A DNA stretch of 64,000 nucleotides from Alkalihalobacillus sp. FSL W8-0930 (GCA_037965595.1 CP150183.1:744001-808000), one strand, 5' to 3'. Numbered from the stretch's first letter, positions 1-64,000 are shown. Notes: generated by a model from the sequence alone, not told the origin. A program made the numbers and translations.

Positions 1-273
1 ATATTAGCTGATGCGTTTGTTGAATTTGGCAGTTCGGGAAGATCTTTTGGAAAGAAAAAATGTCTTGAAGAAAGTGTAAGCCAAGATCGTCTGGTCATGC
101 ATCACTTCAAATGTAATCTAGCAACTGATGATGTGGTGTTAACGACTTATCATATTCAAAATCGTACAAAAGATCAGTGGACATTACGCAGCTCTGTTTG
201 GAAGCATATAGACGGAAGGTGGCAGTTGTATTTTCACCAAGGCACGTTTCGTGATGAAACAAAAAACAAGTGA
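1..273 (+). CDS. DUF4440-like (NTF2-fold) protein, 3' part
   Basis: Open from the first base in frame 1 to TGA, giving the last 90 residues of a protein whose start lies outside the window. The end reads RSSVWKHIDGRWQLYFHQGT, the pattern typical of DUF4440/SnoaL-like small proteins of the NTF2 fold (a strand with W, then an H.G.W..YFHQGT strand). Members are usually 110-130 residues, so perhaps a quarter is missing. No function can be assigned; some relatives bind or turn over small ligands. The stop codon lies inside a long palindrome that serves as the terminator. Confidence 0.7.
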   Translation: MLADAFVEFGSSGRSFGKKKCLEESVSQDRLVMHHFKCNLATDDVVLTTYHIQNRTKDQWTLRSSVWKHIDGRWQLYFHQGTFRDETKNK

Positions 274-300
274 GGCGGATCATCCGCCTCACTTGTTAAA
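265..300. terminator. Bidirectional terminator, perfect 16-bp palindrome
   Basis: AACAAGTGAGGCGGAT (265-280), one base, then ATCCGCCTCACTTGTT (282-297), followed by AAAACGTTTT. The dyad is perfect and sits between two converging genes (DUF4440-like on plus, MMPL exporter on minus). It contains the TGA of the first gene. The T/A flanks suit termination in both directions. Confidence 0.8.
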
Positions 301-305
301 ACGTT

Positions 306-2519
306 TTATTTCTCTGTTTCCACTGACTCTGACTTTTCTTCCATTTGCTTAGATGGCCAGAATGCCCATTTTCCAAGCAGACTTGTGATTGCTGGTACAA
401 GTAATGGTCTTACAATAAAGGTATCAAGTAAAACACCAATCGCTGTAATTAAACCAAATTGTACGAGCACTTGAATAGGAAGCGTAACAAGGACAGCAAA
501 GGTTCCTGCAAGGATAATCCCTGCTGAGGTGATGACTCCACCACTTTGACCGACACCTTCTGTGATAGCCGCTTTGAGTGGACGACCACGCTTTTTCTCC
601 CAAATATTTGAGATCATGAGGATGTTGTAGTCTTCACCAAGTGCTGCGATAAATACAAAGGCGTAGATTGGGATCAAGGCTGAGATCGATGGGACATCGA
701 AGCCATAATGAAGAATGGCCCAACCTAAACCTAATGCACTTGTGAAGGAAATTAATACCGTTCCAACAAGATAAATCATTGCTGTAATGGAACGTAGGTA
801 GATGAGAAGTAAGATAGATACCACCACAACAACTAGGATGATGATGTTTGTTTGGTCATTTTCAATCACTGAGCGTTGATCGATTTGCTCAGCTGTTTGA
901 CCAGCAACCCACACATCATTTAGTTCATAGTCATCTTTTATATTTGCTACACCTGCTTGAATGGATTCTAGATCATCCATCGCCTCATTGCTATATGGAT
1001 TTTGATCTAATTCCAACTGGTACATCACAATATTTTCATTTACTTCACTTACTTCAGGCTCTTCAACTTTTGCTACACCATTTAGATTTGCCAGATCTTC
1101 TGTTAGATCAATATCTTCTTCTGCTGTATCAAAAACAACTTTAACAGGTGCTAAGTCTCCTGACCCAAATCCTTCACTGATAATGGAGAAGCCTTCACGA
1201 GACGGTGTATCTTCAGGGAATGAAGACAATGTGTCATATGAAAAATCGATCTGAATGATGAATAATGAGCTACCGAGTAAAAGAACCATCGTCACAATCA
1301 TTGTTCGAATCGGTTTAAATGCAGCAAACTCACCAACTCGATGCCAGAATGTTGATTGCTTGTGTTTTTTCACTTTTTTGTTCTTCTGTTTCGCACGTTT
1401 TTCTTCCATTTCTACTGTTCTAGGAACAAATGGGAAGAAGGCTGTGCGACCGATGACACTGAGTAGTGCTGGTACGAGTGTTAATGAAGAAATCATCATG
1501 ATAAAGATTGATACACCAAATGGTACAGCAAAGTTTGTGATGGTTGCGTATTTTGAAATGAGCAGTGACATTAATGCAGCTACAACCGTTAATCCACTGA
1601 TTCCAATCACACCAGCCATATCGGATAATGCTAAACGAATGGCCTTCATTTTGCTCTTTTCTTCATATAAGAATAGGCGGAAACGAGCAATTAAGAATAA
1701 GCAATAATCCGTTCCTGCTCCAAATAGTAGTACAGTCATAATCGCAATACCCTGTGAATCATATGATATGATTCCTTCTTTCGCTAGCCATCCGAGGATC
1801 GGAGTAGCTACTGCATATGCAGCCCCTACGGCTAGTAGCGGAATAAGCGGAAGGATAGGCGAACGGTAGATCAGTAAAAGAATTACTAGAACGAGTAAAA
1901 CGGTCCCGATTAATAAGGTTACATCGGCGTCCGCAAATAATTCCGTCGCGTCAACGCTAATTCCAGCTGGGCCAGTGGCACGTGAAACGAGTTCGTCTGA
2001 ATCGAGTGCAGCACTAAACGGATTATCCGATAGAATGTCTGTAGCTCTTTCTTCAATTTCAGTGAGTCCTGCTTTTGTTTCTTCAGCTGAGGCATAACTT
2101 TTAAAGAGAATAGTTTGAATAAAGGTTGTTCCATCCTCTGAAATCATTTCCTGCAATGCAGGGAGAGGGAAATCCTGATAAGGAATAGCCATTTCCTGGG
2201 CGTCCACTTCATTATCAGTCATACTTTGTGAAAGCTCTTGAATAGCAGCTAAGTCCTCTTCTTCTAAACCAGATTCTCGGTACCATGTAATTAATCCCGG
2301 TAACCCGTCGTTATTTGGAAAGTATTCTTCCATAATGCTTGCTGCTTGCATGGAAGGCTGATCATCAGATAACGGTTCAATTGTGTCATCCGTGTAATCT
2401 CCTGATGGAGGAAGTAAAAGCTGAAACGCTATAATAGCTAAAATCCAAACCCCGATTGTAATCCATCGGCCTTTCTTACTAACAATTGCATGTACGATAT
2501 TTGTCAGTGCACTTCGCAT
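306..2519 (-). CDS. MMPL-family membrane exporter (YdfJ-like)
   Basis: A 737-residue RND-superfamily protein with two MMPL repeats. One transmembrane helix lies near residues 18-36, followed by a large extracytoplasmic domain (about 40-195) and a block of about five helices containing the GTDYCLFL motif. A charged Lys-rich loop follows, then the second half with the same plan and the GEDYN motif. MMPL proteins move lipids, peptides or hydrophobic drugs using the proton gradient. Length and order fit Bacillus YdfJ (about 724 residues). The start ATG has AAGGAG about 6 bases upstream. No partner gene is adjacent. The promoter carries two copies of a TTATCA palindrome, so a TetR- or MarR-type repressor encoded elsewhere probably controls it. 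The substrate cannot be read from sequence. Confidence 0.85.
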   Translation of the reverse strand: MRSALTNIVHAIVSKKGRWITIGVWILAIIAFQLLLPPSGDYTDDTIEPLSDDQPSMQAASIMEEYFPNNDGLPGLITWYRESGLEEEDLAAIQELSQSMTDNEVDAQEMAIPYQDFPLPALQEMISEDGTTFIQTILFKSYASAEETKAGLTEIEERATDILSDNPFSAALDSDELVSRATGPAGISVDATELFADADVTLLIGTVLLVLVILLLIYRSPILPLIPLLAVGAAYAVATPILGWLAKEGIISYDSQGIAIMTVLLFGAGTDYCLFLIARFRLFLYEEKSKMKAIRLALSDMAGVIGISGLTVVAALMSLLISKYATITNFAVPFGVSIFIMMISSLTLVPALLSVIGRTAFFPFVPRTVEMEEKRAKQKNKKVKKHKQSTFWHRVGEFAAFKPIRTMIVTMVLLLGSSLFIIQIDFSYDTLSSFPEDTPSREGFSIISEGFGSGDLAPVKVVFDTAEEDIDLTEDLANLNGVAKVEEPEVSEVNENIVMYQLELDQNPYSNEAMDDLESIQAGVANIKDDYELNDVWVAGQTAEQIDQRSVIENDQTNIIILVVVVVSILLLIYLRSITAMIYLVGTVLISFTSALGLGWAILHYGFDVPSISALIPIYAFVFIAALGEDYNILMISNIWEKKRGRPLKAAITEGVGQSGGVITSAGIILAGTFAVLVTLPIQVLVQFGLITAIGVLLDTFIVRPLLVPAITSLLGKWAFWPSKQMEEKSESVETEK

Positions 2520-2544
2520 GGTTTTCTCCTTTTAATTTATAATC

Positions 2545-2613
2545 CTTATCAGTTGATAAGTCGATTGTCTAATAGGGTTATATCACGATCAAAAAAACTT
2601 ATCAATTGATAAG
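2545..2613 (-). promoter_or_regulatory. Promoter of the MMPL gene with twin palindromic operator
   Basis: A perfect palindrome CTTATCAATTGATAAG lies at 2598-2613 and a near-perfect copy CTTATCAGTTGATAAG at 2545-2560. On the minus strand the upstream copy contains a -35 box TTGATA (2605-2600), followed after exactly 17 bases by TATAAC (2582-2577). The second copy falls about 17-32 bases downstream of the -10. A repressor dimer at each site would cover the -35 and the early transcribed region. The shape fits a TetR or MarR regulator; no such gene is in the window next to it. Confidence 0.75.
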
Positions 2614-2726
2614 GCGTACGATCTATCAAATTATATTTTTTACGAACAATCCCTCCACATAATTGCAATAATTATGGGGTTTATGTACACTAAAGGTACA
2701 ATTATCCACAAGAAGGAGTGAGTGTT

Positions 2727-2918
2727 GTGGTTCAACTGATTCTTGCCGGGTTACTCGTTGCGATCGTTATTTTTGCAGATGTGTTGGATTTCAGACAAGA
2801 TCAAAAAAGATGGGGTTGGTTTAAGTCTTGGTCCAAACCAGCTAAGCTTTCTGTACTCGTTGGAATCACCCTGATATTCACTGTCTTCTGGACAGTAGTC
2901 AGTTTAAAGTATGTCTAG
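2727..2918 (+). CDS. Small two-helix membrane protein
   Basis: A protein of 63 residues with a hydrophobic helix at about 2-20, a charged amphipathic middle (DFRQDQKRWGWFKSWSK), and a second hydrophobic helix at about 42-60. The GTG at 2727 is chosen because AAGGAG occupies 2713-2718 and overlaps the alternative in-frame GTG at 2718, whereas 2727 has normal spacing. I do not recognise a family. It stands alone, divergent from the MMPL gene, and is followed by a terminator. Confidence 0.6.
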   Translation: MVQLILAGLLVAIVIFADVLDFRQDQKRWGWFKSWSKPAKLSVLVGITLIFTVFWTVVSLKYV

Positions 2919-2937
2919 ATAGAAGCTTTTACAAGCA

Positions 2938-2966
2938 AACCGTGTCCATGGAGGATACGGTTTTTC
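2938..2966 (+). terminator. Terminator after the small membrane protein gene
   Basis: AACCGT...TCC / GGA...ACGGTT stem (2938-2962) followed by a run of five T. It ends the short transcript from 2727. Confidence 0.65.
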
Positions 2967-3060
2967 ATATAGGGTATAGAACCATGAGCAACCTGTTAGA
3001 CAAACTTCATGTTCACGATTATAGTAGGACAACTAATTATTTTTTTGGAGGTATAGAGTG

Positions 3061-4182
3061 ATGAGTCAAATAAAAGGAATAGATACTATGTTTCATCCTG
3101 TGTCATTAAAAAATGTCATCATCCCCAATCGGATTGCGATGGCACCGATGACACGAGCTTTCTCACCAAATGGGGTGCCGAATGATAAGGTCGCTGCATA
3201 TTACCGAAGACGATCAGAAAATGGCGTAGGTTTAATCATTACGGAAGGGACAGCTATTCCTCATCCGTCAGCTGTTAGTCATCAGGACATCCCGCGTTTC
3301 TACGGGGATGATGCTCTTGCAGGCTGGAAGAAGGTTGTTGACGAAGTACATGAAGCTGGTGGCATGATCATTCCTCAAATTTGGCATGTTGGCGGAGCTC
3401 GTAAAAAAGGTGAACATCCAAATAAAGAGGCGTTACCAGTGAGTCCATCTGGGTTAGATCTAGAGGGGAATGAAGTCACTGAACCGTTAACGGAAGAAGA
3501 GATTCAAGATCTTGTTCAGGCTTACGCTCAAGCTGCTTCGAATGCAAAAGCAATTGGATTTGATGGAATTGAAATTCATGGGGCACATGGGTATTTAATT
3601 GATCAATTCTTATGGGAGAAAACGAATAAGAGAACTGACCGCTATGGGGGAGACTTAAAAGAGCGGACAACCTTTGCCAAAGAAGTGGTGGAAGCATGCC
3701 GAGAAGCCGTAGGCCCGGAGTTCCTTATTGTATTCCGCTTCTCGCAATGGAAGCTGGGAGACTATGATGCAAAGCTAGCTCATTCCTCTCGGGAGCTTAA
3801 TCAAATTCTAGAACCATTATCCGAAGCGGGTGTGGATGTATTCCATGCATCAACAAGACGCTTCTGGGAAGCGGAGTTCAAAGAGGAATCAGACTCGTTA
3901 AATTTGGCTGCCTGGACGAAAAAGTTAACAGGCAAACCAACAATCACAGTTGGATCATTAGGGCTCGATTATGCCTTCAGAGATGAACAAGGTACTTCGC
4001 ATGAAACGAGTGTAACAGAAAATATCAACAAATTAGTTGAGAAGCTGGCAGACGATGAGTTTGATCTAGTAGCCGTTGGACGAGCACTGTTAGCCGATCC
4101 AGAATGGGCAAGAAAATTAAAGGATGATGAGTTAGAACAAGCAGTTCCATACACGAGAGAGTCCGTTCAAACACTGTACTAA
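3061..4182 (+). CDS. Old Yellow Enzyme family NADH:flavin oxidoreductase
   Basis: A protein of 373 residues with the OYE TIM-barrel layout: an N-terminal NRIAMAPMTRAF motif, then IWHVGG, then the HGAHGYLIDQFLWEKTN block with the FMN/substrate region and RTDRYGG. It binds FMN and reduces activated C=C bonds of enones or related electrophiles with NAD(P)H. The C-terminal half (a DVFHAST..FWEAEF stretch) resembles an OYE subgroup distinct from YqjM, so the natural substrate is open. GGAGG at 3047-3051 supports ATG 3061; a GTG directly before it (3058) is the alternative. Monocistronic, with a strong terminator behind it shared with the opposite nitroreductase gene. Confidence 0.85.
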   Translation: MSQIKGIDTMFHPVSLKNVIIPNRIAMAPMTRAFSPNGVPNDKVAAYYRRRSENGVGLIITEGTAIPHPSAVSHQDIPRFYGDDALAGWKKVVDEVHEAGGMIIPQIWHVGGARKKGEHPNKEALPVSPSGLDLEGNEVTEPLTEEEIQDLVQAYAQAASNAKAIGFDGIEIHGAHGYLIDQFLWEKTNKRTDRYGGDLKERTTFAKEVVEACREAVGPEFLIVFRFSQWKLGDYDAKLAHSSRELNQILEPLSEAGVDVFHASTRRFWEAEFKEESDSLNLAAWTKKLTGKPTITVGSLGLDYAFRDEQGTSHETSVTENINKLVEKLADDEFDLVAVGRALLADPEWARKLKDDELEQAVPYTRESVQTLY

Positions 4183-4190
4183 TTAGTAAA

Positions 4191-4225
4191 AGCCGTACAC
4201 ATTATCTTGATGTGTACGGCTTTTT
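4191..4225. terminator. Bidirectional terminator
   Basis: AGCCGTACACAT / ATGTGTACGGCT, a 12-bp perfect stem with a 7-base loop, TTTTT on the plus side and AAAA on the other. It lies between the converging OYE and nitroreductase genes. Confidence 0.85.
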
Positions 4226-4226
4226 G

Positions 4227-4901
4227 TTATATCCACTTCACAATGTCATTAAGTGGTTGTCTTGTTTTCTCTCTAGCTGGTTCCGTTTCTCTATAACCGA
4301 AGGCGGCCATAACAGAAACGTTCCATGTATCCGTATCAATGCCTTCGTCTGCTAGAATCTTGTTTACGGCATCTGGAAGATATCCTTCAATTGGACATGA
4401 ATCAATCCCAATTTGTGCAGCGGAGGTCATCATATTAGCAAGAGCGATATACGTTTGTTTGCTCGCCCAATCAAAAAGAGAGCGTTCAGATTCAAACAAA
4501 TTCTGTGCATCGTCTTGAAATGCCTTATAACGTGGGAGTATGTCTTGAATCATCTTTTCTGGAACCTGCTTCACGTGTTTATGAATGTTATAGACATAAT
4601 CTGAATCGTAGCGCGCATTCTTATGTGCAAGAATAACAACAAAGTGGCTAGCGGTATCTAACTGTCCACGTGCACCAGATGAGACTTCTTTTAGTTTTGC
4701 TCGCAAATCTGGATTTTGAACAACTAAGAACTTCCAAGGCTCGTATCCGACAGAACTCGGAGAAAGTCTTCCCGTTTCCAAAATAAATTCAAAGTCTGAA
4801 TCAGATATTCTTTTGCTTGAGTCAAATGATTTTGTCGCATGCCTGAAGTGAAAGGCATCTATAATTTCTTGTTTTTTCTCAGTAGATGTTGTCATGTTCA
4901 T
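4227..4901 (-). CDS. yfkO: NAD(P)H-dependent nitroreductase (YfkO-like)
   Basis: A 224-residue protein of the FMN nitroreductase fold. The N-terminal FHFRHATKSFD stretch, the LETGRLSPSSVGYEPWKF block that binds FMN, the WASKQTYIALANMMTSAAQ helix and SCPIEGY match Bacillus YfkO closely from memory. It reduces nitro or quinone compounds, usually two electrons at a time. Start ATG 4901 is preceded by AGGAGAGG on the minus strand; the ATG at 4905 is out of frame. It is single, facing the OYE gene, and both could act on electrophilic stress compounds, which is inference only. Confidence 0.85.
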   Translation of the reverse strand: MNMTTSTEKKQEIIDAFHFRHATKSFDSSKRISDSDFEFILETGRLSPSSVGYEPWKFLVVQNPDLRAKLKEVSSGARGQLDTASHFVVILAHKNARYDSDYVYNIHKHVKQVPEKMIQDILPRYKAFQDDAQNLFESERSLFDWASKQTYIALANMMTSAAQIGIDSCPIEGYLPDAVNKILADEGIDTDTWNVSVMAAFGYRETEPAREKTRQPLNDIVKWI

Positions 4902-5045
4902 TCATTCCTCTCCTATTAGGTTTCATACTTGAGCGTAGCGAAGTTTTCCATGTGAGACAAGGAATCTGCTCTCTATTTATTGGAAGGTTTTTTTCAAGTT
5001 AAATAGAAGGAAGTAATAGAGGTTTTATATATGGGAGGAATATAA

Positions 5046-5228
5046 ATGAAGAATTTGTCTTTTATTATGCAAGGAATCGCTTCCGTTCTGTTTGTCATTC
5101 TTGTGTTTATGTATTTCATTGGCTCATGGCGAGCGGATCCAATAATTGAGATTCTGTTCTTTTTTATCATGGTCACATCTGTTTTTGGATTTGGCATCGA
5201 AACAAACAAAAGAGTATCTAAATCATGA
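5046..5228 (+). CDS. Small two-helix membrane protein upstream of peptidase
   Basis: A protein of 60 residues with hydrophobic helices at about 5-25 and 33-50 joined by a short WRADPI loop. GGAGG at 5034-5038 gives a good start at ATG 5046. Its TGA overlaps the ATG of the next gene (ATGA), so translation is coupled to the S51 peptidase. No family recognised. Confidence 0.7.
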   Translation: MKNLSFIMQGIASVLFVILVFMYFIGSWRADPIIEILFFFIMVTSVFGFGIETNKRVSKS

Positions 5229-5908
5229 GGCAGGTCATTGCGCTTGGAGGGGGAGGGTTCTCTATGGAACCTGACAATTCAACGCTTGATGACTATATCT
5301 TGGCACAAGCAAACAAAGCCAAGCCTAAGATCTGCTTCATCCCTACAGCCGGCGGCGATCAGGACGGATACATCACACGCTTTTATCGTGCTTTCAAAGA
5401 GAAGCCGTGCACACCGGTTCACTTATCTTTATTTGATGCAAACTTCAATGACCTCGAAGATTTTGTGCTTGAGCAGGATATTGTGTATGTAGGTGGGGGA
5501 AGTACTCGGAACATGATGGTGCTGTGGAAGGAGTGGGGTTTAGATAAGATTCTTGTACAAGCCTATCAAAGGGGTTTGATCTGCGCCGGTTTAAGTGCCG
5601 GCGCCATTTGCTGGTTTGAACAAGGTTTAACCGATCCGTTAAACGGTCCACTTTACCCAATCAACGGATTAGGCTTGTTAAAAGGAAGTGTTTGTCCGCA
5701 TTATGATGGAGAGGAAAAAAGACGTCCTGCTTATGAACGGTATATTAATGATGGCAAAATGCTTGAAGGCTATGGAATAAACGACGGAACAGCACTACAT
5801 TTTATTGACGAGGAACTATATCATTCCATTCAATCAACGAATAAAAGTGGAGTAGGGTACGAACAAGTAGGGAGTAAAGCAGATAGCATCGAAGCATTAA
5901 AAGAGTAA
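5225..5908 (+). CDS. Peptidase S51 family protein (YgaJ-like)
   Basis: A protein of 227 residues of the type-1 glutamine-amidotransferase-like fold used by aspartyl dipeptidase (PepE) and relatives. The GGGG stretch near the start, IPTAGGDQDGY, VGGGST and the nucleophile elbow GLSAGAICWF are visible, with the Ser of GLSAGA as the presumed catalytic residue. Length and motifs match Bacillus YgaJ. Probably a cytoplasmic peptidase acting on small acidic peptides. It is translationally coupled to the small membrane protein before it. Confidence 0.8.
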   Translation: MRQVIALGGGGFSMEPDNSTLDDYILAQANKAKPKICFIPTAGGDQDGYITRFYRAFKEKPCTPVHLSLFDANFNDLEDFVLEQDIVYVGGGSTRNMMVLWKEWGLDKILVQAYQRGLICAGLSAGAICWFEQGLTDPLNGPLYPINGLGLLKGSVCPHYDGEEKRRPAYERYINDGKMLEGYGINDGTALHFIDEELYHSIQSTNKSGVGYEQVGSKADSIEALKE

Positions 5909-5971
5909 TCTAAAAGCAATGAGAGTATAATAAATGTTGTTCTGAATATCGAATTCTATGAGGTGAAAGCA

Positions 5972-6721
5972 GTGAGTAAAAAGGTTGCAATCGTAACAGG
6001 TGGAGGCAATGGACTTGGACGTGCAGTGGCTGTGAAGCTTGCAAGTCAGGGAGTAAATGTTGCTGTAGTAGATCTAGCTGAAGGGCCAGGTCATGAAACT
6101 GTTGATCTTGTAAAGGAACAAGGCGCAGAGGCAATATTTGTGCAAGCCGATGTTAGTAAAGCGGAAGACGTTAAACGGTATGTTGACGAAACCGTAAAAG
6201 CATTTGGAACGATTGATATGTTTTATAATAATGCGGGTATTTCAGGTCCCGGCAAACGATTTGTGGAAAATACTATTGAGGAAATTGACCTTGTACTTGG
6301 AATTAACCTGCATGGTGCATTGTACGGGTTAAAATATGTGCTTGAAGTGATGCTTAAAAATGGTGGAGGCTCCATCGTTAACACCTCTTCTACAGCAGGA
6401 CTTGTCGGACAGGAAACAGTGGGATCGTACTCTGCAACTAAGCACGGAATCGTTGGGATTACAAAAACGATTGCTGTTGAATATGCGCGAGAAGGAATCC
6501 AAGTGAATGCCATCTCACCAGGTACAACAGAAACACCAATGGTAGCTGAGTATCGTAAGGCTAATCCTGAACAAGTGGAAAGTGTCTTAGCTGCTATTCC
6601 ACAAAGACGCCTTGGGAAGCCTGAAGAAGTAGCAGAGCTTGTTTGCTTCTTATTAAATGGTGAAGCGAAGTATATCAATGGTGCAGTAATCCCAATTGAT
6701 GGTGGATTTACAGCTCAATAA
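5972..6721 (+). CDS. Short-chain dehydrogenase/reductase
   Basis: A classical SDR of 249 residues. It has the dinucleotide motif TGGGNGLG at residues 9-16, the NNAG motif, the catalytic Ser in NTSSTAG, and the YSATK motif. An Asp after the second strand (VVDLAEG) suggests NAD(H) rather than NADP(H). GTG 5972 is chosen because TGAGGTG at 5959-5965 acts as the ribosome-binding site and overlaps the alternative GTG 5963. Substrate unknown. A dispersed repeat follows its stop codon. Confidence 0.85.
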   Translation: MSKKVAIVTGGGNGLGRAVAVKLASQGVNVAVVDLAEGPGHETVDLVKEQGAEAIFVQADVSKAEDVKRYVDETVKAFGTIDMFYNNAGISGPGKRFVENTIEEIDLVLGINLHGALYGLKYVLEVMLKNGGGSIVNTSSTAGLVGQETVGSYSATKHGIVGITKTIAVEYAREGIQVNAISPGTTETPMVAEYRKANPEQVESVLAAIPQRRLGKPEEVAELVCFLLNGEAKYINGAVIPIDGGFTAQ

Positions 6722-6733
6722 AAGGTGAGTTAT

Positions 6734-6900
6734 GAGGCTGGACATAACTATACCTAAACAAGCAAATGGCGAATGGTTCAATTATTGAATCATTCGCCAT
6801 TTGTGTTTTTTAACAAAACAAGCGAGGGATTCACCTGTAGCGGTTGTATTGCTATGTTCGTGTCATTTTAAGTCAATTACTGTTCTGACCCATATTTTTT
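6734..6900 (+). repeat. Dispersed intergenic repeat, copy 1 (degraded right end)
   Basis: Begins with GAGGCTGGACATAACTA (6734-6750), carries the inner hairpin AAATGGCGAATGGTTCAA / TTGAATCATTCGCCATTT (6764-6802; 18-bp stem with one G-T pair), followed closely by a T run, and continues with an AAAACAAGCGAGGG stretch seen also in copy 3. The right terminal arm is hard to recognise, so the end is approximate. The hairpin plus T run may terminate the SDR transcript. The other copies are at 14471-14583 and 48794-49058. Confidence 0.7.
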
Positions 6901-6979
6901 TGTTTGTCGAAATCTCTGTTAAAAAGCAGGTATTAACCATTTATTAGTCAAATATATAGATAGATAAGGGGGAACGCCC

Positions 6980-7015
6980 ATGGATGATGACATTATAGAA
7001 AGTGAGAGAGCTTAG
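6980..7015 (+). other. Possible 11-codon leader ORF in front of serine hydrolase
   Basis: ATG at 6980 opens MDDDIIESERA and stops with TAG at 7013-7015; the last base is the first base of the GTG start of the next gene. AAGGGGG at 6966-6972 is a much better ribosome-binding site for this ORF than anything directly before the GTG. It may be a coupling leader. Equally it may be the relic of an older start, or chance. Confidence 0.35.
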
Positions 7016-8898
7016 TGAAGACAAACAAAGGTATGGCCTTAATCATCATTTTGTGGTTATCCTTTTTCCTGTATCCTCTGCAGACTTATGCTTCTGGGCA
7101 AGAAACACCGTCTGGCATTCCAGTCTCAGACATTGAAGCAACCATTGATGAGTATGTAGATGAATGGGTAGGTAATACAACGGCTGGAGCGAGTATTCAA
7201 GTGATCAAGAATCACGAAGTCGTCTTTTCAAAAGGATACGGCCTCGCTGATATTGAACAAAATGTTGCGATGAGTCCAACTGAGACCATCATGGAATGGG
7301 GATCAGTCAGTAAGCTTCTCGTTTGGATTTCATTAATGCAGCTTGCTGAGCAAGGACAATTGGATCTATCAGATGATATCGAGCCCTATTTACCTGATGG
7401 GTTTCTTACAAAATTGAGTAAAGAAGAACCCATTACATTTCTAGATTTAATGCACCACACGGCTGGATTTGAAGACAATGTGTTTGATCTTGGATTTCCT
7501 ACACCTGAACATGTGACGACGCTTGAGGAAGGGCTAAAGATTGCAGAGCCACATCAAGTGTATACGCCAGGAGAAGTCGTAGCGTATTCAAATTTCTCAA
7601 CAGCCCTTGCTGCGTTTATTGTTGAACAGGTAACAGGTGAGCCTTTTTATGAGTATGTAGAGAACGAAATCTTTGAACCTCTGAAGATGAATCACACAGC
7701 GATTCATCCAACGTTTCTTGGCAAGGAAGAGCTAAAAGACCAAAAAGCAAAGGGGTATCTGTTAGCTAATCCTTCTACGTTTGTTGAGTCAGATTGGTTT
7801 TACATGTCGATGTATCCAAGTGGTGGTGTGAACGGGACGGCAAGTGACTTATCTACTTTTATTCATGCCTTATTGCCACACGAGGGGAAATCGTCGCCGT
7901 TGTTCCACGAACAAGAAACGCTTCATACATTTCTGTCACAGAGCTATACAGCCGATGAATCGGTTAATGGAATTGCTCATGGCTTGTGGGAGTATACAGG
8001 GGCCGCGCGTGGCCTGTATCACGGAGGTAACACAAACTCTTTCTCCAGTCATGTTCATCTAGTGCCAGAAGAAGAATTTGCAGTGGTTGTGATGACAAAC
8101 CAAGCAGGCGAAATGGAGATTAACTATGGTTTAACAGAGCTACTTGTTGGAGCAGAAAGCGTACAACAGGACGTAGGAGCACAAGATTTACCACCTACAA
8201 TCGAAGGATCGTTCATTGCTACTCGCAGACCTCAACATAGCTTTATAAGCTTATATTTTGATCTTATGCCACTTACTATTAAGTCCTCAGAAGAAAATCA
8301 AGTTGAGGTGCACTATGCCGGTTTTTCTGCAACCTACCTGCAAACAAGTCCTCATACCTATAAGTTAGTGGAGGGGGACCTTGTATTCCATGCGATGGGT
8401 CAGCTATTTGTGCAGATGGAGAATGGGGTTGTTGATCGAATCTCAACATCGATATCAGATTATGAACCGTTTCCACCTGGTAAGGGTATGCCATATCTAT
8501 GGATATATGGAGTCCTTGCAGTTGGAATTGCGCTCTATTTCCTCTTGATTCCGATTATCCTATTAATAAAAGTAATTAGAAATAAAAGCAAACGTCCAAG
8601 TTCGGGAATATCAATGGCACATGGAGTTCTTGCCTTAAGCGGAACAGTGTTAATTATTAATCTTCTAATCCTAGTTATTCGTATGCTAATGAATGCCTCG
8701 CGGGCGTATTCAGAGATCATGCCTCAACTCGTGATAAATGGAGTGTTCACAGGGATTGCAGGAATCGCCATGTTATTTATGATTTTAAATTGGCGCAAAA
8801 CAAGGTCAACCGTAAAAGAGAAGATCATGTATATGTTATCAATAATCTTTATTGTGGTATTAATCATTCTTATGAGTGTGTTTGAGTTTTATAGGTAA
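7015..8898 (+). CDS. Membrane-anchored serine hydrolase (beta-lactamase/PBP4* fold)
   Basis: A 627-residue protein. It has a signal peptide (about 1-27), then a class C beta-lactamase-like domain with the SVSK catalytic motif (Ser97, Lys100), a YSN motif and an HGG motif in place of KTG. The C-terminal part has four or more hydrophobic helices (about 493-515, 540-560, 578-595, 605-623). The catalytic domain should face outside, anchored by the C-terminal helices. Relatives are esterases or D-amino-acid peptidases; beta-lactam resistance is not implied. The GTG start is used; the site immediately upstream is a poor GAGAG. First gene of a run including a methyltransferase and a GNAT. Confidence 0.8.
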   Translation: MKTNKGMALIIILWLSFFLYPLQTYASGQETPSGIPVSDIEATIDEYVDEWVGNTTAGASIQVIKNHEVVFSKGYGLADIEQNVAMSPTETIMEWGSVSKLLVWISLMQLAEQGQLDLSDDIEPYLPDGFLTKLSKEEPITFLDLMHHTAGFEDNVFDLGFPTPEHVTTLEEGLKIAEPHQVYTPGEVVAYSNFSTALAAFIVEQVTGEPFYEYVENEIFEPLKMNHTAIHPTFLGKEELKDQKAKGYLLANPSTFVESDWFYMSMYPSGGVNGTASDLSTFIHALLPHEGKSSPLFHEQETLHTFLSQSYTADESVNGIAHGLWEYTGAARGLYHGGNTNSFSSHVHLVPEEEFAVVVMTNQAGEMEINYGLTELLVGAESVQQDVGAQDLPPTIEGSFIATRRPQHSFISLYFDLMPLTIKSSEENQVEVHYAGFSATYLQTSPHTYKLVEGDLVFHAMGQLFVQMENGVVDRISTSISDYEPFPPGKGMPYLWIYGVLAVGIALYFLLIPIILLIKVIRNKSKRPSSGISMAHGVLALSGTVLIINLLILVIRMLMNASRAYSEIMPQLVINGVFTGIAGIAMLFMILNWRKTRSTVKEKIMYMLSIIFIVVLIILMSVFEFYR

Positions 8899-8920
8899 GC
8901 AAATAGAGAGGTGAGCGAGG

Positions 8921-9622
8921 ATGAGCAGAGCAGAGACGAGTCATTATTTAGAGTTAGATCGAGTCATTTTTATTGGAAGAACGTTTCATGAATATATGAA
9001 CATATTTGGGTTGAATGAGCAGGATTTACAAGGTAAAAAAGTGCTTGATTGTCCGGCCGGGGCGTGCTCGTTTACAGCGCATGCCCATTCCAAAGGTGTA
9101 GATGTAACGGCATGTGACATGGCTTACACTCATTCGATGCAGTCTCTGCACGAGAAGGGACTAGAAGACGTTGAGTATGCGATGAAGGGGTTATCGAAAG
9201 CAGAGGACAAGTATCTATGGGACTACTTTAAAAATGTAGAGGATGTGAAAGAGCACCGTCTTGCGGCGCTCGCAGACTGTACAGATCATATGAGGACGTA
9301 TCCTGAGCGATATGTGTCAGCCATGCTTCCGGTTCTCCCTTTTGCAGACCAACAATTTGATCTAACGCTCTCGGCCCATTTTTTATTTATGTATAGTGAT
9401 CGACTGGATCAGGCATTTCACCTTAAAACAATCAAAGAATTGCTCCGTGTCACCAAAAAAGAATTGAGGCTTTTTCCTTTAGTTGATCTTGAAGGCGCGA
9501 GATATGCTGCTTTAGATCAAGTAAAAGCAACGTTAATTGAAGAAGGATATTCAGTCTCGGAAGTCCGAACAACGTATGAGTTTCATAGAAATGCGCATAC
9601 GATGTTAGTCATTAAGCGATAA
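8921..9622 (+). CDS. Class I SAM-dependent methyltransferase
   Basis: A protein of 233 residues. The SAM-binding motif I appears as VLDCPAGACSFTAHA (about 41-55), with an acidic residue at the next strand end (VTACDMAY) and a PFADQQFDLTLSAHFLFMY stretch resembling motifs II/III. Relatives of this shape methylate small molecules; the substrate is unknown. GAGGTGAGCGAGG precedes the ATG. It lies 22 bases behind the serine hydrolase and 24 before a GNAT, so it is probably cotranscribed with both. Confidence 0.75.
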   Translation: MSRAETSHYLELDRVIFIGRTFHEYMNIFGLNEQDLQGKKVLDCPAGACSFTAHAHSKGVDVTACDMAYTHSMQSLHEKGLEDVEYAMKGLSKAEDKYLWDYFKNVEDVKEHRLAALADCTDHMRTYPERYVSAMLPVLPFADQQFDLTLSAHFLFMYSDRLDQAFHLKTIKELLRVTKKELRLFPLVDLEGARYAALDQVKATLIEEGYSVSEVRTTYEFHRNAHTMLVIKR

Positions 9623-9646
9623 ATCGTAGAGAAAAGAGGGTGTACG

Positions 9647-10150
9647 ATGTCTATTCGAAAGGCCGTTATAAAAGATGCGCCTGCTATGGCAAAGGTCCAT
9701 GTCGATAGCTGGCGTACTACATACAAAGGGTTACTACCCGATGAAATGTTGGAGAATCTTTCATATGATGATCGAACAAAGCTATGGGAGAACAATATTC
9801 AGAACGAACGAGCGATCATTTATGTAGCTGAGGACGAAGATGGTCAAATCATTGGTATTGCCTCAGGGGAAAAGCGTGATAAAAGTAAAGATGAGAATGT
9901 AGGGGACTTAACGACTGTTTACCTTTTTAAAGAAGAACAAGGAAAAGGAATTGGCGCTCGTCTAACCAATCAAATTTTAGAAGACCTCTATACATTAGGC
10001 TGCACAACCATCTACGTCGAGGTCTTAGCTAATAATCAATCAAAAGTTTTCTATGAAAAAATGGGAGCAACCCTTCAACAAGAAGAACAAATTACGCTTA
10101 AAGGTGAGAATGTTGATGTACTAATTTACAAATGGAAGAAGGAAGCTTGA
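9647..10150 (+). CDS. GNAT-family N-acetyltransferase
   Basis: A protein of 167 residues with the GNAT acetyl-CoA loop (LFKEEQGKGIGARL, RxxGxG-like as QGKGIG) and the C-terminal VLANNQSKVFYEKMGA motif. The N-terminal RKAVIKDAPAMAKVHVDSWR pattern is common in Bacillus YtmI/RimI-like acetyltransferases of unknown substrate. It ends the run that starts at 7015 and is followed by a strong terminator. Confidence 0.85.
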   Translation: MSIRKAVIKDAPAMAKVHVDSWRTTYKGLLPDEMLENLSYDDRTKLWENNIQNERAIIYVAEDEDGQIIGIASGEKRDKSKDENVGDLTTVYLFKEEQGKGIGARLTNQILEDLYTLGCTTIYVEVLANNQSKVFYEKMGATLQQEEQITLKGENVDVLIYKWKKEA

Positions 10151-10153
10151 ACC

Positions 10154-10192
10154 AATAGATCCTGTATACGCTTGTGTACAGGATCTATTTTA
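10154..10192 (+). terminator. Rho-independent terminator
   Basis: AATAGATCCTGTATAC / GTGTACAGGATCTATT, a 16-bp stem with one wobble pair and a GCTT loop, followed by TTTATTT. It ends the 7015-10150 transcript. Confidence 0.8.
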
Positions 10193-10268
10193 TTTCTTAA
10201 CTTTTTCTAAAATTAGTGTGAATGAAGATCATTTCTAGCGGATATCTGTATAAAATGGAGGTCAGTAC

Positions 10269-10667
10269 GTGATTGAAACAACATTTTTATGGTTATTTAT
10301 CGTAGTCTTTATGGTTCATGACTTTGAAGAAATCATCACGGTCGAGCACTGGGCAGAGAAACGAAAAAGGCTTCTCCGATCAAAATGGACCAAACGAATC
10401 TGGACCTTCTGGGATATTCGATCTAATGAGTTTGCTAAAAGAGACGTTGTCATCTTTCTTTTTGTATCAGTGGTTGTCTTCATGCGGGTAGAATATTCTT
10501 TTGTGCCTGGTGTTGAAATGGGTTTTCAGTTATTTCTATGGATTGTATGTGTACATAACCTTATCCATCTCATCCAAACATGTGTAGCCAAAACATATAC
10601 GCCAGGCCTTTACACGGCAGTCTTTCTAGTCACACCCTATACGTTGTTTCTTCTAATTCATCTATAG
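10269..10667 (+). CDS. HXXEE domain membrane protein
   Basis: A protein of 132 residues. The HDFEE motif at residues 17-21 and the later HNLIHLIQ motif define the HXXEE domain, a four-helix membrane family with conserved His and Glu residues that look like a metal site. Function is not known for the family. GGAGG at 10257-10261 supports the GTG start. Twenty bases separate it from a small zinc-ribbon-like gene. Confidence 0.8.
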   Translation: MIETTFLWLFIVVFMVHDFEEIITVEHWAEKRKRLLRSKWTKRIWTFWDIRSNEFAKRDVVIFLFVSVVVFMRVEYSFVPGVEMGFQLFLWIVCVHNLIHLIQTCVAKTYTPGLYTAVFLVTPYTLFLLIHL

Positions 10668-10686
10668 ATAGTTAAGGGGGGATAGC

Positions 10687-10863
10687 ATGTTCTTTAATAG
10701 AAAAAAGTTACAATGCTCTAGCTGTAAAAAAGAGCTTCAATCAGATGAAAAGGTAGCTCTATTCGTTCATGCAGGAGAGCTTAATGGTATGACGAATTTA
10801 AAGGCATTCGCAAAGCTACAGCGGTTGGAATGTCTAGAATGTGTCGCAGTAGAAAGGAAGTAA
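10687..10863 (+). CDS. Small CxxC...CxxC protein (zinc-ribbon-like)
   Basis: A protein of 58 residues. ATG 10687 is preceded by AAGGGGGG at suitable spacing. Two CxxC knuckles (Cys10/Cys13 and Cys49/Cys52) and a basic N-terminus suggest a one-zinc ribbon. Similar small Bacillus proteins are often mis-named as iron-hydroxamate transporter components; nothing here supports transport. Probably cotranscribed with the HXXEE gene. Confidence 0.65.
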   Translation: MFFNRKKLQCSSCKKELQSDEKVALFVHAGELNGMTNLKAFAKLQRLECLECVAVERK

Positions 10864-10980
10864 TACCCGACCACAGCGCTCATCTCAACGAACTTTGTGT
10901 AAAATAACAAACATTCATAACCTGGTACTAACATTAGGTATAAACTAATCAGTAAGAATGAGGAATTAGGGGGTGTTCAT

Positions 10981-13900
10981 TTGAAAGAAAAGAATCGGAA
11001 AGCATCTATCAAGATCGATCAGGCCATCGATGAGGTGCTCTTACTCGCGGAAGAGGATTATATTGATGTGTCTACGTATGAGGCGGTGAAGAAGGGGTTT
11101 GATGCAAAGCTTCTGGCTTTAGAGGAGCGAGAAAAAGAAGAGCTTGCTCAACAAAAAGCAGCTGAGATTGCAGAGAAGGAGCTACAGCTATCTGAAGCTA
11201 CGACGGCCGAAACGCAAGAGCAAGAGCCTCTCGCACTTAAAAAACCAGTTCAAACACAGCCTGTTCGTCCAACCATTGTCAAAAAACAGCGTACTCCTGA
11301 GGAAAACCGTAAACGTCGCTTAACATATATTCTGACGTCTGGGGTCGCGTTGTTGCTCTTGGGAGGTGTGCTGCTTGCATTAACCAATTGGCTAGTACTT
11401 GCTCCAGTAACAAAGGTTTTCTTAATTAGTGGCATTGCCGTATTGTTTGCAGGAATGAGCTATGTGGCTCATCGTCTTAACATTAAACAAACGATGCTTG
11501 CTTTTCTCATGCTGTTTGCCTTTTTTGTTCCGATCGTGTTTTTCTCCATTAGCTACTACGGAATCTTTGGTGACTACTTATCAATGGGCGGAGAGGGAAG
11601 TTTGTTATTTGCAGCTCTTTCATCTCTTACGTGTGCTGTACTTTACGCGTTTTTATATAGCATAGAAGCAAACCGTACATTTCAGATTGTTGCACTTCTC
11701 GCGACCGCTTCAAGTATGTTGTATACGGCTGGATTTATTTCATCCACGATTGAGACGTATGTACTCATACTAGCAATCTTTGTGTTTGCTCAACTGCTTG
11801 TTTGGAACAAGGCAATGGGGTTATCTGCGTTGCAGTCGTATCGTGTGTATCTACCATGGTTTATACTCGCGCAGATCATTCTCGCGACCTTTATTCAATT
11901 TATCTTATTTAACTGGAGCCGTGCTGGCTTTGGTAACTATGCGTTACTTGGGATTCTTTATTATTGGTTCGCCTTAAAGCAGCCTGTGTACAGAATTCTC
12001 TCTATCCCTGCCGTTTTAACCTTTAGCATAGGTGTAACGGGCTTTATCTTCTGGAACGCGAATGAATATGACTGGTATAATGCCTTACTTACGTTAGTGT
12101 TGCCGACGATCCTACTGGCGGTTTATCAGATAGAGAAGAAGAAAACCGGGGACGCCTTATTGTATATGCCGATTCAGATTATCTTTTTTGTTACGATCTT
12201 TTTCACACATATCTTTAGTCAACTAATGCTCCTTGACGAGTATTTTTCTCCTAACTTGTACGGCATAACCATTTGTGGGACAGTGGTACTTCTGATTTCG
12301 GCTGGGTGGTTAGCTAAACAACGAGTGACCTTGTTCTTTGGTTATTTGTTAGCCAGTTATTCAATCTGGTATTTACTCAGTAAATATCTTAACTCTATCA
12401 GTACTAAAGTACTGATGTATGTTGCGCTCTTTGTGGTTCTTTATGTAGCGACAATCTTCCTACGTAAGTTAGATACGAGGTTGATTCGCCATCCAATTAA
12501 GCTCATTTCTGCAATGTCACTCGGAATGATTTCTTTGGAGCTTGCTGTCTTTTTAGAATGGTGGCTACTGACTGGGGTTTTACTCGGTTTAGCCATATTT
12601 GTCACTGTTTTGTTTAGGTATGAAGTAAAAGCGTATCAGCGTGTGTTAAGTGTAAGTGGAGTCATTGTCTTATTCTTTGCGGTAATTACATCTTATTTTG
12701 CCAGAGCAAGTGAAAGCATCTATCTTGCTCCACTTGATACAACGGTTCACTTTATAGTAGGTGCAGGTTTACTTTCAGGCTTACACTTCGCCTACAAAAA
12801 ATGGCAAGGTATGCAGACAGCCATTGTTTCATATGCTTCTGGTGGCTTACTCTATCTTATCGTTCTCATGACGATCCTGTATCATTATCTTGTATTCGCT
12901 AATGAATACCCTATTGTTCTAACTGGCTATCTGCTTGCTGGAGTTCTTTACTTCCTGGTAGCTGCTGTTGTTATATTTAAGGAATCAGGATATTACGCAG
13001 GTGTTCTTGCTTTTGCGCTACTTACGTATATGAGCTTACTGAATACAGTGCTTGCTGAAACGACAGTAGGCTTCTGGGCCATTCTTCTCCTTTCAGGCGG
13101 CGTCTTCATATGGATCGGAAAAGGGATCAAGCGAAGCACCTCACTGGGAGGAACCTTGTTCTATGTGACAGGTCACATTCTCCTTTTTACCGTGGGCCTT
13201 TTCTATACACTTTTCATCTTCGTCAGTGATTTAAATGTTCATGGATTACTCGTACCATTTGTTTTCTTTATTGTAGAAGTCATTCGTTCAAAGAAACGAG
13301 CGTGGCGTCTTGCTCAAAGCTTATGTGCGGGAATCTTCCTATTGGTCCACAACTTGATTTGGTTTCTTGAGCTACCGGTGGTTACAGGGGCAGACAGCTT
13401 ACTGCTTACAGGGGGAATCATCCTTCTGTGTATGCTTTGGAAACCACTGTCCTATCAAAGAAAAGGAATCGTGGTTGGGTTGGTCTTACTGAATCTCTAT
13501 CCTATTTCATTACTTCTTTGGGAAGCGACAACGTATGGGATCATAAAAATAGCGATTGTTTTTGCGGTAAGTATTGCAAGTATTTATTACCTTGAAGAGA
13601 AGCTTAAAAAAGGAAACTACACTGCAATCCCATATGCGTTCGCTTCACTCGTCGTTCTTTTCGGAAATGAAAACACGCTTCTAACTGTTATTTTACTCGT
13701 CGCCTTAGCGTTTGCAGGGAAAGCAACAGGTGTTTATTACGTAGGCTGGTCCTTCATTTCAAGCAAACGAGTAAACAGCTATCAAATCATAAGTACGCTA
13801 CTGATCCTATTTGCGAGTTTGCAGCTTCGTGGTGATCAAACGATTGGAACAGCTGTGGAGCTTACGCTTGCAACCATACTGTTTGCGTATCTCGTTCTGC

Positions 13901-14469
13901 TCTTTATCAAAGAGCCAAACAAGGGAGTTCGCTTTGTGAAGGCGGCTACGCTGTTAATCGGATTTTACTATCCGTACTCGCTGTTCCTGACGCTTCTTCC
14001 AATTGCAGATGAGTATATGGTCTTTATCTATACGGTTCCATGTATGCTTCTTGTGAGCATTCTCCTTCGAATGGTTGCCAAAGATTACTCATGGAGACCA
14101 CCTGTTGAGATGGTCACTGTCATCCTAGGGTTTATTGTGATGAGTTTATCAACGCTTGCCAATCAAACACTTTATGGCAGCTTAACCTTAAGCATTCTTG
14201 CCGTTCTCGCCATACTCGCTGGCTTTTATTTGAAATACGCTGCCTATTTTATAACGGGTGTTGTTGCATTACTCGTAAACACTCTTTATGCCACGAGAAC
14301 ATTTTGGGCAAGTGTCCCTTGGTGGGTGTATCTTATGGCAGGGGGAGCCATTCTGATTGGATTTGCTACGTATCAGGAGCTTAAGAAACGAGAAGAAGAT
14401 ACCTCAATAAAAGATCAGTGGAATCAGTCAATGAGAAAGCTGAAGAACTATTTTACAAACTGGAAATAA
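10981..14469 (+). CDS. Giant polytopic membrane protein (DUF2157/DUF2339-like)
   Basis: A protein of 1162 residues. The first 115 form a soluble, Glu/Ala-rich predicted coiled-coil segment with a basic patch (RTPEENRKRRL) before the membrane. The rest is an almost unbroken series of hydrophobic helices, thirty or more, to a short basic tail. The hydrophobic-wall pattern resembles the DUF2157/DUF2339 group of long bacterial membrane proteins with no known function. Start TTG 10981 follows TTAGGGGGTG with good spacing. No catalytic motif is visible. It is monocistronic, and a repeat element begins one base after its stop. Confidence 0.75.
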   Translation: MKEKNRKASIKIDQAIDEVLLLAEEDYIDVSTYEAVKKGFDAKLLALEEREKEELAQQKAAEIAEKELQLSEATTAETQEQEPLALKKPVQTQPVRPTIVKKQRTPEENRKRRLTYILTSGVALLLLGGVLLALTNWLVLAPVTKVFLISGIAVLFAGMSYVAHRLNIKQTMLAFLMLFAFFVPIVFFSISYYGIFGDYLSMGGEGSLLFAALSSLTCAVLYAFLYSIEANRTFQIVALLATASSMLYTAGFISSTIETYVLILAIFVFAQLLVWNKAMGLSALQSYRVYLPWFILAQIILATFIQFILFNWSRAGFGNYALLGILYYWFALKQPVYRILSIPAVLTFSIGVTGFIFWNANEYDWYNALLTLVLPTILLAVYQIEKKKTGDALLYMPIQIIFFVTIFFTHIFSQLMLLDEYFSPNLYGITICGTVVLLISAGWLAKQRVTLFFGYLLASYSIWYLLSKYLNSISTKVLMYVALFVVLYVATIFLRKLDTRLIRHPIKLISAMSLGMISLELAVFLEWWLLTGVLLGLAIFVTVLFRYEVKAYQRVLSVSGVIVLFFAVITSYFARASESIYLAPLDTTVHFIVGAGLLSGLHFAYKKWQGMQTAIVSYASGGLLYLIVLMTILYHYLVFANEYPIVLTGYLLAGVLYFLVAAVVIFKESGYYAGVLAFALLTYMSLLNTVLAETTVGFWAILLLSGGVFIWIGKGIKRSTSLGGTLFYVTGHILLFTVGLFYTLFIFVSDLNVHGLLVPFVFFIVEVIRSKKRAWRLAQSLCAGIFLLVHNLIWFLELPVVTGADSLLLTGGIILLCMLWKPLSYQRKGIVVGLVLLNLYPISLLLWEATTYGIIKIAIVFAVSIASIYYLEEKLKKGNYTAIPYAFASLVVLFGNENTLLTVILLVALAFAGKATGVYYVGWSFISSKRVNSYQIISTLLILFASLQLRGDQTIGTAVELTLATILFAYLVLLFIKEPNKGVRFVKAATLLIGFYYPYSLFLTLLPIADEYMVFIYTVPCMLLVSILLRMVAKDYSWRPPVEMVTVILGFIVMSLSTLANQTLYGSLTLSILAVLAILAGFYLKYAAYFITGVVALLVNTLYATRTFWASVPWWVYLMAGGAILIGFATYQELKKREEDTSIKDQWNQSMRKLKNYFTNWK

Positions 14470-14470
14470 G

Positions 14471-14583
14471 AAAAGGCAGAGACAAAACTAAAAATCAATT
14501 AAAAAACGGCGAATGATTCTACGATCGAATCATTCGCCATTCGTTTTTTGCCATCCGTATTAATGTTATGTCCCACCTTTTTT
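14471..14583 (+). repeat. Dispersed intergenic repeat, copy 2 (short form)
   Basis: Left arm AAAAGGCAGAGACAAAAC (14471-14488), hairpin GGCGAATGATTC / GAATCATTCGCC (14508-14538) followed by TTTTTT, and right arm GTTATGTCCCACCTTTTT (14565-14582), the imperfect inverted complement of the left arm. It starts one base after the stop codon of the giant membrane protein gene. It lacks the GC-rich central insert of copy 3. Confidence 0.75.
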
Positions 14584-14632
14584 AAAGGAATCTTGCCGAG
14601 TCTATCGAATGCTTGTTAAAAGGAGTGATCAA

Positions 14633-15040
14633 ATGAGTGTACCGAAACACATTGTCTCAGCTGCAGCCATTGTCTTAAATGATCAAAATGAGTTACTACT
14701 CGTTAAGAATCCACATAGGGGATGGGAGATGCCAGGTGGTCAAGTGGAGGAAGGCGAATCCATTGAATACGCAGCCATTCGAGAAACGGAAGAAGAGAGT
14801 GGAATTATCATTGAAATTACTGGATTCTGTGGCATTTATCAAAATGTTGAAGGGTGTATCTGTAATACACTATTTTTAGGAAAGCCTATAGGAGGAGAGT
14901 GCCGACCATCAAATGAAAGCGATGAAGTCGCATTTTTCCCTTTAGAGCAGGCACTAACGATGGTTAAGTGGAAAAACTTCAAAGAACGAATTGAAAAAAG
15001 TTTAAATCGAGCAGAGCACCCTTTCTTTGTTACATTTTGA
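14633..15040 (+). CDS. Nudix hydrolase
   Basis: A protein of 135 residues. A complete Nudix box is present: G-x5-E-x7-RE-x2-EE-x-G, from GQVEEGES to RETEEESGI. Nudix enzymes cleave nucleoside diphosphates linked to another group using Mg2+. ATG 14633 is chosen because AAAGGAGTGATC sits just before it, inside the longer reading frame that begins at 14609. Neighbour of an NT5C-type nucleotidase, which may hint at nucleotide clean-up. The substrate is unknown. Confidence 0.85.
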   Translation: MSVPKHIVSAAAIVLNDQNELLLVKNPHRGWEMPGGQVEEGESIEYAAIRETEEESGIIIEITGFCGIYQNVEGCICNTLFLGKPIGGECRPSNESDEVAFFPLEQALTMVKWKNFKERIEKSLNRAEHPFFVTF

Positions 15041-15081
15041 TACACTAAGGTAAGCAACTAAAGAAACAGGAAGTGAATGAA

Positions 15082-15606
15082 ATGAAAAAACGAATTGCCA
15101 TTGATATGGATGAAGTGATGGCTGACTTTATCCCGAAACATTTGTCTTTATACAACAAAGAGTATAATGACGAGATTAAGATTGAAGACTTACATGGATG
15201 CACGTTAGAGTCACTAAGACCAGAACTTGAAGACAAGATTAAAGGCTACATTAAAGACCCTACATTTTTCCGGGATCTTGCAGTGATGAAGGATAGTCAG
15301 GAAGTCATTGAAGAATTAACCCAAACGTATGAAGTCTACATAACAACCGCAGCCATGGAATATCCAACTTCTTTTACAGCTAAATACGAATGGTTGAAGG
15401 AGCACTTTCCTTTTCTAAGCGATCTGAACATTGTCTTTTGCGGAAAGAAAAGCATTATCCGAGCTGACTATCTGATTGATGATAACTCAAAGCATTTTAA
15501 AACCTTTGAAGGACAAGGAATACTTTATACCGCTCCTCACAACATACATGAGACAGGTGTAATTAGAGTAAACAATTGGAAGGAAGTACGGGATTATTTT
15601 CTATAA
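15082..15606 (+). CDS. NT5C-type 5'(3')-deoxyribonucleotidase
   Basis: A HAD-superfamily protein of 174 residues. Motif I is IAIDMDEVMADF with the DxD pair, motif II is the TTAAM threonine region, and motif III/IV is the KKSIIRADYLIDDN stretch ending in DD. This is the layout of the NT5C family, which dephosphorylates (deoxy)nucleoside monophosphates. ATG 15082 is preferred over GTG 15073 because AGGAAG at 15068-15073 gives normal spacing only to the former. Confidence 0.8.
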   Translation: MKKRIAIDMDEVMADFIPKHLSLYNKEYNDEIKIEDLHGCTLESLRPELEDKIKGYIKDPTFFRDLAVMKDSQEVIEELTQTYEVYITTAAMEYPTSFTAKYEWLKEHFPFLSDLNIVFCGKKSIIRADYLIDDNSKHFKTFEGQGILYTAPHNIHETGVIRVNNWKEVRDYFL

Positions 15607-15624
15607 GAATAGGAGTGAATGGAT

Positions 15625-16011
15625 GTGCCAATAAAACTGGATATGGTAGGTATTGTTGTTAAGGATATGAAGCGGGCGCTTGATTTCTATCGAACATTAG
15701 GATTTGAAATCGCATCAGAAATGGACAACCAGGCCCATGTAGAAGTAAATCAAGATGGAGTAAGACTTGCCTTTGATACAGTGGAGGTAGCAACATCTGT
15801 CTATGGGTCGTGGGAAGAGCCAACAGGTCATCGGATTGAGTTAGCTTTTGTATGTGAGGATGCGAAGTCCTTAGATGATTTATATAAAAGTGTTATGGAG
15901 CAAGGTTACACTAGCTATAAAGAGCCGTGGGATGCGTTGTGGGGACAGCGCTATGCCATTATTACTGATCCAGATGGAAATTTGATTAGTCTTTTTAGTG
16001 ATAACAACTAG
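15625..16011 (+). CDS. VOC (glyoxalase/bleomycin-resistance fold) protein
   Basis: A protein of 128 residues with two beta-alpha-beta-beta-beta units: the first begins MVGIVVKDMKRALDFYRTLGF, the second ends GQRYAIITDPDGNLISLF. The ITDPDGN..S end is the usual metal-ligand strand. VOC proteins include lyases, dioxygenases and drug-binding proteins. GTG 15625 is chosen for spacing from AGGAG (15611-15615); the ATG at 15619 is only three bases away from it. Function unspecified. Confidence 0.75.
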   Translation: MPIKLDMVGIVVKDMKRALDFYRTLGFEIASEMDNQAHVEVNQDGVRLAFDTVEVATSVYGSWEEPTGHRIELAFVCEDAKSLDDLYKSVMEQGYTSYKEPWDALWGQRYAIITDPDGNLISLFSDNN

Positions 16012-16044
16012 ATTTATAATCTTCTTTATGAGAGGTGTAAGCCA

Positions 16045-16683
16045 ATGAATATCATAAAAGTTCTTTATGAATGTAGTAATTGGTTAGCTATGGTTATGTA
16101 TCTTCACATATTGTGGGTTGTATTCACGCTTGCTGGTTTGGTCGTTCTAGGTATCACGCCGGCAACGATGGCCCTATGTTCAGTCGTTCATAAATGGTAC
16201 GATAAAGATTTTGACTTTCCTATATTTAAACAGTTCTATTCGACCTATAAGGCACAATTTAAGAAATCCAACGTATTGGGTTTGGTCTCGATGGGAGTTG
16301 GATTGTTTCTATATATTGATCTAAAAATCTCAGAAGAAATGATTCAATCATTTTACTTACATGCTGTCATTCTTTTCATCTGCTTCGTCTACCTCATTAC
16401 AGTCATTTATATGTTCACCATATTCGTCAGGTATGAGTTAACTTTACTCTCCTACTTTAAACAATCATTATTTATTGCATTAGCAAGACCGATGGAAACT
16501 ATCGCGATCGTTCTCAGTCTTTTCGTTTTGTATTTTCTCTTTAGCTTTATGCCGGTTCTTTTCATCTTTGCGGGATCTTCAATAATCTTTACCCCGATTG
16601 TATGGTTCTCTTATCGCGCTTGTTTATTAGTTGAAGAAAAGAAATTACATGTTCTAAACAACACGATTTCAGATTCAAAATAG
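16045..16683 (+). CDS. YesL-like (DUF624) membrane protein
   Basis: A protein of 212 residues with five or so hydrophobic helices and the family signature ITPATMAL near the first helix pair, followed by the FKQFYSTYKAQFKKSN stretch. DUF624/YesL proteins are nearly always found next to carbohydrate ABC transporters of the LplABC type and their glycoside hydrolases. That fits the locus starting at 16941, though a terminator and a promoter separate the two. The biochemical role is unknown. Confidence 0.8.
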   Translation: MNIIKVLYECSNWLAMVMYLHILWVVFTLAGLVVLGITPATMALCSVVHKWYDKDFDFPIFKQFYSTYKAQFKKSNVLGLVSMGVGLFLYIDLKISEEMIQSFYLHAVILFICFVYLITVIYMFTIFVRYELTLLSYFKQSLFIALARPMETIAIVLSLFVLYFLFSFMPVLFIFAGSSIIFTPIVWFSYRACLLVEEKKLHVLNNTISDSK

Positions 16684-16693
16684 TAAGATTCTT

Positions 16694-16720
16694 AAGAAGC
16701 TACACGGGTAGCTTCTTTTT
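16694..16720 (+). terminator. Rho-independent terminator
   Basis: AAGAAGCTAC / GTAGCTTCTT perfect 10-bp stem with an ACGG loop, then TTT. It separates the YesL-like gene from the glycan locus. Confidence 0.8.
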
Positions 16721-16823
16721 AAATATTACTTCAGAAATGCTTGTATATGACATGCTTGAAGGGATGTCATAACATACACATTCCATCAAGAAGAACATAT
16801 TCAGAGATAAGTAAGCCTAATTA

Positions 16824-16838
16824 ATGTAAGCGATTTCA
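16824..16838 (+). promoter_or_regulatory. cre site (CcpA) upstream of the glycan locus
   Basis: ATGTAAGCGATTTCA matches the catabolite-responsive-element consensus WTGNAANCGNWNNCW at every position. It lies about 117 bases before the first ABC permease gene. Implies repression of the whole glycan locus when preferred sugars are present. No clear sigma-A promoter is visible between it and the gene; the activator-dependent promoter is probably weak. Confidence 0.75.
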
Positions 16839-16940
16839 TTGTTTGTTTGCACCATTGTGTCAATTTTTTGAAAACAACATATTGATACTATTTCTCTTCC
16901 AGTGCTACGATTGGAGCAATTTAAGAGAAGGAGGTATTCA

Positions 16941-17912
16941 ATGAAACTACATTCAAAAACGCTCCCTGTAGAAAAGACACCTTCTACAATTCCACCTAAA
17001 AAAGTGAACAATAAAAAGACAAAAAAGATTCTACAGAACTGGCAGCTTTACATATTCATCTTACCCGCTTTTCTTTACTTTCTTATTTTTCATTATATGC
17101 CCTTGTACGGACTGCAGATTGCGTTCAAGGATTTCACTCCCGTTGCAGGGATAACCGGAAGTGACTGGGTTGGATTCAAGCATTTTACTCGTTTTTTTGA
17201 ATCGTACTATTTTTGGGATCTAATTAAAAATACCCTCGGACTTAGTGTTTATGAGTTAATTGTTGGATTTCCTTTACCAATCATATTGGCACTTCTGTTA
17301 AATGAAGTAAAAGATAGCTTCTTTAAACGAACTGTACAAACTGTAACCTACGCTCCTCACTTTATATCTGTTGTAGTTATCGCAGGAATGGTCATTGCCT
17401 TTTTATCACCAGTAACTGGAATTATCAATCATGGTATTCAGTTGATGGGTTTCGAACCGATTGCGTTTATGACAGATCCTGCATGGTTTAAGACAGTCTA
17501 TGTATTTTCTGGTGTGTGGCAAAGTACTGGTTGGGGTACCATCATCTACTTAGCAGCCTTATCAGGTGTAGATCCACAACATCATGAGTCCGCCGTTGTT
17601 GAAGGTGCAAATCGCTTGCAACGAATATGGCATATCAATATTCCATTTATCTTTCCAACGATGGTGATTCTTCTCATCATGAACGTTGGAAATATTATGG
17701 CACTAGGTTTTGAGAAAATTTTGTTATTCCAAAACCCTCTGAATCTAGAGTCTTCAAATGTCATTGCTACATTTGTATATAAGGCTGGTCTTTTAGATGC
17801 TCAGTATAGTTTTGCAGCCGCAGTTGGTCTATTTAATGCAGTCATTAACGCAATTTTATTGATTGTTGTAAATCAAATTGCAAGAAAAACAAGTGAAACA
17901 AGCTTATGGTAA
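16941..17912 (+). CDS. Carbohydrate ABC transporter permease (LplB-like)
   Basis: A protein of 323 residues with six predicted transmembrane helices. The LplB/YteP-type N-terminus reads LQNWQLYIFILPAFLYF, followed by HYMPLYGLQIAFKDF. The EAA loop that docks the ATPase appears as ESAVVEGANRLQRIWHINIP. Partner of the next gene in a binding-protein-dependent oligosaccharide importer. ATG 16941 is chosen over the frame's earlier start because GAAGGAGGT lies at 16927-16935. No ATPase gene accompanies it, so a shared MsmX-type ATPase is expected elsewhere. Confidence 0.9.
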   Translation: MKLHSKTLPVEKTPSTIPPKKVNNKKTKKILQNWQLYIFILPAFLYFLIFHYMPLYGLQIAFKDFTPVAGITGSDWVGFKHFTRFFESYYFWDLIKNTLGLSVYELIVGFPLPIILALLLNEVKDSFFKRTVQTVTYAPHFISVVVIAGMVIAFLSPVTGIINHGIQLMGFEPIAFMTDPAWFKTVYVFSGVWQSTGWGTIIYLAALSGVDPQHHESAVVEGANRLQRIWHINIPFIFPTMVILLIMNVGNIMALGFEKILLFQNPLNLESSNVIATFVYKAGLLDAQYSFAAAVGLFNAVINAILLIVVNQIARKTSETSLW

Positions 17913-17924
17913 AGGGGGAGCTAT

Positions 17925-18833
17925 ATGAACACATCATCAATACAAGAAACAAAGGTAGATAAGCTGTTTAAAGGATTTGTTTATCTTTGTCTGACACTTG
18001 CTTTGATTGCCGTTTTATATCCTCTCATCTACATCATTAGTGCTTCAATTAGTAGTCCTGCATCAGTGAATAGTGGACAGATGTGGCTTTATCCCGTTGA
18101 TATTACGTTTGCCGGATATGAAATGATCTTTCAAAACAGTCAAATTTGGAGAGGGTATTTAAACACAATTTTTTATACAGTACTTGGAACGTTAATTAAC
18201 CTGCTGGTGACTATTCCTGCTGCTTATGCCCTATCACGTAAGGATTTCTTTGGGAGAGGTTTCTTTACCGGTATGTTTGTTTTAACGATGTTCTTTAGTG
18301 GTGGGTTGATTCCGACATACCTCGTAGTAAGGGACTTAGGCTTAATTGATACAGTATGGGCGATGGTCTTACCAAATGCAGCAGCTGTATGGAATATCAT
18401 TATTGCCAGAGTGTTTTTCCAATCAACAATACCAAAAGGATTGGAAGAAGCTGCAACCATTGATGGAGCCTCAAATTTTAAGATGTTCATGAAAATAATA
18501 TTACCTCTTTCTGCCCCAATCATCGCAGTTATGGCTTTGTTTTATGGTGTTGGTCATTGGAATGGTTACTTTAACGCATTAATCTACTTATCGGACCGTA
18601 ATTTGTATCCGCTTCAAATGGTACTAAGAGAAATCCTTGTCCTTAATGAGTTGTCATCAAATAATACTCAGATAACTGGCGAAATGGCAGAAGCGCTTCA
18701 TAGTAAACAACAGCTTGCTGCGATTGTGAAATACGGAGTGATGATTGTTTCTACATTGCCTATCATCATTGTATACCCTTTCTTACAACGTTTTTTTGTT
18801 AAAGGTGTAATGATAGGTTCTTTAAAAGGATGA
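17925..18833 (+). CDS. Carbohydrate ABC transporter permease (LplC/YtcP-like)
   Basis: A protein of 302 residues with six predicted helices. The YPLIYIISASIS N-terminal region and the EAA loop EEAATIDGASNFKMFMKIILP are typical of the LplC/YtcP class. The C-terminus FFVKGVMIGSLKG is also characteristic. It forms the importer with the permease 12 bases upstream. A small hairpin with a T run straddles its 3' end. Confidence 0.9.
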   Translation: MNTSSIQETKVDKLFKGFVYLCLTLALIAVLYPLIYIISASISSPASVNSGQMWLYPVDITFAGYEMIFQNSQIWRGYLNTIFYTVLGTLINLLVTIPAAYALSRKDFFGRGFFTGMFVLTMFFSGGLIPTYLVVRDLGLIDTVWAMVLPNAAAVWNIIIARVFFQSTIPKGLEEAATIDGASNFKMFMKIILPLSAPIIAVMALFYGVGHWNGYFNALIYLSDRNLYPLQMVLREILVLNELSSNNTQITGEMAEALHSKQQLAAIVKYGVMIVSTLPIIIVYPFLQRFFVKGVMIGSLKG

Positions 18834-18843
18834 GCCTTTTTTA
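18824..18843 (+). terminator. Possible weak hairpin at the permease 3' end
   Basis: AAAAGG / CCTTTT stem with a five-base loop at the stop codon, followed by more T. Too small to be a strong terminator; it could lower read-through or mark a processing point before the binding-protein gene. Confidence 0.3.
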
Positions 18844-18921
18844 AGCTAAATTGGGGGTGAGTAGGGAAAGGGCCGGTATGACTAATTAGAGTTTCACCTA
18901 AAAACGAGAGGGGTTAGTAGG

Positions 18922-20520
18922 ATGAAAAAATCGTTAGCGCTTTCCTTAACTGCAGTTGGTTGTCTAGGTTTAATAGCGGCATGTAGTTCAGATGATGCTA
19001 CTACGGATAGCTCGTCACCATCTAGTTCAGATGTTGAGATCAACAAGGAAGGTTTTCCGATTGTTGATGAAGAAATAACACTCTCATTAATGGCTCCTGG
19101 TACCGGAATGGCCGAGTGGAAGGATATGCCTACACTTACCGAGTATAGTGAGTTAACGAATATTAAATTTGATTATACTACGCCTCCGATGAGTGATTTT
19201 GGAACTAGACTCAACTTAGCTTTTGCTAGTGGAGATGTAGCCGACATTATTTATGGAGCTGGTAGTGGTAATTTAACGCCTGGTATGGAAGTAGATTACG
19301 GAAGACAAGGAATCTTAATTCCATTAGAAGACCTTATTGCCGAGTATGCACCTAATATCCAAAAACTCCTAGATGAAAATCCGGAGGTTGCTAAGTCCAT
19401 TACTACAGTGGATGGACACATCTATTCGCTTCCTGCCATTAATCAGCACCCAAACGCTGGATGGGCTGTTCCAATGTGGTACAACGGCGCTTGGCTCGAT
19501 GCATTAGATGTTGAAGAACTACCGAAAACAACAGATGAACTTTATGATTTGCTAGTTCGATTTAAAGAAGAGGATCCAAATGGAAACGGCGAAGCGGACG
19601 AGATTCCATTACTTGATGTTCAAATGAATAGCACGCGCAAAGCGTTTTTAGCTGCATTTGGCATGAAGGATTGGGGAGTAGAAGAGATTAACGGTGAGAT
19701 TCGTTATGCTCCTAGTTCCGAGAATTACAAAGAATATCTAGCATACATGAACAAGCTATATGAGGAAGGGCTACTAGATCCAGAAACCTTCTCACAATCT
19801 GATGAGCAGAAAAAGGCCAAAGGCCAAGAGAATAAATTGGGTCTATTCCCTGACTGGTTCTCTTTCTTCACAACTGGTGAAACAGAGGAAGAATCGATGA
19901 ACAATCCAATGTTTCATCCTCTATCTAGTCCAATTACGGATGAGCCACTTATTCCAATCAATCCTGGAATCTCAAGAGGAACCTTCTCTATTACGAGTTC
20001 TAATGAACATCCAGAGGCATCTATTCGCTGGGTAGACTATTTCTATTCAGAAGAAGGATCTGAGTATCTAAACAGAGGCCCAGAAGGTTATCTATATGAG
20101 ATAGATGATAGTGGCAATAAGGTTGAGTTAGATCTACCGGCAGGATATGAAAGTACAGAGGAATATCGTGGAACGTTAACTCCGGCATACGGCATTCCAA
20201 CACCAACACTTGTTATGCGCTATGCAGATGATGAAGTATCTGAGTTTGATCAGTTTTTAGATGATGAAACAGCAGAAAAGGTTGATGCATTTGGAGAAGT
20301 GCCGATTCCGTTATTGTATTTAACCAATGAAGAACAGGAAATCGTGAACACGATTGAAGTCGACCTTAAGTCATACGTTGAACAATTAGAAGCTCGATTT
20401 ATCACTGGAGTTGAGCCATTATCAAATTGGGATAACTACGTAGAGACCATTGAAAGCATGAATATTGAAAAATATGTTGAAATCTATCAAGAGGCTTACG
20501 ATCGTTGGGCAAGCAGTTAA
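18922..20520 (+). CDS. Extracellular solute-binding lipoprotein (LplA/YtcQ-like)
   Basis: A protein of 532 residues. A lipoprotein signal peptide ends in the lipobox LIAAC, so Cys21 is lipidated after cleavage; an Asp/Ser-rich tether follows. The large size (over 500 residues) and the segments HIYSLPAINQHPNAGWAVPMWYN and YYSEEGSEYLNRGPEGYLYE (partial quotes of the 530-residue family) match the LplA/YtcQ class of oligosaccharide-binding proteins, which take larger glycans than MalE-type proteins. Third gene of the importer. A stem-loop follows it, so it may be expressed at higher level than the downstream hydrolases. Confidence 0.88.
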   Translation: MKKSLALSLTAVGCLGLIAACSSDDATTDSSSPSSSDVEINKEGFPIVDEEITLSLMAPGTGMAEWKDMPTLTEYSELTNIKFDYTTPPMSDFGTRLNLAFASGDVADIIYGAGSGNLTPGMEVDYGRQGILIPLEDLIAEYAPNIQKLLDENPEVAKSITTVDGHIYSLPAINQHPNAGWAVPMWYNGAWLDALDVEELPKTTDELYDLLVRFKEEDPNGNGEADEIPLLDVQMNSTRKAFLAAFGMKDWGVEEINGEIRYAPSSENYKEYLAYMNKLYEEGLLDPETFSQSDEQKKAKGQENKLGLFPDWFSFFTTGETEEESMNNPMFHPLSSPITDEPLIPINPGISRGTFSITSSNEHPEASIRWVDYFYSEEGSEYLNRGPEGYLYEIDDSGNKVELDLPAGYESTEEYRGTLTPAYGIPTPTLVMRYADDEVSEFDQFLDDETAEKVDAFGEVPIPLLYLTNEEQEIVNTIEVDLKSYVEQLEARFITGVEPLSNWDNYVETIESMNIEKYVEIYQEAYDRWASS

Positions 20521-20532
20521 TTTGATGAGAGG

Positions 20533-20575
20533 AAGCTCGTATCATACTTGAAGTTAAGTAGAATACGAGCTTTTT
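20533..20575 (+). terminator. Intercistronic terminator/attenuator after the binding protein gene
   Basis: AAGCTCGTAT (20533-20542) pairs with ATACGAGCTT (20563-20572), with an inner TACTT/AAGTA stem, followed by TTT. It lies between the transporter genes and the hydrolase genes and would partly uncouple their expression. Confidence 0.7.
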
Positions 20576-20602
20576 CCAATTGAATTTAAGAAGGAGGATT
20601 AT

Positions 20603-21973
20603 ATGAATAAAGAAGAACAGTCTTTCAAAATAGATGAAGGTGTTCATTCTTATACAAATGAACACAGATGGGTGAAGCCGCAGGAGAAAGCTCTTCTAGA
20701 ACAAATCGAATGGTTTAAGGATCAAAAACTAGGAATTATGATGCATTGGGGACCCTACTCTCAACTAGGTGTTGTTGAATCGTGGGCGTTAAGTGACGAG
20801 GATGCAGAGTGGTCAAGAGATGAGATTGATTGGGAATCAAATAGCGAAGTATTTAAGCAACAGTATGTGAGTCTAAACAAAACATTTAACCCGGTTCGGT
20901 TTGAACCAGAGAAGTGGGCTGATGTCGCAAGTGAAAACGGCTTTAAATATTTAGTGTTCACAACAAAGCATCATGATGGATTCGCCATGTGGGATACGCA
21001 AACAACAGAGTACAAGATTACAGGAAGCGAGTGTCCATTTCATACACACCCTAAAGCAGATATTTGTAAGGAACTCTTTGATGCCTTTAGAGCAAAGGGT
21101 CTTCCGATCTCTGCTTATTTTTCAAAAGCTGACTGGCATGTACCAACCTATTGGGCCAAGGACATGCAAAGAGGGACACATATGTGGCGTGGACCCAGTT
21201 ATAACCCATTAGAGCATCAAGAGCTATGGGAAGATTTTGTCCAGTTTACTCATGAGCAAATGAACGAATTGTTAACAAGCTACGGAAGAATTGAAGTCTT
21301 GTGGCTAGACGCAGGGTGGGTCTCTGCTGACAATAACCAGGATATCCGGTTAGGTGAAGTGGTAGAACGCGCGAGAGAAACGCAGCCTTGGTTACTTGCT
21401 GCTGATCGAACGGTAGGTGGTACGTATGAGAACATCATTACTCCTGAACAAATCGTTCCATCAGAGGTGATGCATGTACCGTGGGAAGCATGTATCACAA
21501 TGGGAAGTGCGTTCTCTTTTCGATATGAGGATACCTATAAATCAGGGAGAGAGCTTGTTCACTTATTGTTAGAAGTTGTTGCAAAAGGAGGAAATCTGGC
21601 CCTTAACGTAGCACCACAGCCAGATGGAAGACTGCCACGAGGAGCCTTATCCAGTATGAATGAGCTTGGATTCTGGTTATCTACTTACGGGGAAGGAATC
21701 TATGGGACTAGACCAGTAGCACCTTACTTCAAAGATGGATTTGCGTTTACGCAGAAGGGAAGCGCAATCTATGCCTTTTATTTGCAGAATGAAAAAGAGC
21801 CTACTACAGAAGAGTTCATCCTTCCTTATTTTAATGAAGTACAGCATGTAGAACTCATATATCCGAATCTGGCCCTTCCATTTAAGCAAACGAGTGAAGG
21901 AATTCATCTGAACCTACCTTCAGACACAAAAGAATTGGATAAATCTTATGCATATGCCTTCAAATTAACGTAA
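20603..21973 (+). CDS. Alpha-L-fucosidase, GH29 (first copy)
   Basis: A protein of 456 residues without signal peptide. GH29 motifs in order: MHWGPYS, FTTKHHDGFAMWD, SAYFSKADWH and the nucleophile strand VLWLDAGWV with Asp236. The GGNLALNVAP stretch completes the barrel, and a small C-terminal beta domain follows. GH29 enzymes release alpha-linked L-fucose with retention. Cytoplasmic location implies action on an imported oligosaccharide. AAGAAGGAGG gives a strong start at 20603. It is 32 bases before the GH38 gene. A second GH29 member is at 36186 and is clearly divergent. Confidence 0.88.
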   Translation: MNKEEQSFKIDEGVHSYTNEHRWVKPQEKALLEQIEWFKDQKLGIMMHWGPYSQLGVVESWALSDEDAEWSRDEIDWESNSEVFKQQYVSLNKTFNPVRFEPEKWADVASENGFKYLVFTTKHHDGFAMWDTQTTEYKITGSECPFHTHPKADICKELFDAFRAKGLPISAYFSKADWHVPTYWAKDMQRGTHMWRGPSYNPLEHQELWEDFVQFTHEQMNELLTSYGRIEVLWLDAGWVSADNNQDIRLGEVVERARETQPWLLAADRTVGGTYENIITPEQIVPSEVMHVPWEACITMGSAFSFRYEDTYKSGRELVHLLLEVVAKGGNLALNVAPQPDGRLPRGALSSMNELGFWLSTYGEGIYGTRPVAPYFKDGFAFTQKGSAIYAFYLQNEKEPTTEEFILPYFNEVQHVELIYPNLALPFKQTSEGIHLNLPSDTKELDKSYAYAFKLT

Positions 21974-22004
21974 CGATACAACATGAGAAGAGGAGCTGTT
22001 TCTT

Positions 22005-25000
22005 GTGCAACAAATAAGAAGATGTATTCAGTATGTCGGTGCGCTAGTTAATACCCGAACAGAGAAAACAGAAGACTGGAAAGCAACGCGTGCTTATTAT
22101 AAACAACCTGGAGAATATGAGTTTAAGGATCCAAACCCATTTACGATAAAAGTGGGGGATAAGCTAATTGAATCGGGGGAGACCCTATTTATAGAGAATG
22201 AACTCACTGCTCCGCCATCATTTGATGGAGAGTATGGCATTGAATTTAAAGTGGGGCAACATGGAATTCCGACCAATCATGAAGGGTTAGTTTACCTGAA
22301 CGGGGTTCCTTATCACGGCATTGATCGAAATCGTAGCTATATTCCTTTACCAAAACAAAAATCATATCATTTAAATATTGAGCTTTTTAATCCTACAGCT
22401 CAAGTAGTGGATCAGCTTAATTTTCAAAATGAACCTGCAGAATTCGATCCTGCTCCACTTTATTTGTTAGAAAGTAAATGGGTACAACCAAATAAAGCAC
22501 TTGAGGATTTATATTACACAATGAAAGTATATTATGAGTCTGCCATGTTACTTCCCGATGAGGGGTTAACAAAACAAACATTGCTAGGCGAGTTAATGAA
22601 ATTAAATGACTGGATTCAAAACACTTCAAAGGAAAACTTACTACATCAGCCAAAATTAATTGAAGAACAGAAAAAGAACTTTCTTCAGTCTATTAAAACA
22701 TTAGATTTAAATGACCGTGGGACGATGCATATGGTCGGTCAGTCCCATATTGACTTAGCCTGGTTATGGCCAATGAAGGAAGCGGTGCGAAAAACAAGTC
22801 GTACCTTTTCAACTATGAGCACGCTGCTTGATCAATATAGCAACTTTACATATGCCCAAAGTCAGCCACAAGCCTATGAATATGTTAAGACCTACTTTCC
22901 GGAGCTCTATAAACGTGTGAAAAAACATGTGGAAGATGGCCGGTGGGAAATTGTCGGTGGAATGTGGGTAGAGCCAGATTTAAATATTCCTTCCGGTGAA
23001 TCATTGGTGCGTCAGCTCATCTATGGGATGGAGTTTTTTAAGGATGAATTTAATGTAAGACCAACAATTGAATGGTTGCCAGATACATTTGGCTATTGCG
23101 CATCACTTCCTCAACTGCTAAAGAAATCAGGTATGAATTACTTTATGACAACAAAAATGAACTGGAATGATACGAACCCATTCCCATACGATTTGTTTCA
23201 TTGGGAGGGCATTGATGGCACTTCCATTCTTTCTTACCTAAATCATGGAATTAACGAATATACTCACCCAAAAGAAATAAAAGAACACTGGGATAGCTTT
23301 AAGCAGAAGAACGAACTCCCTGAACAAATGCTTTTATACGGGCACGGTGACGGTGGAGGTGGAGTAACAAAAGAAATGCTTGAGTACGTCAAGCGTTCTG
23401 ACAATCTACCTGGATTACCCTTACAAATAAATAGTTCGGCTCGCGAATTTTTTAATAGAGCTGAGGAAGTGAGTTCTAGTCTACCAAAATGGGTAGGAGA
23501 CCTATATCTAGAATTACATCGTGGAACGTATACGACTCATGCGAAGAATAAACGCTGGAACCGGAAAGCGGAAGTCTTGTATCGAGAGGCTGAAATATGG
23601 TCCATTTTAGCACCAGTAGCTATTTGTAAAGATGACGCAAGAACATTAAAAGAAGGCTGGAAGCTTCTATTATTCAATCAATTCCACGACATTATCCCGG
23701 GTACATCGATCCCGGAGGTATACGTGAAATCAGAGGAAGATTATAAAGAAGTCTTCTCTATTGGTCAAGAAGTAAAAGATGAAGCTATGTCCAATATTGC
23801 CAAGGAAATGAATACGGAGGGAGAAGGACAGCCGTATGTATTGTTCAATAGTTTATCTTGGGACCGAGACGAGGTCATTGAACTAAGAGGGGGAAGAGAG
23901 CTTTTAAATCTTTCAGTTTACGATGAAAACGATCAAGTTTTAAAAAGTGATCTGGTTTTTAAAAGCGAGGATGACATTCAATTATCATTTGTTGCTTTAA
24001 AGATTCCACAGATGGGCTACAAAACAGTGTGGTTACGCTCTACTCAAAACAAACTAACAAATGATGATCATTCTTCTGTCTTTAATGGAAGTTGGGAAAC
24101 ATCATATTACCGGATTGAATGGAACGCTAATGGTGAAATTTCTAGATTATATGATAAATCAGCGAGTAGAGAGGTTCTCCTAAAAGGAGAGCTAGCAAAC
24201 CAGTTCCAGCTGTTTCATGACCAACCAACGTATTGGGATGCTTGGGATATTGATCCTAATTTCAATAGTCAAGAAGCTAACAAGCCAAAGCTACGTTCCG
24301 TTGAGGTAGCACTTAAAGGGGAAACTAAGGATGTGCTACGTTTCCACTGGACCGTTTCTGGATCTAACATCTGGCAGGACGTCATCTTTTATCATCATTC
24401 ATCAAGAATTGATTTTCAAACAAAGGTTGAATGGAAAGAAACACATAAGCTTTTGAAGGTTGCTTTTCCTGTTGATATTCAAACGACAAAAGCGACATAT
24501 GAAATCCCGTTTGGAGCTATTGAACGAGCAACACATACAAATACTAGTTGGGAGCATGCACAATTTGAGGTGTGTGGTCACAGGTTTGCAGATTTGTCCG
24601 AAGGAGCCTATGGCGTAAGTCTCTTAAATGATTGTAAGTATGGCTACGATGTGAAAGGGAAAACAATACGTCTTTCACTTCTGAGAGCACCTAAATGGCC
24701 AGATCCAACAGCAGACCAAGGAGAACACCACTTTACGTATTCGCTTTGTCCTCATCAGGGAAATTGGATTGAAGCAAACGTGACAAGAAAGGGATATGAG
24801 CTCAATCATCCCATATCAATCTATCACACAGATTGTCATAAGGGTTCTTTACCATCACAAAAAAGCTTCATTCAAACGGATACTACTCATGGAATTATCG
24901 ATACAGTGAAACAATCTGAAAACGGAAAAGGGATCGCGTTAAGACTTTATGAGTCTAGTGGGAGTAGAGAATCGTTTACAATTCACTCTGATTTCTTAGA

Positions 25001-25106
25001 AGGAAAAGCATATGAAACGAATTTGTTGGAAGAGAAGCCACAAGAAATAATATCAGATCGCTATTCCTTAGCACCGTTTGAAGTGAAAACCGTTGTATTT
25101 GAATAA
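22005..25106 (+). CDS. Alpha-mannosidase, GH38
   Basis: A protein of 1033 residues with the full GH38 layout: an N-terminal beta region, the catalytic domain beginning GQSHIDLAWLWP (zinc ligands His248 and Asp250), and the nucleophile strand EWLPDTFGY with Asp360. FNQFHDIIPGTSIPEVY follows (further zinc ligand His), then the large C-terminal beta-sandwich domains. GH38 enzymes remove alpha-linked mannose with retention, often with broad linkage range in Bacillaceae. No signal peptide. Start GTG 22005 follows AGGAG at 21991-21995. It lies between a GH29 and a GH3 gene in the glycan operon. Confidence 0.92.
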   Translation: MQQIRRCIQYVGALVNTRTEKTEDWKATRAYYKQPGEYEFKDPNPFTIKVGDKLIESGETLFIENELTAPPSFDGEYGIEFKVGQHGIPTNHEGLVYLNGVPYHGIDRNRSYIPLPKQKSYHLNIELFNPTAQVVDQLNFQNEPAEFDPAPLYLLESKWVQPNKALEDLYYTMKVYYESAMLLPDEGLTKQTLLGELMKLNDWIQNTSKENLLHQPKLIEEQKKNFLQSIKTLDLNDRGTMHMVGQSHIDLAWLWPMKEAVRKTSRTFSTMSTLLDQYSNFTYAQSQPQAYEYVKTYFPELYKRVKKHVEDGRWEIVGGMWVEPDLNIPSGESLVRQLIYGMEFFKDEFNVRPTIEWLPDTFGYCASLPQLLKKSGMNYFMTTKMNWNDTNPFPYDLFHWEGIDGTSILSYLNHGINEYTHPKEIKEHWDSFKQKNELPEQMLLYGHGDGGGGVTKEMLEYVKRSDNLPGLPLQINSSAREFFNRAEEVSSSLPKWVGDLYLELHRGTYTTHAKNKRWNRKAEVLYREAEIWSILAPVAICKDDARTLKEGWKLLLFNQFHDIIPGTSIPEVYVKSEEDYKEVFSIGQEVKDEAMSNIAKEMNTEGEGQPYVLFNSLSWDRDEVIELRGGRELLNLSVYDENDQVLKSDLVFKSEDDIQLSFVALKIPQMGYKTVWLRSTQNKLTNDDHSSVFNGSWETSYYRIEWNANGEISRLYDKSASREVLLKGELANQFQLFHDQPTYWDAWDIDPNFNSQEANKPKLRSVEVALKGETKDVLRFHWTVSGSNIWQDVIFYHHSSRIDFQTKVEWKETHKLLKVAFPVDIQTTKATYEIPFGAIERATHTNTSWEHAQFEVCGHRFADLSEGAYGVSLLNDCKYGYDVKGKTIRLSLLRAPKWPDPTADQGEHHFTYSLCPHQGNWIEANVTRKGYELNHPISIYHTDCHKGSLPSQKSFIQTDTTHGIIDTVKQSENGKGIALRLYESSGSRESFTIHSDFLEGKAYETNLLEEKPQEIISDRYSLAPFEVKTVVFE

Positions 25107-25135
25107 CTACCTTTTGAAGCAGAGGTGAATAGAAA

Positions 25136-27427
25136 ATGAAGTATAAAGATAGTCGTTTACCAATCAATGAACGCGTTGAAGACTTATTGGAGCATATGAC
25201 GTTGGAGGAAAAGGTAGGACAGCTGAATCAAAAGATGTATGGTTGGGATGCTTATAGGAAAACAGAAAACGGCATTGAATTAACAGAAGCATTTAAAGAG
25301 CATGTAGCCCTAGGGAAAGGGATGGGCGCATTGTACGGTCTGTTTCGATCAGATCCTTGGTCAGCTGTAACCTATGAGAATGGCATTCCTACAGAAGATA
25401 ATGTGAAGGTTTCTAATATGATCCAGCAGTACGTTAAAGAACATACAAGACTTGGTATACCAGTATTACTTTCAGAAGAGTGTCCACATGGACATCAGGC
25501 TTTAGATGGAACAGTGATTCCAACAAACATAGGAGTTGGATCTACATGGAATCCCGAACTGATGGAACAGGCTTACCAACATGTGGCTTTAGAGATTCAA
25601 TCAAGAGGAGCGCACATTGGATTAATTTCAACTTTAGATTTGCTAAGAGATCCACGATGGGGTCGATCTGAGGAATGCTATAGTGAAGACCCTTATTTAG
25701 CTTCTAAAATGACAACGGCAGCTGTTACAGGACTTCAAGGAAGAACTGATAAAGAGGAATACCCTAGAATCGCAGCCGTTTTAAAGCATTTCGCTGCTCA
25801 AGGAGCTGGTGAAGGTGGATTAAACGCAGGAACAGTTGCGATCGGTGAACGAGAACTACGCGAAATCCATTTGTCTGGTATGAAGGCGGGGGTAGAGGCA
25901 GGAGCTTTAGGGTGTATGGCTGCCTATAATGAGATTGATGGAGTTCCTTGTCATGCCAATGCTAGATTGCTTACAGAGATCCTTCGTGAGGAATGGGGTT
26001 TTAAAGGGATTGTCATGGCTGATGGAACAGCTGTAGACCGATTAAATCTGATGACTGGGAGCTATGAGAAATCGGGTGCGTTAGCTCTCCAGTCTGGGGT
26101 CGATTTAAGTCTTTGGGATGTTTCTTTTACTCAATTAGCAGGTGCTGTGAAGAGAGGTTTTGTCGAGGAACAATATGTTGATGAAGCGGTACGCAGAGTA
26201 TTAACCTTGAAGTTTTCTCTAGGGTTGATGGATCAAACATTCTCTGAGACGAACAACACAAAGGTAGTGGTAGGAAGTGATGAATTTAAAAAGGTGAACC
26301 TGCAAGTAGCTCGTGAATCGATTGTTCTGTTAAAGAACCAAGATCAGATTTTACCATTAAACCGAAAAACGAAAAAAATAGCTGTCGTTGGGCCAAATGC
26401 AGATCAAATCTATCACCAGCTAGGAGACTATACGGCCATTCAAGCTCCAAACAAAGGAAAAACAATCTTAGAAGGAATCTTTAATCAAAGTGAAGGTAAT
26501 GTTTCCTATGCAAAAGGCTGTAGTGTAAGGGGAACGTCTGAAGAAGGCTTTGAAGAAGCGATTCAACTTGCAAGGGAAGCTGATGTGGTGGTAGCAGTCA
26601 TTGGGGGCAGTAGTGCTAGAAATTTTGACATCAATTTCGATATCAACGGTGCAGCCATTGTATCGGGGAACCCCTCAGATATGGATTGTGGAGAGGGGGT
26701 TGATGTTGCAGATCTTACGCTAGGAGGGTTACAGGAGAGATTGATTTATGAACTTTCCCAAACTGGTACGCCAGTTATTGCCGTGTTAATACAAGGGAGA
26801 CCTCATGCGATTACTCCAATTCTAGAGCATTGCCAGGCGATCATTTGTGGGTGGTATCCAGGTCAAGAAGGTGGAACGGCAATCAGTGAAGTGATATTTG
26901 GAGATGTCAATCCAAGTGGGAAATTATCTGTTTCTATACCACGGTCAAGCGCTCAGCTGCCTGTTTACTATAATGCTAAGGAACAGAGTAGCCAGCTTAG
27001 GTATCTTGACATGGAGCGTGCGCCACTCTTTTCATTTGGGTATGGGCTCAGCTATACAACGTTTGACTATCAACTGGCTTACTTGTCCAAAGAAAAAATT
27101 ACTGTTAATGAACTTAACAACGGAAAACGTATTTTCATTTATATTGATATAATAAACACTGGATCGGTAGATGGAGCTGAAGTAGTTCAGCTATATATTA
27201 GAGATGTAGAAGCAACTGTGACTAGAAGAACAAAAGTCTTAAGAGGGTTTAAGAAACTCATGCTCTCACCAGGCGAAAGGAAAACGGTCTCTTTAGATAT
27301 AGGCAAAGAAGATTTGTCTTTATGGAATCACCAAATGAAAGAAGTAATAGAGCCTGGTGTTTTCCATGTAATGGTTGGTGGAAGCTTAGAGTCAACTACT
27401 CAACTTGAACTTACAGTCGTAGAGTGA
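25136..27427 (+). CDS. GH3 beta-glycosidase
   Basis: A protein of 763 residues with three GH3 parts: an N-terminal barrel (about 1-340), a sandwich domain (about 370-590) and a fibronectin-III-like C-terminal domain (about 655-760). The nucleophile strand is GFKGIVMADGTAV with Asp296; LKHFAAQGAGEGG is the Lys-His motif. The arrangement is that of beta-glucosidases/beta-xylosidases, not of NagZ-type hexosaminidases, which lack the last domain. Specificity in this mannose/fucose locus is open. No signal peptide. Last gene before the regulator. Confidence 0.88.
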   Translation: MKYKDSRLPINERVEDLLEHMTLEEKVGQLNQKMYGWDAYRKTENGIELTEAFKEHVALGKGMGALYGLFRSDPWSAVTYENGIPTEDNVKVSNMIQQYVKEHTRLGIPVLLSEECPHGHQALDGTVIPTNIGVGSTWNPELMEQAYQHVALEIQSRGAHIGLISTLDLLRDPRWGRSEECYSEDPYLASKMTTAAVTGLQGRTDKEEYPRIAAVLKHFAAQGAGEGGLNAGTVAIGERELREIHLSGMKAGVEAGALGCMAAYNEIDGVPCHANARLLTEILREEWGFKGIVMADGTAVDRLNLMTGSYEKSGALALQSGVDLSLWDVSFTQLAGAVKRGFVEEQYVDEAVRRVLTLKFSLGLMDQTFSETNNTKVVVGSDEFKKVNLQVARESIVLLKNQDQILPLNRKTKKIAVVGPNADQIYHQLGDYTAIQAPNKGKTILEGIFNQSEGNVSYAKGCSVRGTSEEGFEEAIQLAREADVVVAVIGGSSARNFDINFDINGAAIVSGNPSDMDCGEGVDVADLTLGGLQERLIYELSQTGTPVIAVLIQGRPHAITPILEHCQAIICGWYPGQEGGTAISEVIFGDVNPSGKLSVSIPRSSAQLPVYYNAKEQSSQLRYLDMERAPLFSFGYGLSYTTFDYQLAYLSKEKITVNELNNGKRIFIYIDIINTGSVDGAEVVQLYIRDVEATVTRRTKVLRGFKKLMLSPGERKTVSLDIGKEDLSLWNHQMKEVIEPGVFHVMVGGSLESTTQLELTVVE

Positions 27428-27435
27428 CAAAAAAG

Positions 27436-27488
27436 TTCAAAAATTAATCGGAAAGAGGTATACTTAATACTATATGTAAGGGTTTTCA
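27436..27488 (+). promoter_or_regulatory. Promoter and cre-like site of the AraC-type regulator gene
   Basis: TTCAAA (27436-27441), 17 bases, TATACT (27459-27464) form a reasonable sigma-A promoter. ATGTAAGGGTTTTCA (27474-27488) matches the cre consensus except for the central C, and falls just downstream of the -10 where a bound CcpA would block transcription. The regulator gene seems to have its own glucose-repressed promoter. Confidence 0.55.
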
Positions 27489-27537
27489 TTAATAGGATAT
27501 TGTTTTTTTTAGCTAATCACTGGTAGGAGGGGAAAGG

Positions 27538-29811
27538 ATGCTTCGGAAATCGAAAAATAGATCCAAGCTACTTTATAAATATATCATCTCCTACCTTCTT
27601 ATTTTCCTAGTGCCATTTGTCGTGATGAGCGTTGTTATTTATATCAATGCTGTCTCGAGCTTACGAGAAGAAATAGAGAGCTCAAATATCTATAATTTAG
27701 AACAAGTGAGAAATTTAACGGATGACCGGTTGTCCGAACTTGAGACGATTACAACTCGTATTTCATTTGATCCGAGATTGACTCCTTATATGATGGATCA
27801 TGGATATTATGGTGGAGAAGCGATTAATGAATTAAAGAAGTACAAAGCAAACAGCGCGATTATTGAAGAATTATTTATTTATTTTTATAACGATGAAACG
27901 TTATATTCTACAAATGGTTTATATTCAATTGATGCATTAGTGCAGAATAGCAAACAATTGGAGAGGTTAGGTAAAGAAAATATACTTATGGATTTGAATA
28001 CAGACCTACCTCTAATTCGGACAATTGATGAACTGGAAATTAATTCAGAGACGCATGAGAATTTAATTGTGTATTATCTGCCCGTTAAATTGAATTCAGT
28101 TACTCCATATGGCACCGCTATGTACTTTATTGAAGAATCCACACTTATAAGCATGATTCAAAACATTCTTGGGGAAATGGAAGGCAATGTATATGTCTTC
28201 GATGAAGGGGGGCAAGTGATTGCTTCTACGATCCTTGATGATTCAATCAGTGCTTCGAATGTAATTTCTTTGTTAAACAATGCAAATGGGATCGACACGA
28301 TTGGGTTAAACGGTAAGGAGTATTCAACCGTTTCTGTTCAATCGGGTATGAGTGGCTGGACGTTTGTAACGGTTATGGATCCCAATCAATTATTTAGTAA
28401 GTTATCTAGTATGAAATACATTGTTGCGTTTTTTCTAGTCGGATTATTTATTGTTGGTTTGGTTTTAGCTGTGATCTTAGGGAAAAATCAATATAAGCCA
28501 ATTAGAGCTTTATCTGATATTGCAAAAAGAGGGGAAAATGCACCCTCCTCCACTGACGTAAATAACAATGAGAATGAATTAGAAACAATCGGAAGATCTT
28601 TTACAACATTATATGAACATCATGAACTATTAAATGAGACGGTTTTCTTACATCAACCTTTTGCGAAGGAGCAGTTTCTACTTAGATTACTAAGAGGATC
28701 CTTTAATCATCATAATGAATTGGCGGCAGTGATGGAATCGTTAGATATCTCCATTGATGAAGGACAACACTTTGTGGCTATATTACATTTTGAGGCAGGC
28801 TCGTTTTGCGAAGAAAGTATTGGTGAGAAAGATCACCTCATTAAAAAGCTTCAAGAGATCCACTTAGCTAACTCAAAAGTGTATGCAGTAGACCTCCTTT
28901 ACTCTGATTCCATTGCAATCTTAGTGAGTACTTCAGCCAGCACCATACCGGATATTCATTCTTTAATCGAACAACAAGTAACAATCATACAGACACTCGT
29001 AAAGCAAAATTTTGAAAAGCTCCCTACAATCTGTGTAGGGCAGTCCTATCGCTCGTTGGAAAAGGTAAATCGATCCTACATTGAAGCGCTTGCTACTGCT
29101 GAGTACAAATTTACGAAACCTCTTGGCAGTATTCTATTTTTTAAAGATATTGGAGAACAATCACATCCGCTTATTGGATATTTCAAAGAAGAGCAAATTA
29201 AATTCGTTCAGAGCTTAAAACAAGGCGATGTGGCGGTTGCCCATGAAATGCTGGGAGACATATTTAATGTTTTAGAACAAAAGAATCATTCAATACATGA
29301 AATCAAGTGCATTTGCTTCGATCTTGTTAATACTACCCTAAAAACAATCTCAGAAATTGGATGCCAAGATCAGTTCATTGATTTAAATCAACTCGTTGAA
29401 TTTCAATCAATAGAGGATCTTAAGAGCCAACTAATGAATATTGTTGAAATGATCTGTGAAGAAGTCGAACAAAAGAAGGATAGTCACAATTCCAAGCTTA
29501 GAGATGAGCTTCTTTTATTCATTAGAAAAAACTATACATCCTATGAGATCTCGTTAGAGTTTGTAGCCAATCACTTTTATCTATCTGTGTCTTACCTGAG
29601 CCGTTTTATTAAAGAACAAACGGGCGTTACTTTTACTCAATTCATACAAGATCTGAGAATTCAGCATGTGAAAAATCAGTTAACAAAAACAGATCAGCCA
29701 ATTAAAGAAATTGTGGATCAAGTTGGATACAAGGATGTAGCTAATTTCATCCGCAAATTTAAAAAAATTGAAGGAGTCACACCTGGTCAATATCGAAAAC
29801 TTCATAAATAA
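27538..29811 (+). CDS. Membrane-bound AraC-family regulator (YtdP/YesN-type)
   Basis: A protein of 757 residues. A transmembrane helix lies at about 13-33, then an extracytoplasmic sensor of about 260 residues (dCache-like size), and a second helix at about 290-315 (the segment FFLVGLFIVGLVLAVILG). A cytoplasmic linker region leads to two C-terminal helix-turn-helix units: LEFVANHFYLSVSYLSRFIK and IKEIVDQVGYKDVANFIRKF. This is the one-component membrane regulator class found beside LplABC-type transporters (YtdP in B. subtilis). It probably senses an extracellular glycan and activates the promoters at about 16850 and 29950. It sits between the two halves of the locus. Confidence 0.85.
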   Translation: MLRKSKNRSKLLYKYIISYLLIFLVPFVVMSVVIYINAVSSLREEIESSNIYNLEQVRNLTDDRLSELETITTRISFDPRLTPYMMDHGYYGGEAINELKKYKANSAIIEELFIYFYNDETLYSTNGLYSIDALVQNSKQLERLGKENILMDLNTDLPLIRTIDELEINSETHENLIVYYLPVKLNSVTPYGTAMYFIEESTLISMIQNILGEMEGNVYVFDEGGQVIASTILDDSISASNVISLLNNANGIDTIGLNGKEYSTVSVQSGMSGWTFVTVMDPNQLFSKLSSMKYIVAFFLVGLFIVGLVLAVILGKNQYKPIRALSDIAKRGENAPSSTDVNNNENELETIGRSFTTLYEHHELLNETVFLHQPFAKEQFLLRLLRGSFNHHNELAAVMESLDISIDEGQHFVAILHFEAGSFCEESIGEKDHLIKKLQEIHLANSKVYAVDLLYSDSIAILVSTSASTIPDIHSLIEQQVTIIQTLVKQNFEKLPTICVGQSYRSLEKVNRSYIEALATAEYKFTKPLGSILFFKDIGEQSHPLIGYFKEEQIKFVQSLKQGDVAVAHEMLGDIFNVLEQKNHSIHEIKCICFDLVNTTLKTISEIGCQDQFIDLNQLVEFQSIEDLKSQLMNIVEMICEEVEQKKDSHNSKLRDELLLFIRKNYTSYEISLEFVANHFYLSVSYLSRFIKEQTGVTFTQFIQDLRIQHVKNQLTKTDQPIKEIVDQVGYKDVANFIRKFKKIEGVTPGQYRKLHK

Positions 29812-29982
29812 GCTATTGTAAGATCAAAAAAGAATATGGAGATAAGAAACATATCGTTACTGATTTAACATATTTTCTGAGAGAACCGCACTGTAGAATA
29901 GGCTAAAGCAGAGTTTTAAACAATGAATGAGACAGAGAATATTCAAACCAACATATTGAAGAACCCCCTTCTCCAATTTAAA

Positions 29983-30000
29983 ATTGTAAGCAGTTACAAT
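29983..30000 (+). promoter_or_regulatory. Palindromic cre-like site upstream of the GH125 gene
   Basis: ATTGTAA-GCAG-TTACAAT is a perfect 7-bp dyad. The internal TTGTAAGCAGTTACA matches the cre consensus with one difference. It could be a CcpA site or the operator of another dimeric regulator. The 223-base region between the AraC-type gene and GH125 holds no gene and no clear terminator; a promoter for the second half of the locus is expected here. Confidence 0.5.
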
Positions 30001-30034
30001 ATTACTTTTTGCTAAAAGAGAGGCGGGTTTGACT

Positions 30035-31384
30035 ATGGAGAAACAAGTCCCTAAATCAATGACAAGCTACATCGAAGAAATGAAAAAGCACTTTACTTCA
30101 GATGAAAAAGCGCAAGAGCTATTTAGTCGCTGCTTTGTTAACACATATGATACAACCATCAGGAAACAAAAGGACGGGTCCACATTTGTTATTACAGGTG
30201 ATATTCCTGCTATGTGGTTAAGAGATTCAAGTGCTCAAGTTCGACCTTACCTTCTTTTAGCAGAACAAGATCCTGACATTGCCGATTTAATCGAAGGGTT
30301 AATCCTAAAGCAATGCATGTATATTAATCATGATCCTTATGCAAATGCGTTTAACGAAGATTACAATGGTAACCGGTATCATGAGGATCGTACAGAAATG
30401 ACCCCTTTAATATGGGAAAGAAAATATGAAGTTGATTCACTATGCTATCCCATTCAGTTAGCTTATTTATTTTGGAAATCAACTGGAAGAACGACGCATC
30501 TCAATAAAGAGTTCTTAGACGCTATTCAAAAGATCTTATCTGTATGGCAAACAGAACAACACCATCAAGAAAAATCCCCGTATTATTTTGAACGTGATAA
30601 CTGTCCTGCCCAAGACACACTGTCTCATCAAGGAAAAGGAACTCCGGTAGCTTACACAGGTATGACCTGGAGTGGGTTTCGACCAAGTGATGACGCGTGT
30701 ACATATGGCTATTTAATCCCTTCTAATATGTTTGCAGTTGTCGTTTTAAAACATTTGCATGAACTAGCAAAAGAGGTCTTAGAAGATGAACGGTTAGCGG
30801 CTGAGGCTATTGAACTAGCAAATGAAATGGATCAAGGAATTCAAACGCATGGGACAGTTCATCATCCTACGTACGGAACCATTTATGCATATGAAGTAGA
30901 TGGTCTTGGTCATGTAAACCTAATGGATGATGCCAATGTTCCAAGTTTACTGTCTATTCCTTACCTAGGTTATTGTGCGTTTGATGATCCCATTTATCTA
31001 AATACAAGAGCATTTATTTTAAGTAAGGAAAATCCTTATTACTTTGAAGGAACTGCTGCAAAAGGAATAGGGAGCCCGCATACCCCTGATCAATATATTT
31101 GGCACATTTCACTCGCTATTCAAGGTATGACTACGACTGATCAAAGGGAGAAAGACTACATTCTCTCGTTATTTAAAACAACGGATGCGAATGAAGGCTT
31201 AATGCACGAAGGTTTTGATGTGAATAACCCTGAAAGGTTTACCCGGCCTTGGTTTGCATGGGCAAACTCCATGTATAGTGAATTTCTAATGTCCTATTGT
31301 GGATATGCAGTAAAAGGAAGTCCGCTCAAGCGATCACTTAAATCAGAAATGAATGGGGGATCTTTAAATGAAAGCAGGAATTAG
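30035..31384 (+). CDS. Metal-independent alpha-mannosidase, GH125
   Basis: A protein of 449 residues. The signature PAMWLRDSSAQVRPYL at about 58-73 is diagnostic of GH125 (formerly DUF1237), exo-acting alpha-1,6-mannosidases that need no metal. The later GMTWSGFRPSDDACTYGYL and FEGTAAKGIGSPHTP blocks also fit. No signal peptide. ATG 30035 is preferred over TTG 30029 because AGGCGG at 30021-30026 gives usable spacing only to the ATG. It overlaps the next gene by 17 bases. It complements the GH38 enzyme on mannose-rich glycans. Confidence 0.9.
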   Translation: MEKQVPKSMTSYIEEMKKHFTSDEKAQELFSRCFVNTYDTTIRKQKDGSTFVITGDIPAMWLRDSSAQVRPYLLLAEQDPDIADLIEGLILKQCMYINHDPYANAFNEDYNGNRYHEDRTEMTPLIWERKYEVDSLCYPIQLAYLFWKSTGRTTHLNKEFLDAIQKILSVWQTEQHHQEKSPYYFERDNCPAQDTLSHQGKGTPVAYTGMTWSGFRPSDDACTYGYLIPSNMFAVVVLKHLHELAKEVLEDERLAAEAIELANEMDQGIQTHGTVHHPTYGTIYAYEVDGLGHVNLMDDANVPSLLSIPYLGYCAFDDPIYLNTRAFILSKENPYYFEGTAAKGIGSPHTPDQYIWHISLAIQGMTTTDQREKDYILSLFKTTDANEGLMHEGFDVNNPERFTRPWFAWANSMYSEFLMSYCGYAVKGSPLKRSLKSEMNGGSLNESRN

Positions 31385-32240
31385 CACGTACAGCTTATTA
31401 GAAGCAATTGAGTCTGGTGAGATGGATATACTTGATGTCTTGCAATGGACGGCTGATCACGGTGGCGAACACGTTGAAATCGTCCCGTACGGTTTTACAC
31501 TTGTAGATAACGAATCTCTTGCAGCTAAAGTACGGGAGAAAGCGGAAGAGTTAGGTCTTTTGCTATCAAGCTACTCAATGCCTGCTGATTTTGTTAAGGA
31601 TACAGAGGAAGAGTTTGAGCAAGAAATAGATCGAGTAAAAAAGCACGTTGATCTCTTGCACTCTATGAATATTAGGCATTTAAGACATGATGTCACAGCC
31701 TTTACGTTGCCACCTGAAAAAAGGACGATTGAGTATTTTGAGAGAAACCTTCCACGTATGGTAGAAGGAAGTCAGCGAATTGCAGATTATGCAGCAACAT
31801 TCTCTATTACAACAACAATCGAGAATCATGGGATGGCTGTTCAACATAGTGATAGAGTGCAGCGGGTCTTACAAGCAGTTAACAAACCAAACTTTAAAAC
31901 CACGCTCGACATTGGAAACTTTATGTGTGTCGATGAAGATCCTCTAGTTGGGGTGACTAAAAATCTACCATACGCTTCGCTTGTGCATGTGAAGGATTTT
32001 TATATACGACCTAGTTATGAGGACCCTGGTTCTGGAAAGTGGTTTAAGACGGCAAATGATAACAATCTAAGAGGAGCTATATTTGGTCAGGGGGACCTCC
32101 CTGTTAGAGAGCTGTTAAAACGAATTAAACAATCGGGTTATGACGGCTTTTTAACGTTAGAATTTGAAGGTATGGAAGAATGTCGACTAGGAACGCGCAT
32201 TGGTCTTGATAACTTAAAAAGATTATGGGAAGAGCTGTAA
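31368..32240 (+). CDS. TIM-barrel sugar isomerase/epimerase-like protein (first copy)
   Basis: A protein of 290 residues of the xylose-isomerase-like TIM barrel (AP endonuclease 2 superfamily). Presumed metal ligands stand at strand ends: Glu in TTIENHG, Asp in TLDIGNF, His in VHVKDFY and Glu in LTLEFEG. GGGGGA at 31355-31360 supports ATG 31368, which lies inside the GH125 gene. Family members epimerise or isomerise sugars, and some catalyse beta-elimination or hydration of 3-keto-glycosides. A paralogue lies at 34190; both keep the full metal set. The two differ enough to suggest separate steps. Confidence 0.8.
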   Translation: MKAGISTYSLLEAIESGEMDILDVLQWTADHGGEHVEIVPYGFTLVDNESLAAKVREKAEELGLLLSSYSMPADFVKDTEEEFEQEIDRVKKHVDLLHSMNIRHLRHDVTAFTLPPEKRTIEYFERNLPRMVEGSQRIADYAATFSITTTIENHGMAVQHSDRVQRVLQAVNKPNFKTTLDIGNFMCVDEDPLVGVTKNLPYASLVHVKDFYIRPSYEDPGSGKWFKTANDNNLRGAIFGQGDLPVRELLKRIKQSGYDGFLTLEFEGMEECRLGTRIGLDNLKRLWEEL

Positions 32241-32274
32241 CTCTACTATCACAGAAGAAGAGGTGAAGTGCCTA

Positions 32275-33174
32275 ATGCAAATCGCAATTATGACTGAAGC
32301 TAAGAACCTCGATTCTTTACGAGACTATTGGTCTCATTATAAAGAGATTCAAGTTGCTGAGACGTTCTCTTTTCAAGGGGAGGAGAGTAGTACTCAGGCT
32401 ATGCAGGAATTCATTTCAATTCTCCGTTCAAAACGTGTTCAATTTGTTGATCTCTGTATTTTAGATAAGGGAAAAGAAAAGGTGTTACATGCACTTATTG
32501 ATGAAGAAATCAGTGTGTTAACATGTTATCCAATTGCTGAAACAGAAGCAGCAACCAAATCCCTTCTAAAAAAAGCAACCAGGAATGGTGTGAAAGTGAT
32601 AAATCGTGATACTGTTCATTTTCTGCCTGAACGTATGCAAGCTCAAACAGAGGTGCAAAAAGGAGCTCTAGGAAACCCAGGTGTACAACGAATTTCAGTT
32701 CGCAAAAAATCGTCTAATGCCTTCGAGAGATTGGCAATTGGACAATTTGAATGGATTTCAGAAACATTTGGCGCTGTAAAACGAGTAATGGCTAAGCAAG
32801 TTCGGAAAGACCTTTCTGATAACGGATCGATTGAATACTATTCCATTTCGTTAAGGTTGGTAAATGATTCTTTTGTTCATTTAGATCTGTGCTTAATAGA
32901 TTCCGAAGAGATGCAATCATTTGAATTAACCGGAAACAAAGGCATGCTGAGTTTTCATAGTGAGAACGCCTCACCCATTAGAGTGTTCCATACGGGAGAA
33001 TTAAATGATTCTCGTGAAAATGTAAACCGTGAGCTATCATACCTTGCTTTAGCCATAAGTAAGGAACAAAACATGTCTTATCAGAGTGAATCCATATTGC
33101 ATGCGCTCAGGATTCTCGAGGCGACAAAAGAATCCGTACGGTTAAGTCAACCAATTGAAGTGAGGGGTGAATAA
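32275..33174 (+). CDS. Degenerate Gfo/Idh/MocA-like protein
   Basis: A protein of 299 residues that aligns by eye with Gfo/Idh/MocA dehydrogenases from the second half of the Rossmann domain on: LTCYPIAETEAATKSLLKKA stands where EKPxATTxxEA belongs, and KGALGNPGVQRISVR where GxiGxpxxvr belongs. The EKP lysine is replaced (Cys84-Tyr85-Pro86), and the N-terminus MQIAIMTEAKNL has no glycine-rich nucleotide motif. It is probably not an active dehydrogenase; it could be a partner or regulatory subunit of a neighbouring active member. ATG 32275 is chosen from GAGGTG at 32260-32265; GTG 32263 overlaps that site. It lies between an isomerase-like gene and a complete Gfo/Idh gene. Confidence 0.65.
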   Translation: MQIAIMTEAKNLDSLRDYWSHYKEIQVAETFSFQGEESSTQAMQEFISILRSKRVQFVDLCILDKGKEKVLHALIDEEISVLTCYPIAETEAATKSLLKKATRNGVKVINRDTVHFLPERMQAQTEVQKGALGNPGVQRISVRKKSSNAFERLAIGQFEWISETFGAVKRVMAKQVRKDLSDNGSIEYYSISLRLVNDSFVHLDLCLIDSEEMQSFELTGNKGMLSFHSENASPIRVFHTGELNDSRENVNRELSYLALAISKEQNMSYQSESILHALRILEATKESVRLSQPIEVRGE

Positions 33175-33175
33175 G

Positions 33176-34165
33176 TTGAAGGTCGGTATAATCAGCTTCG
33201 CACATATGCATGCAAATAGTTATGCAGCAGCTTTAAATAACCATAAAGAAGCAGAATTAGCTGGGATTTGGGATGCGAATAGTGAACGAGGCCAAGCGAA
33301 AGCGAATGAATTTCAATCCACATTCTACGCCTCTCTAGATGAATTGCTTTCATCAAATATTGATGCTGTTATTATCTGTTCGGAAAACGTAAATCACCGT
33401 GAACATGTGATCAAAGCAGCAGAGTACCGAAAGCATATTCTGTGTGAAAAGCCAATTGCAACGGAACTGTCTGATGCTATTGATATGATTCAAACGTGCG
33501 AACAGCATCAAGTAACTTTACAAGTTGCTTATCCAGTACGTTTCTCCGAGCCTATCCAAGAAATGAACGCGATGATAGGTAGCGGGGAAATTGGAGATGT
33601 TCTCGCAGTGAATGCGACCAACCATGGTCAAATGCCAGGTGGATGGTTTGTTGAAAAAGATCAATCGGGCGGAGGTGCAGCAACGGACCATATTGTTCAT
33701 TTAATGGATCTTCTTAGATGGACCCTGAAGGACGAGGTGGCCTCTGTATACGCTGAATTTGACCGTCGTTTTTATGAGATAGAGGTTGAAGATTGTGGTT
33801 TGGTACAGCTGGAGATGGAGTCGGGAGTTGTCGTTACCATAGACCCAAGCTGGTCAAGACCTAAGTCATTTCCAACATGGGGAGATGTTACGTTAGAAAT
33901 TATAGGAACAAAAGGGGTCCTCTCAGTTGATGCCTTAAAACAGCACTCTGTTTTATATAATGATGAAATCAATCGAATAGAGCGAAAGTCTTGGGCAGCT
34001 GATATGGATGAATTACTAGTGGATGATTTTATTGACTGTGTGAAAAATGATAGGGCTCCCTTTATCAGTGGGGAGGATGGGTTAAGAACGTTAGAGGTTG
34101 TGAAAGCAGCATATCAATCTGACCAAGAAAAACAATCAATAAAGCTAAATCGGATTACGTATTAA
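33176..34165 (+). CDS. Gfo/Idh/MocA-family oxidoreductase
   Basis: A protein of 329 residues. The N-terminal strand reads VGIISFAHMHANSYA, a known variant in which FAHMHA replaces the usual glycine-rich loop. ILCEKPIATE supplies the EKP motif (Lys92), and GGGAATDHIVHLMDLLRW carries the Asp/His pair of the active site. These enzymes use NAD(P) to oxidise or reduce sugar hydroxyls. TTG 33176 is chosen because GAGGGG lies 8 bases upstream; the GTG at 33167 overlaps that site. It starts one base after the stop of the degenerate homologue. Confidence 0.8.
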   Translation: MKVGIISFAHMHANSYAAALNNHKEAELAGIWDANSERGQAKANEFQSTFYASLDELLSSNIDAVIICSENVNHREHVIKAAEYRKHILCEKPIATELSDAIDMIQTCEQHQVTLQVAYPVRFSEPIQEMNAMIGSGEIGDVLAVNATNHGQMPGGWFVEKDQSGGGAATDHIVHLMDLLRWTLKDEVASVYAEFDRRFYEIEVEDCGLVQLEMESGVVVTIDPSWSRPKSFPTWGDVTLEIIGTKGVLSVDALKQHSVLYNDEINRIERKSWAADMDELLVDDFIDCVKNDRAPFISGEDGLRTLEVVKAAYQSDQEKQSIKLNRITY

Positions 34166-34189
34166 CTTAATATGATAGGAGGTTAAAAC

Positions 34190-35086
34190 ATGAAGCTAGG
34201 CATGAGTTCCTATAGTTTAGTAGGTGCTATCCAGTCTAATGAACTGTCAATTGTTGACGTAATCGATTGGACAGCTGAACAAGGGGGGGAGCATGTAGAA
34301 ATTGTTCCGATTGGTTTTAATCTAACGGAGTCTGAACATTTAATTGATGAGATCGTTGCGAAGGCAAAAGCATGCAAAATTGATCTTTCAAATTATGCGA
34401 TAGGAGCGGATTTCTTAAAAGAATCAAGGCATGCGTTTGAGGAAGAAATAAAAAGAGTGAAGGAACAGGTAGACATTGCTAATCGACTTGGTGTGAAGAA
34501 GATGAGGCATGACGTATCCTTTAAACCACCCGTACAGGCTACGATTGAGCAATTTGAAAAAGATTTGCCGACCTTAATTGAAGGCTGCCAGATTATTGCT
34601 GACTATGCCTCTGACTATGGAATAACAACAAGTATTGAAAATCATGGATTTTATATTCAATCAAGCGATCGGGTTAAACGATTCATTTCTGAAGTAAACC
34701 GAGAAAATTTCAAATTAACACTGGATACGGGGAACTTCCTTTGTGTTGATGAGAGTCCTTATGCAGCCGTATCAAATACCGTTCATTTGGCCTCGATGAT
34801 CCATGTAAAAGACTTTTATGTACGTAAGGCATCAGAGTTTAATCCGGGAGAAGGATGGTTCCAGACAACGAATCAAAACTACCTAAGAGGTGCGATTACA
34901 GGACACGGGGATATTTGCTTGAGAGATGTCTTAAACGTAATAAAGCGCTCAGGTTACGATGGTTTCATCTCAATAGAGTTTGAAGGACTAGAGGAATGTA
35001 AGAAGGCTGCGGCGATATCTCTTAATAACGTGAAGAATATGTGGTATGAGTTACCGAATGAAAAAGAAGGGGTGTACATAGGATGA
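34190..35086 (+). CDS. TIM-barrel sugar isomerase/epimerase-like protein (second copy)
   Basis: A protein of 298 residues and a clear paralogue of the 31368 product (GMSSYSLVGAIQSNE versus GISTYSLLEAIESGE at the start; GGEHVEIVP in both). All four presumed metal ligands are present: TSIENHG, TLDTGNF, IHVKDFY and SIEFEG. Strong AGGAGG ribosome site before ATG 34190. Its stop overlaps the start of the next Gfo/Idh gene (ATGA), so the two products are made together. Whether it is an epimerase, an isomerase, or a lyase/hydratase for keto-sugars cannot be read off. Confidence 0.8.
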   Translation: MKLGMSSYSLVGAIQSNELSIVDVIDWTAEQGGEHVEIVPIGFNLTESEHLIDEIVAKAKACKIDLSNYAIGADFLKESRHAFEEEIKRVKEQVDIANRLGVKKMRHDVSFKPPVQATIEQFEKDLPTLIEGCQIIADYASDYGITTSIENHGFYIQSSDRVKRFISEVNRENFKLTLDTGNFLCVDESPYAAVSNTVHLASMIHVKDFYVRKASEFNPGEGWFQTTNQNYLRGAITGHGDICLRDVLNVIKRSGYDGFISIEFEGLEECKKAAAISLNNVKNMWYELPNEKEGVYIG

Positions 35087-36144
35087 GTGTCATTAAGATT
35101 GGGATTATCGGAGCAGGCTCGATTTCTGATATGCACTTTGATTCATATGCCACAAATTCTCAAGTAGAAATTTATGCCGTATGTGACCTCAATCAGTTAA
35201 GAGCAGAGGAAAAGGCAATCAAATATGGGGCACAACATGTTATGACTGATTATCACGAGCTGTTAGCTTTAGATGAGCTGGATGCGGTCAGTATTTGTAC
35301 ATGGAACAACTCTCATGCAGAAATTGCTATTAGTGCATTAAAAGCCGATAAACATGTGTTGGTTGAAAAGCCATTATGCAAAACCGTAGAAGAAGCAGAA
35401 GCCATACAAAAAGCTGTGAATGAAAGTAATAGGAAGACACTTCAAGTTGGTTTTGTGCGACGTTTTGCATCAAATACTCAGGTATTAAAAACGTTTATTG
35501 ATGCTGGTGATTTAGGAGATATTTATTATGCAAAGGCTTCATGCTTACGAGTCTTAGGCAATCCTGGTGGTTGGTTTGCCGACCAGGAACGATCTGGAGG
35601 CGGTCCGTTAATTGATTTAGGTGTTCACGTCATTGACCTTTGTTGGTATTTAATGGGTAAACCAAAGGTTAAATCAGTGACTGGCAACACATACAACAAG
35701 TTGGGGAACAGGGCCAACATCCAAAACAAATCTTATTACAAAGCTGCAGACTTTGATTCGAATAAGAATGATGTAGAGGACTTAGCTAATACACTGATTC
35801 GATTTGAAAATGGAGCTTCGTTAATGGTTGACGTTAGTTTTACACTTCATGCTAAAGAAGAGAAGATGGAGATTCATTTATTTGGTGAGCGAGGCGGAGC
35901 TCAGATTGAGCCAGCTCTCGAAATTGCTACTGAGAAGCACAATACAATGTTAAATTTGGTTCCTCAAATGGATAGTCGGACATTTGATTTTGCAAAAGGC
36001 TTTCAAGATGAGATTAATCACTTTGTAGAGTGTGTACAAGGGAAGCAAGAAACAATTAGCCCCGTTGAGGATGGTGTTGAGATCATGAAGATTTTGACCG
36101 CTATCTATGACTCTAGTAAAACAGGTGCAGAGATTCAATTTTAA
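35083..36144 (+). CDS. Gfo/Idh/MocA-family oxidoreductase (canonical)
   Basis: A protein of 353 residues with a textbook nucleotide loop GIIGAGSIS (about 7-15), the EKP motif VLVEKPLCKT (Lys96), and the GGGPLIDLGVHVIDLCWYL active-site helix. An Asp at the end of the second strand (VCDLNQ) points to NAD(H). It is larger than the 33176 product and not a recent duplicate of it. Coupled by ATGA overlap to the second isomerase-like gene. Probably oxidises or reduces a sugar intermediate from the imported glycan. Confidence 0.85.
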   Translation: MSVIKIGIIGAGSISDMHFDSYATNSQVEIYAVCDLNQLRAEEKAIKYGAQHVMTDYHELLALDELDAVSICTWNNSHAEIAISALKADKHVLVEKPLCKTVEEAEAIQKAVNESNRKTLQVGFVRRFASNTQVLKTFIDAGDLGDIYYAKASCLRVLGNPGGWFADQERSGGGPLIDLGVHVIDLCWYLMGKPKVKSVTGNTYNKLGNRANIQNKSYYKAADFDSNKNDVEDLANTLIRFENGASLMVDVSFTLHAKEEKMEIHLFGERGGAQIEPALEIATEKHNTMLNLVPQMDSRTFDFAKGFQDEINHFVECVQGKQETISPVEDGVEIMKILTAIYDSSKTGAEIQF

Positions 36145-36185
36145 AGCATTTCTACAGACGTTTAATTGGATAAGGAGGCAGCCTG

Positions 36186-37439
36186 ATGAGTAATCTTGAT
36201 CTAGCAATTCCTTCGCCACAACAGGTAGCTTGGCAAAACTTAGAGCTTGGACTATTTGTTCACTTTGGCTTAAATACATTCTTAAATCAGGAGTGGGGAG
36301 ACGGAACCGATTCCCCACAGGTCTTCAATCCCACCTCCTTAGATGCTAAGCAATGGGTCAAAGTAGCCAAGGATTTGGGTTTTAAGTACTTTATGCTAAC
36401 GGCAAAGCATCATGATGGGTTTTGTTTATGGCAAACAGAAACAACCAATTACTCAGTGAAAAGCAGCCCTTGGAAGAATGGAGAAGGGGACGTAGTGAGA
36501 GAATGCGCAAATGCGTGTGAGCAACTTGGAATGCCCTTTGGACTCTATATCTCTCCTTGGGATCGACATGAGCCTTGCTATAAAGATAAAGATGCCTATG
36601 ATTCGTTTTATTGTAAACAGCTAACGGAGTTACTCACAAAGTATGGACCTATTATTGAAGTATGGTTTGATGGTGCCGGTTCTGAAGGGCGAGAATATAA
36701 CTGGGAACGAATTATTGGAACTGTGAAGAAATATCAGTCTGATGCAATGATTTTTAATATGGGCCAGCCAACAATCAGATGGGCTGGAAATGAAGATGGC
36801 ATTGCTCCAGACCCTTGCTGGAACTCAAGACAAACTTCTAAAATAAGTTTGTTCTCAAAAGAAGAATCAACCTGGTTGCCTGGAACTCCTGAATGGCTAC
36901 CAGCGGAGTGTGATGTGCCAATTAGAGGAGATCATTGGTTCTGGCATGAGCATGATGAGGAGAGATTGAGATCAGTTGGTAATTTGTTAGAGATTTATGA
37001 GAAGTCTGTTGGGCGAGGAGCAAATCTATTATTAAACGTGGCCCCAGATCATCATGGACTTATCCCTGAAGTAGATATTGAACGTCTTAATGAATGGAAA
37101 ACTAAGATCAACCAAGCTTATACGAAGCCAGTAGCTTCATCCTCAGGCAGTGGGTACGAGCTAACACTTGAGCTTGGTAAAGACAGTAAAATAGGTGCAG
37201 TAATTCTTAAGGAAGAGATCCGAATAGGTGAAAGAATCCGGTCATATAAAGTCGAAGCCTTGCTTCATGAGACCTGGCATACTGTAACTAAAGGGTCAGC
37301 CATTGGACATAAGCGAATACACAGATTTCAAGCAATTGAGACCAATAGGCTTCGTTTAACGATTGACGAAACCGTAGGAAAACCAGAAATAATTGAATTC
37401 TCTGCTTTTATTTCTGTGAATCTACAAAACAATCAATGA
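36186..37439 (+). CDS. Alpha-L-fucosidase, GH29 (second copy, divergent)
   Basis: A protein of 417 residues. Motifs: VHFGLNTF, LTAKHHDGFCLWQT, GLYISPWDRH and the nucleophile strand EVWFDGAG with Asp162. LLLNVAPDHHG closes the barrel. A C-terminal segment of about 90 residues looks like a small beta domain. It belongs to the GH29 subgroup that tends to be linkage-specific (alpha-1,3/1,4), in contrast to the first copy; subgroup assignment is inference. No signal peptide. AAGGAGG precedes ATG 36186. Last gene of the glycan locus; no strong terminator follows it. Confidence 0.85.
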   Translation: MSNLDLAIPSPQQVAWQNLELGLFVHFGLNTFLNQEWGDGTDSPQVFNPTSLDAKQWVKVAKDLGFKYFMLTAKHHDGFCLWQTETTNYSVKSSPWKNGEGDVVRECANACEQLGMPFGLYISPWDRHEPCYKDKDAYDSFYCKQLTELLTKYGPIIEVWFDGAGSEGREYNWERIIGTVKKYQSDAMIFNMGQPTIRWAGNEDGIAPDPCWNSRQTSKISLFSKEESTWLPGTPEWLPAECDVPIRGDHWFWHEHDEERLRSVGNLLEIYEKSVGRGANLLLNVAPDHHGLIPEVDIERLNEWKTKINQAYTKPVASSSGSGYELTLELGKDSKIGAVILKEEIRIGERIRSYKVEALLHETWHTVTKGSAIGHKRIHRFQAIETNRLRLTIDETVGKPEIIEFSAFISVNLQNNQ

Positions 37440-37485
37440 CATTAAATGCCTTCATGCTATACTAACAAAAAGGAGGGGTGTCACA

Positions 37486-37509
37486 TGTTCGGAATCCATC
37501 AAATGTGAA
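37486..37509 (+). other. Possible 7-codon leader ORF
   Basis: AAAGGAGGGGTGTCAC directly precedes ATG 37486, which reads MFGIHQM then TGA. The ribosome site is one of the best in the window yet serves only seven codons. It lies 78 bases before the downstream serine hydrolase start, with a long A/T-rich inverted repeat between. It may be an attenuation leader or the remnant of a deleted gene. Confidence 0.4.
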
Positions 37510-37520
37510 CGCTTTACTGA

Positions 37521-37570
37521 TTTATCTTTTTTGACTCTGTATTGATAAGAATTTAATCAAAAAAGATAAA
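37521..37570 (+). promoter_or_regulatory. 14-bp inverted repeat in front of serine hydrolase gene
   Basis: TTTATCTTTTTTGA (37521-37534) and TCAAAAAAGATAAA (37557-37570) are perfect inverted copies separated by 22 bases. The right arm ends one base before the GAGGAG region of the next gene. No T run follows, so it is not a standard terminator. It could be an RNA switch with the upstream leader, or an operator. Confidence 0.45.
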
Positions 37571-37586
37571 TGAGGAGAATGTGATT

Positions 37587-38603
37587 ATGGATAAAAAAAT
37601 GCTAGAAACAAAGGTAGACGCAAAGCAAAAAGAGATTGAATTTTCAGGTACTGTGTTAGTAAAGACAAAAACGGATACGTGGACAAAGAGCTATGGTTGG
37701 TTAAATCGTGCGGAGAAGATACCAAACACAGACCAAACACGCTATGGTATAGCATCTGGATCAAAACCGATCACAGCTGCAGCTATTAGCTTGTTGATGG
37801 ATCAGGGGAAACTGACGCCAGACGATCGATTCATTGATCTTGTAGACCACTCGTTTCCACACTTTGATCAAACAATCACCATTCATCAATTACTTACTCA
37901 TACATCCGGAGTGCCGGATTATTTTGATGAAGATGTAATGGATGATTTCGAAGAGCTTTGGGTGAAACACCCGATGTATCTTATTCGAGAGTTAAGCGAC
38001 TTTCTTCCATTATTTCAGGATGAGAAGATGAGGTCAGAGCCTGGCACACAATTTCACTACAATAATGCAGGGTATATTCTGCTTGGACTTGTAGTAGAGA
38101 AAGTAAGTGGGGTTCCGTTTGATCAATTTGTTCAAAAACAGATCTTTGATCCTCTAGGTATGAACGATTCGGGTTACTTTGAACTTGACTCATTACCAGA
38201 ACGGACGGCTTTAGGATATATTGAAAAGCCAGACGGTGGCTATCGTACCAATGTCTATAGTTTGCCGGCTAAAAGCGCTTCTGATGGTGGCGTGTTTGTC
38301 ACGGCAGGGGATATGCAAATCTTTTGGGATGCAATTGTAGGTTATAAGCTTTTAAGCGAAGAAGCAACCAAGCGCTTTCTGACTCCTCACGTGGAGGAAG
38401 ACGATGGATTCTTTTATGGATATGGTCACTATATGGAGGTAGATCAATCCATCATTCGTCGCCACATCATGATGGGTTATGACCCAGGTGTTAACTTCAG
38501 GGCAGCGTTCTTCCCTCAATCTGGTGTGAACATTATTGTTTGTTCAAACCTGTCAGACGGAGCTTATGAGATCATTACAGAAGTACAGGAAATGCTTGAA
38601 TGA
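37587..38603 (+). CDS. Cytoplasmic serine hydrolase, beta-lactamase fold
   Basis: A protein of 338 residues with no signal peptide. The SGSK motif (Ser57, Lys60) supplies the nucleophile and general base, and HYNNAGY the Tyr-x-Asn element. A third motif near RRHIMMG is less clear. This is the class C beta-lactamase/EstB-like group, usually esterases or peptidases. ATG 37587 has GAGGAG at 37572-37577; GTG 37581 would be too close. The unusual leader-like sequence upstream suggests regulation after transcription starts. Followed by a strong terminator. Confidence 0.8.
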   Translation: MDKKMLETKVDAKQKEIEFSGTVLVKTKTDTWTKSYGWLNRAEKIPNTDQTRYGIASGSKPITAAAISLLMDQGKLTPDDRFIDLVDHSFPHFDQTITIHQLLTHTSGVPDYFDEDVMDDFEELWVKHPMYLIRELSDFLPLFQDEKMRSEPGTQFHYNNAGYILLGLVVEKVSGVPFDQFVQKQIFDPLGMNDSGYFELDSLPERTALGYIEKPDGGYRTNVYSLPAKSASDGGVFVTAGDMQIFWDAIVGYKLLSEEATKRFLTPHVEEDDGFFYGYGHYMEVDQSIIRRHIMMGYDPGVNFRAAFFPQSGVNIIVCSNLSDGAYEIITEVQEMLE

Positions 38604-38612
38604 TAAAATAAG

Positions 38613-38655
38613 AAAAGCCCCTGCTCACTGTTTTTAGTGAGCAGGGGCTTTTTGT
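38613..38655. terminator. Strong bidirectional terminator
   Basis: AAAAGCCCCTGCTCACT / AGTGAGCAGGGGCTTTT, a 17-bp perfect stem with a 6-base loop, T run on one side and A run on the other, between two converging genes. Confidence 0.92.
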
Positions 38656-38657
38656 CA

Positions 38658-38909
38658 TTAGTTTGTTTCTATGCTGCTTTCCACATGATCGATACCAGCT
38701 GTTGTAATCTCTAGGCATAGGTTATCGCGGCCTTGTCTTTCTGTATGGATCAGGCCTTTGTCTTCAAGATACTTATAAGCTAGTTCTTCCTCAACCTTTG
38801 TATCAGTGACAGTAATCGTCATCGGTTGTCCCGTGTGATTAAAATGATGCTGATACAAACCCTCTAATAATGTGTCACGAAGCTTCTTTCTTTCTTTGAT
38901 GGCTTCCAA
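38658..38909 (-). CDS. Small winged-helix-like hypothetical protein
   Basis: A protein of 83 residues. The pattern YKYLEDKGLIHTE followed by LEITTAGIDHVES resembles the last helix and wing of small winged-helix proteins (YjcQ-like). TTG 38909 is the likely start: on the minus strand AGGAGGAG (38924-38917) stands 7 bases before it, and those same bases would encode Arg-Arg-Arg in the longer frame that opens at 38945. Function unknown. Confidence 0.65.
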   Translation of the reverse strand: MEAIKERKKLRDTLLEGLYQHHFNHTGQPMTITVTDTKVEEELAYKYLEDKGLIHTERQGRDNLCLEITTAGIDHVESSIETN

Positions 38910-39074
38910 AAGTGATCTCCTCCTAAATGTTCTTATGATTGCCATTCCCCGTGAGATTTTATATCAAACTGAATTTTTAATATTTATCTGGAAATTTGTT
39001 TTTTCGTCAAAGTGTCACCATTCAATGTCAGCATCATATGGTACATAAGGCTATATAAAGTAGGGGGAACATGA

Positions 39075-39197
39075 ATGGGACATTCCTTCAAATCAGGAGC
39101 GTTGTTTTTTATCGTAGTCATTATTTTTATCTTGTTTAGTATCGGCGCTGGTCGATCTGATTCAACTTTAGGAAGTGATGAGATCATATCAACTTAA
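39075..39197 (+). CDS. Very small membrane protein
   Basis: A 40-residue ORF beginning MGHSFKSGALFF, with one hydrophobic helix (about 8-25) and an Asp/Ser-rich tail. AGGGGGAAC gives normal spacing to ATG 39075. It lies 16 bases before the next gene, so the two are probably cotranscribed. Too short to assign; it could be a single-pass membrane peptide. Confidence 0.55.
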   Translation: MGHSFKSGALFFIVVIIFILFSIGAGRSDSTLGSDEIIST

Positions 39198-39213
39198 GTG
39201 GAGGGCTTAGTGA

Positions 39214-39462
39214 ATGGGTAAGGACAACAATCAATATGACGGCATGTTTTCAAATTATAGTTTGTCTCCACAACAAATCGCTGTAATTACCGGTATTTTA
39301 TTAGATGCTCTGGTTGTTCAAGCCGTTTTAGTTGATAACAATCAACGAGTGGAGATTGTGCTTGAGGGGCATTTATCTGAAAAAGGAAAAGTAAATTCAG
39401 TGGTTAATGACATTTATCACATGAAGTTTGGTGAGATCTTTAATGGGTTTCCAAGAAAATAG
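39214..39462 (+). CDS. Hypothetical protein, 82 residues
   Basis: A soluble-looking small protein: an N-terminal polar stretch, then SPQQIAVITGILLDALVVQAVLVDNNQRVEIVLEG (two parts of one amphipathic helix and strand), and a C-terminal basic end. I do not recognise the family. It follows the 40-residue membrane protein and is closed by a terminator. Confidence 0.6.
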   Translation: MGKDNNQYDGMFSNYSLSPQQIAVITGILLDALVVQAVLVDNNQRVEIVLEGHLSEKGKVNSVVNDIYHMKFGEIFNGFPRK

Positions 39463-39480
39463 AATGGATAGAAGAAGCTT

Positions 39481-39516
39481 CCTCAGGATACCCTTAACAT
39501 GTCCTGAGGTTTTTTA
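39481..39516 (+). terminator. Rho-independent terminator
   Basis: CCTCAGGA (39481-39488) pairs with TCCTGAGG (39502-39509), followed by TTTTTT. Confidence 0.8.
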
Positions 39517-39687
39517 CATAATTCAATCTAGTTTAGGAATAAGTTGACGGAATAGGGGTATTAAACATCTTAACGAAGTCGCGTCCTCATACGTTCCAGT
39601 GAACCCCTTTCATTATGAAACGATGACTAGTATACTAAATGTGGACGAGAAAAATGAATGTTCTTGTCTCTAAAAGGAAGGTCAAAA

Positions 39688-40407
39688 ATGAATAAGAGAA
39701 CCATTCAAGCTGAAATGTCTAGTTTTGTAGGCAAATTGTTAAGAGATAACTTTGGTAAAGGTCCATCCTCTGTGTACGTATCGATTAAAGAACCCTTTAT
39801 TACGATGCATTTAAGAGAATTCCTCTCACCAATGGAACGTGTCTTAATGGCTCAAAACAAAGATTTAAAGGTGGAAGAGATTAGAGATCTATTGATGAAT
39901 GAACTTCTTCCTGAAATCAAAGCTACACTCTATGCTAATCATAATCTGAAAGTATCAGAGTTATACTACGATTGGTCTTTACATAATCGCTCTGGAATTA
40001 TTATTGGTGTGATTGATGATAACAAGGATCAAGCCGCTCACATGCTGGAGGACTATCCAAATAAAGCCGCCATCCATAGAGAAATTGAACAGGTGAGCAA
40101 ACAGGCTGAAAAATTACCAGATGCAGTCAATTCGTGTTATCTGAATGATCGAACATTGATTGTAAGACGCGAGGGAATTCTGGTTCGTATTGAAAAAGAA
40201 CTGATTCGTGGAGGCTTCATCGAGCCACTAAAACTAACGAAACGTCATTTAGAAAAGAGTCTTCTCGAAACCGGAGACTTTAACGATATGTTGAATGCTG
40301 AAATCATGGACATCTTTGTTGACTGGGATTTCATTGAAGATATAAGTTATATTGTATTTATTTTAAAGCCAATTCAAAATCAAGGTAGCAACGATTCAGA
40401 CAATTAG
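39688..40407 (+). CDS. DUF2294 / MpsC-family protein
   Basis: A protein of 239 residues made of two related halves. The first shows FVGKLLRDNFGKGPSSVYVSI and the second repeats the fold near KLPDAVNSCYLNDRTLIVRREG. This matches DUF2294, also named for MpsC of a staphylococcal Na+/bicarbonate-linked system. Many genomes carry it as a stand-alone soluble protein of unclear role. ATG 39688 is chosen from AAAGGAAGG at 39673-39681 rather than the earlier in-frame ATG 39658. No MpsA/B genes are nearby. Confidence 0.75.
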   Translation: MNKRTIQAEMSSFVGKLLRDNFGKGPSSVYVSIKEPFITMHLREFLSPMERVLMAQNKDLKVEEIRDLLMNELLPEIKATLYANHNLKVSELYYDWSLHNRSGIIIGVIDDNKDQAAHMLEDYPNKAAIHREIEQVSKQAEKLPDAVNSCYLNDRTLIVRREGILVRIEKELIRGGFIEPLKLTKRHLEKSLLETGDFNDMLNAEIMDIFVDWDFIEDISYIVFILKPIQNQGSNDSDN

Positions 40408-40420
40408 TGCTGAACGTAAG

Positions 40421-40455
40421 CCGAAAGGGAGAATTCTCCTTTTCGGTTTTTTTTT
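40421..40455 (+). terminator. Rho-independent terminator
   Basis: CCGAAAGGGAGAA / TTCTCCTTTTCGG, a 13-bp stem with one wobble pair and nearly no loop, followed by nine T. Confidence 0.85.
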
Positions 40456-40477
40456 ATGAAGAAAGGGGAACATTACT

Positions 40478-40675
40478 ATGAAATATCTAATTGATACAAC
40501 GCAGAAACTTATACACAGGTCCTCCTTCGTCCGTGATTCTTGTGCATTTCATACGACGACACTTGAAAGCAGAGAAAGTACTCATAGTGAGGCGTATGTT
40601 CAGAAGCTCATTAATGAACAGAACTATAAAAAGTGTGAGCGATGTTATTCGACTATCTATAGAAGAGACTTCTAG
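40478..40675 (+). CDS. Small hypothetical protein with CxxC
   Basis: A protein of 65 residues with a C-terminal CERCY knuckle (Cys53, Cys56) and a lone Cys22 and His25 that could complete a metal site. AAAGGGG at 40461-40467 precedes ATG 40478. It ends 12 bases before the M50-like gene and is probably cotranscribed with it. No family recognised. Confidence 0.5.
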   Translation: MKYLIDTTQKLIHRSSFVRDSCAFHTTTLESRESTHSEAYVQKLINEQNYKKCERCYSTIYRRDF

Positions 40676-40687
40676 AAAGGAATCTGT

Positions 40688-41452
40688 ATGTTTGGCTTAT
40701 ATGATTTATTTAGATTAATAGTTGCAGCGATTGTGATCCTTCCGATTACGTCAGTCATAAGAGAATCAGGTTACTATTTAGCTGTTACAATCCTCGGTGC
40801 CAAAGAAAAGAAATTGATTGTTGGAAGCGGACCAATCTTATTTTCATTGCCAACAATTGAAGTAAGAAGATATTTCTTTATGTATAGTTGGATCGAGTAC
40901 GAGGAACTGAATCCAAAGAATCGTTTTTGGCATGGGTTTATTTATGCATCACCCATCATCGGTCCCCTTCTCCTAGGGCTTGCAATAAATATGATGCTAG
41001 CAAATGGTGTCATTGAATCAAACGTGTTTTGGAGTACATTCCTCTTTTACATCTTCTATTATATCTTCTTTGATGTGATTCCGGTTTATTTACCAGATGG
41101 GCAGCCAACAAATGGACGGGCGATCTTTGATTTAATCTGGCATGGAGAGCGCTCTGATTACAAAAAAGCAAGACTCGAGAAAGAGAAAGAAGAACAAGAG
41201 AACAAATCTGAAGAAGACTCTGCTAAGAATTCCGAAAAAGAAGGATATACTGAAGCTCAGGAAGAAACGATCGAGAACCGTGACCGTGACCAAGAGACAA
41301 GGGAAGACCACACAGACCCCTCTCATAACCAATCATCTTCTGATAGTGAATCAAACAAAGGCTATACAGAACAACAGGAGGAGACGATTGAAAATCGTGA
41401 TCGAGATCAAGAAGAACGCTCTGACCATACAGAACCAGAGAAAAAAGACTAG
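40688..41452 (+). CDS. M50-like membrane protein without catalytic histidines
   Basis: A protein of 254 residues. Hydrophobic helices lie at about 8-24, 84-108 and 113-133, followed by a soluble acidic tail. The layout matches site-2-protease (M50) family members: where HExGH should stand the sequence reads RESGY (25-29), followed by YLAVTILG and a GSGP element. The third family motif is kept as IPVYLPDGQPTNGR (131-144). With both zinc histidines gone it cannot be a normal metalloprotease. The tail has a 26-residue tandem repeat (186-211 and 225-250). It is perhaps a membrane chaperone, scaffold or inhibitor, as for iRhom-like pseudoproteases; that is inference. Confidence 0.6.
   Translation: MFGLYDLFRLIVAAIVILPITSVIRESGYYLAVTILGAKEKKLIVGSGPILFSLPTIEVRRYFFMYSWIEYEELNPKNRFWHGFIYASPIIGPLLLGLAINMMLANGVIESNVFWSTFLFYIFYYIFFDVIPVYLPDGQPTNGRAIFDLIWHGERSDYKKARLEKEKEEQENKSEEDSAKNSEKEGYTEAQEETIENRDRDQETREDHTDPSHNQSSSDSESNKGYTEQQEETIENRDRDQEERSDHTEPEKKD
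41243..41437 (+). repeat. Two-copy 78-bp coding repeat in the M50-like gene
   Basis: Codons 186-211 (41243-41320) and 225-250 (41360-41437) encode related 26-residue units starting GYTE and sharing EETIENRDRDQE; 22 of 26 residues agree. The DNA copies differ at many third positions, so the duplication is old and kept by selection on the protein. Confidence 0.85.
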
Positions 41453-41517
41453 GTATCTCTATTCATATATGTTAGACTACTGGTATATTTAACCAAGTAG
41501 AGCGTGGAGGTGAGAGC

Positions 41518-42054
41518 TTGATCATCGTTAATGATCGTTTAACCTTGAAACCCTTAAAGGATGAAGATATGCATCCGTTTTGGGCGCTTGCTTATAAGGA
41601 TAAGAATCCAGAATGGAAGAAGTGGGATGCTCCTTACTATGAGCATCAAGCTATTACATACGAGGACTTCATGAAGAAGGTAAGTACTCATTATCTTGAG
41701 CAGGAAGATGTGTACGGAATATTTGAGAATCGGCGTTTAATTGGCACGGTTTCTTACTACTGGGAGCATAAGCCGTCTAATTGGCTTGAGGCAGGAATTA
41801 TTATCTATGATTCTACTCTATGGAATAAGCAGTACGGAACGCCATGTTTTAAAGCCTGGATTACGCATTTATTTGAGACTCTGTCATTGGTTAGAGTAGG
41901 TTTCACAACCTGGTCAGGAAACAAGCGAATGATGAGGCTCGGAGAGAAGCTGGGGATGACACTCGAAGCAAAACTTCGAAACTGTCGATTGTATCAAGGC
42001 GAGTATTATGATTCCATTCGCTACGGTGTCTTAAAAGAAGAATGGTTTAACTAA
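41518..42054 (+). CDS. GNAT acetyltransferase (RimJ/RimL-like)
   Basis: A protein of 178 residues. The LKPLKDEDMHPFWAL opening, the GIIIYDSTLWNKQYGTPCFKAW acetyl-CoA region and the C-terminal RLGEKLGMTLEAKLRNCR motif fit the RimJ/RimL type that acetylates protein N-termini or small amines. TTG 41518 is the start, with GGAGG at 41506-41510. Substrate unknown. Confidence 0.85.
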   Translation: MIIVNDRLTLKPLKDEDMHPFWALAYKDKNPEWKKWDAPYYEHQAITYEDFMKKVSTHYLEQEDVYGIFENRRLIGTVSYYWEHKPSNWLEAGIIIYDSTLWNKQYGTPCFKAWITHLFETLSLVRVGFTTWSGNKRMMRLGEKLGMTLEAKLRNCRLYQGEYYDSIRYGVLKEEWFN

Positions 42055-42113
42055 AAAGAGTCGCCAACTCATTGTGCGATTCTTTTTCGTATATTTAGAG
42101 GGGGGAAGAGTGG

Positions 42114-42302
42114 ATGGGTTTAGAGATGAGAAAAAGCTGTGAACGCTGTAACAAAGCGCTTAAAGATCATTTGATTGCCTACATTTGTGTACATGAATGT
42201 ACGTACTGCAAAGATTGTACAAGCGAAGTTAAGAATATTTGTCCTAACTGTAATGGAGAGCTTGTACGCAGGCCAAAACCGCCGATACATCAACACGTTT
42301 AA
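42114..42302 (+). CDS. DUF1272 zinc-binding protein
   Basis: A protein of 62 residues with eight Cys in four pairs (Cys9/12, 25/29, 32/35, 43/46) and the closing CPNCNGELVRRP motif that marks DUF1272. It probably holds two zinc ions in a RING-like cross-brace. No function is known for the family. GAGGGGGGAAG precedes ATG 42114. Confidence 0.85.
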   Translation: MGLEMRKSCERCNKALKDHLIAYICVHECTYCKDCTSEVKNICPNCNGELVRRPKPPIHQHV

Positions 42303-42321
42303 GTTTAGTCGAGTTTAACCA

Positions 42322-42349
42322 TATGACATTTGTCATACGGCTCATATGA
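42322..42349 (+). promoter_or_regulatory. Probable DesR operator upstream of des
   Basis: TATGACATTTGTCATA (42322-42337) is a perfect dyad and TCATATGA (42342-42349) a second, shorter one on the next helical turn. In B. subtilis two phosphorylated DesR dimers bind adjacent non-identical sites upstream of the des promoter; this is the same layout. A TATAGT -10 element follows at 42383-42388 with no good -35 box, as expected for an activated promoter. Exact identity with the B. subtilis operator was not checked. Confidence 0.65.
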
Positions 42350-42422
42350 TAAGTACTACTTACGCTTTTTCCCGAATGCACTTATAGTTACGTTATAAGT
42401 AAGTGACGGAGGAGACTGATAT

Positions 42423-43457
42423 ATGACTCACACTGACCACATTCAAAAAACAAAAAAGTTAACACAACAAGTACTTCAATATGCTAAAGGTGAGAATAAA
42501 AGTAGTATTATACAACTAATGAATACATTTATCCCATTTATTGCTTTATGGGTAGGCGCATACTTCTTAATGGAGGTTTCGTATCTTCTATCGCTTCCAC
42601 TTATTGTAGTGGCAGCTGGATTTCTCATTCGAATCTTTATTATTTTTCATGATTGTTGTCATGGATCGTTTTTTAAAAACAAACAAGTGAATCATATTCT
42701 TGGAACGCTAACAGGTGTCTTGACGCTGTTTCCTTATCTACAATGGAAGCGGGATCATTCGATTCATCATGCAACAAGCAGTAACCTAGACAAACGCGGA
42801 ACTGGTGACATCTGGGTAATGACGATTAGTGAGTATCAGGAAGCTTCTAAAAGAGAGAAGTTGATGTATCGACTGTATCGTAATCCATTGGTGATGTTTG
42901 GACTTGGACCTGTTTATTTATTCTTACTTAAGAATCGATTTAATCGAAAAGAAGCACCGCGCAAAGAGCGGATCAACACCTATGTAACAAACCTATGTAT
43001 TGTCTTTTTAGCTACTGGTACGTGTCTGCTTGTTGGCTGGCAGGCGTTTCTAATGATCCAACTTCCAATCTTCTTTATTTCTGGGATGCTAGGCATTTGG
43101 CTTTTCTACGTACAACATACCTTTGAAGATACGTACTTTGAGGAAGACGAAAATTGGGATTATGTAAAAGCGGCTGTTGAAGGAAGCTCATACTACAAAC
43201 TACCTCCACTATTGCAGTGGCTAACTGGGAATATTGGCTATCACCATGTGCATCATCTTAGCCCAAGAATTCCGAACTATAAGTTAGCAGAGGCTCACAA
43301 TAAGACCGAGCAATTAAAAAATATTCCAACGATCACTTTACGAACGAGTCTCACTTCTTTAAAATTCAGACTCTGGGATACAGAAGAAAAACGATTTGTT
43401 GGTTATAATGTACTAAAACAAGTTTCTCAGAGTACAGTGAACCGTTCTCTAACATGA
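42423..43457 (+). CDS. des: Acyl-lipid desaturase Des
   Basis: A 344-residue membrane desaturase. The three His boxes are HDCCH (76-80), HSIHH (112-116) and HHVHH (274-278), which bind the di-iron centre. Four predicted transmembrane helices lie between them. The sequence follows B. subtilis Des (delta-5 acyl-lipid desaturase) along its length. It puts double bonds into membrane phospholipid acyl chains after a temperature drop, using ferredoxin or flavodoxin as electron donor. First gene of the des-desK-desR set; the 121 bases upstream carry the DesR-like operator. Confidence 0.95.
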   Translation: MTHTDHIQKTKKLTQQVLQYAKGENKSSIIQLMNTFIPFIALWVGAYFLMEVSYLLSLPLIVVAAGFLIRIFIIFHDCCHGSFFKNKQVNHILGTLTGVLTLFPYLQWKRDHSIHHATSSNLDKRGTGDIWVMTISEYQEASKREKLMYRLYRNPLVMFGLGPVYLFLLKNRFNRKEAPRKERINTYVTNLCIVFLATGTCLLVGWQAFLMIQLPIFFISGMLGIWLFYVQHTFEDTYFEEDENWDYVKAAVEGSSYYKLPPLLQWLTGNIGYHHVHHLSPRIPNYKLAEAHNKTEQLKNIPTITLRTSLTSLKFRLWDTEEKRFVGYNVLKQVSQSTVNRSLT

Positions 43458-43470
43458 TAGGATGATTACT

Positions 43471-44619
43471 ATGCTAGAAAAAATGCAGAAATTTAATCTT
43501 CATACCTATAGTGGAATATCGCCTTATATCTGGGCGGTATTCTTTGTTCTTCCGTTCTATTTTATTTTTCAATTTTCATTTGAAGTAGATATCATTTCAA
43601 GTGTCATCCTAGTCGTTAGCTTTTTCATCTTCTATCGAATTGCCTTTCTTTCTAAGGGATGGCTTGTCTATGTATGGCTCTTTCTTTTAATGGGTATCTC
43701 GACCTCGACCATTCTTTTATTCGGCTACACCTTTTTTGCCTTTTTCATCGCTTACTTTATTGGTAATATAAGGGACAAGCGATCGTTTTATTTGTTATAC
43801 TTTATTCACTTAGTCGCTACATCATTTGCGATTAACTATGGAATTATTAATGAACCAAGCTTATTTTTACCACAGCTGGCATTTGTTATTATTGCCTGGA
43901 TTAGTGTTATCCTTCTGCCGTTCAGCACACATAATAAAAACGAGCGTGATGTGCTTGAGCATAAGCTTGAGAATGCGAATGAGCAATTATCTGAGCTAAT
44001 CAAGGTTAAGGAACGTCAACGAATTGCAAGAGATTTGCATGACACACTTGGGCAAAGCCTTTCTATGATTGGACTTAAGAGTGAGCTAGCCCGAAAGTTG
44101 ATCTACAAAGATCCGGAACAAGCTGCAATAGAAATTAAAGAGGTCCAGCAAACAGCCAGATCCTCATTAAATGAAGTAAGAAAGTTAGTTTCATCGATGA
44201 AGGGCCTTCGATTAAGGGATGAACGAATGTTATCAGCTCAGATGCTAAAAGCTGCGCACATCGACTGGAGCTGGCATGAGGAAGACACAGATCTAGTATC
44301 TAACATCCAATTAATTACGGAGAACATCTTAGCCATGTGTTTAAAGGAAGCTGTCACAAATGTGGTGAAGCATAGTAACGCAACAAGCTGCGAAGCGTCT
44401 ATTCAGACGAATCAAGGCCAACTTCTCCTGATTGTAAGAGATAACGGGACATTTAAAAAGACAGAGAATGATCTTGAGAAGGGTAATGGCCTTGTAGGGA
44501 TGAGAGAGCGCTTGGAATTTGTAGATGGCAGCCTTGAAATTAACTCTGAAAATGGAACAGAGCTTCGAATTCAAGTGCCATATGATATTAAAATAATCTA
44601 CAAGGATGGGAATTCATGA
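43471..44619 (+). CDS. desK: Thermosensor histidine kinase DesK
   Basis: A protein of 382 residues. Four or five transmembrane helices occupy about 18-152, then a signalling helix leads to the HisKA_3 dimer domain with RDLHDTLGQ (phospho-acceptor His190). The ATPase domain contains KEAVTNVVKHS and GNGLVGMRERLEF. This matches B. subtilis DesK, which senses membrane thickness and order and switches from phosphatase to kinase in the cold. ATG 43471 is preferred over 43462 because TAGGATG stands before it. It follows des by 13 bases, and its stop overlaps desR. Confidence 0.95.
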   Translation: MLEKMQKFNLHTYSGISPYIWAVFFVLPFYFIFQFSFEVDIISSVILVVSFFIFYRIAFLSKGWLVYVWLFLLMGISTSTILLFGYTFFAFFIAYFIGNIRDKRSFYLLYFIHLVATSFAINYGIINEPSLFLPQLAFVIIAWISVILLPFSTHNKNERDVLEHKLENANEQLSELIKVKERQRIARDLHDTLGQSLSMIGLKSELARKLIYKDPEQAAIEIKEVQQTARSSLNEVRKLVSSMKGLRLRDERMLSAQMLKAAHIDWSWHEEDTDLVSNIQLITENILAMCLKEAVTNVVKHSNATSCEASIQTNQGQLLLIVRDNGTFKKTENDLEKGNGLVGMRERLEFVDGSLEINSENGTELRIQVPYDIKIIYKDGNS

Positions 44620-45221
44620 TAACAATCTATATAGCCGAAGACCAACAGCTGTTGCTTGGTGCACTTGAAGCATTGCTAAACCTTGAAGATGATATGAAGA
44701 TTGTTGGGAAAGGAAAGACAGGACAAGAAGCCGTTGATTTTGTGAGTCAGCACCAGCCGGATGTGTGCATCATGGATATTGAAATGCCGACAAAAACAGG
44801 GCTTGAAGCTGCGGAAGAATTAAAGCTTCTTGAATTTGATACGAAGGTTGTTATTCTTACGACGTTTGCACGGTCCGGGTATTTTCAACGTGCTCTTCAA
44901 GCGGGCGTAAGTGCCTATTTACTAAAAGATAGCTCAAGCGACGAGCTTGCTCAGGCCATTCGACACGTAGTTATAGGGAAGCGTGTGTATGCGCCTGAAT
45001 TAATGGATGACGTCTTTCGCGAGACAAATCCGTTAACTGAACGAGAGAAAGAAGTTCTTTCATTAATTGCAGAAGGAAAAAGCACAAAAGAAATATCTGC
45101 CGAACTTGACCTCAAGCTCGGAACGGTGAGAAATTACGTCTCTGTTATTTTAGAAAAGCTAGATGTAAAAAATCGCATCGAAGCAGTGACACATTCAAAA
45201 GAAAAAGGCTGGTTTAACTAG
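44616..45221 (+). CDS. desR: Response regulator DesR
   Basis: A protein of 201 residues: a receiver domain with phospho-acceptor Asp54 in CIMDIEMP, and a NarL/LuxR-type helix-turn-helix (LTEREKEVLSLIAEGKSTKE and TVRNYVSVILEKL). It closely follows B. subtilis DesR. When phosphorylated by DesK it activates des. The ATG overlaps the desK stop (ATGA). It converges on nagB with a gap of only five bases and no terminator between. Confidence 0.95.
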   Translation: MITIYIAEDQQLLLGALEALLNLEDDMKIVGKGKTGQEAVDFVSQHQPDVCIMDIEMPTKTGLEAAEELKLLEFDTKVVILTTFARSGYFQRALQAGVSAYLLKDSSSDELAQAIRHVVIGKRVYAPELMDDVFRETNPLTEREKEVLSLIAEGKSTKEISAELDLKLGTVRNYVSVILEKLDVKNRIEAVTHSKEKGWFN

Positions 45222-45226
45222 TCACC

Positions 45227-45949
45227 TTACTCACCACGAGCAGCAGCATCGGCAATGACTGTGACGCGCGGGTGTCGTTTTAAAATGGATGCAGGAACAG
45301 CTTCTGTTTCTTCTCCGTGTAAAAGGTGGTGCAAGGCATCCTTCTTGCTCTGACCAGAGATTAACAACAGAATTTCTTTGCTTCTCATGATACTTGCGAT
45401 ACCCATCGTAATGGCGTGGGTCGGAACCTCTGCAAGAATGTTGAAGAATCGTGCGTTTGCCTTACGAGTTGTTTCCTCAAGCTTTACAATATGAGTGGTG
45501 GACTGAAAATCAGTTCCCGGCTCGTTAAAGCCAATATGTCCATTACTTCCAATCCCAAGAATTTGTATATCAATTCCCCCATGAGAATAGAGAGCATCTT
45601 CGTAAGCTGCACATGCGACTTCTGGTTCCTTGATATTACTTTCTGGTATGAAAACCCGCTCGTCCCGTATATCAATGTGTTCGAAAAGCTGCTCTCTCAT
45701 ATAGGTGTGGTAGCTTTTGGGGTGGTCATATGAGAGACCAATGTATTCGTCTAAATTAAATGACGTGACTTCTTGATATGACGTTTGGTTTTTTTTGTGA
45801 TCTTCTACTAATTGCTCATATAGACCAACTGGTGTTCCTCCTGTTGCAAAGCCAATATTTATAGCAGGGTTCTGTTTTAAATGCCTGAGTACATACGCTG
45901 CAGCTTTTACACTCATATCCTCGTAATCCCGTGCTTTAATGATTTGCAC
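45227..45949 (-). CDS. nagB: Glucosamine-6-phosphate deaminase NagB
   Basis: A protein of 240 residues. NagB motifs: GFATGGTPVGLYEQL, FNLDEYIGL with the catalytic Asp, and GIGSNGHIGFNEPG with the catalytic His. It converts glucosamine-6-phosphate to fructose-6-phosphate and ammonia. GTG 45949 is chosen: on the minus strand GGAGG stands 8 bases before it, while the longer frame from 45979 runs through that site. It overlaps the 3' end of nagA by 14 bases. Confidence 0.93.
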   Translation of the reverse strand: MQIIKARDYEDMSVKAAAYVLRHLKQNPAINIGFATGGTPVGLYEQLVEDHKKNQTSYQEVTSFNLDEYIGLSYDHPKSYHTYMREQLFEHIDIRDERVFIPESNIKEPEVACAAYEDALYSHGGIDIQILGIGSNGHIGFNEPGTDFQSTTHIVKLEETTRKANARFFNILAEVPTHAITMGIASIMRSKEILLLISGQSKKDALHHLLHGEETEAVPASILKRHPRVTVIADAAARGE

Positions 45950-47153
45950 CCGTAATTCCTCCTTCTTGTACATACGCACATTTGCCCTGGCAAAAAGTCA
46001 TAACGACTTCATTTGATTGACCTAAAATAACAAGGTCTGCATCTTTCCCAACAGAAATACTTCCCTTTTGATCGTAAACGTTTGCTTGCTTTGCTGGATT
46101 TACAGACGCCATTTGTACAGCCTCTTCTAAAGAGCATCCAGAAAAATTCATCATATTTTTAAGCGCTTGATTGAATGTGACCACACTTCCTGCTAACGTT
46201 CCATCACTTAACAAGGCTTCTCCTTCCTTCACATTGACAGATTGACCTCCCAAATCATATGATCCGTCCGGCAATCCCTTGGCTCTCATCGCATCCGTGA
46301 TAAGTAGTAACCCCTCAGAACCTTTCTGTTTAAAGGCTAACTTCACAATCTCAGGCCGAACATGAATTCCATCTACAATCAACTCTGCTTTAAGTGAATC
46401 GTGTAGGAACGAGGCTCCTACAACACCAGGCTCTCGGTGGTGAACTCCACTCATCTGATTAAAAAGATGAGTCACCTGACTAGCGCCTTTCTCCATCGCT
46501 TCATCAACCTCATCGTATGTAGCATTTGAATGGCCGATTGATGGATTAATCTTTTGTTCGTTTAGGTAAGTAACTAACTCTAAGCCACCTTCCATCTCAG
46601 GAGCTAACGTAACGATTTTAATAGAGTTTCTTGATAGAGAATGCCATTTTTTAAATGTATCTATACTTGGTGGAACGATATGTTCAACTGGCTGTGCTCC
46701 CGCTTTAACAGGATTTACAAAGGGGCCTTCAAGGTGGATTCCAAGAATTTCAGCCTGGCCAGGTTGTTGATAGGAGTGAATATATTCACCGACATGGAAC
46801 AGAGCCGCCTCAATGGCCGGAGAACTTTGTGTCATTGTTGTTGCAAGGAAGCTGGTTGTTCCTTCCTTTGGAAGATTTATTGCAAGGGTCTGCAAGGCTT
46901 CAGAGGTCGCATCCATTGCATCTGCACCATATGCACCGTGGATATGAATATCGATGAAACCAGGTATCAACTTGTAATCAGATGGGAGTTCAATCAGTTG
47001 AACATCAGTAGAAAGCAAATCTAACTCATTGATTGAGCCAAATGCTGCAATACGTTGGTTCTCGATTAGCAAGTAACCGGATTGGATGATTCCGTCTTCA
47101 GTGTAGACATTCATTCCTTTTAGGATGATCGGTTTTTGAGTTTGTTGCATCAT
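45936..47153 (-). CDS. nagA: N-acetylglucosamine-6-phosphate deacetylase NagA
   Basis: An amidohydrolase of 405 residues. Metal site PGFIDIHIHGAYG, then HLEGPFVNP, the GHSNATYDE and THLFNQM His residues, and the catalytic Asp in LLITDAMRAKG. It removes acetate from GlcNAc-6-phosphate, feeding NagB. The ATG at 47153 (or the adjacent 47150) is chosen because AAGGAG lies within the first codons of the longer frame starting at 47174. Divergent from the PTS gene that makes its substrate. Confidence 0.93.
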   Translation of the reverse strand: MMQQTQKPIILKGMNVYTEDGIIQSGYLLIENQRIAAFGSINELDLLSTDVQLIELPSDYKLIPGFIDIHIHGAYGADAMDATSEALQTLAINLPKEGTTSFLATTMTQSSPAIEAALFHVGEYIHSYQQPGQAEILGIHLEGPFVNPVKAGAQPVEHIVPPSIDTFKKWHSLSRNSIKIVTLAPEMEGGLELVTYLNEQKINPSIGHSNATYDEVDEAMEKGASQVTHLFNQMSGVHHREPGVVGASFLHDSLKAELIVDGIHVRPEIVKLAFKQKGSEGLLLITDAMRAKGLPDGSYDLGGQSVNVKEGEALLSDGTLAGSVVTFNQALKNMMNFSGCSLEEAVQMASVNPAKQANVYDQKGSISVGKDADLVILGQSNEVVMTFCQGKCAYVQEGGITGANH

Positions 47154-47323
47154 ACATGTCTCCTTATTTTCCATAATCTAAAAATAAAAAGGATCAATGA
47201 GAGGAAACCATTTTATTTGTTTCAAGCTTTTAGTATTGTTAAGAGATATCCCTTTTAAACATAACATAGTTATAATTTATGAGTGAGGTAGAATGTAAAA
47301 AAAGAATTGAAGGAGATACTGCG
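47154..47323. promoter_or_regulatory. Divergent nagA / PTS gene control region
   Basis: A 170-base divergent spacer. It contains a TATAAT-like element at 47271-47276 for the plus strand and a near-palindrome ATAACATAGTTAT at 47261-47273 that could be an operator. I do not see the B. subtilis NagR dre sequence. The promoters are not certain. Confidence 0.35.
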
Positions 47324-48781
47324 ATGATGAATTATCTTCAAAGAATAGGGCGTTCTTTAATGCTGCCGGTAGCCGTCCTTCCAGCTGCCGCCATTTTAAT
47401 GGGAATTGGATATTGGATTGATCCAACTGGATGGGGCTCTGAAAATGTGTTTGCGGCCTTTTTAATTATAGCTGGTGAATCTATTATTGAGCATATTCCT
47501 ATTTTATTTGCAGTGGGTGTCGCTTTAGGAATGTCGAAACAAAAAGACGGGGCTGCTGCACTTAGTGGACTGGTTGCCTATTTGGTCATTACAACATTGC
47601 TTTCAACAGAATCTGTAGCGTTAATTCAAGGAATTGAAGTAGAGAACGTGAATATGGCTTTTGGTAATATTGAAAATGTATTCATCGGTATTATATCAGG
47701 AATCATTGCTTCTATTATGTTTAATCGTTTTAGCCATGTTCAACTACCAAGTGCCCTTGCATTTTTTAGTGGGAAGCGATTGGTTCCGATTCTCACATCA
47801 GCTGTTATGATTCTTGCATCTGTATTTTTTTATATGGCATGGCCAACTGTTTACAACGGACTCGTTGCTTTTGGAGAGTCTATAAGTACATTAGGAGCAG
47901 TGGGTGCAGGTATTTATGGTTTTGTAAACAGACTGCTCATTCCCATTGGGCTACATCACGCGTTGAATGGTGTCTTCTGGTTTGACCTTGCTGGGATCAA
48001 TGACATCGGAAACTTTTGGTCCGGTACAGGAGTGAAGGGTGTTACAGGTATGTACCAAGCGGGATTTTTCCCAATTATGATGTTTGGGATACCTGCAGCT
48101 GGTCTAGCGATGTACCATACTGCTAAAACAAACAAGAAAAAGGTTGTCGCTTCACTTATGCTAGCTGGCGGGTTTGCAGCTTTCTTAACTGGAGTAACTG
48201 AGCCAGTTGAATTTGCCTTTATGTTTGTTGCGCCATTGTTATATGTTGTCCATGCACTCTTAACAGGATTGTCTTTTGCCATTGCAGCGTCCTTTGAATG
48301 GACAGCTGGATTTGGGTTTAGTGCGGGATTAATTGATTTTGTCTTAAGCTCACGATTACCGATGGCCAACCAACCGTATATGTTACTGCTTCAAGGTCTT
48401 TTCTTCTTCTTGTTATACTACTTTATTTTTAAATTCCTAATTTTAAAATTTGATATTAAAACGCCTGGTAGAGAAGAAGAGGAAGTAGAAGATGTGGCTC
48501 CTACAGAAGAACCTTCTACTGACCGAAACCAATCATTTAACGAAATGGCTACAAGGATTTACGAGGAATTAGGTGGACAGAGCAACGTCACCTCGATTGA
48601 TAATTGTGTCACGAGACTAAGGCTAGAAGTAGAAGATCCCTCAATCATTGACTCATCAAAACTAAAAGCCATCCATGGCGTATCAGGATTCATCGTTACA
48701 GGGAAAACCAGCGTTCAAGTTGTTGTCGGAACGCAGGTTCAATTTGTTGCTGATGAAATGAAAAAGATAAGTAAGGAATAA
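47324..48781 (+). CDS. nagP: GlcNAc-type PTS transporter, IICB (NagP-like)
   Basis: A protein of 485 residues. The membrane IIC domain spans about 1-385, with the PVAVLPAAAILMGIGYW start and the GVTEPVEFAFMF motif. A linker rich in Glu follows, then a IIB domain (about 405-485) with the phospho-cysteine in IDNCVTRLRL. No IIA domain is attached, so a IIA protein from another PTS must supply phosphate. Placement opposite nagA-nagB supports N-acetylglucosamine as substrate. ATG 47324 is chosen from AAGGAG at 47310-47315; an upstream in-frame ATG (47279) lacks a site. Confidence 0.88.
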   Translation: MMNYLQRIGRSLMLPVAVLPAAAILMGIGYWIDPTGWGSENVFAAFLIIAGESIIEHIPILFAVGVALGMSKQKDGAAALSGLVAYLVITTLLSTESVALIQGIEVENVNMAFGNIENVFIGIISGIIASIMFNRFSHVQLPSALAFFSGKRLVPILTSAVMILASVFFYMAWPTVYNGLVAFGESISTLGAVGAGIYGFVNRLLIPIGLHHALNGVFWFDLAGINDIGNFWSGTGVKGVTGMYQAGFFPIMMFGIPAAGLAMYHTAKTNKKKVVASLMLAGGFAAFLTGVTEPVEFAFMFVAPLLYVVHALLTGLSFAIAASFEWTAGFGFSAGLIDFVLSSRLPMANQPYMLLLQGLFFFLLYYFIFKFLILKFDIKTPGREEEEVEDVAPTEEPSTDRNQSFNEMATRIYEELGGQSNVTSIDNCVTRLRLEVEDPSIIDSSKLKAIHGVSGFIVTGKTSVQVVVGTQVQFVADEMKKISKE

Positions 48782-48793
48782 GCTGGCTCCTAT

Positions 48794-49058
48794 AAGAGGC
48801 TGGGACATAACTAAAATCAATTAGAAAATGGCGGATGATTCGATTGTAGAATCATTCGCCATTCTTGGTTTTAATAAAACTAGCGGAGGGAGAACCCGAG
48901 ACTCCTACGGAACAGGACGCGGTGAAGACACTGTAGCGGCGCCCTTTCCGCGGAGGGGGCTGAGGCCGTTCCCGTGGAAAGCGAGGGATTTTCCCAGAGC
49001 GGATTTTTTGATCTATTCGTTTTTGACTCGCTTCATCAATGTTATGTCTCGGCCTCTT
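48794..49058 (+). repeat. Dispersed intergenic repeat, copy 3 (long form)
   Basis: Ends are AAGAGGCTGGGACATAAC (48794-48811) and GTTATGTCTCGGCCTCTT (49041-49058), inverted copies agreeing at 16 of 18 positions. The inner hairpin AATGGCGGATGATTC / GAATCATTCGCCATT (48827-48863) is shared with copies 1 and 2. Between hairpin and right end lies a GC-rich block (about 48885-49000, with ACTCCTACGGAACAG and CCCGTGGAAAGCGAG) of a kind I recall as widespread between genes in Bacillaceae genomes, function unknown. An ORF inside (48828-49106) is not a gene. It fills the 353-base gap between the PTS gene and the dehydrogenase gene. Confidence 0.8.
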
Positions 49059-49134
49059 CTTTCAGTGACATCGTTTGAGATAAGAGAAGGTCTAGTAGTA
49101 CAATAGAACAAAAGAAATGAAAAAGGAGTGGAGA

Positions 49135-50202
49135 ATGATGAAGAAGCTTACGATCGCAAGCATTCCTGGAGACGGAGTCGGAAAAGAAGTTGTGCCTGAA
49201 GCACAAAGAGTATTGAAAGCGGTATCTGAATTGCATGGTGGGATTGAGTTTCAATTTTCCTCCTTTCCTTGGAGCTGTGAATATTATCTAGAACACGGAA
49301 CAATGATGCCTGAAGATGGCTTAGAGCAATTAAAGGACTTTGATTCTATTTTTCTAGGGGCGGTGGGGAACCAGAATCTTGTTCCGGATCACGTATCATT
49401 ATGGGGACTACTTATCAACATTCGCCGTGAGTTTGAGCAAGTGATTAATGTTAGACCAGCTAAAGTACTCGACGGAGTGAGGTCCCCACTTGTGAACCCT
49501 AAGGATTTTGATCTGTTAGTTGTTAGAGAAAATAGCGAGGGTGAATACAGCTCCATTGGTGGAAGAATCCATCAAGGAGAGGACGAGATTGCCATCCAAA
49601 ATGCAGTTTTCTCCAGACGAGGCACCGAACGCGCTATGCGTTATGCCTTTGAGCTAGCCAAATCAAGACGCGGACATGTGACTAGCGCAACAAAGTCGAA
49701 CGGGATTGTGTACTCCATGCCATTTTGGGACGAGGTGTTCCAGGAGGTTAGTCGGGACTACCCATCGATACAAACAGAATCACAGCATATTGATGCCCTA
49801 GCTGCTTTCTTTGTCACACGACCTGAGAAGTTTGATGTTATCGTAGCCTCTAATTTATTTGGAGACATTTTAACCGATATTGGTGCAGCGATTATGGGGA
49901 GTATTGGCGTCGCTCCTGCAGCAAACATCAACTTAAACGGTAAGTATCCATCGATGTTTGAGCCCGTTCATGGATCTGCACCTGATATCATAGGTAAGGG
50001 CATTGCTAATCCAATTGGGCAAATCTGGACTGCTAAAATGTTACTTGATCATCACGGGGAAACCGAGCTGGGTGAACATTTACTACACTCGATTGAACAG
50101 GTAACGAGTAAGGGAATCATTACGCCAGACATTGGCGGAGGTCATTCAACAACGGAAGTGACGAATGAGATTATTAAGACGTTGCAAAAGAAAACCATTT
50201 AA
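49135..50202 (+). CDS. D-malate/tartrate dehydrogenase-like (IPMDH family)
   Basis: A protein of 355 residues of the beta-decarboxylating dehydrogenase family. IPGDGVGKEVVPE at the start, RENSEGEYSSIGGR (substrate loop), the NLFGDILTDIGAA metal-binding Asp residues and EPVHGSAPDI are present. Length and the VRENSEGEYS loop fit Bacillus DmlA/YcsA, which oxidises D-malate or tartrate with NAD+ and loses CO2, rather than LeuB, which normally lies in a leu operon. ATG 49135 follows AAAAGGAG; ATG 49138 is also possible. Single gene with its own terminator. Confidence 0.82.
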   Translation: MMKKLTIASIPGDGVGKEVVPEAQRVLKAVSELHGGIEFQFSSFPWSCEYYLEHGTMMPEDGLEQLKDFDSIFLGAVGNQNLVPDHVSLWGLLINIRREFEQVINVRPAKVLDGVRSPLVNPKDFDLLVVRENSEGEYSSIGGRIHQGEDEIAIQNAVFSRRGTERAMRYAFELAKSRRGHVTSATKSNGIVYSMPFWDEVFQEVSRDYPSIQTESQHIDALAAFFVTRPEKFDVIVASNLFGDILTDIGAAIMGSIGVAPAANINLNGKYPSMFEPVHGSAPDIIGKGIANPIGQIWTAKMLLDHHGETELGEHLLHSIEQVTSKGIITPDIGGGHSTTEVTNEIIKTLQKKTI

Positions 50203-50210
50203 TAACTTTA

Positions 50211-50267
50211 AAAGAAAGTAAAACCCTTAGGACGGCTGTAAGGCGCTATCAGGGGTTTCTTTCTTTT
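50211..50267 (+). terminator. Probable terminator
   Basis: AAAGAAAG..AAACCC pairs with GGGGTTTCTTTCTTT across a loop of about 25 bases that has its own small pairing. Followed by TTC rather than a long T run, so efficiency is uncertain. Confidence 0.55.
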
Positions 50268-50300
50268 CGAAACCTTTGAAAAAAGAAAATGAGTTTTCGG

Positions 50301-50329
50301 TTGAAAGTTAAAACCAGTTATTGAATACT
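50301..50329 (+). promoter_or_regulatory. Sigma-A promoter of the LOG-family operon
   Basis: TTGAAA (50301-50306), 17 bases, AATACT (50324-50329), about 41 bases before the start codon. A fair but not strong match to the consensus. Confidence 0.5.
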
Positions 50330-50369
50330 TATAGAATAGATAGATTTGTGTGAAAAAGGGGAGAATTCT

Positions 50370-50948
50370 ATGACACAGTTAAAACGTATTGCAGTATTCT
50401 GCGGATCAAGTACCGGGACGGATCCGGTTTACATGGAGGAGGCAAGCAAATTAGGGACATTGCTTGCAAATAGAGGGATTGGTCTTGTCTATGGAGGCGC
50501 TCAAGTAGGCTGCATGGGTGCGGTTGCGAACGCATGCTTGGCAGCTGGTGGTGAAGTGATCGGAGTGATACCGGAGAAATTAATGAATGTTGAACTTGCT
50601 CATAGCGGATTAACAGAGCAGCATGTCGTGAAAACGATGCACGAACGAAAAGCGATGATGGCTGATTTGTCTGATGCCTTTATTGCATTACCTGGAGGGG
50701 CGGGAACTTTAGAAGAATGGTTTGAAGTCTTTACGTGGTCGCAGTTAGGCTATCATTCTAAGCCGTGTAGCTTCTTAAATGTAAATAACTTTTATCAGCC
50801 ACTGCTACAAATGATGAATCATACAGTTGAGCAAGGATTTATGAGACCGGCTTATCAGGATCTGATTATTTCCGAGACAAATGCAACGGACTTGTTACAC
50901 AGGTTGGAAACCTTTCAACCACTTGAAATCTCTAAGTGGGGAAACTAA
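50370..50948 (+). CDS. LOG-family nucleotide phosphoribohydrolase (YvdD-like)
   Basis: A protein of 192 residues. The motifs VFCGSSTGTDPVY, GLVYGGAQVGCMG and PGGAGTLEEWFE (PGGxGTxxE) define the LOG family, which cleaves the N-glycosidic bond of nucleoside 5'-monophosphates; the plant relatives activate cytokinins. ATG 50370 is chosen from AAAGGGGAG; the longer frame from TTG 50346 runs through that site. Its TAA shares a base with the next gene's ATG. Confidence 0.88.
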   Translation: MTQLKRIAVFCGSSTGTDPVYMEEASKLGTLLANRGIGLVYGGAQVGCMGAVANACLAAGGEVIGVIPEKLMNVELAHSGLTEQHVVKTMHERKAMMADLSDAFIALPGGAGTLEEWFEVFTWSQLGYHSKPCSFLNVNNFYQPLLQMMNHTVEQGFMRPAYQDLIISETNATDLLHRLETFQPLEISKWGN

Positions 50949-51484
50949 TGGATCCGTCCTTCGATCGGAAAAAGGAACCAATTATAATCGAAGATCCAAA
51001 GGATTACTGGCAGATCAAAGCTCAAGCAGAGAAGGACCATTTGTTTGAGCTTCTGCGTTACGGTCATTTAGTAGAAATTGAACATATCGGGAGCACGGCT
51101 GTACCTGGATTAGCAGCAAAGCCAGTCATTGATTTGATGGCAAAGGTAAAGGATTTTAGCAAGATAGATCAGATTATTGACATTTTGCAGAAAAACAGTT
51201 GGATTCACATCCCGGCTTTAGAAGGCGAAGAAGAATGGCGGAAGTACTTTATCAAATTACATAACAATAAACGAGTGGCTCATCTCCATATCGTTGAAGA
51301 AGATTCAGAGAAATGGGACGAGCATATCTCTTTTCGAGATGCCCTGCGTAGCACTCCTACACTCGTCAAAGAGTATGCCGAGTTAAAGAAGAAGTTAGCT
51401 TCTCAGTTTACTTATAATCGAGAGCAATATACGAGTGGAAAATCAGCTTTTATTCAATCGGTACTGAACAGACGACATAATTGA
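50948..51484 (+). CDS. GrpB-family protein
   Basis: A protein of 178 residues. EIEHIGSTAVPGLAAKPVIDLM is the GrpB/UPF0157 signature (a nucleotidyltransferase-like GS motif with an Asp), and HLHIVEEDSEKWDEHISFRD the second block. The fold is that of small nucleotidyltransferases; activity is unproven. The ATG overlaps the preceding stop (TAATG), so expression is coupled to the LOG protein. Confidence 0.85.
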   Translation: MDPSFDRKKEPIIIEDPKDYWQIKAQAEKDHLFELLRYGHLVEIEHIGSTAVPGLAAKPVIDLMAKVKDFSKIDQIIDILQKNSWIHIPALEGEEEWRKYFIKLHNNKRVAHLHIVEEDSEKWDEHISFRDALRSTPTLVKEYAELKKKLASQFTYNREQYTSGKSAFIQSVLNRRHN

Positions 51485-51517
51485 TACAAAACAACAGAGA
51501 CAAAGGGGGAGCCTAAA

Positions 51518-52594
51518 ATGAAGAAAGAAAGTATTTATAAACGTCTTCAACTCACGCATCCCATCATTCAAGCTCCAATGGCAGGTGGGATTTCTACACC
51601 TGAACTAACGGCAGCCGTTTCCAACCATGGGGGCCTTGGAACGATTGCTGCAGGATATCTGACACCTGAAGCTCTTCGTGAACACATTCAAGAAGTCAAA
51701 AAGAAAACGGACCACTGGTTTGGAGTCAATGTTTTTGTCCCTTCTACCTATCAAGTTGAAGACTGTGCCTTACATACATCCAAGACATTACTACATCCAA
51801 TCCATCAAAGTTTAGAGATTGAGCAGGAAGAGGTTTCCTTACCCAAGTCAGAGGAAGATTTTCGAACGTATCAAGCTTTAATTGATGTCATCATTGAAGA
51901 GCGTGTTCCAGTATGTACCTTTACTTTTGGTATCCCTTCGCACTCGATTATTGAGCGTTTAAAGCGACACAATATCGTGGTTATCGGCACAGCGACCACT
52001 GTAAAAGAAGCCATTGAGATTGAACGAGCAGGGCTTGATATGGTGATCCTGCAAGGAAGTGAAGCAGGAGGACATAGAGGCACATTTCTACATACAGAGG
52101 AAGAAGGCTTGATTGGCTTGATGGCACTGATCCCTCAAGCCATTCGTCTCATTCATATTCCGATTATTGCAGCCGGTGGAATTATGGATGGACGTGCACT
52201 GATGGCTGCCAGATGCTTAGGGGCGGATGCCGTTCAAATGGGAACAGCCTTTTTAACATGCACAGAAAGTGGAGCCTCAGATATTCATAAAAAAGCCATT
52301 ACAAAAGCAACCGATAGTCAAACCATTTTAACAAGTGTGTTCTCCGGGAAAAAAGCGAGAGGAATCAACAATACGTTTATTCGAGTCATGCAAAAACACG
52401 AGGAGGACCTACCGGCGTTTCCTATTCAACACATACTCACTAAGTCCATTCGTCAGGAATCGATGAAGCAGAAGAATCGCGAATACATGTCCCTATGGTC
52501 TGGTCAAAGTCCAATGCTTGCAACCGTTCAAACAGCTGGAGAGTTGATTGAACGTGTCATGGAAGAAGCGGAAGAGGTATGGAATGGTGTCTAA
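51518..52594 (+). CDS. Nitronate monooxygenase-like FMN enzyme
   Basis: A protein of 358 residues of the NMO/2-nitropropane dioxygenase barrel. The HPIIQAPMAGGISTPELTAA start, GVNVFVPS, the phosphate-binding GSEAGGHRG with the catalytic His, and the AAGGIMDGRALMAA and GADAVQMGTAFL strands are clear. It oxidises alkyl nitronates with O2. The length and motifs fit the Bacillus YrpB group. Start ATG 51518 follows AAAGGGGGA. It overlaps the next gene by 11 bases. Confidence 0.87.
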   Translation: MKKESIYKRLQLTHPIIQAPMAGGISTPELTAAVSNHGGLGTIAAGYLTPEALREHIQEVKKKTDHWFGVNVFVPSTYQVEDCALHTSKTLLHPIHQSLEIEQEEVSLPKSEEDFRTYQALIDVIIEERVPVCTFTFGIPSHSIIERLKRHNIVVIGTATTVKEAIEIERAGLDMVILQGSEAGGHRGTFLHTEEEGLIGLMALIPQAIRLIHIPIIAAGGIMDGRALMAARCLGADAVQMGTAFLTCTESGASDIHKKAITKATDSQTILTSVFSGKKARGINNTFIRVMQKHEEDLPAFPIQHILTKSIRQESMKQKNREYMSLWSGQSPMLATVQTAGELIERVMEEAEEVWNGV

Positions 52595-53726
52595 TTCCGA
52601 CGATAAAACCAAAGTGGTGATTTTAGGAGTCGGGCATGCCAATCAACTTGTCTCTAAGGCTTGTCAACCGGCAGTCTATCGCGCTTTTTTTGACAGGGTT
52701 CAACCTGATGTGATTGGTGTGGAACGGGAGCCAGCGGCCTTTTTGAGATCAGATTTCTACGAATTTACTCATGAACAGCAACATATTATTATACCTTATG
52801 CAGAAAAGAAACAATGTACCGTTCGACCATTTGATTGGAATCCATCAATGGAAGAACAAAAACTAGCTTGGGGAGTAGCAGATAGTGAGCAGCTCCCTTT
52901 TAGTCGTTCTCATTCAACATTTAAACCATTTATATTCTTTCCAAGCCCGTTTACGTATGAAGATGATTTTTTCTTTTCTGAGAAAAAAGAGTCAGTTGAT
53001 TTGATTAATGGAGAGTTTGAGGAAAAGAGGGGAGAAGCGGATTTTCCAAGACGATTTTTTTTGTACCGAACGTATATGCAAGCTATGCGTATTAAGCATA
53101 TTGCACACGAGGCACGAGGAAAAACAGTACTAATTGTTGTTGGACACCTGCATAAGCCAGATATTGAACAAATTCTAGTTGAAAACAATGAGATTGAGCT
53201 TGTTCCACCTTCTACCTATGGATATCCAACAGAATCAGAGATTAAAAACCAATTCGAATCAAAGGACGCATCCTTCATCTTGGCGTTTAATCTGTTAGGA
53301 CTTCAATCTCAATACGACATAGAAGTGAACTGGCTGAGGGATGTGCTAGAAAAATTACCAAGAGAGCAGATTTTTGAGAAAAAGCTTTATCAATTAAGAC
53401 TAGCAACATTAACAGAGGAACTACAACCAACAGATGTAATAAAAGAGTATAAGGAGTTGGCTGATGGAATTGGATGGGAGAAGCGCTTCTTGTTTCAGAC
53501 ATTTAATCCAACGAGTAACCGAATGGACTCGTATTATGATCCGTTTGGCAATGTATCGGTAAAGGCAAGAATCTACATTGAGCTAGCCAGAGAATACGCT
53601 AAACAAGCTTCATATCAAAAAGCTGATGAGTTGAAAGCCTATTTACTTGAAGCTTCAGGTTGGACGTTGGAGGAAAAGCTGCGACTTGAAGGATATTGGG
53701 AAGAATTTGTGTTAGATATGTATTAG
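52584..53726 (+). CDS. Unknown protein, TraB/ChaN-like N-terminus
   Basis: A protein of 380 residues. The first half has VVILGVGHANQ, then PDVIGVEREPAAF and later TVLIVVGHLHKPDIEQIL; two GH-containing strands with an intervening ER pair recall the TraB/PrgY and ChaN/EreA-like fold. The second half (about 230-380) is helical and charged and is not recognised. ATG 52584 has GAAGAGG upstream and lies within the end of the preceding gene. Translational overlap suggests cotranscription from 50370 to here. Function unknown. Confidence 0.5.
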   Translation: MVSNSDDKTKVVILGVGHANQLVSKACQPAVYRAFFDRVQPDVIGVEREPAAFLRSDFYEFTHEQQHIIIPYAEKKQCTVRPFDWNPSMEEQKLAWGVADSEQLPFSRSHSTFKPFIFFPSPFTYEDDFFFSEKKESVDLINGEFEEKRGEADFPRRFFLYRTYMQAMRIKHIAHEARGKTVLIVVGHLHKPDIEQILVENNEIELVPPSTYGYPTESEIKNQFESKDASFILAFNLLGLQSQYDIEVNWLRDVLEKLPREQIFEKKLYQLRLATLTEELQPTDVIKEYKELADGIGWEKRFLFQTFNPTSNRMDSYYDPFGNVSVKARIYIELAREYAKQASYQKADELKAYLLEASGWTLEEKLRLEGYWEEFVLDMY

Positions 53727-53767
53727 GACTATGCCAATAAACTCAATAGTATAGAAGGAGTGCCTGA

Positions 53768-54421
53768 ATGAAGACGATTCTATTTGATTTTGATGGAACA
53801 CTCGCCAATACATTACCCGTCTGTTTTAAAGCATTTCAAGACGTGTTTCGCTCGTTTGATGCAGTGGAGCTTACTGACAAAGATATTGTTAAAATGTTTG
53901 GCCCATCTGAGACGGGAATTATACGGAATCAGCTGAAGCATCCTGACGTAGAAGCTGCGATCGAATGTTACTACGCAAGTTACTCTGAGCACCATACCAA
54001 GCTTGTTGAGAAGAATGGGGATATTCAGGTTTTGTTGGAAACGTTGTTGGCTGATGGATATCAACTTGGAGTTATAACAGGCAAGGCTAAACGAAGCTTA
54101 GAAATTTCCCTTCAAGCACTGGACATGCATTCCTATTTTGATGTGTTGATCTCAGGAGATGACGTGACCAAACCAAAACCAGACCCAGAAGGCATTAAGC
54201 TCGCTCTTCAAAAGCTAGATTCTCACAAGGACGGCGCGATCTACCTTGGCGATAGCGATGCCGATCTGATAGCAGGGCATCGTGCGCAGGTGCAAACAGG
54301 TGAAGTGCACTGGCTGCCAGAATATCAACCAACGCTTACAGTGGAGGGAGATCGGGTGTTTCGTAGTACTGCTGAGCTAGTGGAGTATTTGGATGAGAGT
54401 AATGAGATGGGTGGGAAGTGA
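53768..54421 (+). CDS. HAD-family phosphatase (phosphoglycolate phosphatase-like)
   Basis: A protein of 217 residues. Motif I FDFDGTLANT, motif II VITGKAKRS, Lys in KPKPDPEG (motif III) and motif IV YLGDSDADLIAG are all intact. A C1 cap lies between motifs I and II. Typical of the broad PGP/beta-phosphoglucomutase group; the substrate is unknown. AGAAGGAG precedes ATG 53768. Confidence 0.85.
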   Translation: MKTILFDFDGTLANTLPVCFKAFQDVFRSFDAVELTDKDIVKMFGPSETGIIRNQLKHPDVEAAIECYYASYSEHHTKLVEKNGDIQVLLETLLADGYQLGVITGKAKRSLEISLQALDMHSYFDVLISGDDVTKPKPDPEGIKLALQKLDSHKDGAIYLGDSDADLIAGHRAQVQTGEVHWLPEYQPTLTVEGDRVFRSTAELVEYLDESNEMGGK

Positions 54422-54490
54422 AAGGGTAAGAACCATTGTAAGAATAATAACAATGGAAACAAAGTGGGGTTCGCTGATGAAAGGACTCAA

Positions 54491-54943
54491 ATGATTAAGC
54501 AATTAAACATGAACAACTCAACCATAATGATAAATGTCTGGAACCTTCAAATGAAATCATACCAAGTAGAAGCAAGCCTGATTGGCGTACGTACGTTTCC
54601 TCCACTTCAAGAAACGGTTGAAGATTATGTAAAGAGTCTCGATCTTTTCTATGGGGTCTACGAAAAAGAGGAATTAGTAGCCGTTATCTCCATTCAAGCT
54701 CAAGGTTCTACGATTGTCATAACAAGATTAATGGTTGATCCTGGACACTTTAGAAAAGGGATTGCTACTTCGTTAATAAACTACGTGAATACTCTTTATA
54801 AAGATCAAACTCAAATAAAAGTCTCAACTGCAAAGTTAAACGCACCGGCTGTTCAAGCGTATCGTAGGAATGGCTTTACCCAAATAGAAGAACATGTGAC
54901 GCCAGAGGGAATCTCAATCGTCACATTGACCAAGAAACAATAA
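54491..54943 (+). CDS. GNAT-family acetyltransferase
   Basis: A protein of 150 residues. ITRLMVDPGHFRKGIATSLINY supplies the acetyl-CoA site (RKGIA), and NAPAVQAYRRNGF the C-terminal motif. ATG 54491 is chosen because AAGGACTC precedes it; the longer frame from 54464 has no clear site. A 7-bp hairpin (CCATTGT/ACAATGG, 54433-54456) without a T run lies upstream; its role is unclear. Confidence 0.75.
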   Translation: MIKQLNMNNSTIMINVWNLQMKSYQVEASLIGVRTFPPLQETVEDYVKSLDLFYGVYEKEELVAVISIQAQGSTIVITRLMVDPGHFRKGIATSLINYVNTLYKDQTQIKVSTAKLNAPAVQAYRRNGFTQIEEHVTPEGISIVTLTKKQ

Positions 54944-54966
54944 CTGCATTTGACCTATCTAACATT

Positions 54967-55010
54967 GCAATATATACTTTACATTATGTAAGGTATATAT
55001 TGCTTTTTTG
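54967..55010 (+). terminator. Long hairpin with T run before the XRE gene
   Basis: GCAATATATACTTTACAT / ATGTAAGGTATATATTGC, an 18-bp stem with one wobble pair and a one-base centre, then six T. It terminates the GNAT gene, and the palindromic TATATAC core may also act as promoter or operator for the following regulator gene, whose start is only 12 bases further on. Confidence 0.7.
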
Positions 55011-55021
55011 TGGAGTGAGGA

Positions 55022-55222
55022 ATGATGCGAAACAACGTTAGGGTCGCTCGGATAGAACAATCGTTAACGCAGGAACAACTTGCCAAGGCAGTAAAGGTAA
55101 CAAGACAGACAATTGGTTTGATTGAAAAAGGGAAGTACAACCCAAGTTTACAGCTGTGTATGGCCATTGCCATGAAGCTTGATAAGACGTTGGATCAATT
55201 ATTTTGGGAGGTAGACAAATGA
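55022..55222 (+). CDS. Small XRE-family regulator
   Basis: A protein of 66 residues and almost entirely one Cro/CI helix-turn-helix: [20 protein letters not shown] then [15 protein letters not shown]. Bacillus YozG-like proteins of this size are encoded directly before a small membrane protein, as here (ATGA overlap). Probably autoregulatory. ATG 55022 or 55025. Confidence 0.85.
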
Positions 55223-55671
55223 AGTCGTGGCTTTCAATTTTCTTACCAGATGATGAATACAAACGAGAGAGAGTTATTTATTTCTTAGCTGAAGGTGGCG
55301 TTCTGTTGCTTCTTTATTTTGTTGGTGCCCTACTTATTAGTAGACTAATTCCTTCGCAGAATTTGACAGGACAGCTTGTAGTGCTTATCGGGTTTGGCTT
55401 GTATGCAACATACACAACACTACGATACAGTCTATCAGGTATTGAATTTGCAGATGTCATTGAACCTAATCACTTTAAGAAACAACAGAGGAAGCTTTTT
55501 AAACAGTCGATCGGTTTCTTTGTCATTTTCTTAATGATATCTCTGCTCTCACATTTTGATAATTTGTTGCCGACCATAGTTATAGCTTTGGTTGCTTCGA
55601 TGCTCTTATACGTCCTAAACTACACTTCTCTTAAAAGATCCTACACGAAAAATAAAGAACTCATTGATTAG
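55219..55671 (+). CDS. Four-helix membrane protein paired with XRE regulator
   Basis: A protein of 150 residues with hydrophobic helices at about 24-43, 52-70, 98-115 and 121-138, and a charged C-terminus. GGGAGG at 55206-55211 supports ATG 55219, overlapping the stop of the regulator. The pairing with a small XRE protein is common in Firmicutes; the function is unknown. Confidence 0.7.
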
Positions 55672-55679
55672 AAAAACAG

Positions 55680-55710
55680 TTGACTCTCACGTTACGTGAT
55701 AGCTTAGAGT
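55680..55710 (+). promoter_or_regulatory. MerR-type promoter with 19-bp spacer
   Basis: TTGACT (55680-55685), exactly 19 bases, TAGAGT (55705-55710). Centred in the spacer is TCACG-TTA-CGTGA (55687-55699), a perfect dyad. An over-long spacer with a central palindrome is the hallmark of promoters activated by MerR-family proteins through DNA untwisting. It drives the MerR-TipAS gene 24 bases downstream, so autoregulation is likely. Confidence 0.8.
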
Positions 55711-55733
55711 GATTTTTGAGGGAGGTGAGCTAG

Positions 55734-56465
55734 TTGCTAAAGATAAAAGAGGTAGCCAATCTGGTGGGGATTAGTGTGCGCACACTACATCACTATGATG
55801 AGATCGGTTTGCTTTGTCCGGATGAGGTGACCGATTCAGGCTATCGTTTATACTCTGAACGCAATCTTGATGACTTACAGCAGATTCTCTTTTACAGAGA
55901 ACTCGATGTCCCTCTAAAAAAAATCAAAGAAATCATGAGTCGTCCTTCATTCGATCAGGTAGAAGCGTTACAAAGTCATCGCTCTATGCTGAGTGATAAA
56001 AGAAATCAACTTGATGAGATGATTTGTACGATCGATAAGACGCTCAGATTTAAGAAGGGTGAGATTCAGATGTCTAATCAAGAAAAGTTTGCTGGGTTTG
56101 ATTTTTCAGGATGGAATAAACATGAGCAAGAGGCGAGAGACCGTTGGGGTGACGATGTTGTTGATAAAGCAACAGCCAATGTTGCTGGAAATGAAAAAGA
56201 GATGGGCGAAGAAATGAACCACATTTATCGCGAGCTTGCGGCTATCCGTCATCTAGATCCGACAAGTAAGGAAGCACAGGAGGCAATCAATAAATGGTTC
56301 ACGTTCTTGAATAAGATTGGGACCTATTCGCTTGATGCTTTTGCTGGACTCGGAGAGATGTATGTCGCTGATGATCGGTTTAAAGAAAATATTGATCAGT
56401 TTGGCGAGGGCCTTGCCGCATTTATGCGCGAGGCAATGAGTGTATATGCAAGAGAGCAGCGATAA
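55734..56465 (+). CDS. MerR-family regulator with TipAS domain (Mta-like)
   Basis: A protein of 243 residues. MerR helix-turn-helix (KIKEVANLVGISVRTLHHYD), dimerising coiled coil to about 107, then a TipAS antibiotic-binding domain (about 115-243). The domain shows FAGFDFSGWNKHEQEA and the closing YVADDRFKENIDQFGEGLAAF. This is the architecture of TipAL and B. subtilis Mta, which bind thiopeptides or hydrophobic drugs and activate efflux genes. TTG 55734 with GGAGG 8 bases upstream. No exporter gene is adjacent, so targets other than itself must lie elsewhere. Confidence 0.88.
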   Translation: MLKIKEVANLVGISVRTLHHYDEIGLLCPDEVTDSGYRLYSERNLDDLQQILFYRELDVPLKKIKEIMSRPSFDQVEALQSHRSMLSDKRNQLDEMICTIDKTLRFKKGEIQMSNQEKFAGFDFSGWNKHEQEARDRWGDDVVDKATANVAGNEKEMGEEMNHIYRELAAIRHLDPTSKEAQEAINKWFTFLNKIGTYSLDAFAGLGEMYVADDRFKENIDQFGEGLAAFMREAMSVYAREQR

Positions 56466-56473
56466 GCCAGGAT

Positions 56474-56509
56474 AAAGCCTGAGAGTCAAGAGACTCTCAG
56501 GCTTTTTTT
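56474..56509. terminator. Bidirectional terminator
   Basis: AAAGCCTGAGAGTC / GACTCTCAGGCTTT, a 14-bp perfect stem with an AAGA loop, seven T on the plus side, between converging MerR and SDR genes. Confidence 0.9.
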
Positions 56510-56520
56510 GATTTAATACA

Positions 56521-57294
56521 TTATCGACTAGTATAACCAGCATCTGCATGAATGGTTGTACCTGTGATATAAGAAGCCTGATCAGATGCAAGCCATAATG
56601 ATGCTTGTGCAACCTCACGAGGTGATCCAAAACGATTAAGCAAGCTTAATTGTGGAGCGTACTCTTCTTCTGTATGACCAAATTGTTCAAGTGCGGCACG
56701 TAGCATTGGAGTATCAATGGCTCCAGGAGCTACTTGGTTCACTCGGATATTTTTATCACCATTTTCAAGTGCAGCTGTTTTAGTCAGACCGTTCACACCA
56801 TGTTTAGCAGCTACATAAGTCGCGTTATTTGGCTGTGGGCGGTATCCACTTACTGACGAAATATTAACAATTGAGCCGCCTTCACCTTGTTTGATCATTT
56901 GTTGAAGCTCATATTTCATACAAAGAGCTGTTCCCTTAAGGTCAACGTTCATCAACTTGTCCCAATACTCTTCATCAAAGTCAGATACCGGACGATCATC
57001 TGGAGTAATGGCAGCGTTATTTACTGCAACATCAAGACGACCAAATTTGTTAACTGTTGCTTCAACAAGCTGTTTTACTTGTTCAGATTTTGATACATCA
57101 ACCTTATGGAAAAAGGCTGTTCCGCCATTTTCATTAATCGCAGCTGTCACTTCTTTCCCTTTCTCTTCGTTAAAGTCTGCTACGACAACTTTTGCTCCAG
57201 CTTCTGCAAATAACTGAGCTGTTGCTTGTCCCATACCCATTGCTGCTCCCGTGATTATAGCTACTTTACCTTCTAATACTGGAAATGTTTTCAT
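56521..57294 (-). CDS. Short-chain dehydrogenase/reductase (second)
   Basis: A classical SDR of 257 residues: TGAAMGMGQ nucleotide loop (about 16-24), VADF acidic residue for NAD(H), NNAAI, the catalytic Ser in NISSVSGY and the YVAAK motif. The C-terminal AGYTSR end is normal. Substrate unknown. The ribosome site before ATG 57294 is weak (AAGGGCG). The promoter carries a palindromic operator. Confidence 0.85.
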   Translation of the reverse strand: MKTFPVLEGKVAIITGAAMGMGQATAQLFAEAGAKVVVADFNEEKGKEVTAAINENGGTAFFHKVDVSKSEQVKQLVEATVNKFGRLDVAVNNAAITPDDRPVSDFDEEYWDKLMNVDLKGTALCMKYELQQMIKQGEGGSIVNISSVSGYRPQPNNATYVAAKHGVNGLTKTAALENGDKNIRVNQVAPGAIDTPMLRAALEQFGHTEEEYAPQLSLLNRFGSPREVAQASLWLASDQASYITGTTIHADAGYTSR

Positions 57295-57333
57295 GGTGTC
57301 ACGCGCCCTTCAGCTAATATGTAATATATAGTG

Positions 57334-57357
57334 TGTACTAAGTACATGGTTATTATA
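57334..57357 (-). promoter_or_regulatory. SDR promoter with palindromic operator
   Basis: On the minus strand a perfect -10 box TATAAT (57357-57352) is followed by TGTAC-TTA-GTACA (57346-57334), a 13-base dyad covering the start point. The matching -35 is poor (TTTTTA at 17-base spacing). A TetR- or MarR-type repressor site is likely. Confidence 0.55.
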
Positions 57358-57390
57358 TCCTTTTTATTAGTAAGTAAAAAGTAATACGAC

Positions 57391-59160
57391 TTACGTAGTG
57401 ATTAGCGTAGGTTTGTCTATTTTAAACATGCGAAAACTTTCTTGTTTTATTTGCAAGGGTTCTTGATGATGGAGTTGTGTATTTGTTAAAACATCAATGA
57501 AGCCGTGGTGTAGCAATTGATTTGGAACAGAAATTTGGACGGAAGAGTTTTTTCGATTAATGACATAGACAAGCATGTCATTGTTGCTATGTGTTGAATA
57601 AATCAATACATCATCGTCACCTGATTCATAAAATTCAATCGAATCAACTGAACCCATGGGTAGGAGCTGTTTGCGCCAGGATATTAATGTTTTTATAAAG
57701 GAGAACAATTCAAGGTCTTGTTTGTCTTCATCCCAGACCATACATTCCCGGCAGCCAGGATCATTACCTCCTGTCATGCCAATCTCATCTCCGTAGTAAA
57801 TGCAAGGTGAACCTGGCATGGAAAAGAGCATTAAATATTGAAGCATCACACGTTGTTTGTTGCCCTTGCTTTCTGTTAAAACACGTGCTGTATCATGGGA
57901 ACCAAGTAAATTGAACTGAACGTGATTAACAGTCTGCGGATAGCTGAACAAGTGCCTAGTCACTGATTCTTTGAAGGAAGTCGTTGAGTGATTTTTTAAA
58001 ATAAATCCTTGTATTGCATCTGTTAATGGATAGTTCATAACCGCATCGAATTGATCCCCTTGTAGCCAAGGAGAGGCCTGATGCCAGATCTCACCTAATA
58101 TATAGACTTCAGGATTTATGGCTTTAACCGTCTGCCTAAATTCTCTCCAGAATGAGTGGTCCACTTCATTTGCCACATCCAAACGCCAGCCATCAATGTC
58201 AAAGTGTTGAGTCCAATAACGTGCCACTTGAAGTAGGTATTCTTTGACTTCTGGATTCGCCGTATTGAGTTTTGGCATCGTCCCTTCAAAAGCAAAGGTT
58301 TCGTAGTTTGGCTGTTTGTCTGTAGGACGTAATGGAAAGCTATGTGGGTGAAACCAATCCTTATATGGAGATTGCTCACCATTTTTTAGGACATCTTGAA
58401 AAGGGGCAAAATGGTACCCACTGTGGTTAAACACCGCATCAAGCATGATCCGAATGCCCCGCTCATGACAAGCTTGGATCAGGGTTTTTAGCATTTGATC
58501 ATCACCAAATTGTGGATCAATCTCCATATAATCAATGGTATCGTACTTATGATTGGAGAACGCCTTAAAAATAGGAGTGAAATAGATGCCTGTGATCCCG
58601 AGAGAGTTTAAGTGATCCAAATGGTCATATACTCCTTTTAAATCACCACCAAAGAAAGAGTTCACCTTTGGTTTTTCGCTGCCCCATTCCAGCGTCTTTT
58701 CTGGATTAATAGAAGGATCGCCGTTCGCAAACCGTTCCGGGAAAATTTGATACCACACCGTATTACTCACCCAGTCTGGAGAAGTAAACTGTTCATTCGT
58801 ATGAAGGTAGGGAAGACAAAAGAAAGGTGCTACATGTTCAGGAATCTCTTGAGTGAAACCTCGTTCAGTATAAACAATAGACTGGTCATCAGCTTGAAGT
58901 AAGAATCCATATCGCAATCGTGAGTGGGGTAAGTGAATGGTGACCGACCAATAATCATGTATTCCATCGCTGCCTACCCGTGACATAGCACTTTGTGTAA
59001 CCTGCCATTTTCCTTCAGCCCAGATATATGGATCACCATATAACAGTGTAATCTGCTGAACATCACCTAAAGCTGTTTTTATACGAATGGTGATAGACTT
59101 GTCTGATGGGGAATAGATTTCAGCGTGTGTTTGTTGATGAATAATAGAAGATAGGATCAT
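57391..59160 (-). CDS. GH13 neopullulanase/cyclomaltodextrinase
   Basis: A protein of 589 residues. An N-terminal beta domain of about 120 residues (CBM34 type) precedes the GH13 barrel. Catalytic residues: Asp in DGWRLDVANE (nucleophile), Glu in YILGEIWH, Asp in LLGSHDTAR; region I is DAVFNHSGYH. It belongs to the neopullulanase/maltogenic amylase/cyclodextrinase group, like B. subtilis YvdF. No signal peptide, so it splits imported maltodextrins or cyclodextrins in the cytoplasm. AGGAGG precedes ATG 59160. Divergent from the mdx-like operon and under a cre site. Confidence 0.9.
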   Translation of the reverse strand: MILSSIIHQQTHAEIYSPSDKSITIRIKTALGDVQQITLLYGDPYIWAEGKWQVTQSAMSRVGSDGIHDYWSVTIHLPHSRLRYGFLLQADDQSIVYTERGFTQEIPEHVAPFFCLPYLHTNEQFTSPDWVSNTVWYQIFPERFANGDPSINPEKTLEWGSEKPKVNSFFGGDLKGVYDHLDHLNSLGITGIYFTPIFKAFSNHKYDTIDYMEIDPQFGDDQMLKTLIQACHERGIRIMLDAVFNHSGYHFAPFQDVLKNGEQSPYKDWFHPHSFPLRPTDKQPNYETFAFEGTMPKLNTANPEVKEYLLQVARYWTQHFDIDGWRLDVANEVDHSFWREFRQTVKAINPEVYILGEIWHQASPWLQGDQFDAVMNYPLTDAIQGFILKNHSTTSFKESVTRHLFSYPQTVNHVQFNLLGSHDTARVLTESKGNKQRVMLQYLMLFSMPGSPCIYYGDEIGMTGGNDPGCRECMVWDEDKQDLELFSFIKTLISWRKQLLPMGSVDSIEFYESGDDDVLIYSTHSNNDMLVYVINRKNSSVQISVPNQLLHHGFIDVLTNTQLHHQEPLQIKQESFRMFKIDKPTLITT

Positions 59161-59229
59161 AAACGGGACCTCCTGTATTCATAAGATAGCTAAAGTGTAG
59201 AGGATGACTTTTAAGCTGTCAACGAAAAA

Positions 59230-59244
59230 ATGCAAGCGTTTTCT
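59230..59244 (+). promoter_or_regulatory. cre site (CcpA) in the maltodextrin divergent region
   Basis: ATGCAAGCGTTTTCT fits the cre consensus WTGNAANCGNWNNCW fully. It lies 70 bases upstream of the GH13 start and would impose glucose repression on that gene and possibly on the transporter operon. Confidence 0.75.
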
Positions 59245-59319
59245 TAAAAACTATTGCTAAATAGTAAGGTTCAAATTATACTGTTTGTGAAGTAAAGAGT
59301 TTTACATTTATCTTTTTGT

Positions 59320-59331
59320 GCAAACGTTTGC
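59320..59331 (+). promoter_or_regulatory. LacI-family operator (GCAAACGTTTGC)
   Basis: A perfect 12-bp palindrome of LacI/GalR type, as bound by MalR/YvdE-like repressors, with a TATATACT -10 region at 59352-59359. It overlaps the presumed -35 area (TTGCGT, 59328-59333). It also fits the core of a cre. It should control the transporter operon starting at 59375. No LacI gene is in the window. Confidence 0.7.
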
Positions 59332-59374
59332 GTAAGTGTTCTGAATGTAACTATATACTAGAGGGGGAAGGGAC

Positions 59375-60637
59375 ATGACAAAAAGAAAGAGATTTATGTG
59401 GCCTGCTGTGATTGGTCTTTCTTTTACTTTAATGGCTTGTGGACCAGATCGAAGTGGGGTTCTGGAACAGTTGCAGCCAGAACCAGCAACAGAAGAGAAT
59501 AAACCAGATTCGTTAAGGGTTTGGGTACACGACACGGAAACGTACCTACAAGCTTACAAAGTAATCGCTGAGCAATTTACAGAAGAAACAGGAATTGAGG
59601 TACAGCTTGTTCCGTTTGGGTTGTTCGATCAATTGGAAGCGATGTCACTCGACGCCCCTTCAGGTAGAGGACCTGACTTGTTTTTTCAACCACATGATAT
59701 GACAGGTAACGCCTATCTTCAAGGAGTGGCTGCAGAGATTGAGTTAACAGATGAACAAAAGGAAGGATACATTGATGGATCGTTAGAAGCGTTGAGTTAC
59801 AACGGAGTTCAAGTAGGGATTCCGGCATCGGTTGAAACATACGCTCTGATGTACAATGCGGATCTAATTCCCGAAGCACCGGAAACGATTGAAGCGCTTG
59901 AGCAAGTTGGCGAGGAATTAACAGATGCATCAAGTGATCAATATGGATTTCTCCTAGAAGCACAAAATGCCTTTTTCGCCTATCCATTTTTGGCGGCTTA
60001 CGGAGGATACTTCTTCGGCGAAGATCAAGGAGTATACGATGTAGAAGATATCGGAATAGCCAATCAAGGTACGGTTCAAGGAACTGAGTTAATCCGCTCC
60101 TGGTATGAAAAAGGATATCTTCCTTCTAACTTAAACGGAGACATTATGAACGGATTGTTCTTACAAGGAAATGTGGGTGCAGTTGTGTCTGGTCCTTGGA
60201 GTATAAATGAGTATCGTAATGCGCTAGGAGATCAATTACGTACAGCTCCACTTCCAATGATTAATGGAGAGAGACTTGAATCCTTCGCCGGAGTAAAGGG
60301 ATGGATGGTGAATGAGTACAGTGAGCATATCAACTGGGCAAAAGAGCTTGCATTGTTTATGACAAGTAAGGAAAGCTCAGAAATTTTCTTTGACTATGCA
60401 CAAGAAATTCCTGCTCGTAGCGACATTGATCTTGAAGATGAGGTCTATGATGCGTTTATTGAGCAGCTAGAGTATGCAACATTTATGCCAAACGTACCAG
60501 CCGTTTCTGCTGTCTGGGAACCACTCGGGGATGCATTAATCTTCATCAGTAATGGCGATGATGCCGAGGAAGTGCTTGTTGAAACACAGGATATGATTGA
60601 AGACGAAATTGAGATCATGGGAGGTGGTGAGGAGTGA
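59375..60637 (+). CDS. mdxE: Maltodextrin-binding lipoprotein (MdxE-like)
   Basis: A protein of 420 residues. Signal peptide with lipobox LMAC (Cys22), a short polar tether, then a two-lobe binding protein of the MalE class. EETGIEVQLVPFG, GRGPDLFFQPHDMTGN and AVVSGPWSINEYR are typical maltose/maltodextrin-binding segments. It captures linear or cyclic glucans for the permeases that follow. AGAGGGGGAAGGG precedes the ATG. Its TGA overlaps the next start. Confidence 0.87.
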   Translation: MTKRKRFMWPAVIGLSFTLMACGPDRSGVLEQLQPEPATEENKPDSLRVWVHDTETYLQAYKVIAEQFTEETGIEVQLVPFGLFDQLEAMSLDAPSGRGPDLFFQPHDMTGNAYLQGVAAEIELTDEQKEGYIDGSLEALSYNGVQVGIPASVETYALMYNADLIPEAPETIEALEQVGEELTDASSDQYGFLLEAQNAFFAYPFLAAYGGYFFGEDQGVYDVEDIGIANQGTVQGTELIRSWYEKGYLPSNLNGDIMNGLFLQGNVGAVVSGPWSINEYRNALGDQLRTAPLPMINGERLESFAGVKGWMVNEYSEHINWAKELALFMTSKESSEIFFDYAQEIPARSDIDLEDEVYDAFIEQLEYATFMPNVPAVSAVWEPLGDALIFISNGDDAEEVLVETQDMIEDEIEIMGGGEE

Positions 60638-61926
60638 AACCAGTTCACAATTCACCTCATATAAAGAATTCAAATTCTATCCGAACAGCGGGATTACTGT
60701 CGATCATACCGGGTTTAGGGCAACTTTATAATAAGCAACGAGTGAAGGGAATCTGTTTCTTTGTGCTAGCCGCAGCCTTTGGGATTGTCTTCTATGACAT
60801 TCTTAACATTGGTTTTTGGGGACTTGCCACACTTGGAACCTTACCAGGGGTTGATGATTCTAGAACGTTAATCGGACAAGGGATCGTAGCTGTATTCCTG
60901 ACCGTGTTTGCAGCTCTCTTTTACATATTAAATATAAGAGATGCGCGCAAGATTGCTAGGAGCAGACAGCAGGGGCATGAGCCTTTAAGTCTAAGAGATG
61001 GATTCAGACACTCTTGGGATAAAAGCTTTCCGTATGTTCTGATTACACCGGGTCTAATCCTGTTGTTTATTGCGGTTATCTTTCCATTACTCTTTATGAT
61101 TGTTCTTGCATTTACGAATTACAACTTATTTAATGCACCCCCAAGAAATGTATTGGATTGGGTAGGGATTCAGAACTTTATCGATCTGGCAACGATCCCA
61201 ATTTGGCGGAATACATTTTTCTCTGTGCTTTCCTGGACCATTGTGTGGACAGCCATTGCGACAACTTCACAAATCGTCCTTGCCATGCTTCTTGCAGTCA
61301 TGGTGAATGACAAGCGGGTTAAATTTAAACGATTGATTCGAACAGTATTGATCTTGCCTTGGGCAGTTCCAAGTTTTGTAACGATCCTAATCTTTGCAGC
61401 GTTATTCAACGACGGCTTTGGCGCCATTAACCGTGACCTCCTAGAACCGTTATTTAATACAACCATTCCGTGGATGACAGATCCATTCTGGGCGAAAATC
61501 GCCTTGATTTTAATCCAGACATGGCTTGGATTCCCGTTTGTGTTTGCTTTATTTACGGGAGTCTTACAAAGCGTATCTGATGACTGGTATGAAGCTGCGG
61601 ACATGGACGGGGCAAGTCGAATTCAAAAGTTTCGTTTTATTACTTTGCCACACGTTTTGTTTGCAACGGCACCATTATTAATCATGCAATATGCAGGGAA
61701 CTTTAATAACTTCAATATTATCTATCTATTTAACGAGGGTGGACCCCCAGTTAGAGGACAAAATGCAGGTGGAACAGATATCCTCATATCCTGGGTTTAC
61801 AGCCTAGCCTTTGAAAACTCTCAGTACAGTATGGCGGCTGCAATCTCAATCATTATTGGTTTAATCGTGGCTGTGTTTGCTATTTTTCAATTTCGTAAAA
61901 GTCGTTCATTTAAGGAAGGGGAGTAA
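60634..61926 (+). CDS. mdxF: Maltodextrin ABC permease (MdxF-like)
   Basis: A protein of 430 residues. It has the N-terminal extension with two helices and a small loop (LLSIIPGLGQLYNKQRVKG) that marks MalF/MdxF in Bacillus, then six core helices and the EAA loop YEAADMDGASRIQKFRFITLP. GTG start overlaps the binding-protein stop. Functions with the next permease; the ATPase is not encoded nearby. Confidence 0.9.
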   Translation: MKPVHNSPHIKNSNSIRTAGLLSIIPGLGQLYNKQRVKGICFFVLAAAFGIVFYDILNIGFWGLATLGTLPGVDDSRTLIGQGIVAVFLTVFAALFYILNIRDARKIARSRQQGHEPLSLRDGFRHSWDKSFPYVLITPGLILLFIAVIFPLLFMIVLAFTNYNLFNAPPRNVLDWVGIQNFIDLATIPIWRNTFFSVLSWTIVWTAIATTSQIVLAMLLAVMVNDKRVKFKRLIRTVLILPWAVPSFVTILIFAALFNDGFGAINRDLLEPLFNTTIPWMTDPFWAKIALILIQTWLGFPFVFALFTGVLQSVSDDWYEAADMDGASRIQKFRFITLPHVLFATAPLLIMQYAGNFNNFNIIYLFNEGGPPVRGQNAGGTDILISWVYSLAFENSQYSMAAAISIIIGLIVAVFAIFQFRKSRSFKEGE

Positions 61927-61931
61927 CGAAT

Positions 61932-62774
61932 ATGAAACAAAAAACAAGATCGCGGATAGAAGTAGGGTTCATCTATCTCTTCATCGCATTTATGTTTGTT
62001 GTCATTGGTTATCCATTGCTATGGACAATCGGACTTTCTTTAAATGAAGGAACCAACCTATATAGCTCAAGCATTATTCCGGAAAACTGGTCTCTTGAGC
62101 ATTACAAATGGCTTTTCTTTGATGAACAAAGTAACTACGTTCAATGGTATAAGAATTCACTCATTGTCGCATTTGCTACATCGATCTCAGCGACGATCAT
62201 CGTTTGTTTAACATCGTATGCTTTTTCAAGATATAAGTTTGTGGGTAGAAAAAATGGCTTGTATTTCTTTTTAGTCCTGCAAATCTTCCCGGTTATTATG
62301 GCGATGGTCGCAATCTACGTTCTCTTAAATACAATTGGACTGCTTAATTCATTGTTTGGATTGGTGTTGATCTATGTAGGCGGGGCCATTCCTATGAACG
62401 CTTTTCTGGTAAAAGGATACTTTGACACGATTCCAAAAGAGCTAGACGAATCCGCCAAGCTAGATGGAGCGGGTCACTTTCGGATCTTCTTTACAATCAT
62501 GCTGCCATTAGCTAAACCAATCCTTGCTGTTGTAGCGTTGTTTAATTTTATGTCTCCATTAATGGACTTTATCCTTCCGCGAATTGTTTTGCGGAGTCCA
62601 GAAAATTATACGTTGGCGCTTGGTTTATTTAACTTTGTAAGTGACCAGTTTGCTAATAACTTTACACGATTCGCGGCGGGAACCGTTTTGATTGCGATTC
62701 CGATTTCGATTGTCTTCTTGTTCTTACAACGATACTTAATTTCAGGCCTTTCCTCTGGAGCAACGAAGGGTTAA
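61932..62774 (+). CDS. mdxG: Maltodextrin ABC permease (MdxG-like)
   Basis: A protein of 280 residues with six helices. The EAA loop reads KELDESAKLDGAGHFRIFFT, and the C-terminus LISGLSSGATKG is the MalG/MdxG hallmark. AAGGGGAG precedes ATG 61932, five bases after the previous stop. Second permease of the maltodextrin importer. Confidence 0.9.
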   Translation: MKQKTRSRIEVGFIYLFIAFMFVVIGYPLLWTIGLSLNEGTNLYSSSIIPENWSLEHYKWLFFDEQSNYVQWYKNSLIVAFATSISATIIVCLTSYAFSRYKFVGRKNGLYFFLVLQIFPVIMAMVAIYVLLNTIGLLNSLFGLVLIYVGGAIPMNAFLVKGYFDTIPKELDESAKLDGAGHFRIFFTIMLPLAKPILAVVALFNFMSPLMDFILPRIVLRSPENYTLALGLFNFVSDQFANNFTRFAAGTVLIAIPISIVFLFLQRYLISGLSSGATKG

Positions 62775-62802
62775 AACGCTTAGAAAATGGGGTTAATAGA
62801 GA

Positions 62803-64000
62803 TGAAAAACCAATGGTGGAAAGAAGCTGTATGCTATCAGATTTATCCGAGAAGTTTTTATGATTCAAATGGAGATGGGATTGGGGATTTACAGGGAGTC
62901 ATCGAGAAACTCGATTACTTAAAATGGATGGGGATTGATGTGATCTGGATGAGTCCTATGTATGATTCACCTAATGATGATAATGGATACGATATACGAG
63001 ACTATAAAGCAATCATGACAGAGTTCGGAACGATGGATGATTTTGATCAATTGCTAGAAGAAGTGCATAAGCGTGATATGAAGATGATCATTGATTTGGT
63101 GATTAATCATACTTCAGATGAGCATGAATGGTTTGTTGAATCAAGATCATCCACCACAAGTGAAAAACGAGATTGGTACATTTGGAGAGACGCAAAAGAG
63201 GATGGATCCGAACCGAATAATTGGGCATCGATCTTTAATGGCTCGGCCTGGGAGTGGGACGAAGAAACAGAGCAATATTACCTCCACATCTTCTCAAAGA
63301 AACAGCCGGACTTAAACTGGGAGAATCCAGACGTACGCCATCAGTTGTACGATACGATGAACTGGTGGCTTGATATGGGAATTGATGGATTTCGGGTAGA
63401 TGCCATTAGTCATATTAAAAAAGTAGAAGGATTACCGGATATACCTAATAAGAGCGAAGCTGAACCTTATATTGAGTCTTTTGATGGGCACATGAATCGT
63501 CCTGGGATTCAAACCTTTTTACAGGAAATGAAGCAACACACACTCGATCAATATGATGTGATGACAGTGGGTGAAGCAAACGGCGTTAGCATGGAGGAAC
63601 CTGACGACGTTCGCGCGTGGGTCGGCGAAGAGGATGGGGTGTTTAACATGGTTTTTCAATTTGAACATCTCGGTCTTTGGAGTAAAGATTCAAGCCAAAC
63701 CCTTGATGTGCAGGCGCTAAAGGAAGCTCTTTCTAAATGGCAATACGGACTTGAAGGAGTTGGCTGGAATGCTCTCTTTATTGAAAATCACGATCAGCCT
63801 CGATCTGTCTCATCATGGGGAAATGATACGAATTATTGGAATGTGTGTGCAAAAGCACTAGGTACACTTTATTTCTTTATGAAAGGCACGCCTTTTATTT
63901 ATCAAGGACAGGAGCTAGGCATGACCAACGTTCAATTCCCATCTATTGATGATTATGATGATGTATCGATGCGTAATTATTATAAGCAAGAGCGGTCAAA
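62803..64000 (+). CDS. malL: Alpha-glucosidase, GH13 (MalL-like), 3' end outside window
   Basis: About 399 residues are present, open to the last base. EAVCYQIYPRSFYDSNGDGIGD starts the barrel in the oligo-1,6-glucosidase manner. DLVINHTSDEH is region I, DGFRVDAISHI carries the nucleophile Asp, and TVGEANG has the acid/base Glu. Region IV reads FIENHDQPRS. The family is usually 550-565 residues, so about 160 are missing. It hydrolyses terminal alpha-1,4/1,6 glucose from maltose, isomaltose and short dextrins taken up by MdxEFG. ATG 62803 follows GGGG by 9 bases. Confidence 0.88.

Follow-up and report, generated by a model that had tools for sequence, protein, structure and literature searches.

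The C-glycoside deglycosidase DgpABC/CGD, described from strain PUE and Dorea, combines a Gfo/Idh 3-dehydrogenase with a single alpha/beta pair; AgCGD2 binds Mn through E147, D179, H269, K271 and E305, with H149 acting as base and E307 in support (PMC8563793). The Lgd operon of Bacillus smithii (lgdA-B1-B2-C) encodes two barrels and two active Gfo/Idh enzymes with an ABC transporter, and its route runs through oxidation, elimination, hydration and reduction (PMC7676230). In the Agrobacterium AtOGE/AtHYD/Gfo/GlycDH operon, a flavoenzyme performs the first oxidation, and a TIM-barrel eliminase is accompanied by a TIM-barrel hydratase and a Gfo reductase (PMC10628242). The guloside/glucoside pathway YcjQRS of E. 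coli contains an epimerase-type barrel (YcjR), an MDR dehydrogenase (YcjQ) and YcjS. On the side of glycan breakdown, the alf-2 cluster of Lacticaseibacillus casei for Fuc-GlcNAc-Asn groups GH29, ROK and a hydrolytic glycosylasparaginase, with no dehydrogenase and no barrel (PMC6960285). A review of bacterial N-glycan breakdown describes release by GH18, GH85 and PNGase only, and 3-keto chemistry is unmentioned there (PMC10154615).

The window, that is, the whole stretch of 64,000 nucleotides from Alkalihalobacillus sp. FSL W8-0930 analysed here, carries a cassette in which a barrel, a degenerate Gfo/Idh, a Gfo/Idh, a second barrel and a further Gfo/Idh lie between a GH125 and a GH29 gene, and all five open reading frames are located where the initial annotation had placed them. 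The genes of the locus, in order, are as follows:

16902..20520, + strand: two sugar ABC permeases and a solute-binding protein (oligosaccharide uptake)
20603..21973, + strand: GH29 alpha-L-fucosidase (a), by Pfam
22005..25106, + strand: GH38 alpha-mannosidase, by Pfam
25136..27427, + strand: GH3 glycosidase
27538..29811, + strand: AraC-type regulator of the locus, membrane-anchored
30029..31384, + strand: GH125 alpha-1,6-mannosidase, whose 3' end overlaps the start of BAR1
31368..32240, + strand: BAR1, xylose-isomerase-like TIM barrel (PF01261), predicted metal-dependent 3-keto-glycoside eliminase, with E152-x-H154, D181, H207-x-K209 and E265-x-E267
32263..33174, + strand: DEG, degenerate Gfo/Idh, predicted non-catalytic partner of GFO2; no Pfam match, fold kept, NAD-binding and catalytic residues gone
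33167..34165, + strand: GFO2, intact Gfo/Idh/MocA dehydrogenase (PF01408/PF22725/PF02894)
34190..35086, + strand: BAR2, second TIM barrel (PF01261), a BAR1 paralogue (53% identical) with the same active-site pattern
35083..36144, + strand: GFO3, Gfo/Idh glycoside 3-dehydrogenase candidate (PF01408/PF22725/PF02894), sister clade of DgpA and YcjS
36186..37439, + strand: GH29 alpha-L-fucosidase (b)

The cassette genes either overlap or are separated by gaps of 22-24 bp. By eye, no signal peptide could be seen on GH38, GH3, GH125 or the downstream GH29, and glycan breakdown by the products of this window is therefore probably intracellular, after uptake. The five-gene order and its flanking glycosidases are kept in four of the five species of the genus (G000, the source genome, with G001, G003 and G004), which bears out the view that the arrangement is not due to chance; the remaining species (G002) has neither barrels nor GH125. 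In the neighbourhood search suggested in the initial annotation, the complete order dissolves outside the genus, and its pieces recur.

The active sites of the barrels proved to be the informative feature. No variation was seen among 21 homologues at E152-N-H154, D181, H207-x-K209 or E265-x-E267. Public genomes contain at least 555 loci with a BAR relative, and in the best 80 of these, in which neighbourhoods were counted, the eliminase-type pattern E-x-H, D, H-x-K, E-x-E is kept in all 80. BAR1 and BAR2 carry equivalents of all five AgCGD2 metal residues, of the catalytic His and of the supporting Glu, and the motif spacing is equal. The motifs of DgpC encoded beside CGDB are E-x-H, D, H-x-K-F-Y, E-Y-E-G and those of the barrels E-N-H, D, H-V-K-D-F-Y, E-F-E-G, while strand 5 reads H-P-H in LgdB1, E-x-G in BAR3 and E-N-Y in Art22, where the His is replaced. 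Overall identity to DgpC is only about 14-15%. The predicted model of BAR1 (pLDDT 92) is closest to Art22 (PDB 8z1i, 9koj; TM 0.85-0.91, about 25% identity), and its TM values of 0.70/0.75 to DgpB-C and 0.73 to the hydratase AtHYD reflect likeness at the superfamily level. The class of the barrel is decided by the active-site residues, since the fold alone does not discriminate; these follow the DgpC/CGD-alpha pattern, and not the YcjR or tagatose-epimerase pattern, and BAR1 and/or BAR2 are accordingly predicted to act as metal-dependent 3-keto-glycoside eliminases. No assayed enzyme of this clade was found.

A placement of the barrels among plain hexulose epimerases or inosose isomerases would, in the terms of the initial annotation, have spoken against its proposal; the catalytic residues say otherwise, yet the nearest solved structure is the named isomerase Art22. 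A related alternative is an epimerisation cascade like that of YcjQRS, in which one Gfo enzyme would oxidise C3, a barrel would epimerise the 3-keto sugar at C2 or C4 and the other Gfo enzyme would reduce it, leaving the bond uncut. The two different dehydrogenases (GFO2 and GFO3) flanking the barrels, the position of GFO3 in a clade next to YcjS and the name of Art22 are compatible with such a cascade, but it appears improbable, as strand 5 of YcjR reads E-P-L-N with no H-x-K, in contrast to the E-N-H and H-x-K that the barrels share with eliminases and hydratases, and as YcjQ is not a Gfo/Idh protein. A YcjQRS-type or plain epimerase identity of the cassette was rejected on these active-site residues.

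GFO3 points in the same direction as the eliminase assignment. Among solved Gfo/Idh proteins, its best matches are DgpA (3e-56) and DgpA1 (3e-49), all others being 1e-26 or weaker. In a maximum-likelihood tree that included DgpA sequences from CGDB-bearing genomes and YcjS of E. coli, the GFO3 proteins form one clade, sister to DgpA plus YcjS (98/91) within a 100/99 clade and apart from LgdA/LgdC; that is, GFO3 is placed beside the DgpA and YcjS clade, not inside it. YcjS is a glycoside 3-dehydrogenase by RefSeq annotation, and DgpA is one by published description. On this placement, GFO3 is a candidate glycoside 3-dehydrogenase.

The barrel and GFO3 also travel together. In 399 Bacilli genomes, a GFO3 orthologue (at least 54% identity) is present in 50 of 54 barrel-bearing genomes against 9 of 345 barrel-free ones (Fisher 2e-49); counted by genus, the level at which alone genome relatedness was controlled, the figures are 12/16 against 8/130 (1.5e-9). 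All 25 barrel genomes searched at this point contain an orthologue at 59% identity or more, paralogues reaching at most 43%. Physical proximity is less strict: GFO3 lies within 500 bp of the barrel for 31 of the 72 barrel matches in the 399 genomes, and most Paenibacillus barrel loci have no dehydrogenase gene adjacent to the barrel. The cassette is not a rare one: the barrel and GFO3 pair is widespread in Bacilli and its members occur nearly always together.

The remaining two genes of the cassette form a pair of their own, and DEG and GFO2 constitute two further separate clades of the same tree. DEG has no Pfam match and only weak NCBIfam Gfo/Idh matches; its AF2 model nevertheless shows a complete Gfo/Idh fold (pLDDT 80), and when it is aligned to its intact orthologues, that of Bacillus sp. 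SA1-12 among them, the GxGxxG loop, EKP lysine and catalytic Asp/His prove to be missing, which confirms its earlier description as a Gfo/Idh relic. The same elements are gone from the Brevibacillus copies. Between G000 and G001, dN/dS is 0.29 for DEG and 0.02-0.12 for neighbouring genes; selection on DEG is relaxed but purifying. A simple pseudogene was rejected for DEG in the window on this value and on the retained reading frame, but in G004 DEG is frameshifted together with GFO2. DEG is immediately upstream of GFO2 at every DEG locus found, and in almost every locus examined GFO2 follows directly on a DEG-clade gene. In Alkalihalobacillus, GFO2 is reduced to remnants, and in Virgibacillus both genes are missing and BAR1-BAR2-GFO3 is retained. 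Since DEG precedes GFO2, and since both are broken or lost together while the barrels and GFO3 stay, DEG is likely a non-catalytic (pseudoenzyme) subunit of GFO2, and the pair may have an accessory role.

The cassette can be set against the described systems. Its candidate Gfo/Idh 3-dehydrogenase belongs to a clade neighbouring that of DgpA, and it shares with DgpABC/CGD the identical metal and catalytic pattern of the alpha subunit; on the other hand, it has two barrels where DgpABC/CGD has a single alpha/beta pair, lacks the CGDB beta subunit and the long insertion between strands 6 and 7, and stands in a setting of N-glycan glycosidases. CGDB (PF19906) was not detected in G000, while the same model matches in 3 of 398 genomes of the phylum, and identity with DgpABC was rejected on this absence. 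The Lgd operon has a similar gene content; however, LgdA/LgdC belong to a separate clade, LgdB2 has E-M-H with H-x-H-x-K, the LgdB1 motif differs as noted, and no glycosidases are present, so that the Lgd four-enzyme pathway was rejected by dehydrogenase clade and barrel motifs. AtOGE resembles the barrels in its metal site and in a catalytic His two residues past the strand-5 ligand, but reads H132-x-H134 where the barrels have E-x-H. Of the YcjQRS components, YcjS is sister to the DgpA sequences in the clade next to GFO3. Of the mechanism first proposed, the oxidation and beta-elimination chemistry is supported at the level of sequence, and an equation with YcjQRS or DgpABC is not.

The gene neighbourhood points to N-glycans. 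The window contains the gene set of an N-glycan locus, namely alpha-mannosidases (GH38/GH125), a fucosidase (GH29) and an oligosaccharide transporter, as do its relatives, and the proposed tie to mannose/fucose glycan breakdown is borne out by these neighbouring glycosidases. Among the best 80 of the at least 555 loci, GH29 occurs in 42 (in 35 of them within 700 bp of BAR1), GH38 in 13 and GH125 in 11, and at least one of the three in 49; as these loci were picked by similarity to BAR1, the fractions do not describe a random sample. The idea that the association with mannosidases is special to this window was accordingly rejected. Some barrel loci add GH18, GH20 or a GH2 beta-mannosidase. In Metabacillus, for example, the order is GH38-GH125-GH20-BAR1-GH29-GFO3; Virgibacillus has GH125-BAR1-BAR2-GFO3; seven Brevibacillus loci read GFO3-Dpp ABC-ROK-DEG-GFO2-BAR1; Bacillus sp. 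SA1-12 carries GH125-GH20-BAR1-(intact DEG)-GFO2-GH2 beta-mannosidase; and Paenibacillus shows both GH3-GH38-GH125-GH18-BAR1 and CutC-AsnII-BAR1-GH29. No endoglycosidase or PNGase was seen among the genes of the window locus that were scanned; GH18 is present in related loci. N-glycan breakdown is suggested as the context because GH38, GH125 and GH29 occur here, with GH18, GH20 and beta-mannosidase in relatives, these being families of bacterial N-glycan breakdown (PMC10154615).

Proximity of GH29 to the barrel makes a fucose-related role conceivable, and the best NCBIfam names for the cassette proteins are IolE and IolG. Plain catabolism of a free monosaccharide or cyclitol (mannose, fucose or inositol) by an IolE-like dehydratase or ketose isomerase with IolG-like dehydrogenases is nevertheless unlikely, considering that GFO3 groups with glycoside 3-dehydrogenases, that strand 5 of the barrels is unlike that of epimerases, and that all NCBIfam scores are far below the cut-offs. 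IolE/IolG inositol catabolism was rejected on these scores (39-46 against 290 bits for IolE and 161-164 against 355 for IolG).

An unexpected association, the ASPARAGINASE link, is that a subclade of asparaginase II tracks the barrel. PF06089 asparaginase II is found in 16 of the best 80 of at least 555 barrel loci, in several architectures: eight Bacillus-like loci read BAR1-GFO3-(BAR3)-ROK-AsnII, most of them accompanied by a Dpp-type ABC transporter, and in Paenibacillus and Lederbergia the gene is a neighbour of BAR1 and GH29 or occurs with GH38/GH125. The asparaginase tree has two deep clades, and 19 of 19 barrel-linked copies belong to the same one. This clade B, called by the proxy of a low profile score, occurs in 42 of 54 barrel genomes against 7 of 345 others (2e-38; 399 Bacilli genomes), and no barrel association is seen for genomes that have the other kind alone (p = 0.30). 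In this unbiased set, physical linkage is occasional, with asparaginase II within 5 kb of 3 of 72 barrel matches. The active-site motifs of the R. etli class-3 asparaginase, comprising the residues that we take to be catalytic, are kept in the barrel-linked copies, which are thus likely to be real asparaginases. A profile search of G000 found no PF06089 asparaginase II, no PF01112 glycosylasparaginase and no GH20; the asparaginase link is hence evidence on the family, not directly on the window. Several barrel loci resemble L. casei alf-2, where GH29, ROK and an Asn-handling enzyme are grouped to take up and degrade the N-glycan core. That the barrel and GFO3 pair often stands beside mannosidases, fucosidases and asparaginases hints that it handles protein-attached sugars.

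Based on the results presented above, we lean towards the view that the cassette is a cytoplasmic C3-oxidation/beta-elimination module working with GH38, GH125, GH29 and GH3 on imported N-glycan oligosaccharides. Gene order, conserved active sites, clade membership, the coupling of barrel with GFO3 and of DEG with GFO2, and the N-glycan neighbourhood are observed; activity, substrate, product and the bond cut are inferred. GFO3, with bound NAD, would oxidise the C3-OH of the glycoside. BAR1 and/or BAR2, aided by a divalent metal and with the histidine of E-x-H acting as base, would then remove the C2 proton and expel the C1 group, giving a 2-substituted 3-keto-glycal. Hydration of this product, spontaneous or catalysed by the other barrel, may follow, and GFO3, or GFO2 stabilised by the dead subunit DEG, may then reduce it again to give the free sugar.

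Two bonds can be considered within this module. The same elimination chemistry might act on an ordinary O-glycosidic bond (e.g., Man-beta-1,4-GlcNAc or GlcNAc-beta-1,4-GlcNAc), with the asparaginase link reflecting Asn released by another enzyme. This is possible but on the doubtful side: AtOGE and LgdB1 cut O-glycosides in this way (PMC10628242, PMC7676230), and G000 lacks GH20 and asparaginase II yet has two barrels, but related loci hold GH20 and GH2 beta-mannosidase alongside the barrel, so those bonds are already served. What makes the GlcNAc-asparagine bond attractive is that related loci already encode hydrolases for the other bonds and that the module is accompanied by an asparaginase; moreover, in L. 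casei this substrate is served by a grouping of GH29, ROK and glycosylasparaginase (PMC6960285). It remains a rather unlikely, speculative proposal that the barrel and GFO3 cut this bond by C3 oxidation and beta-elimination, as a non-hydrolytic alternative to glycosylasparaginase/PNGase, with the freed Asn deaminated by the co-occurring asparaginase II subclade and DEG serving as the pseudo-dehydrogenase subunit of GFO2.

In open-licence papers, absence from which is weak evidence, neither a 3-keto route to GlcNAc-Asn nor a GH125/GH38 cassette with Gfo/Idh was found. Through the asparaginase association, the question of the substrate becomes accessible to a direct test, and the DEG and GFO2 pair offers a clean case of a dehydrogenase turning into a pseudoenzyme partner. 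If the module acts on N-glycans, it would bring a redox-elimination step that is widespread in Bacilli into a process so far regarded as wholly hydrolytic, and would give a testable function to hundreds of genes labelled merely 'sugar phosphate isomerase' or 'Gfo/Idh oxidoreductase'.

A third barrel type, BAR3, adjoins the relatives of BAR1 (a predicted 3-keto-glycoside eliminase) at two loci:

L098:11970-12860, BAR3
L105:10878-11756, BAR3

BAR3 lacks the strand-5 His, reading E-x-G at this motif, and may be the hydratase or an isomerase of the module. In L043 (11027-15507) and L046 (11874-18440), an additional module lies downstream of the barrel and GFO3, the candidate glycoside 3-dehydrogenase; it comprises several extra Gfo/Idh genes, one of which groups with the glycoside 3-dehydrogenase DgpA, and another barrel, together with a sulfatase in L046.

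Other neighbours of BAR1 were also observed. In three Paenibacillus loci (L068, L074, and L094), a CutC-family gene adjoins asparaginase II and BAR1; CutC is not known to have a settled enzymatic role, and this gene may be part of the BAR1 pathway. In L083 and L092, BAR1 is followed by a CBM9 protein, an 874-aa transglutaminase-core protein and GH18 (content established by Pfam for L083). The PNGases of eukaryotes are transglutaminase-like.

Elsewhere in the Alkalihalobacillus genome and in the window, the following genes were noted:

G000:C1:1810767-1811906 (L134), levoglucosan-dehydrogenase relative, outside the window
Window 7015-8898, first beta-lactamase-fold serine hydrolase
Window 10981-14469, 1162-aa ORF upstream of the glycan locus
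Window 37581-38603, second beta-lactamase-fold serine hydrolase, directly 3' of the GH29 gene

The levoglucosan-dehydrogenase relative scored 440 bits, below the 650-bit cut-off, and profile searches of its neighbour genes found no barrel. The Pfam scan assigned no family to the 1162-aa ORF. The second serine hydrolase is retained in two sister species (L014 and L142). Finally, NagB, NagA (both assigned by eye from translations) and a PTS EIICB transporter are located at window 45227-48781, 9-12 kb downstream of the cassette; the glycan locus has GlcNAc catabolism genes close by.
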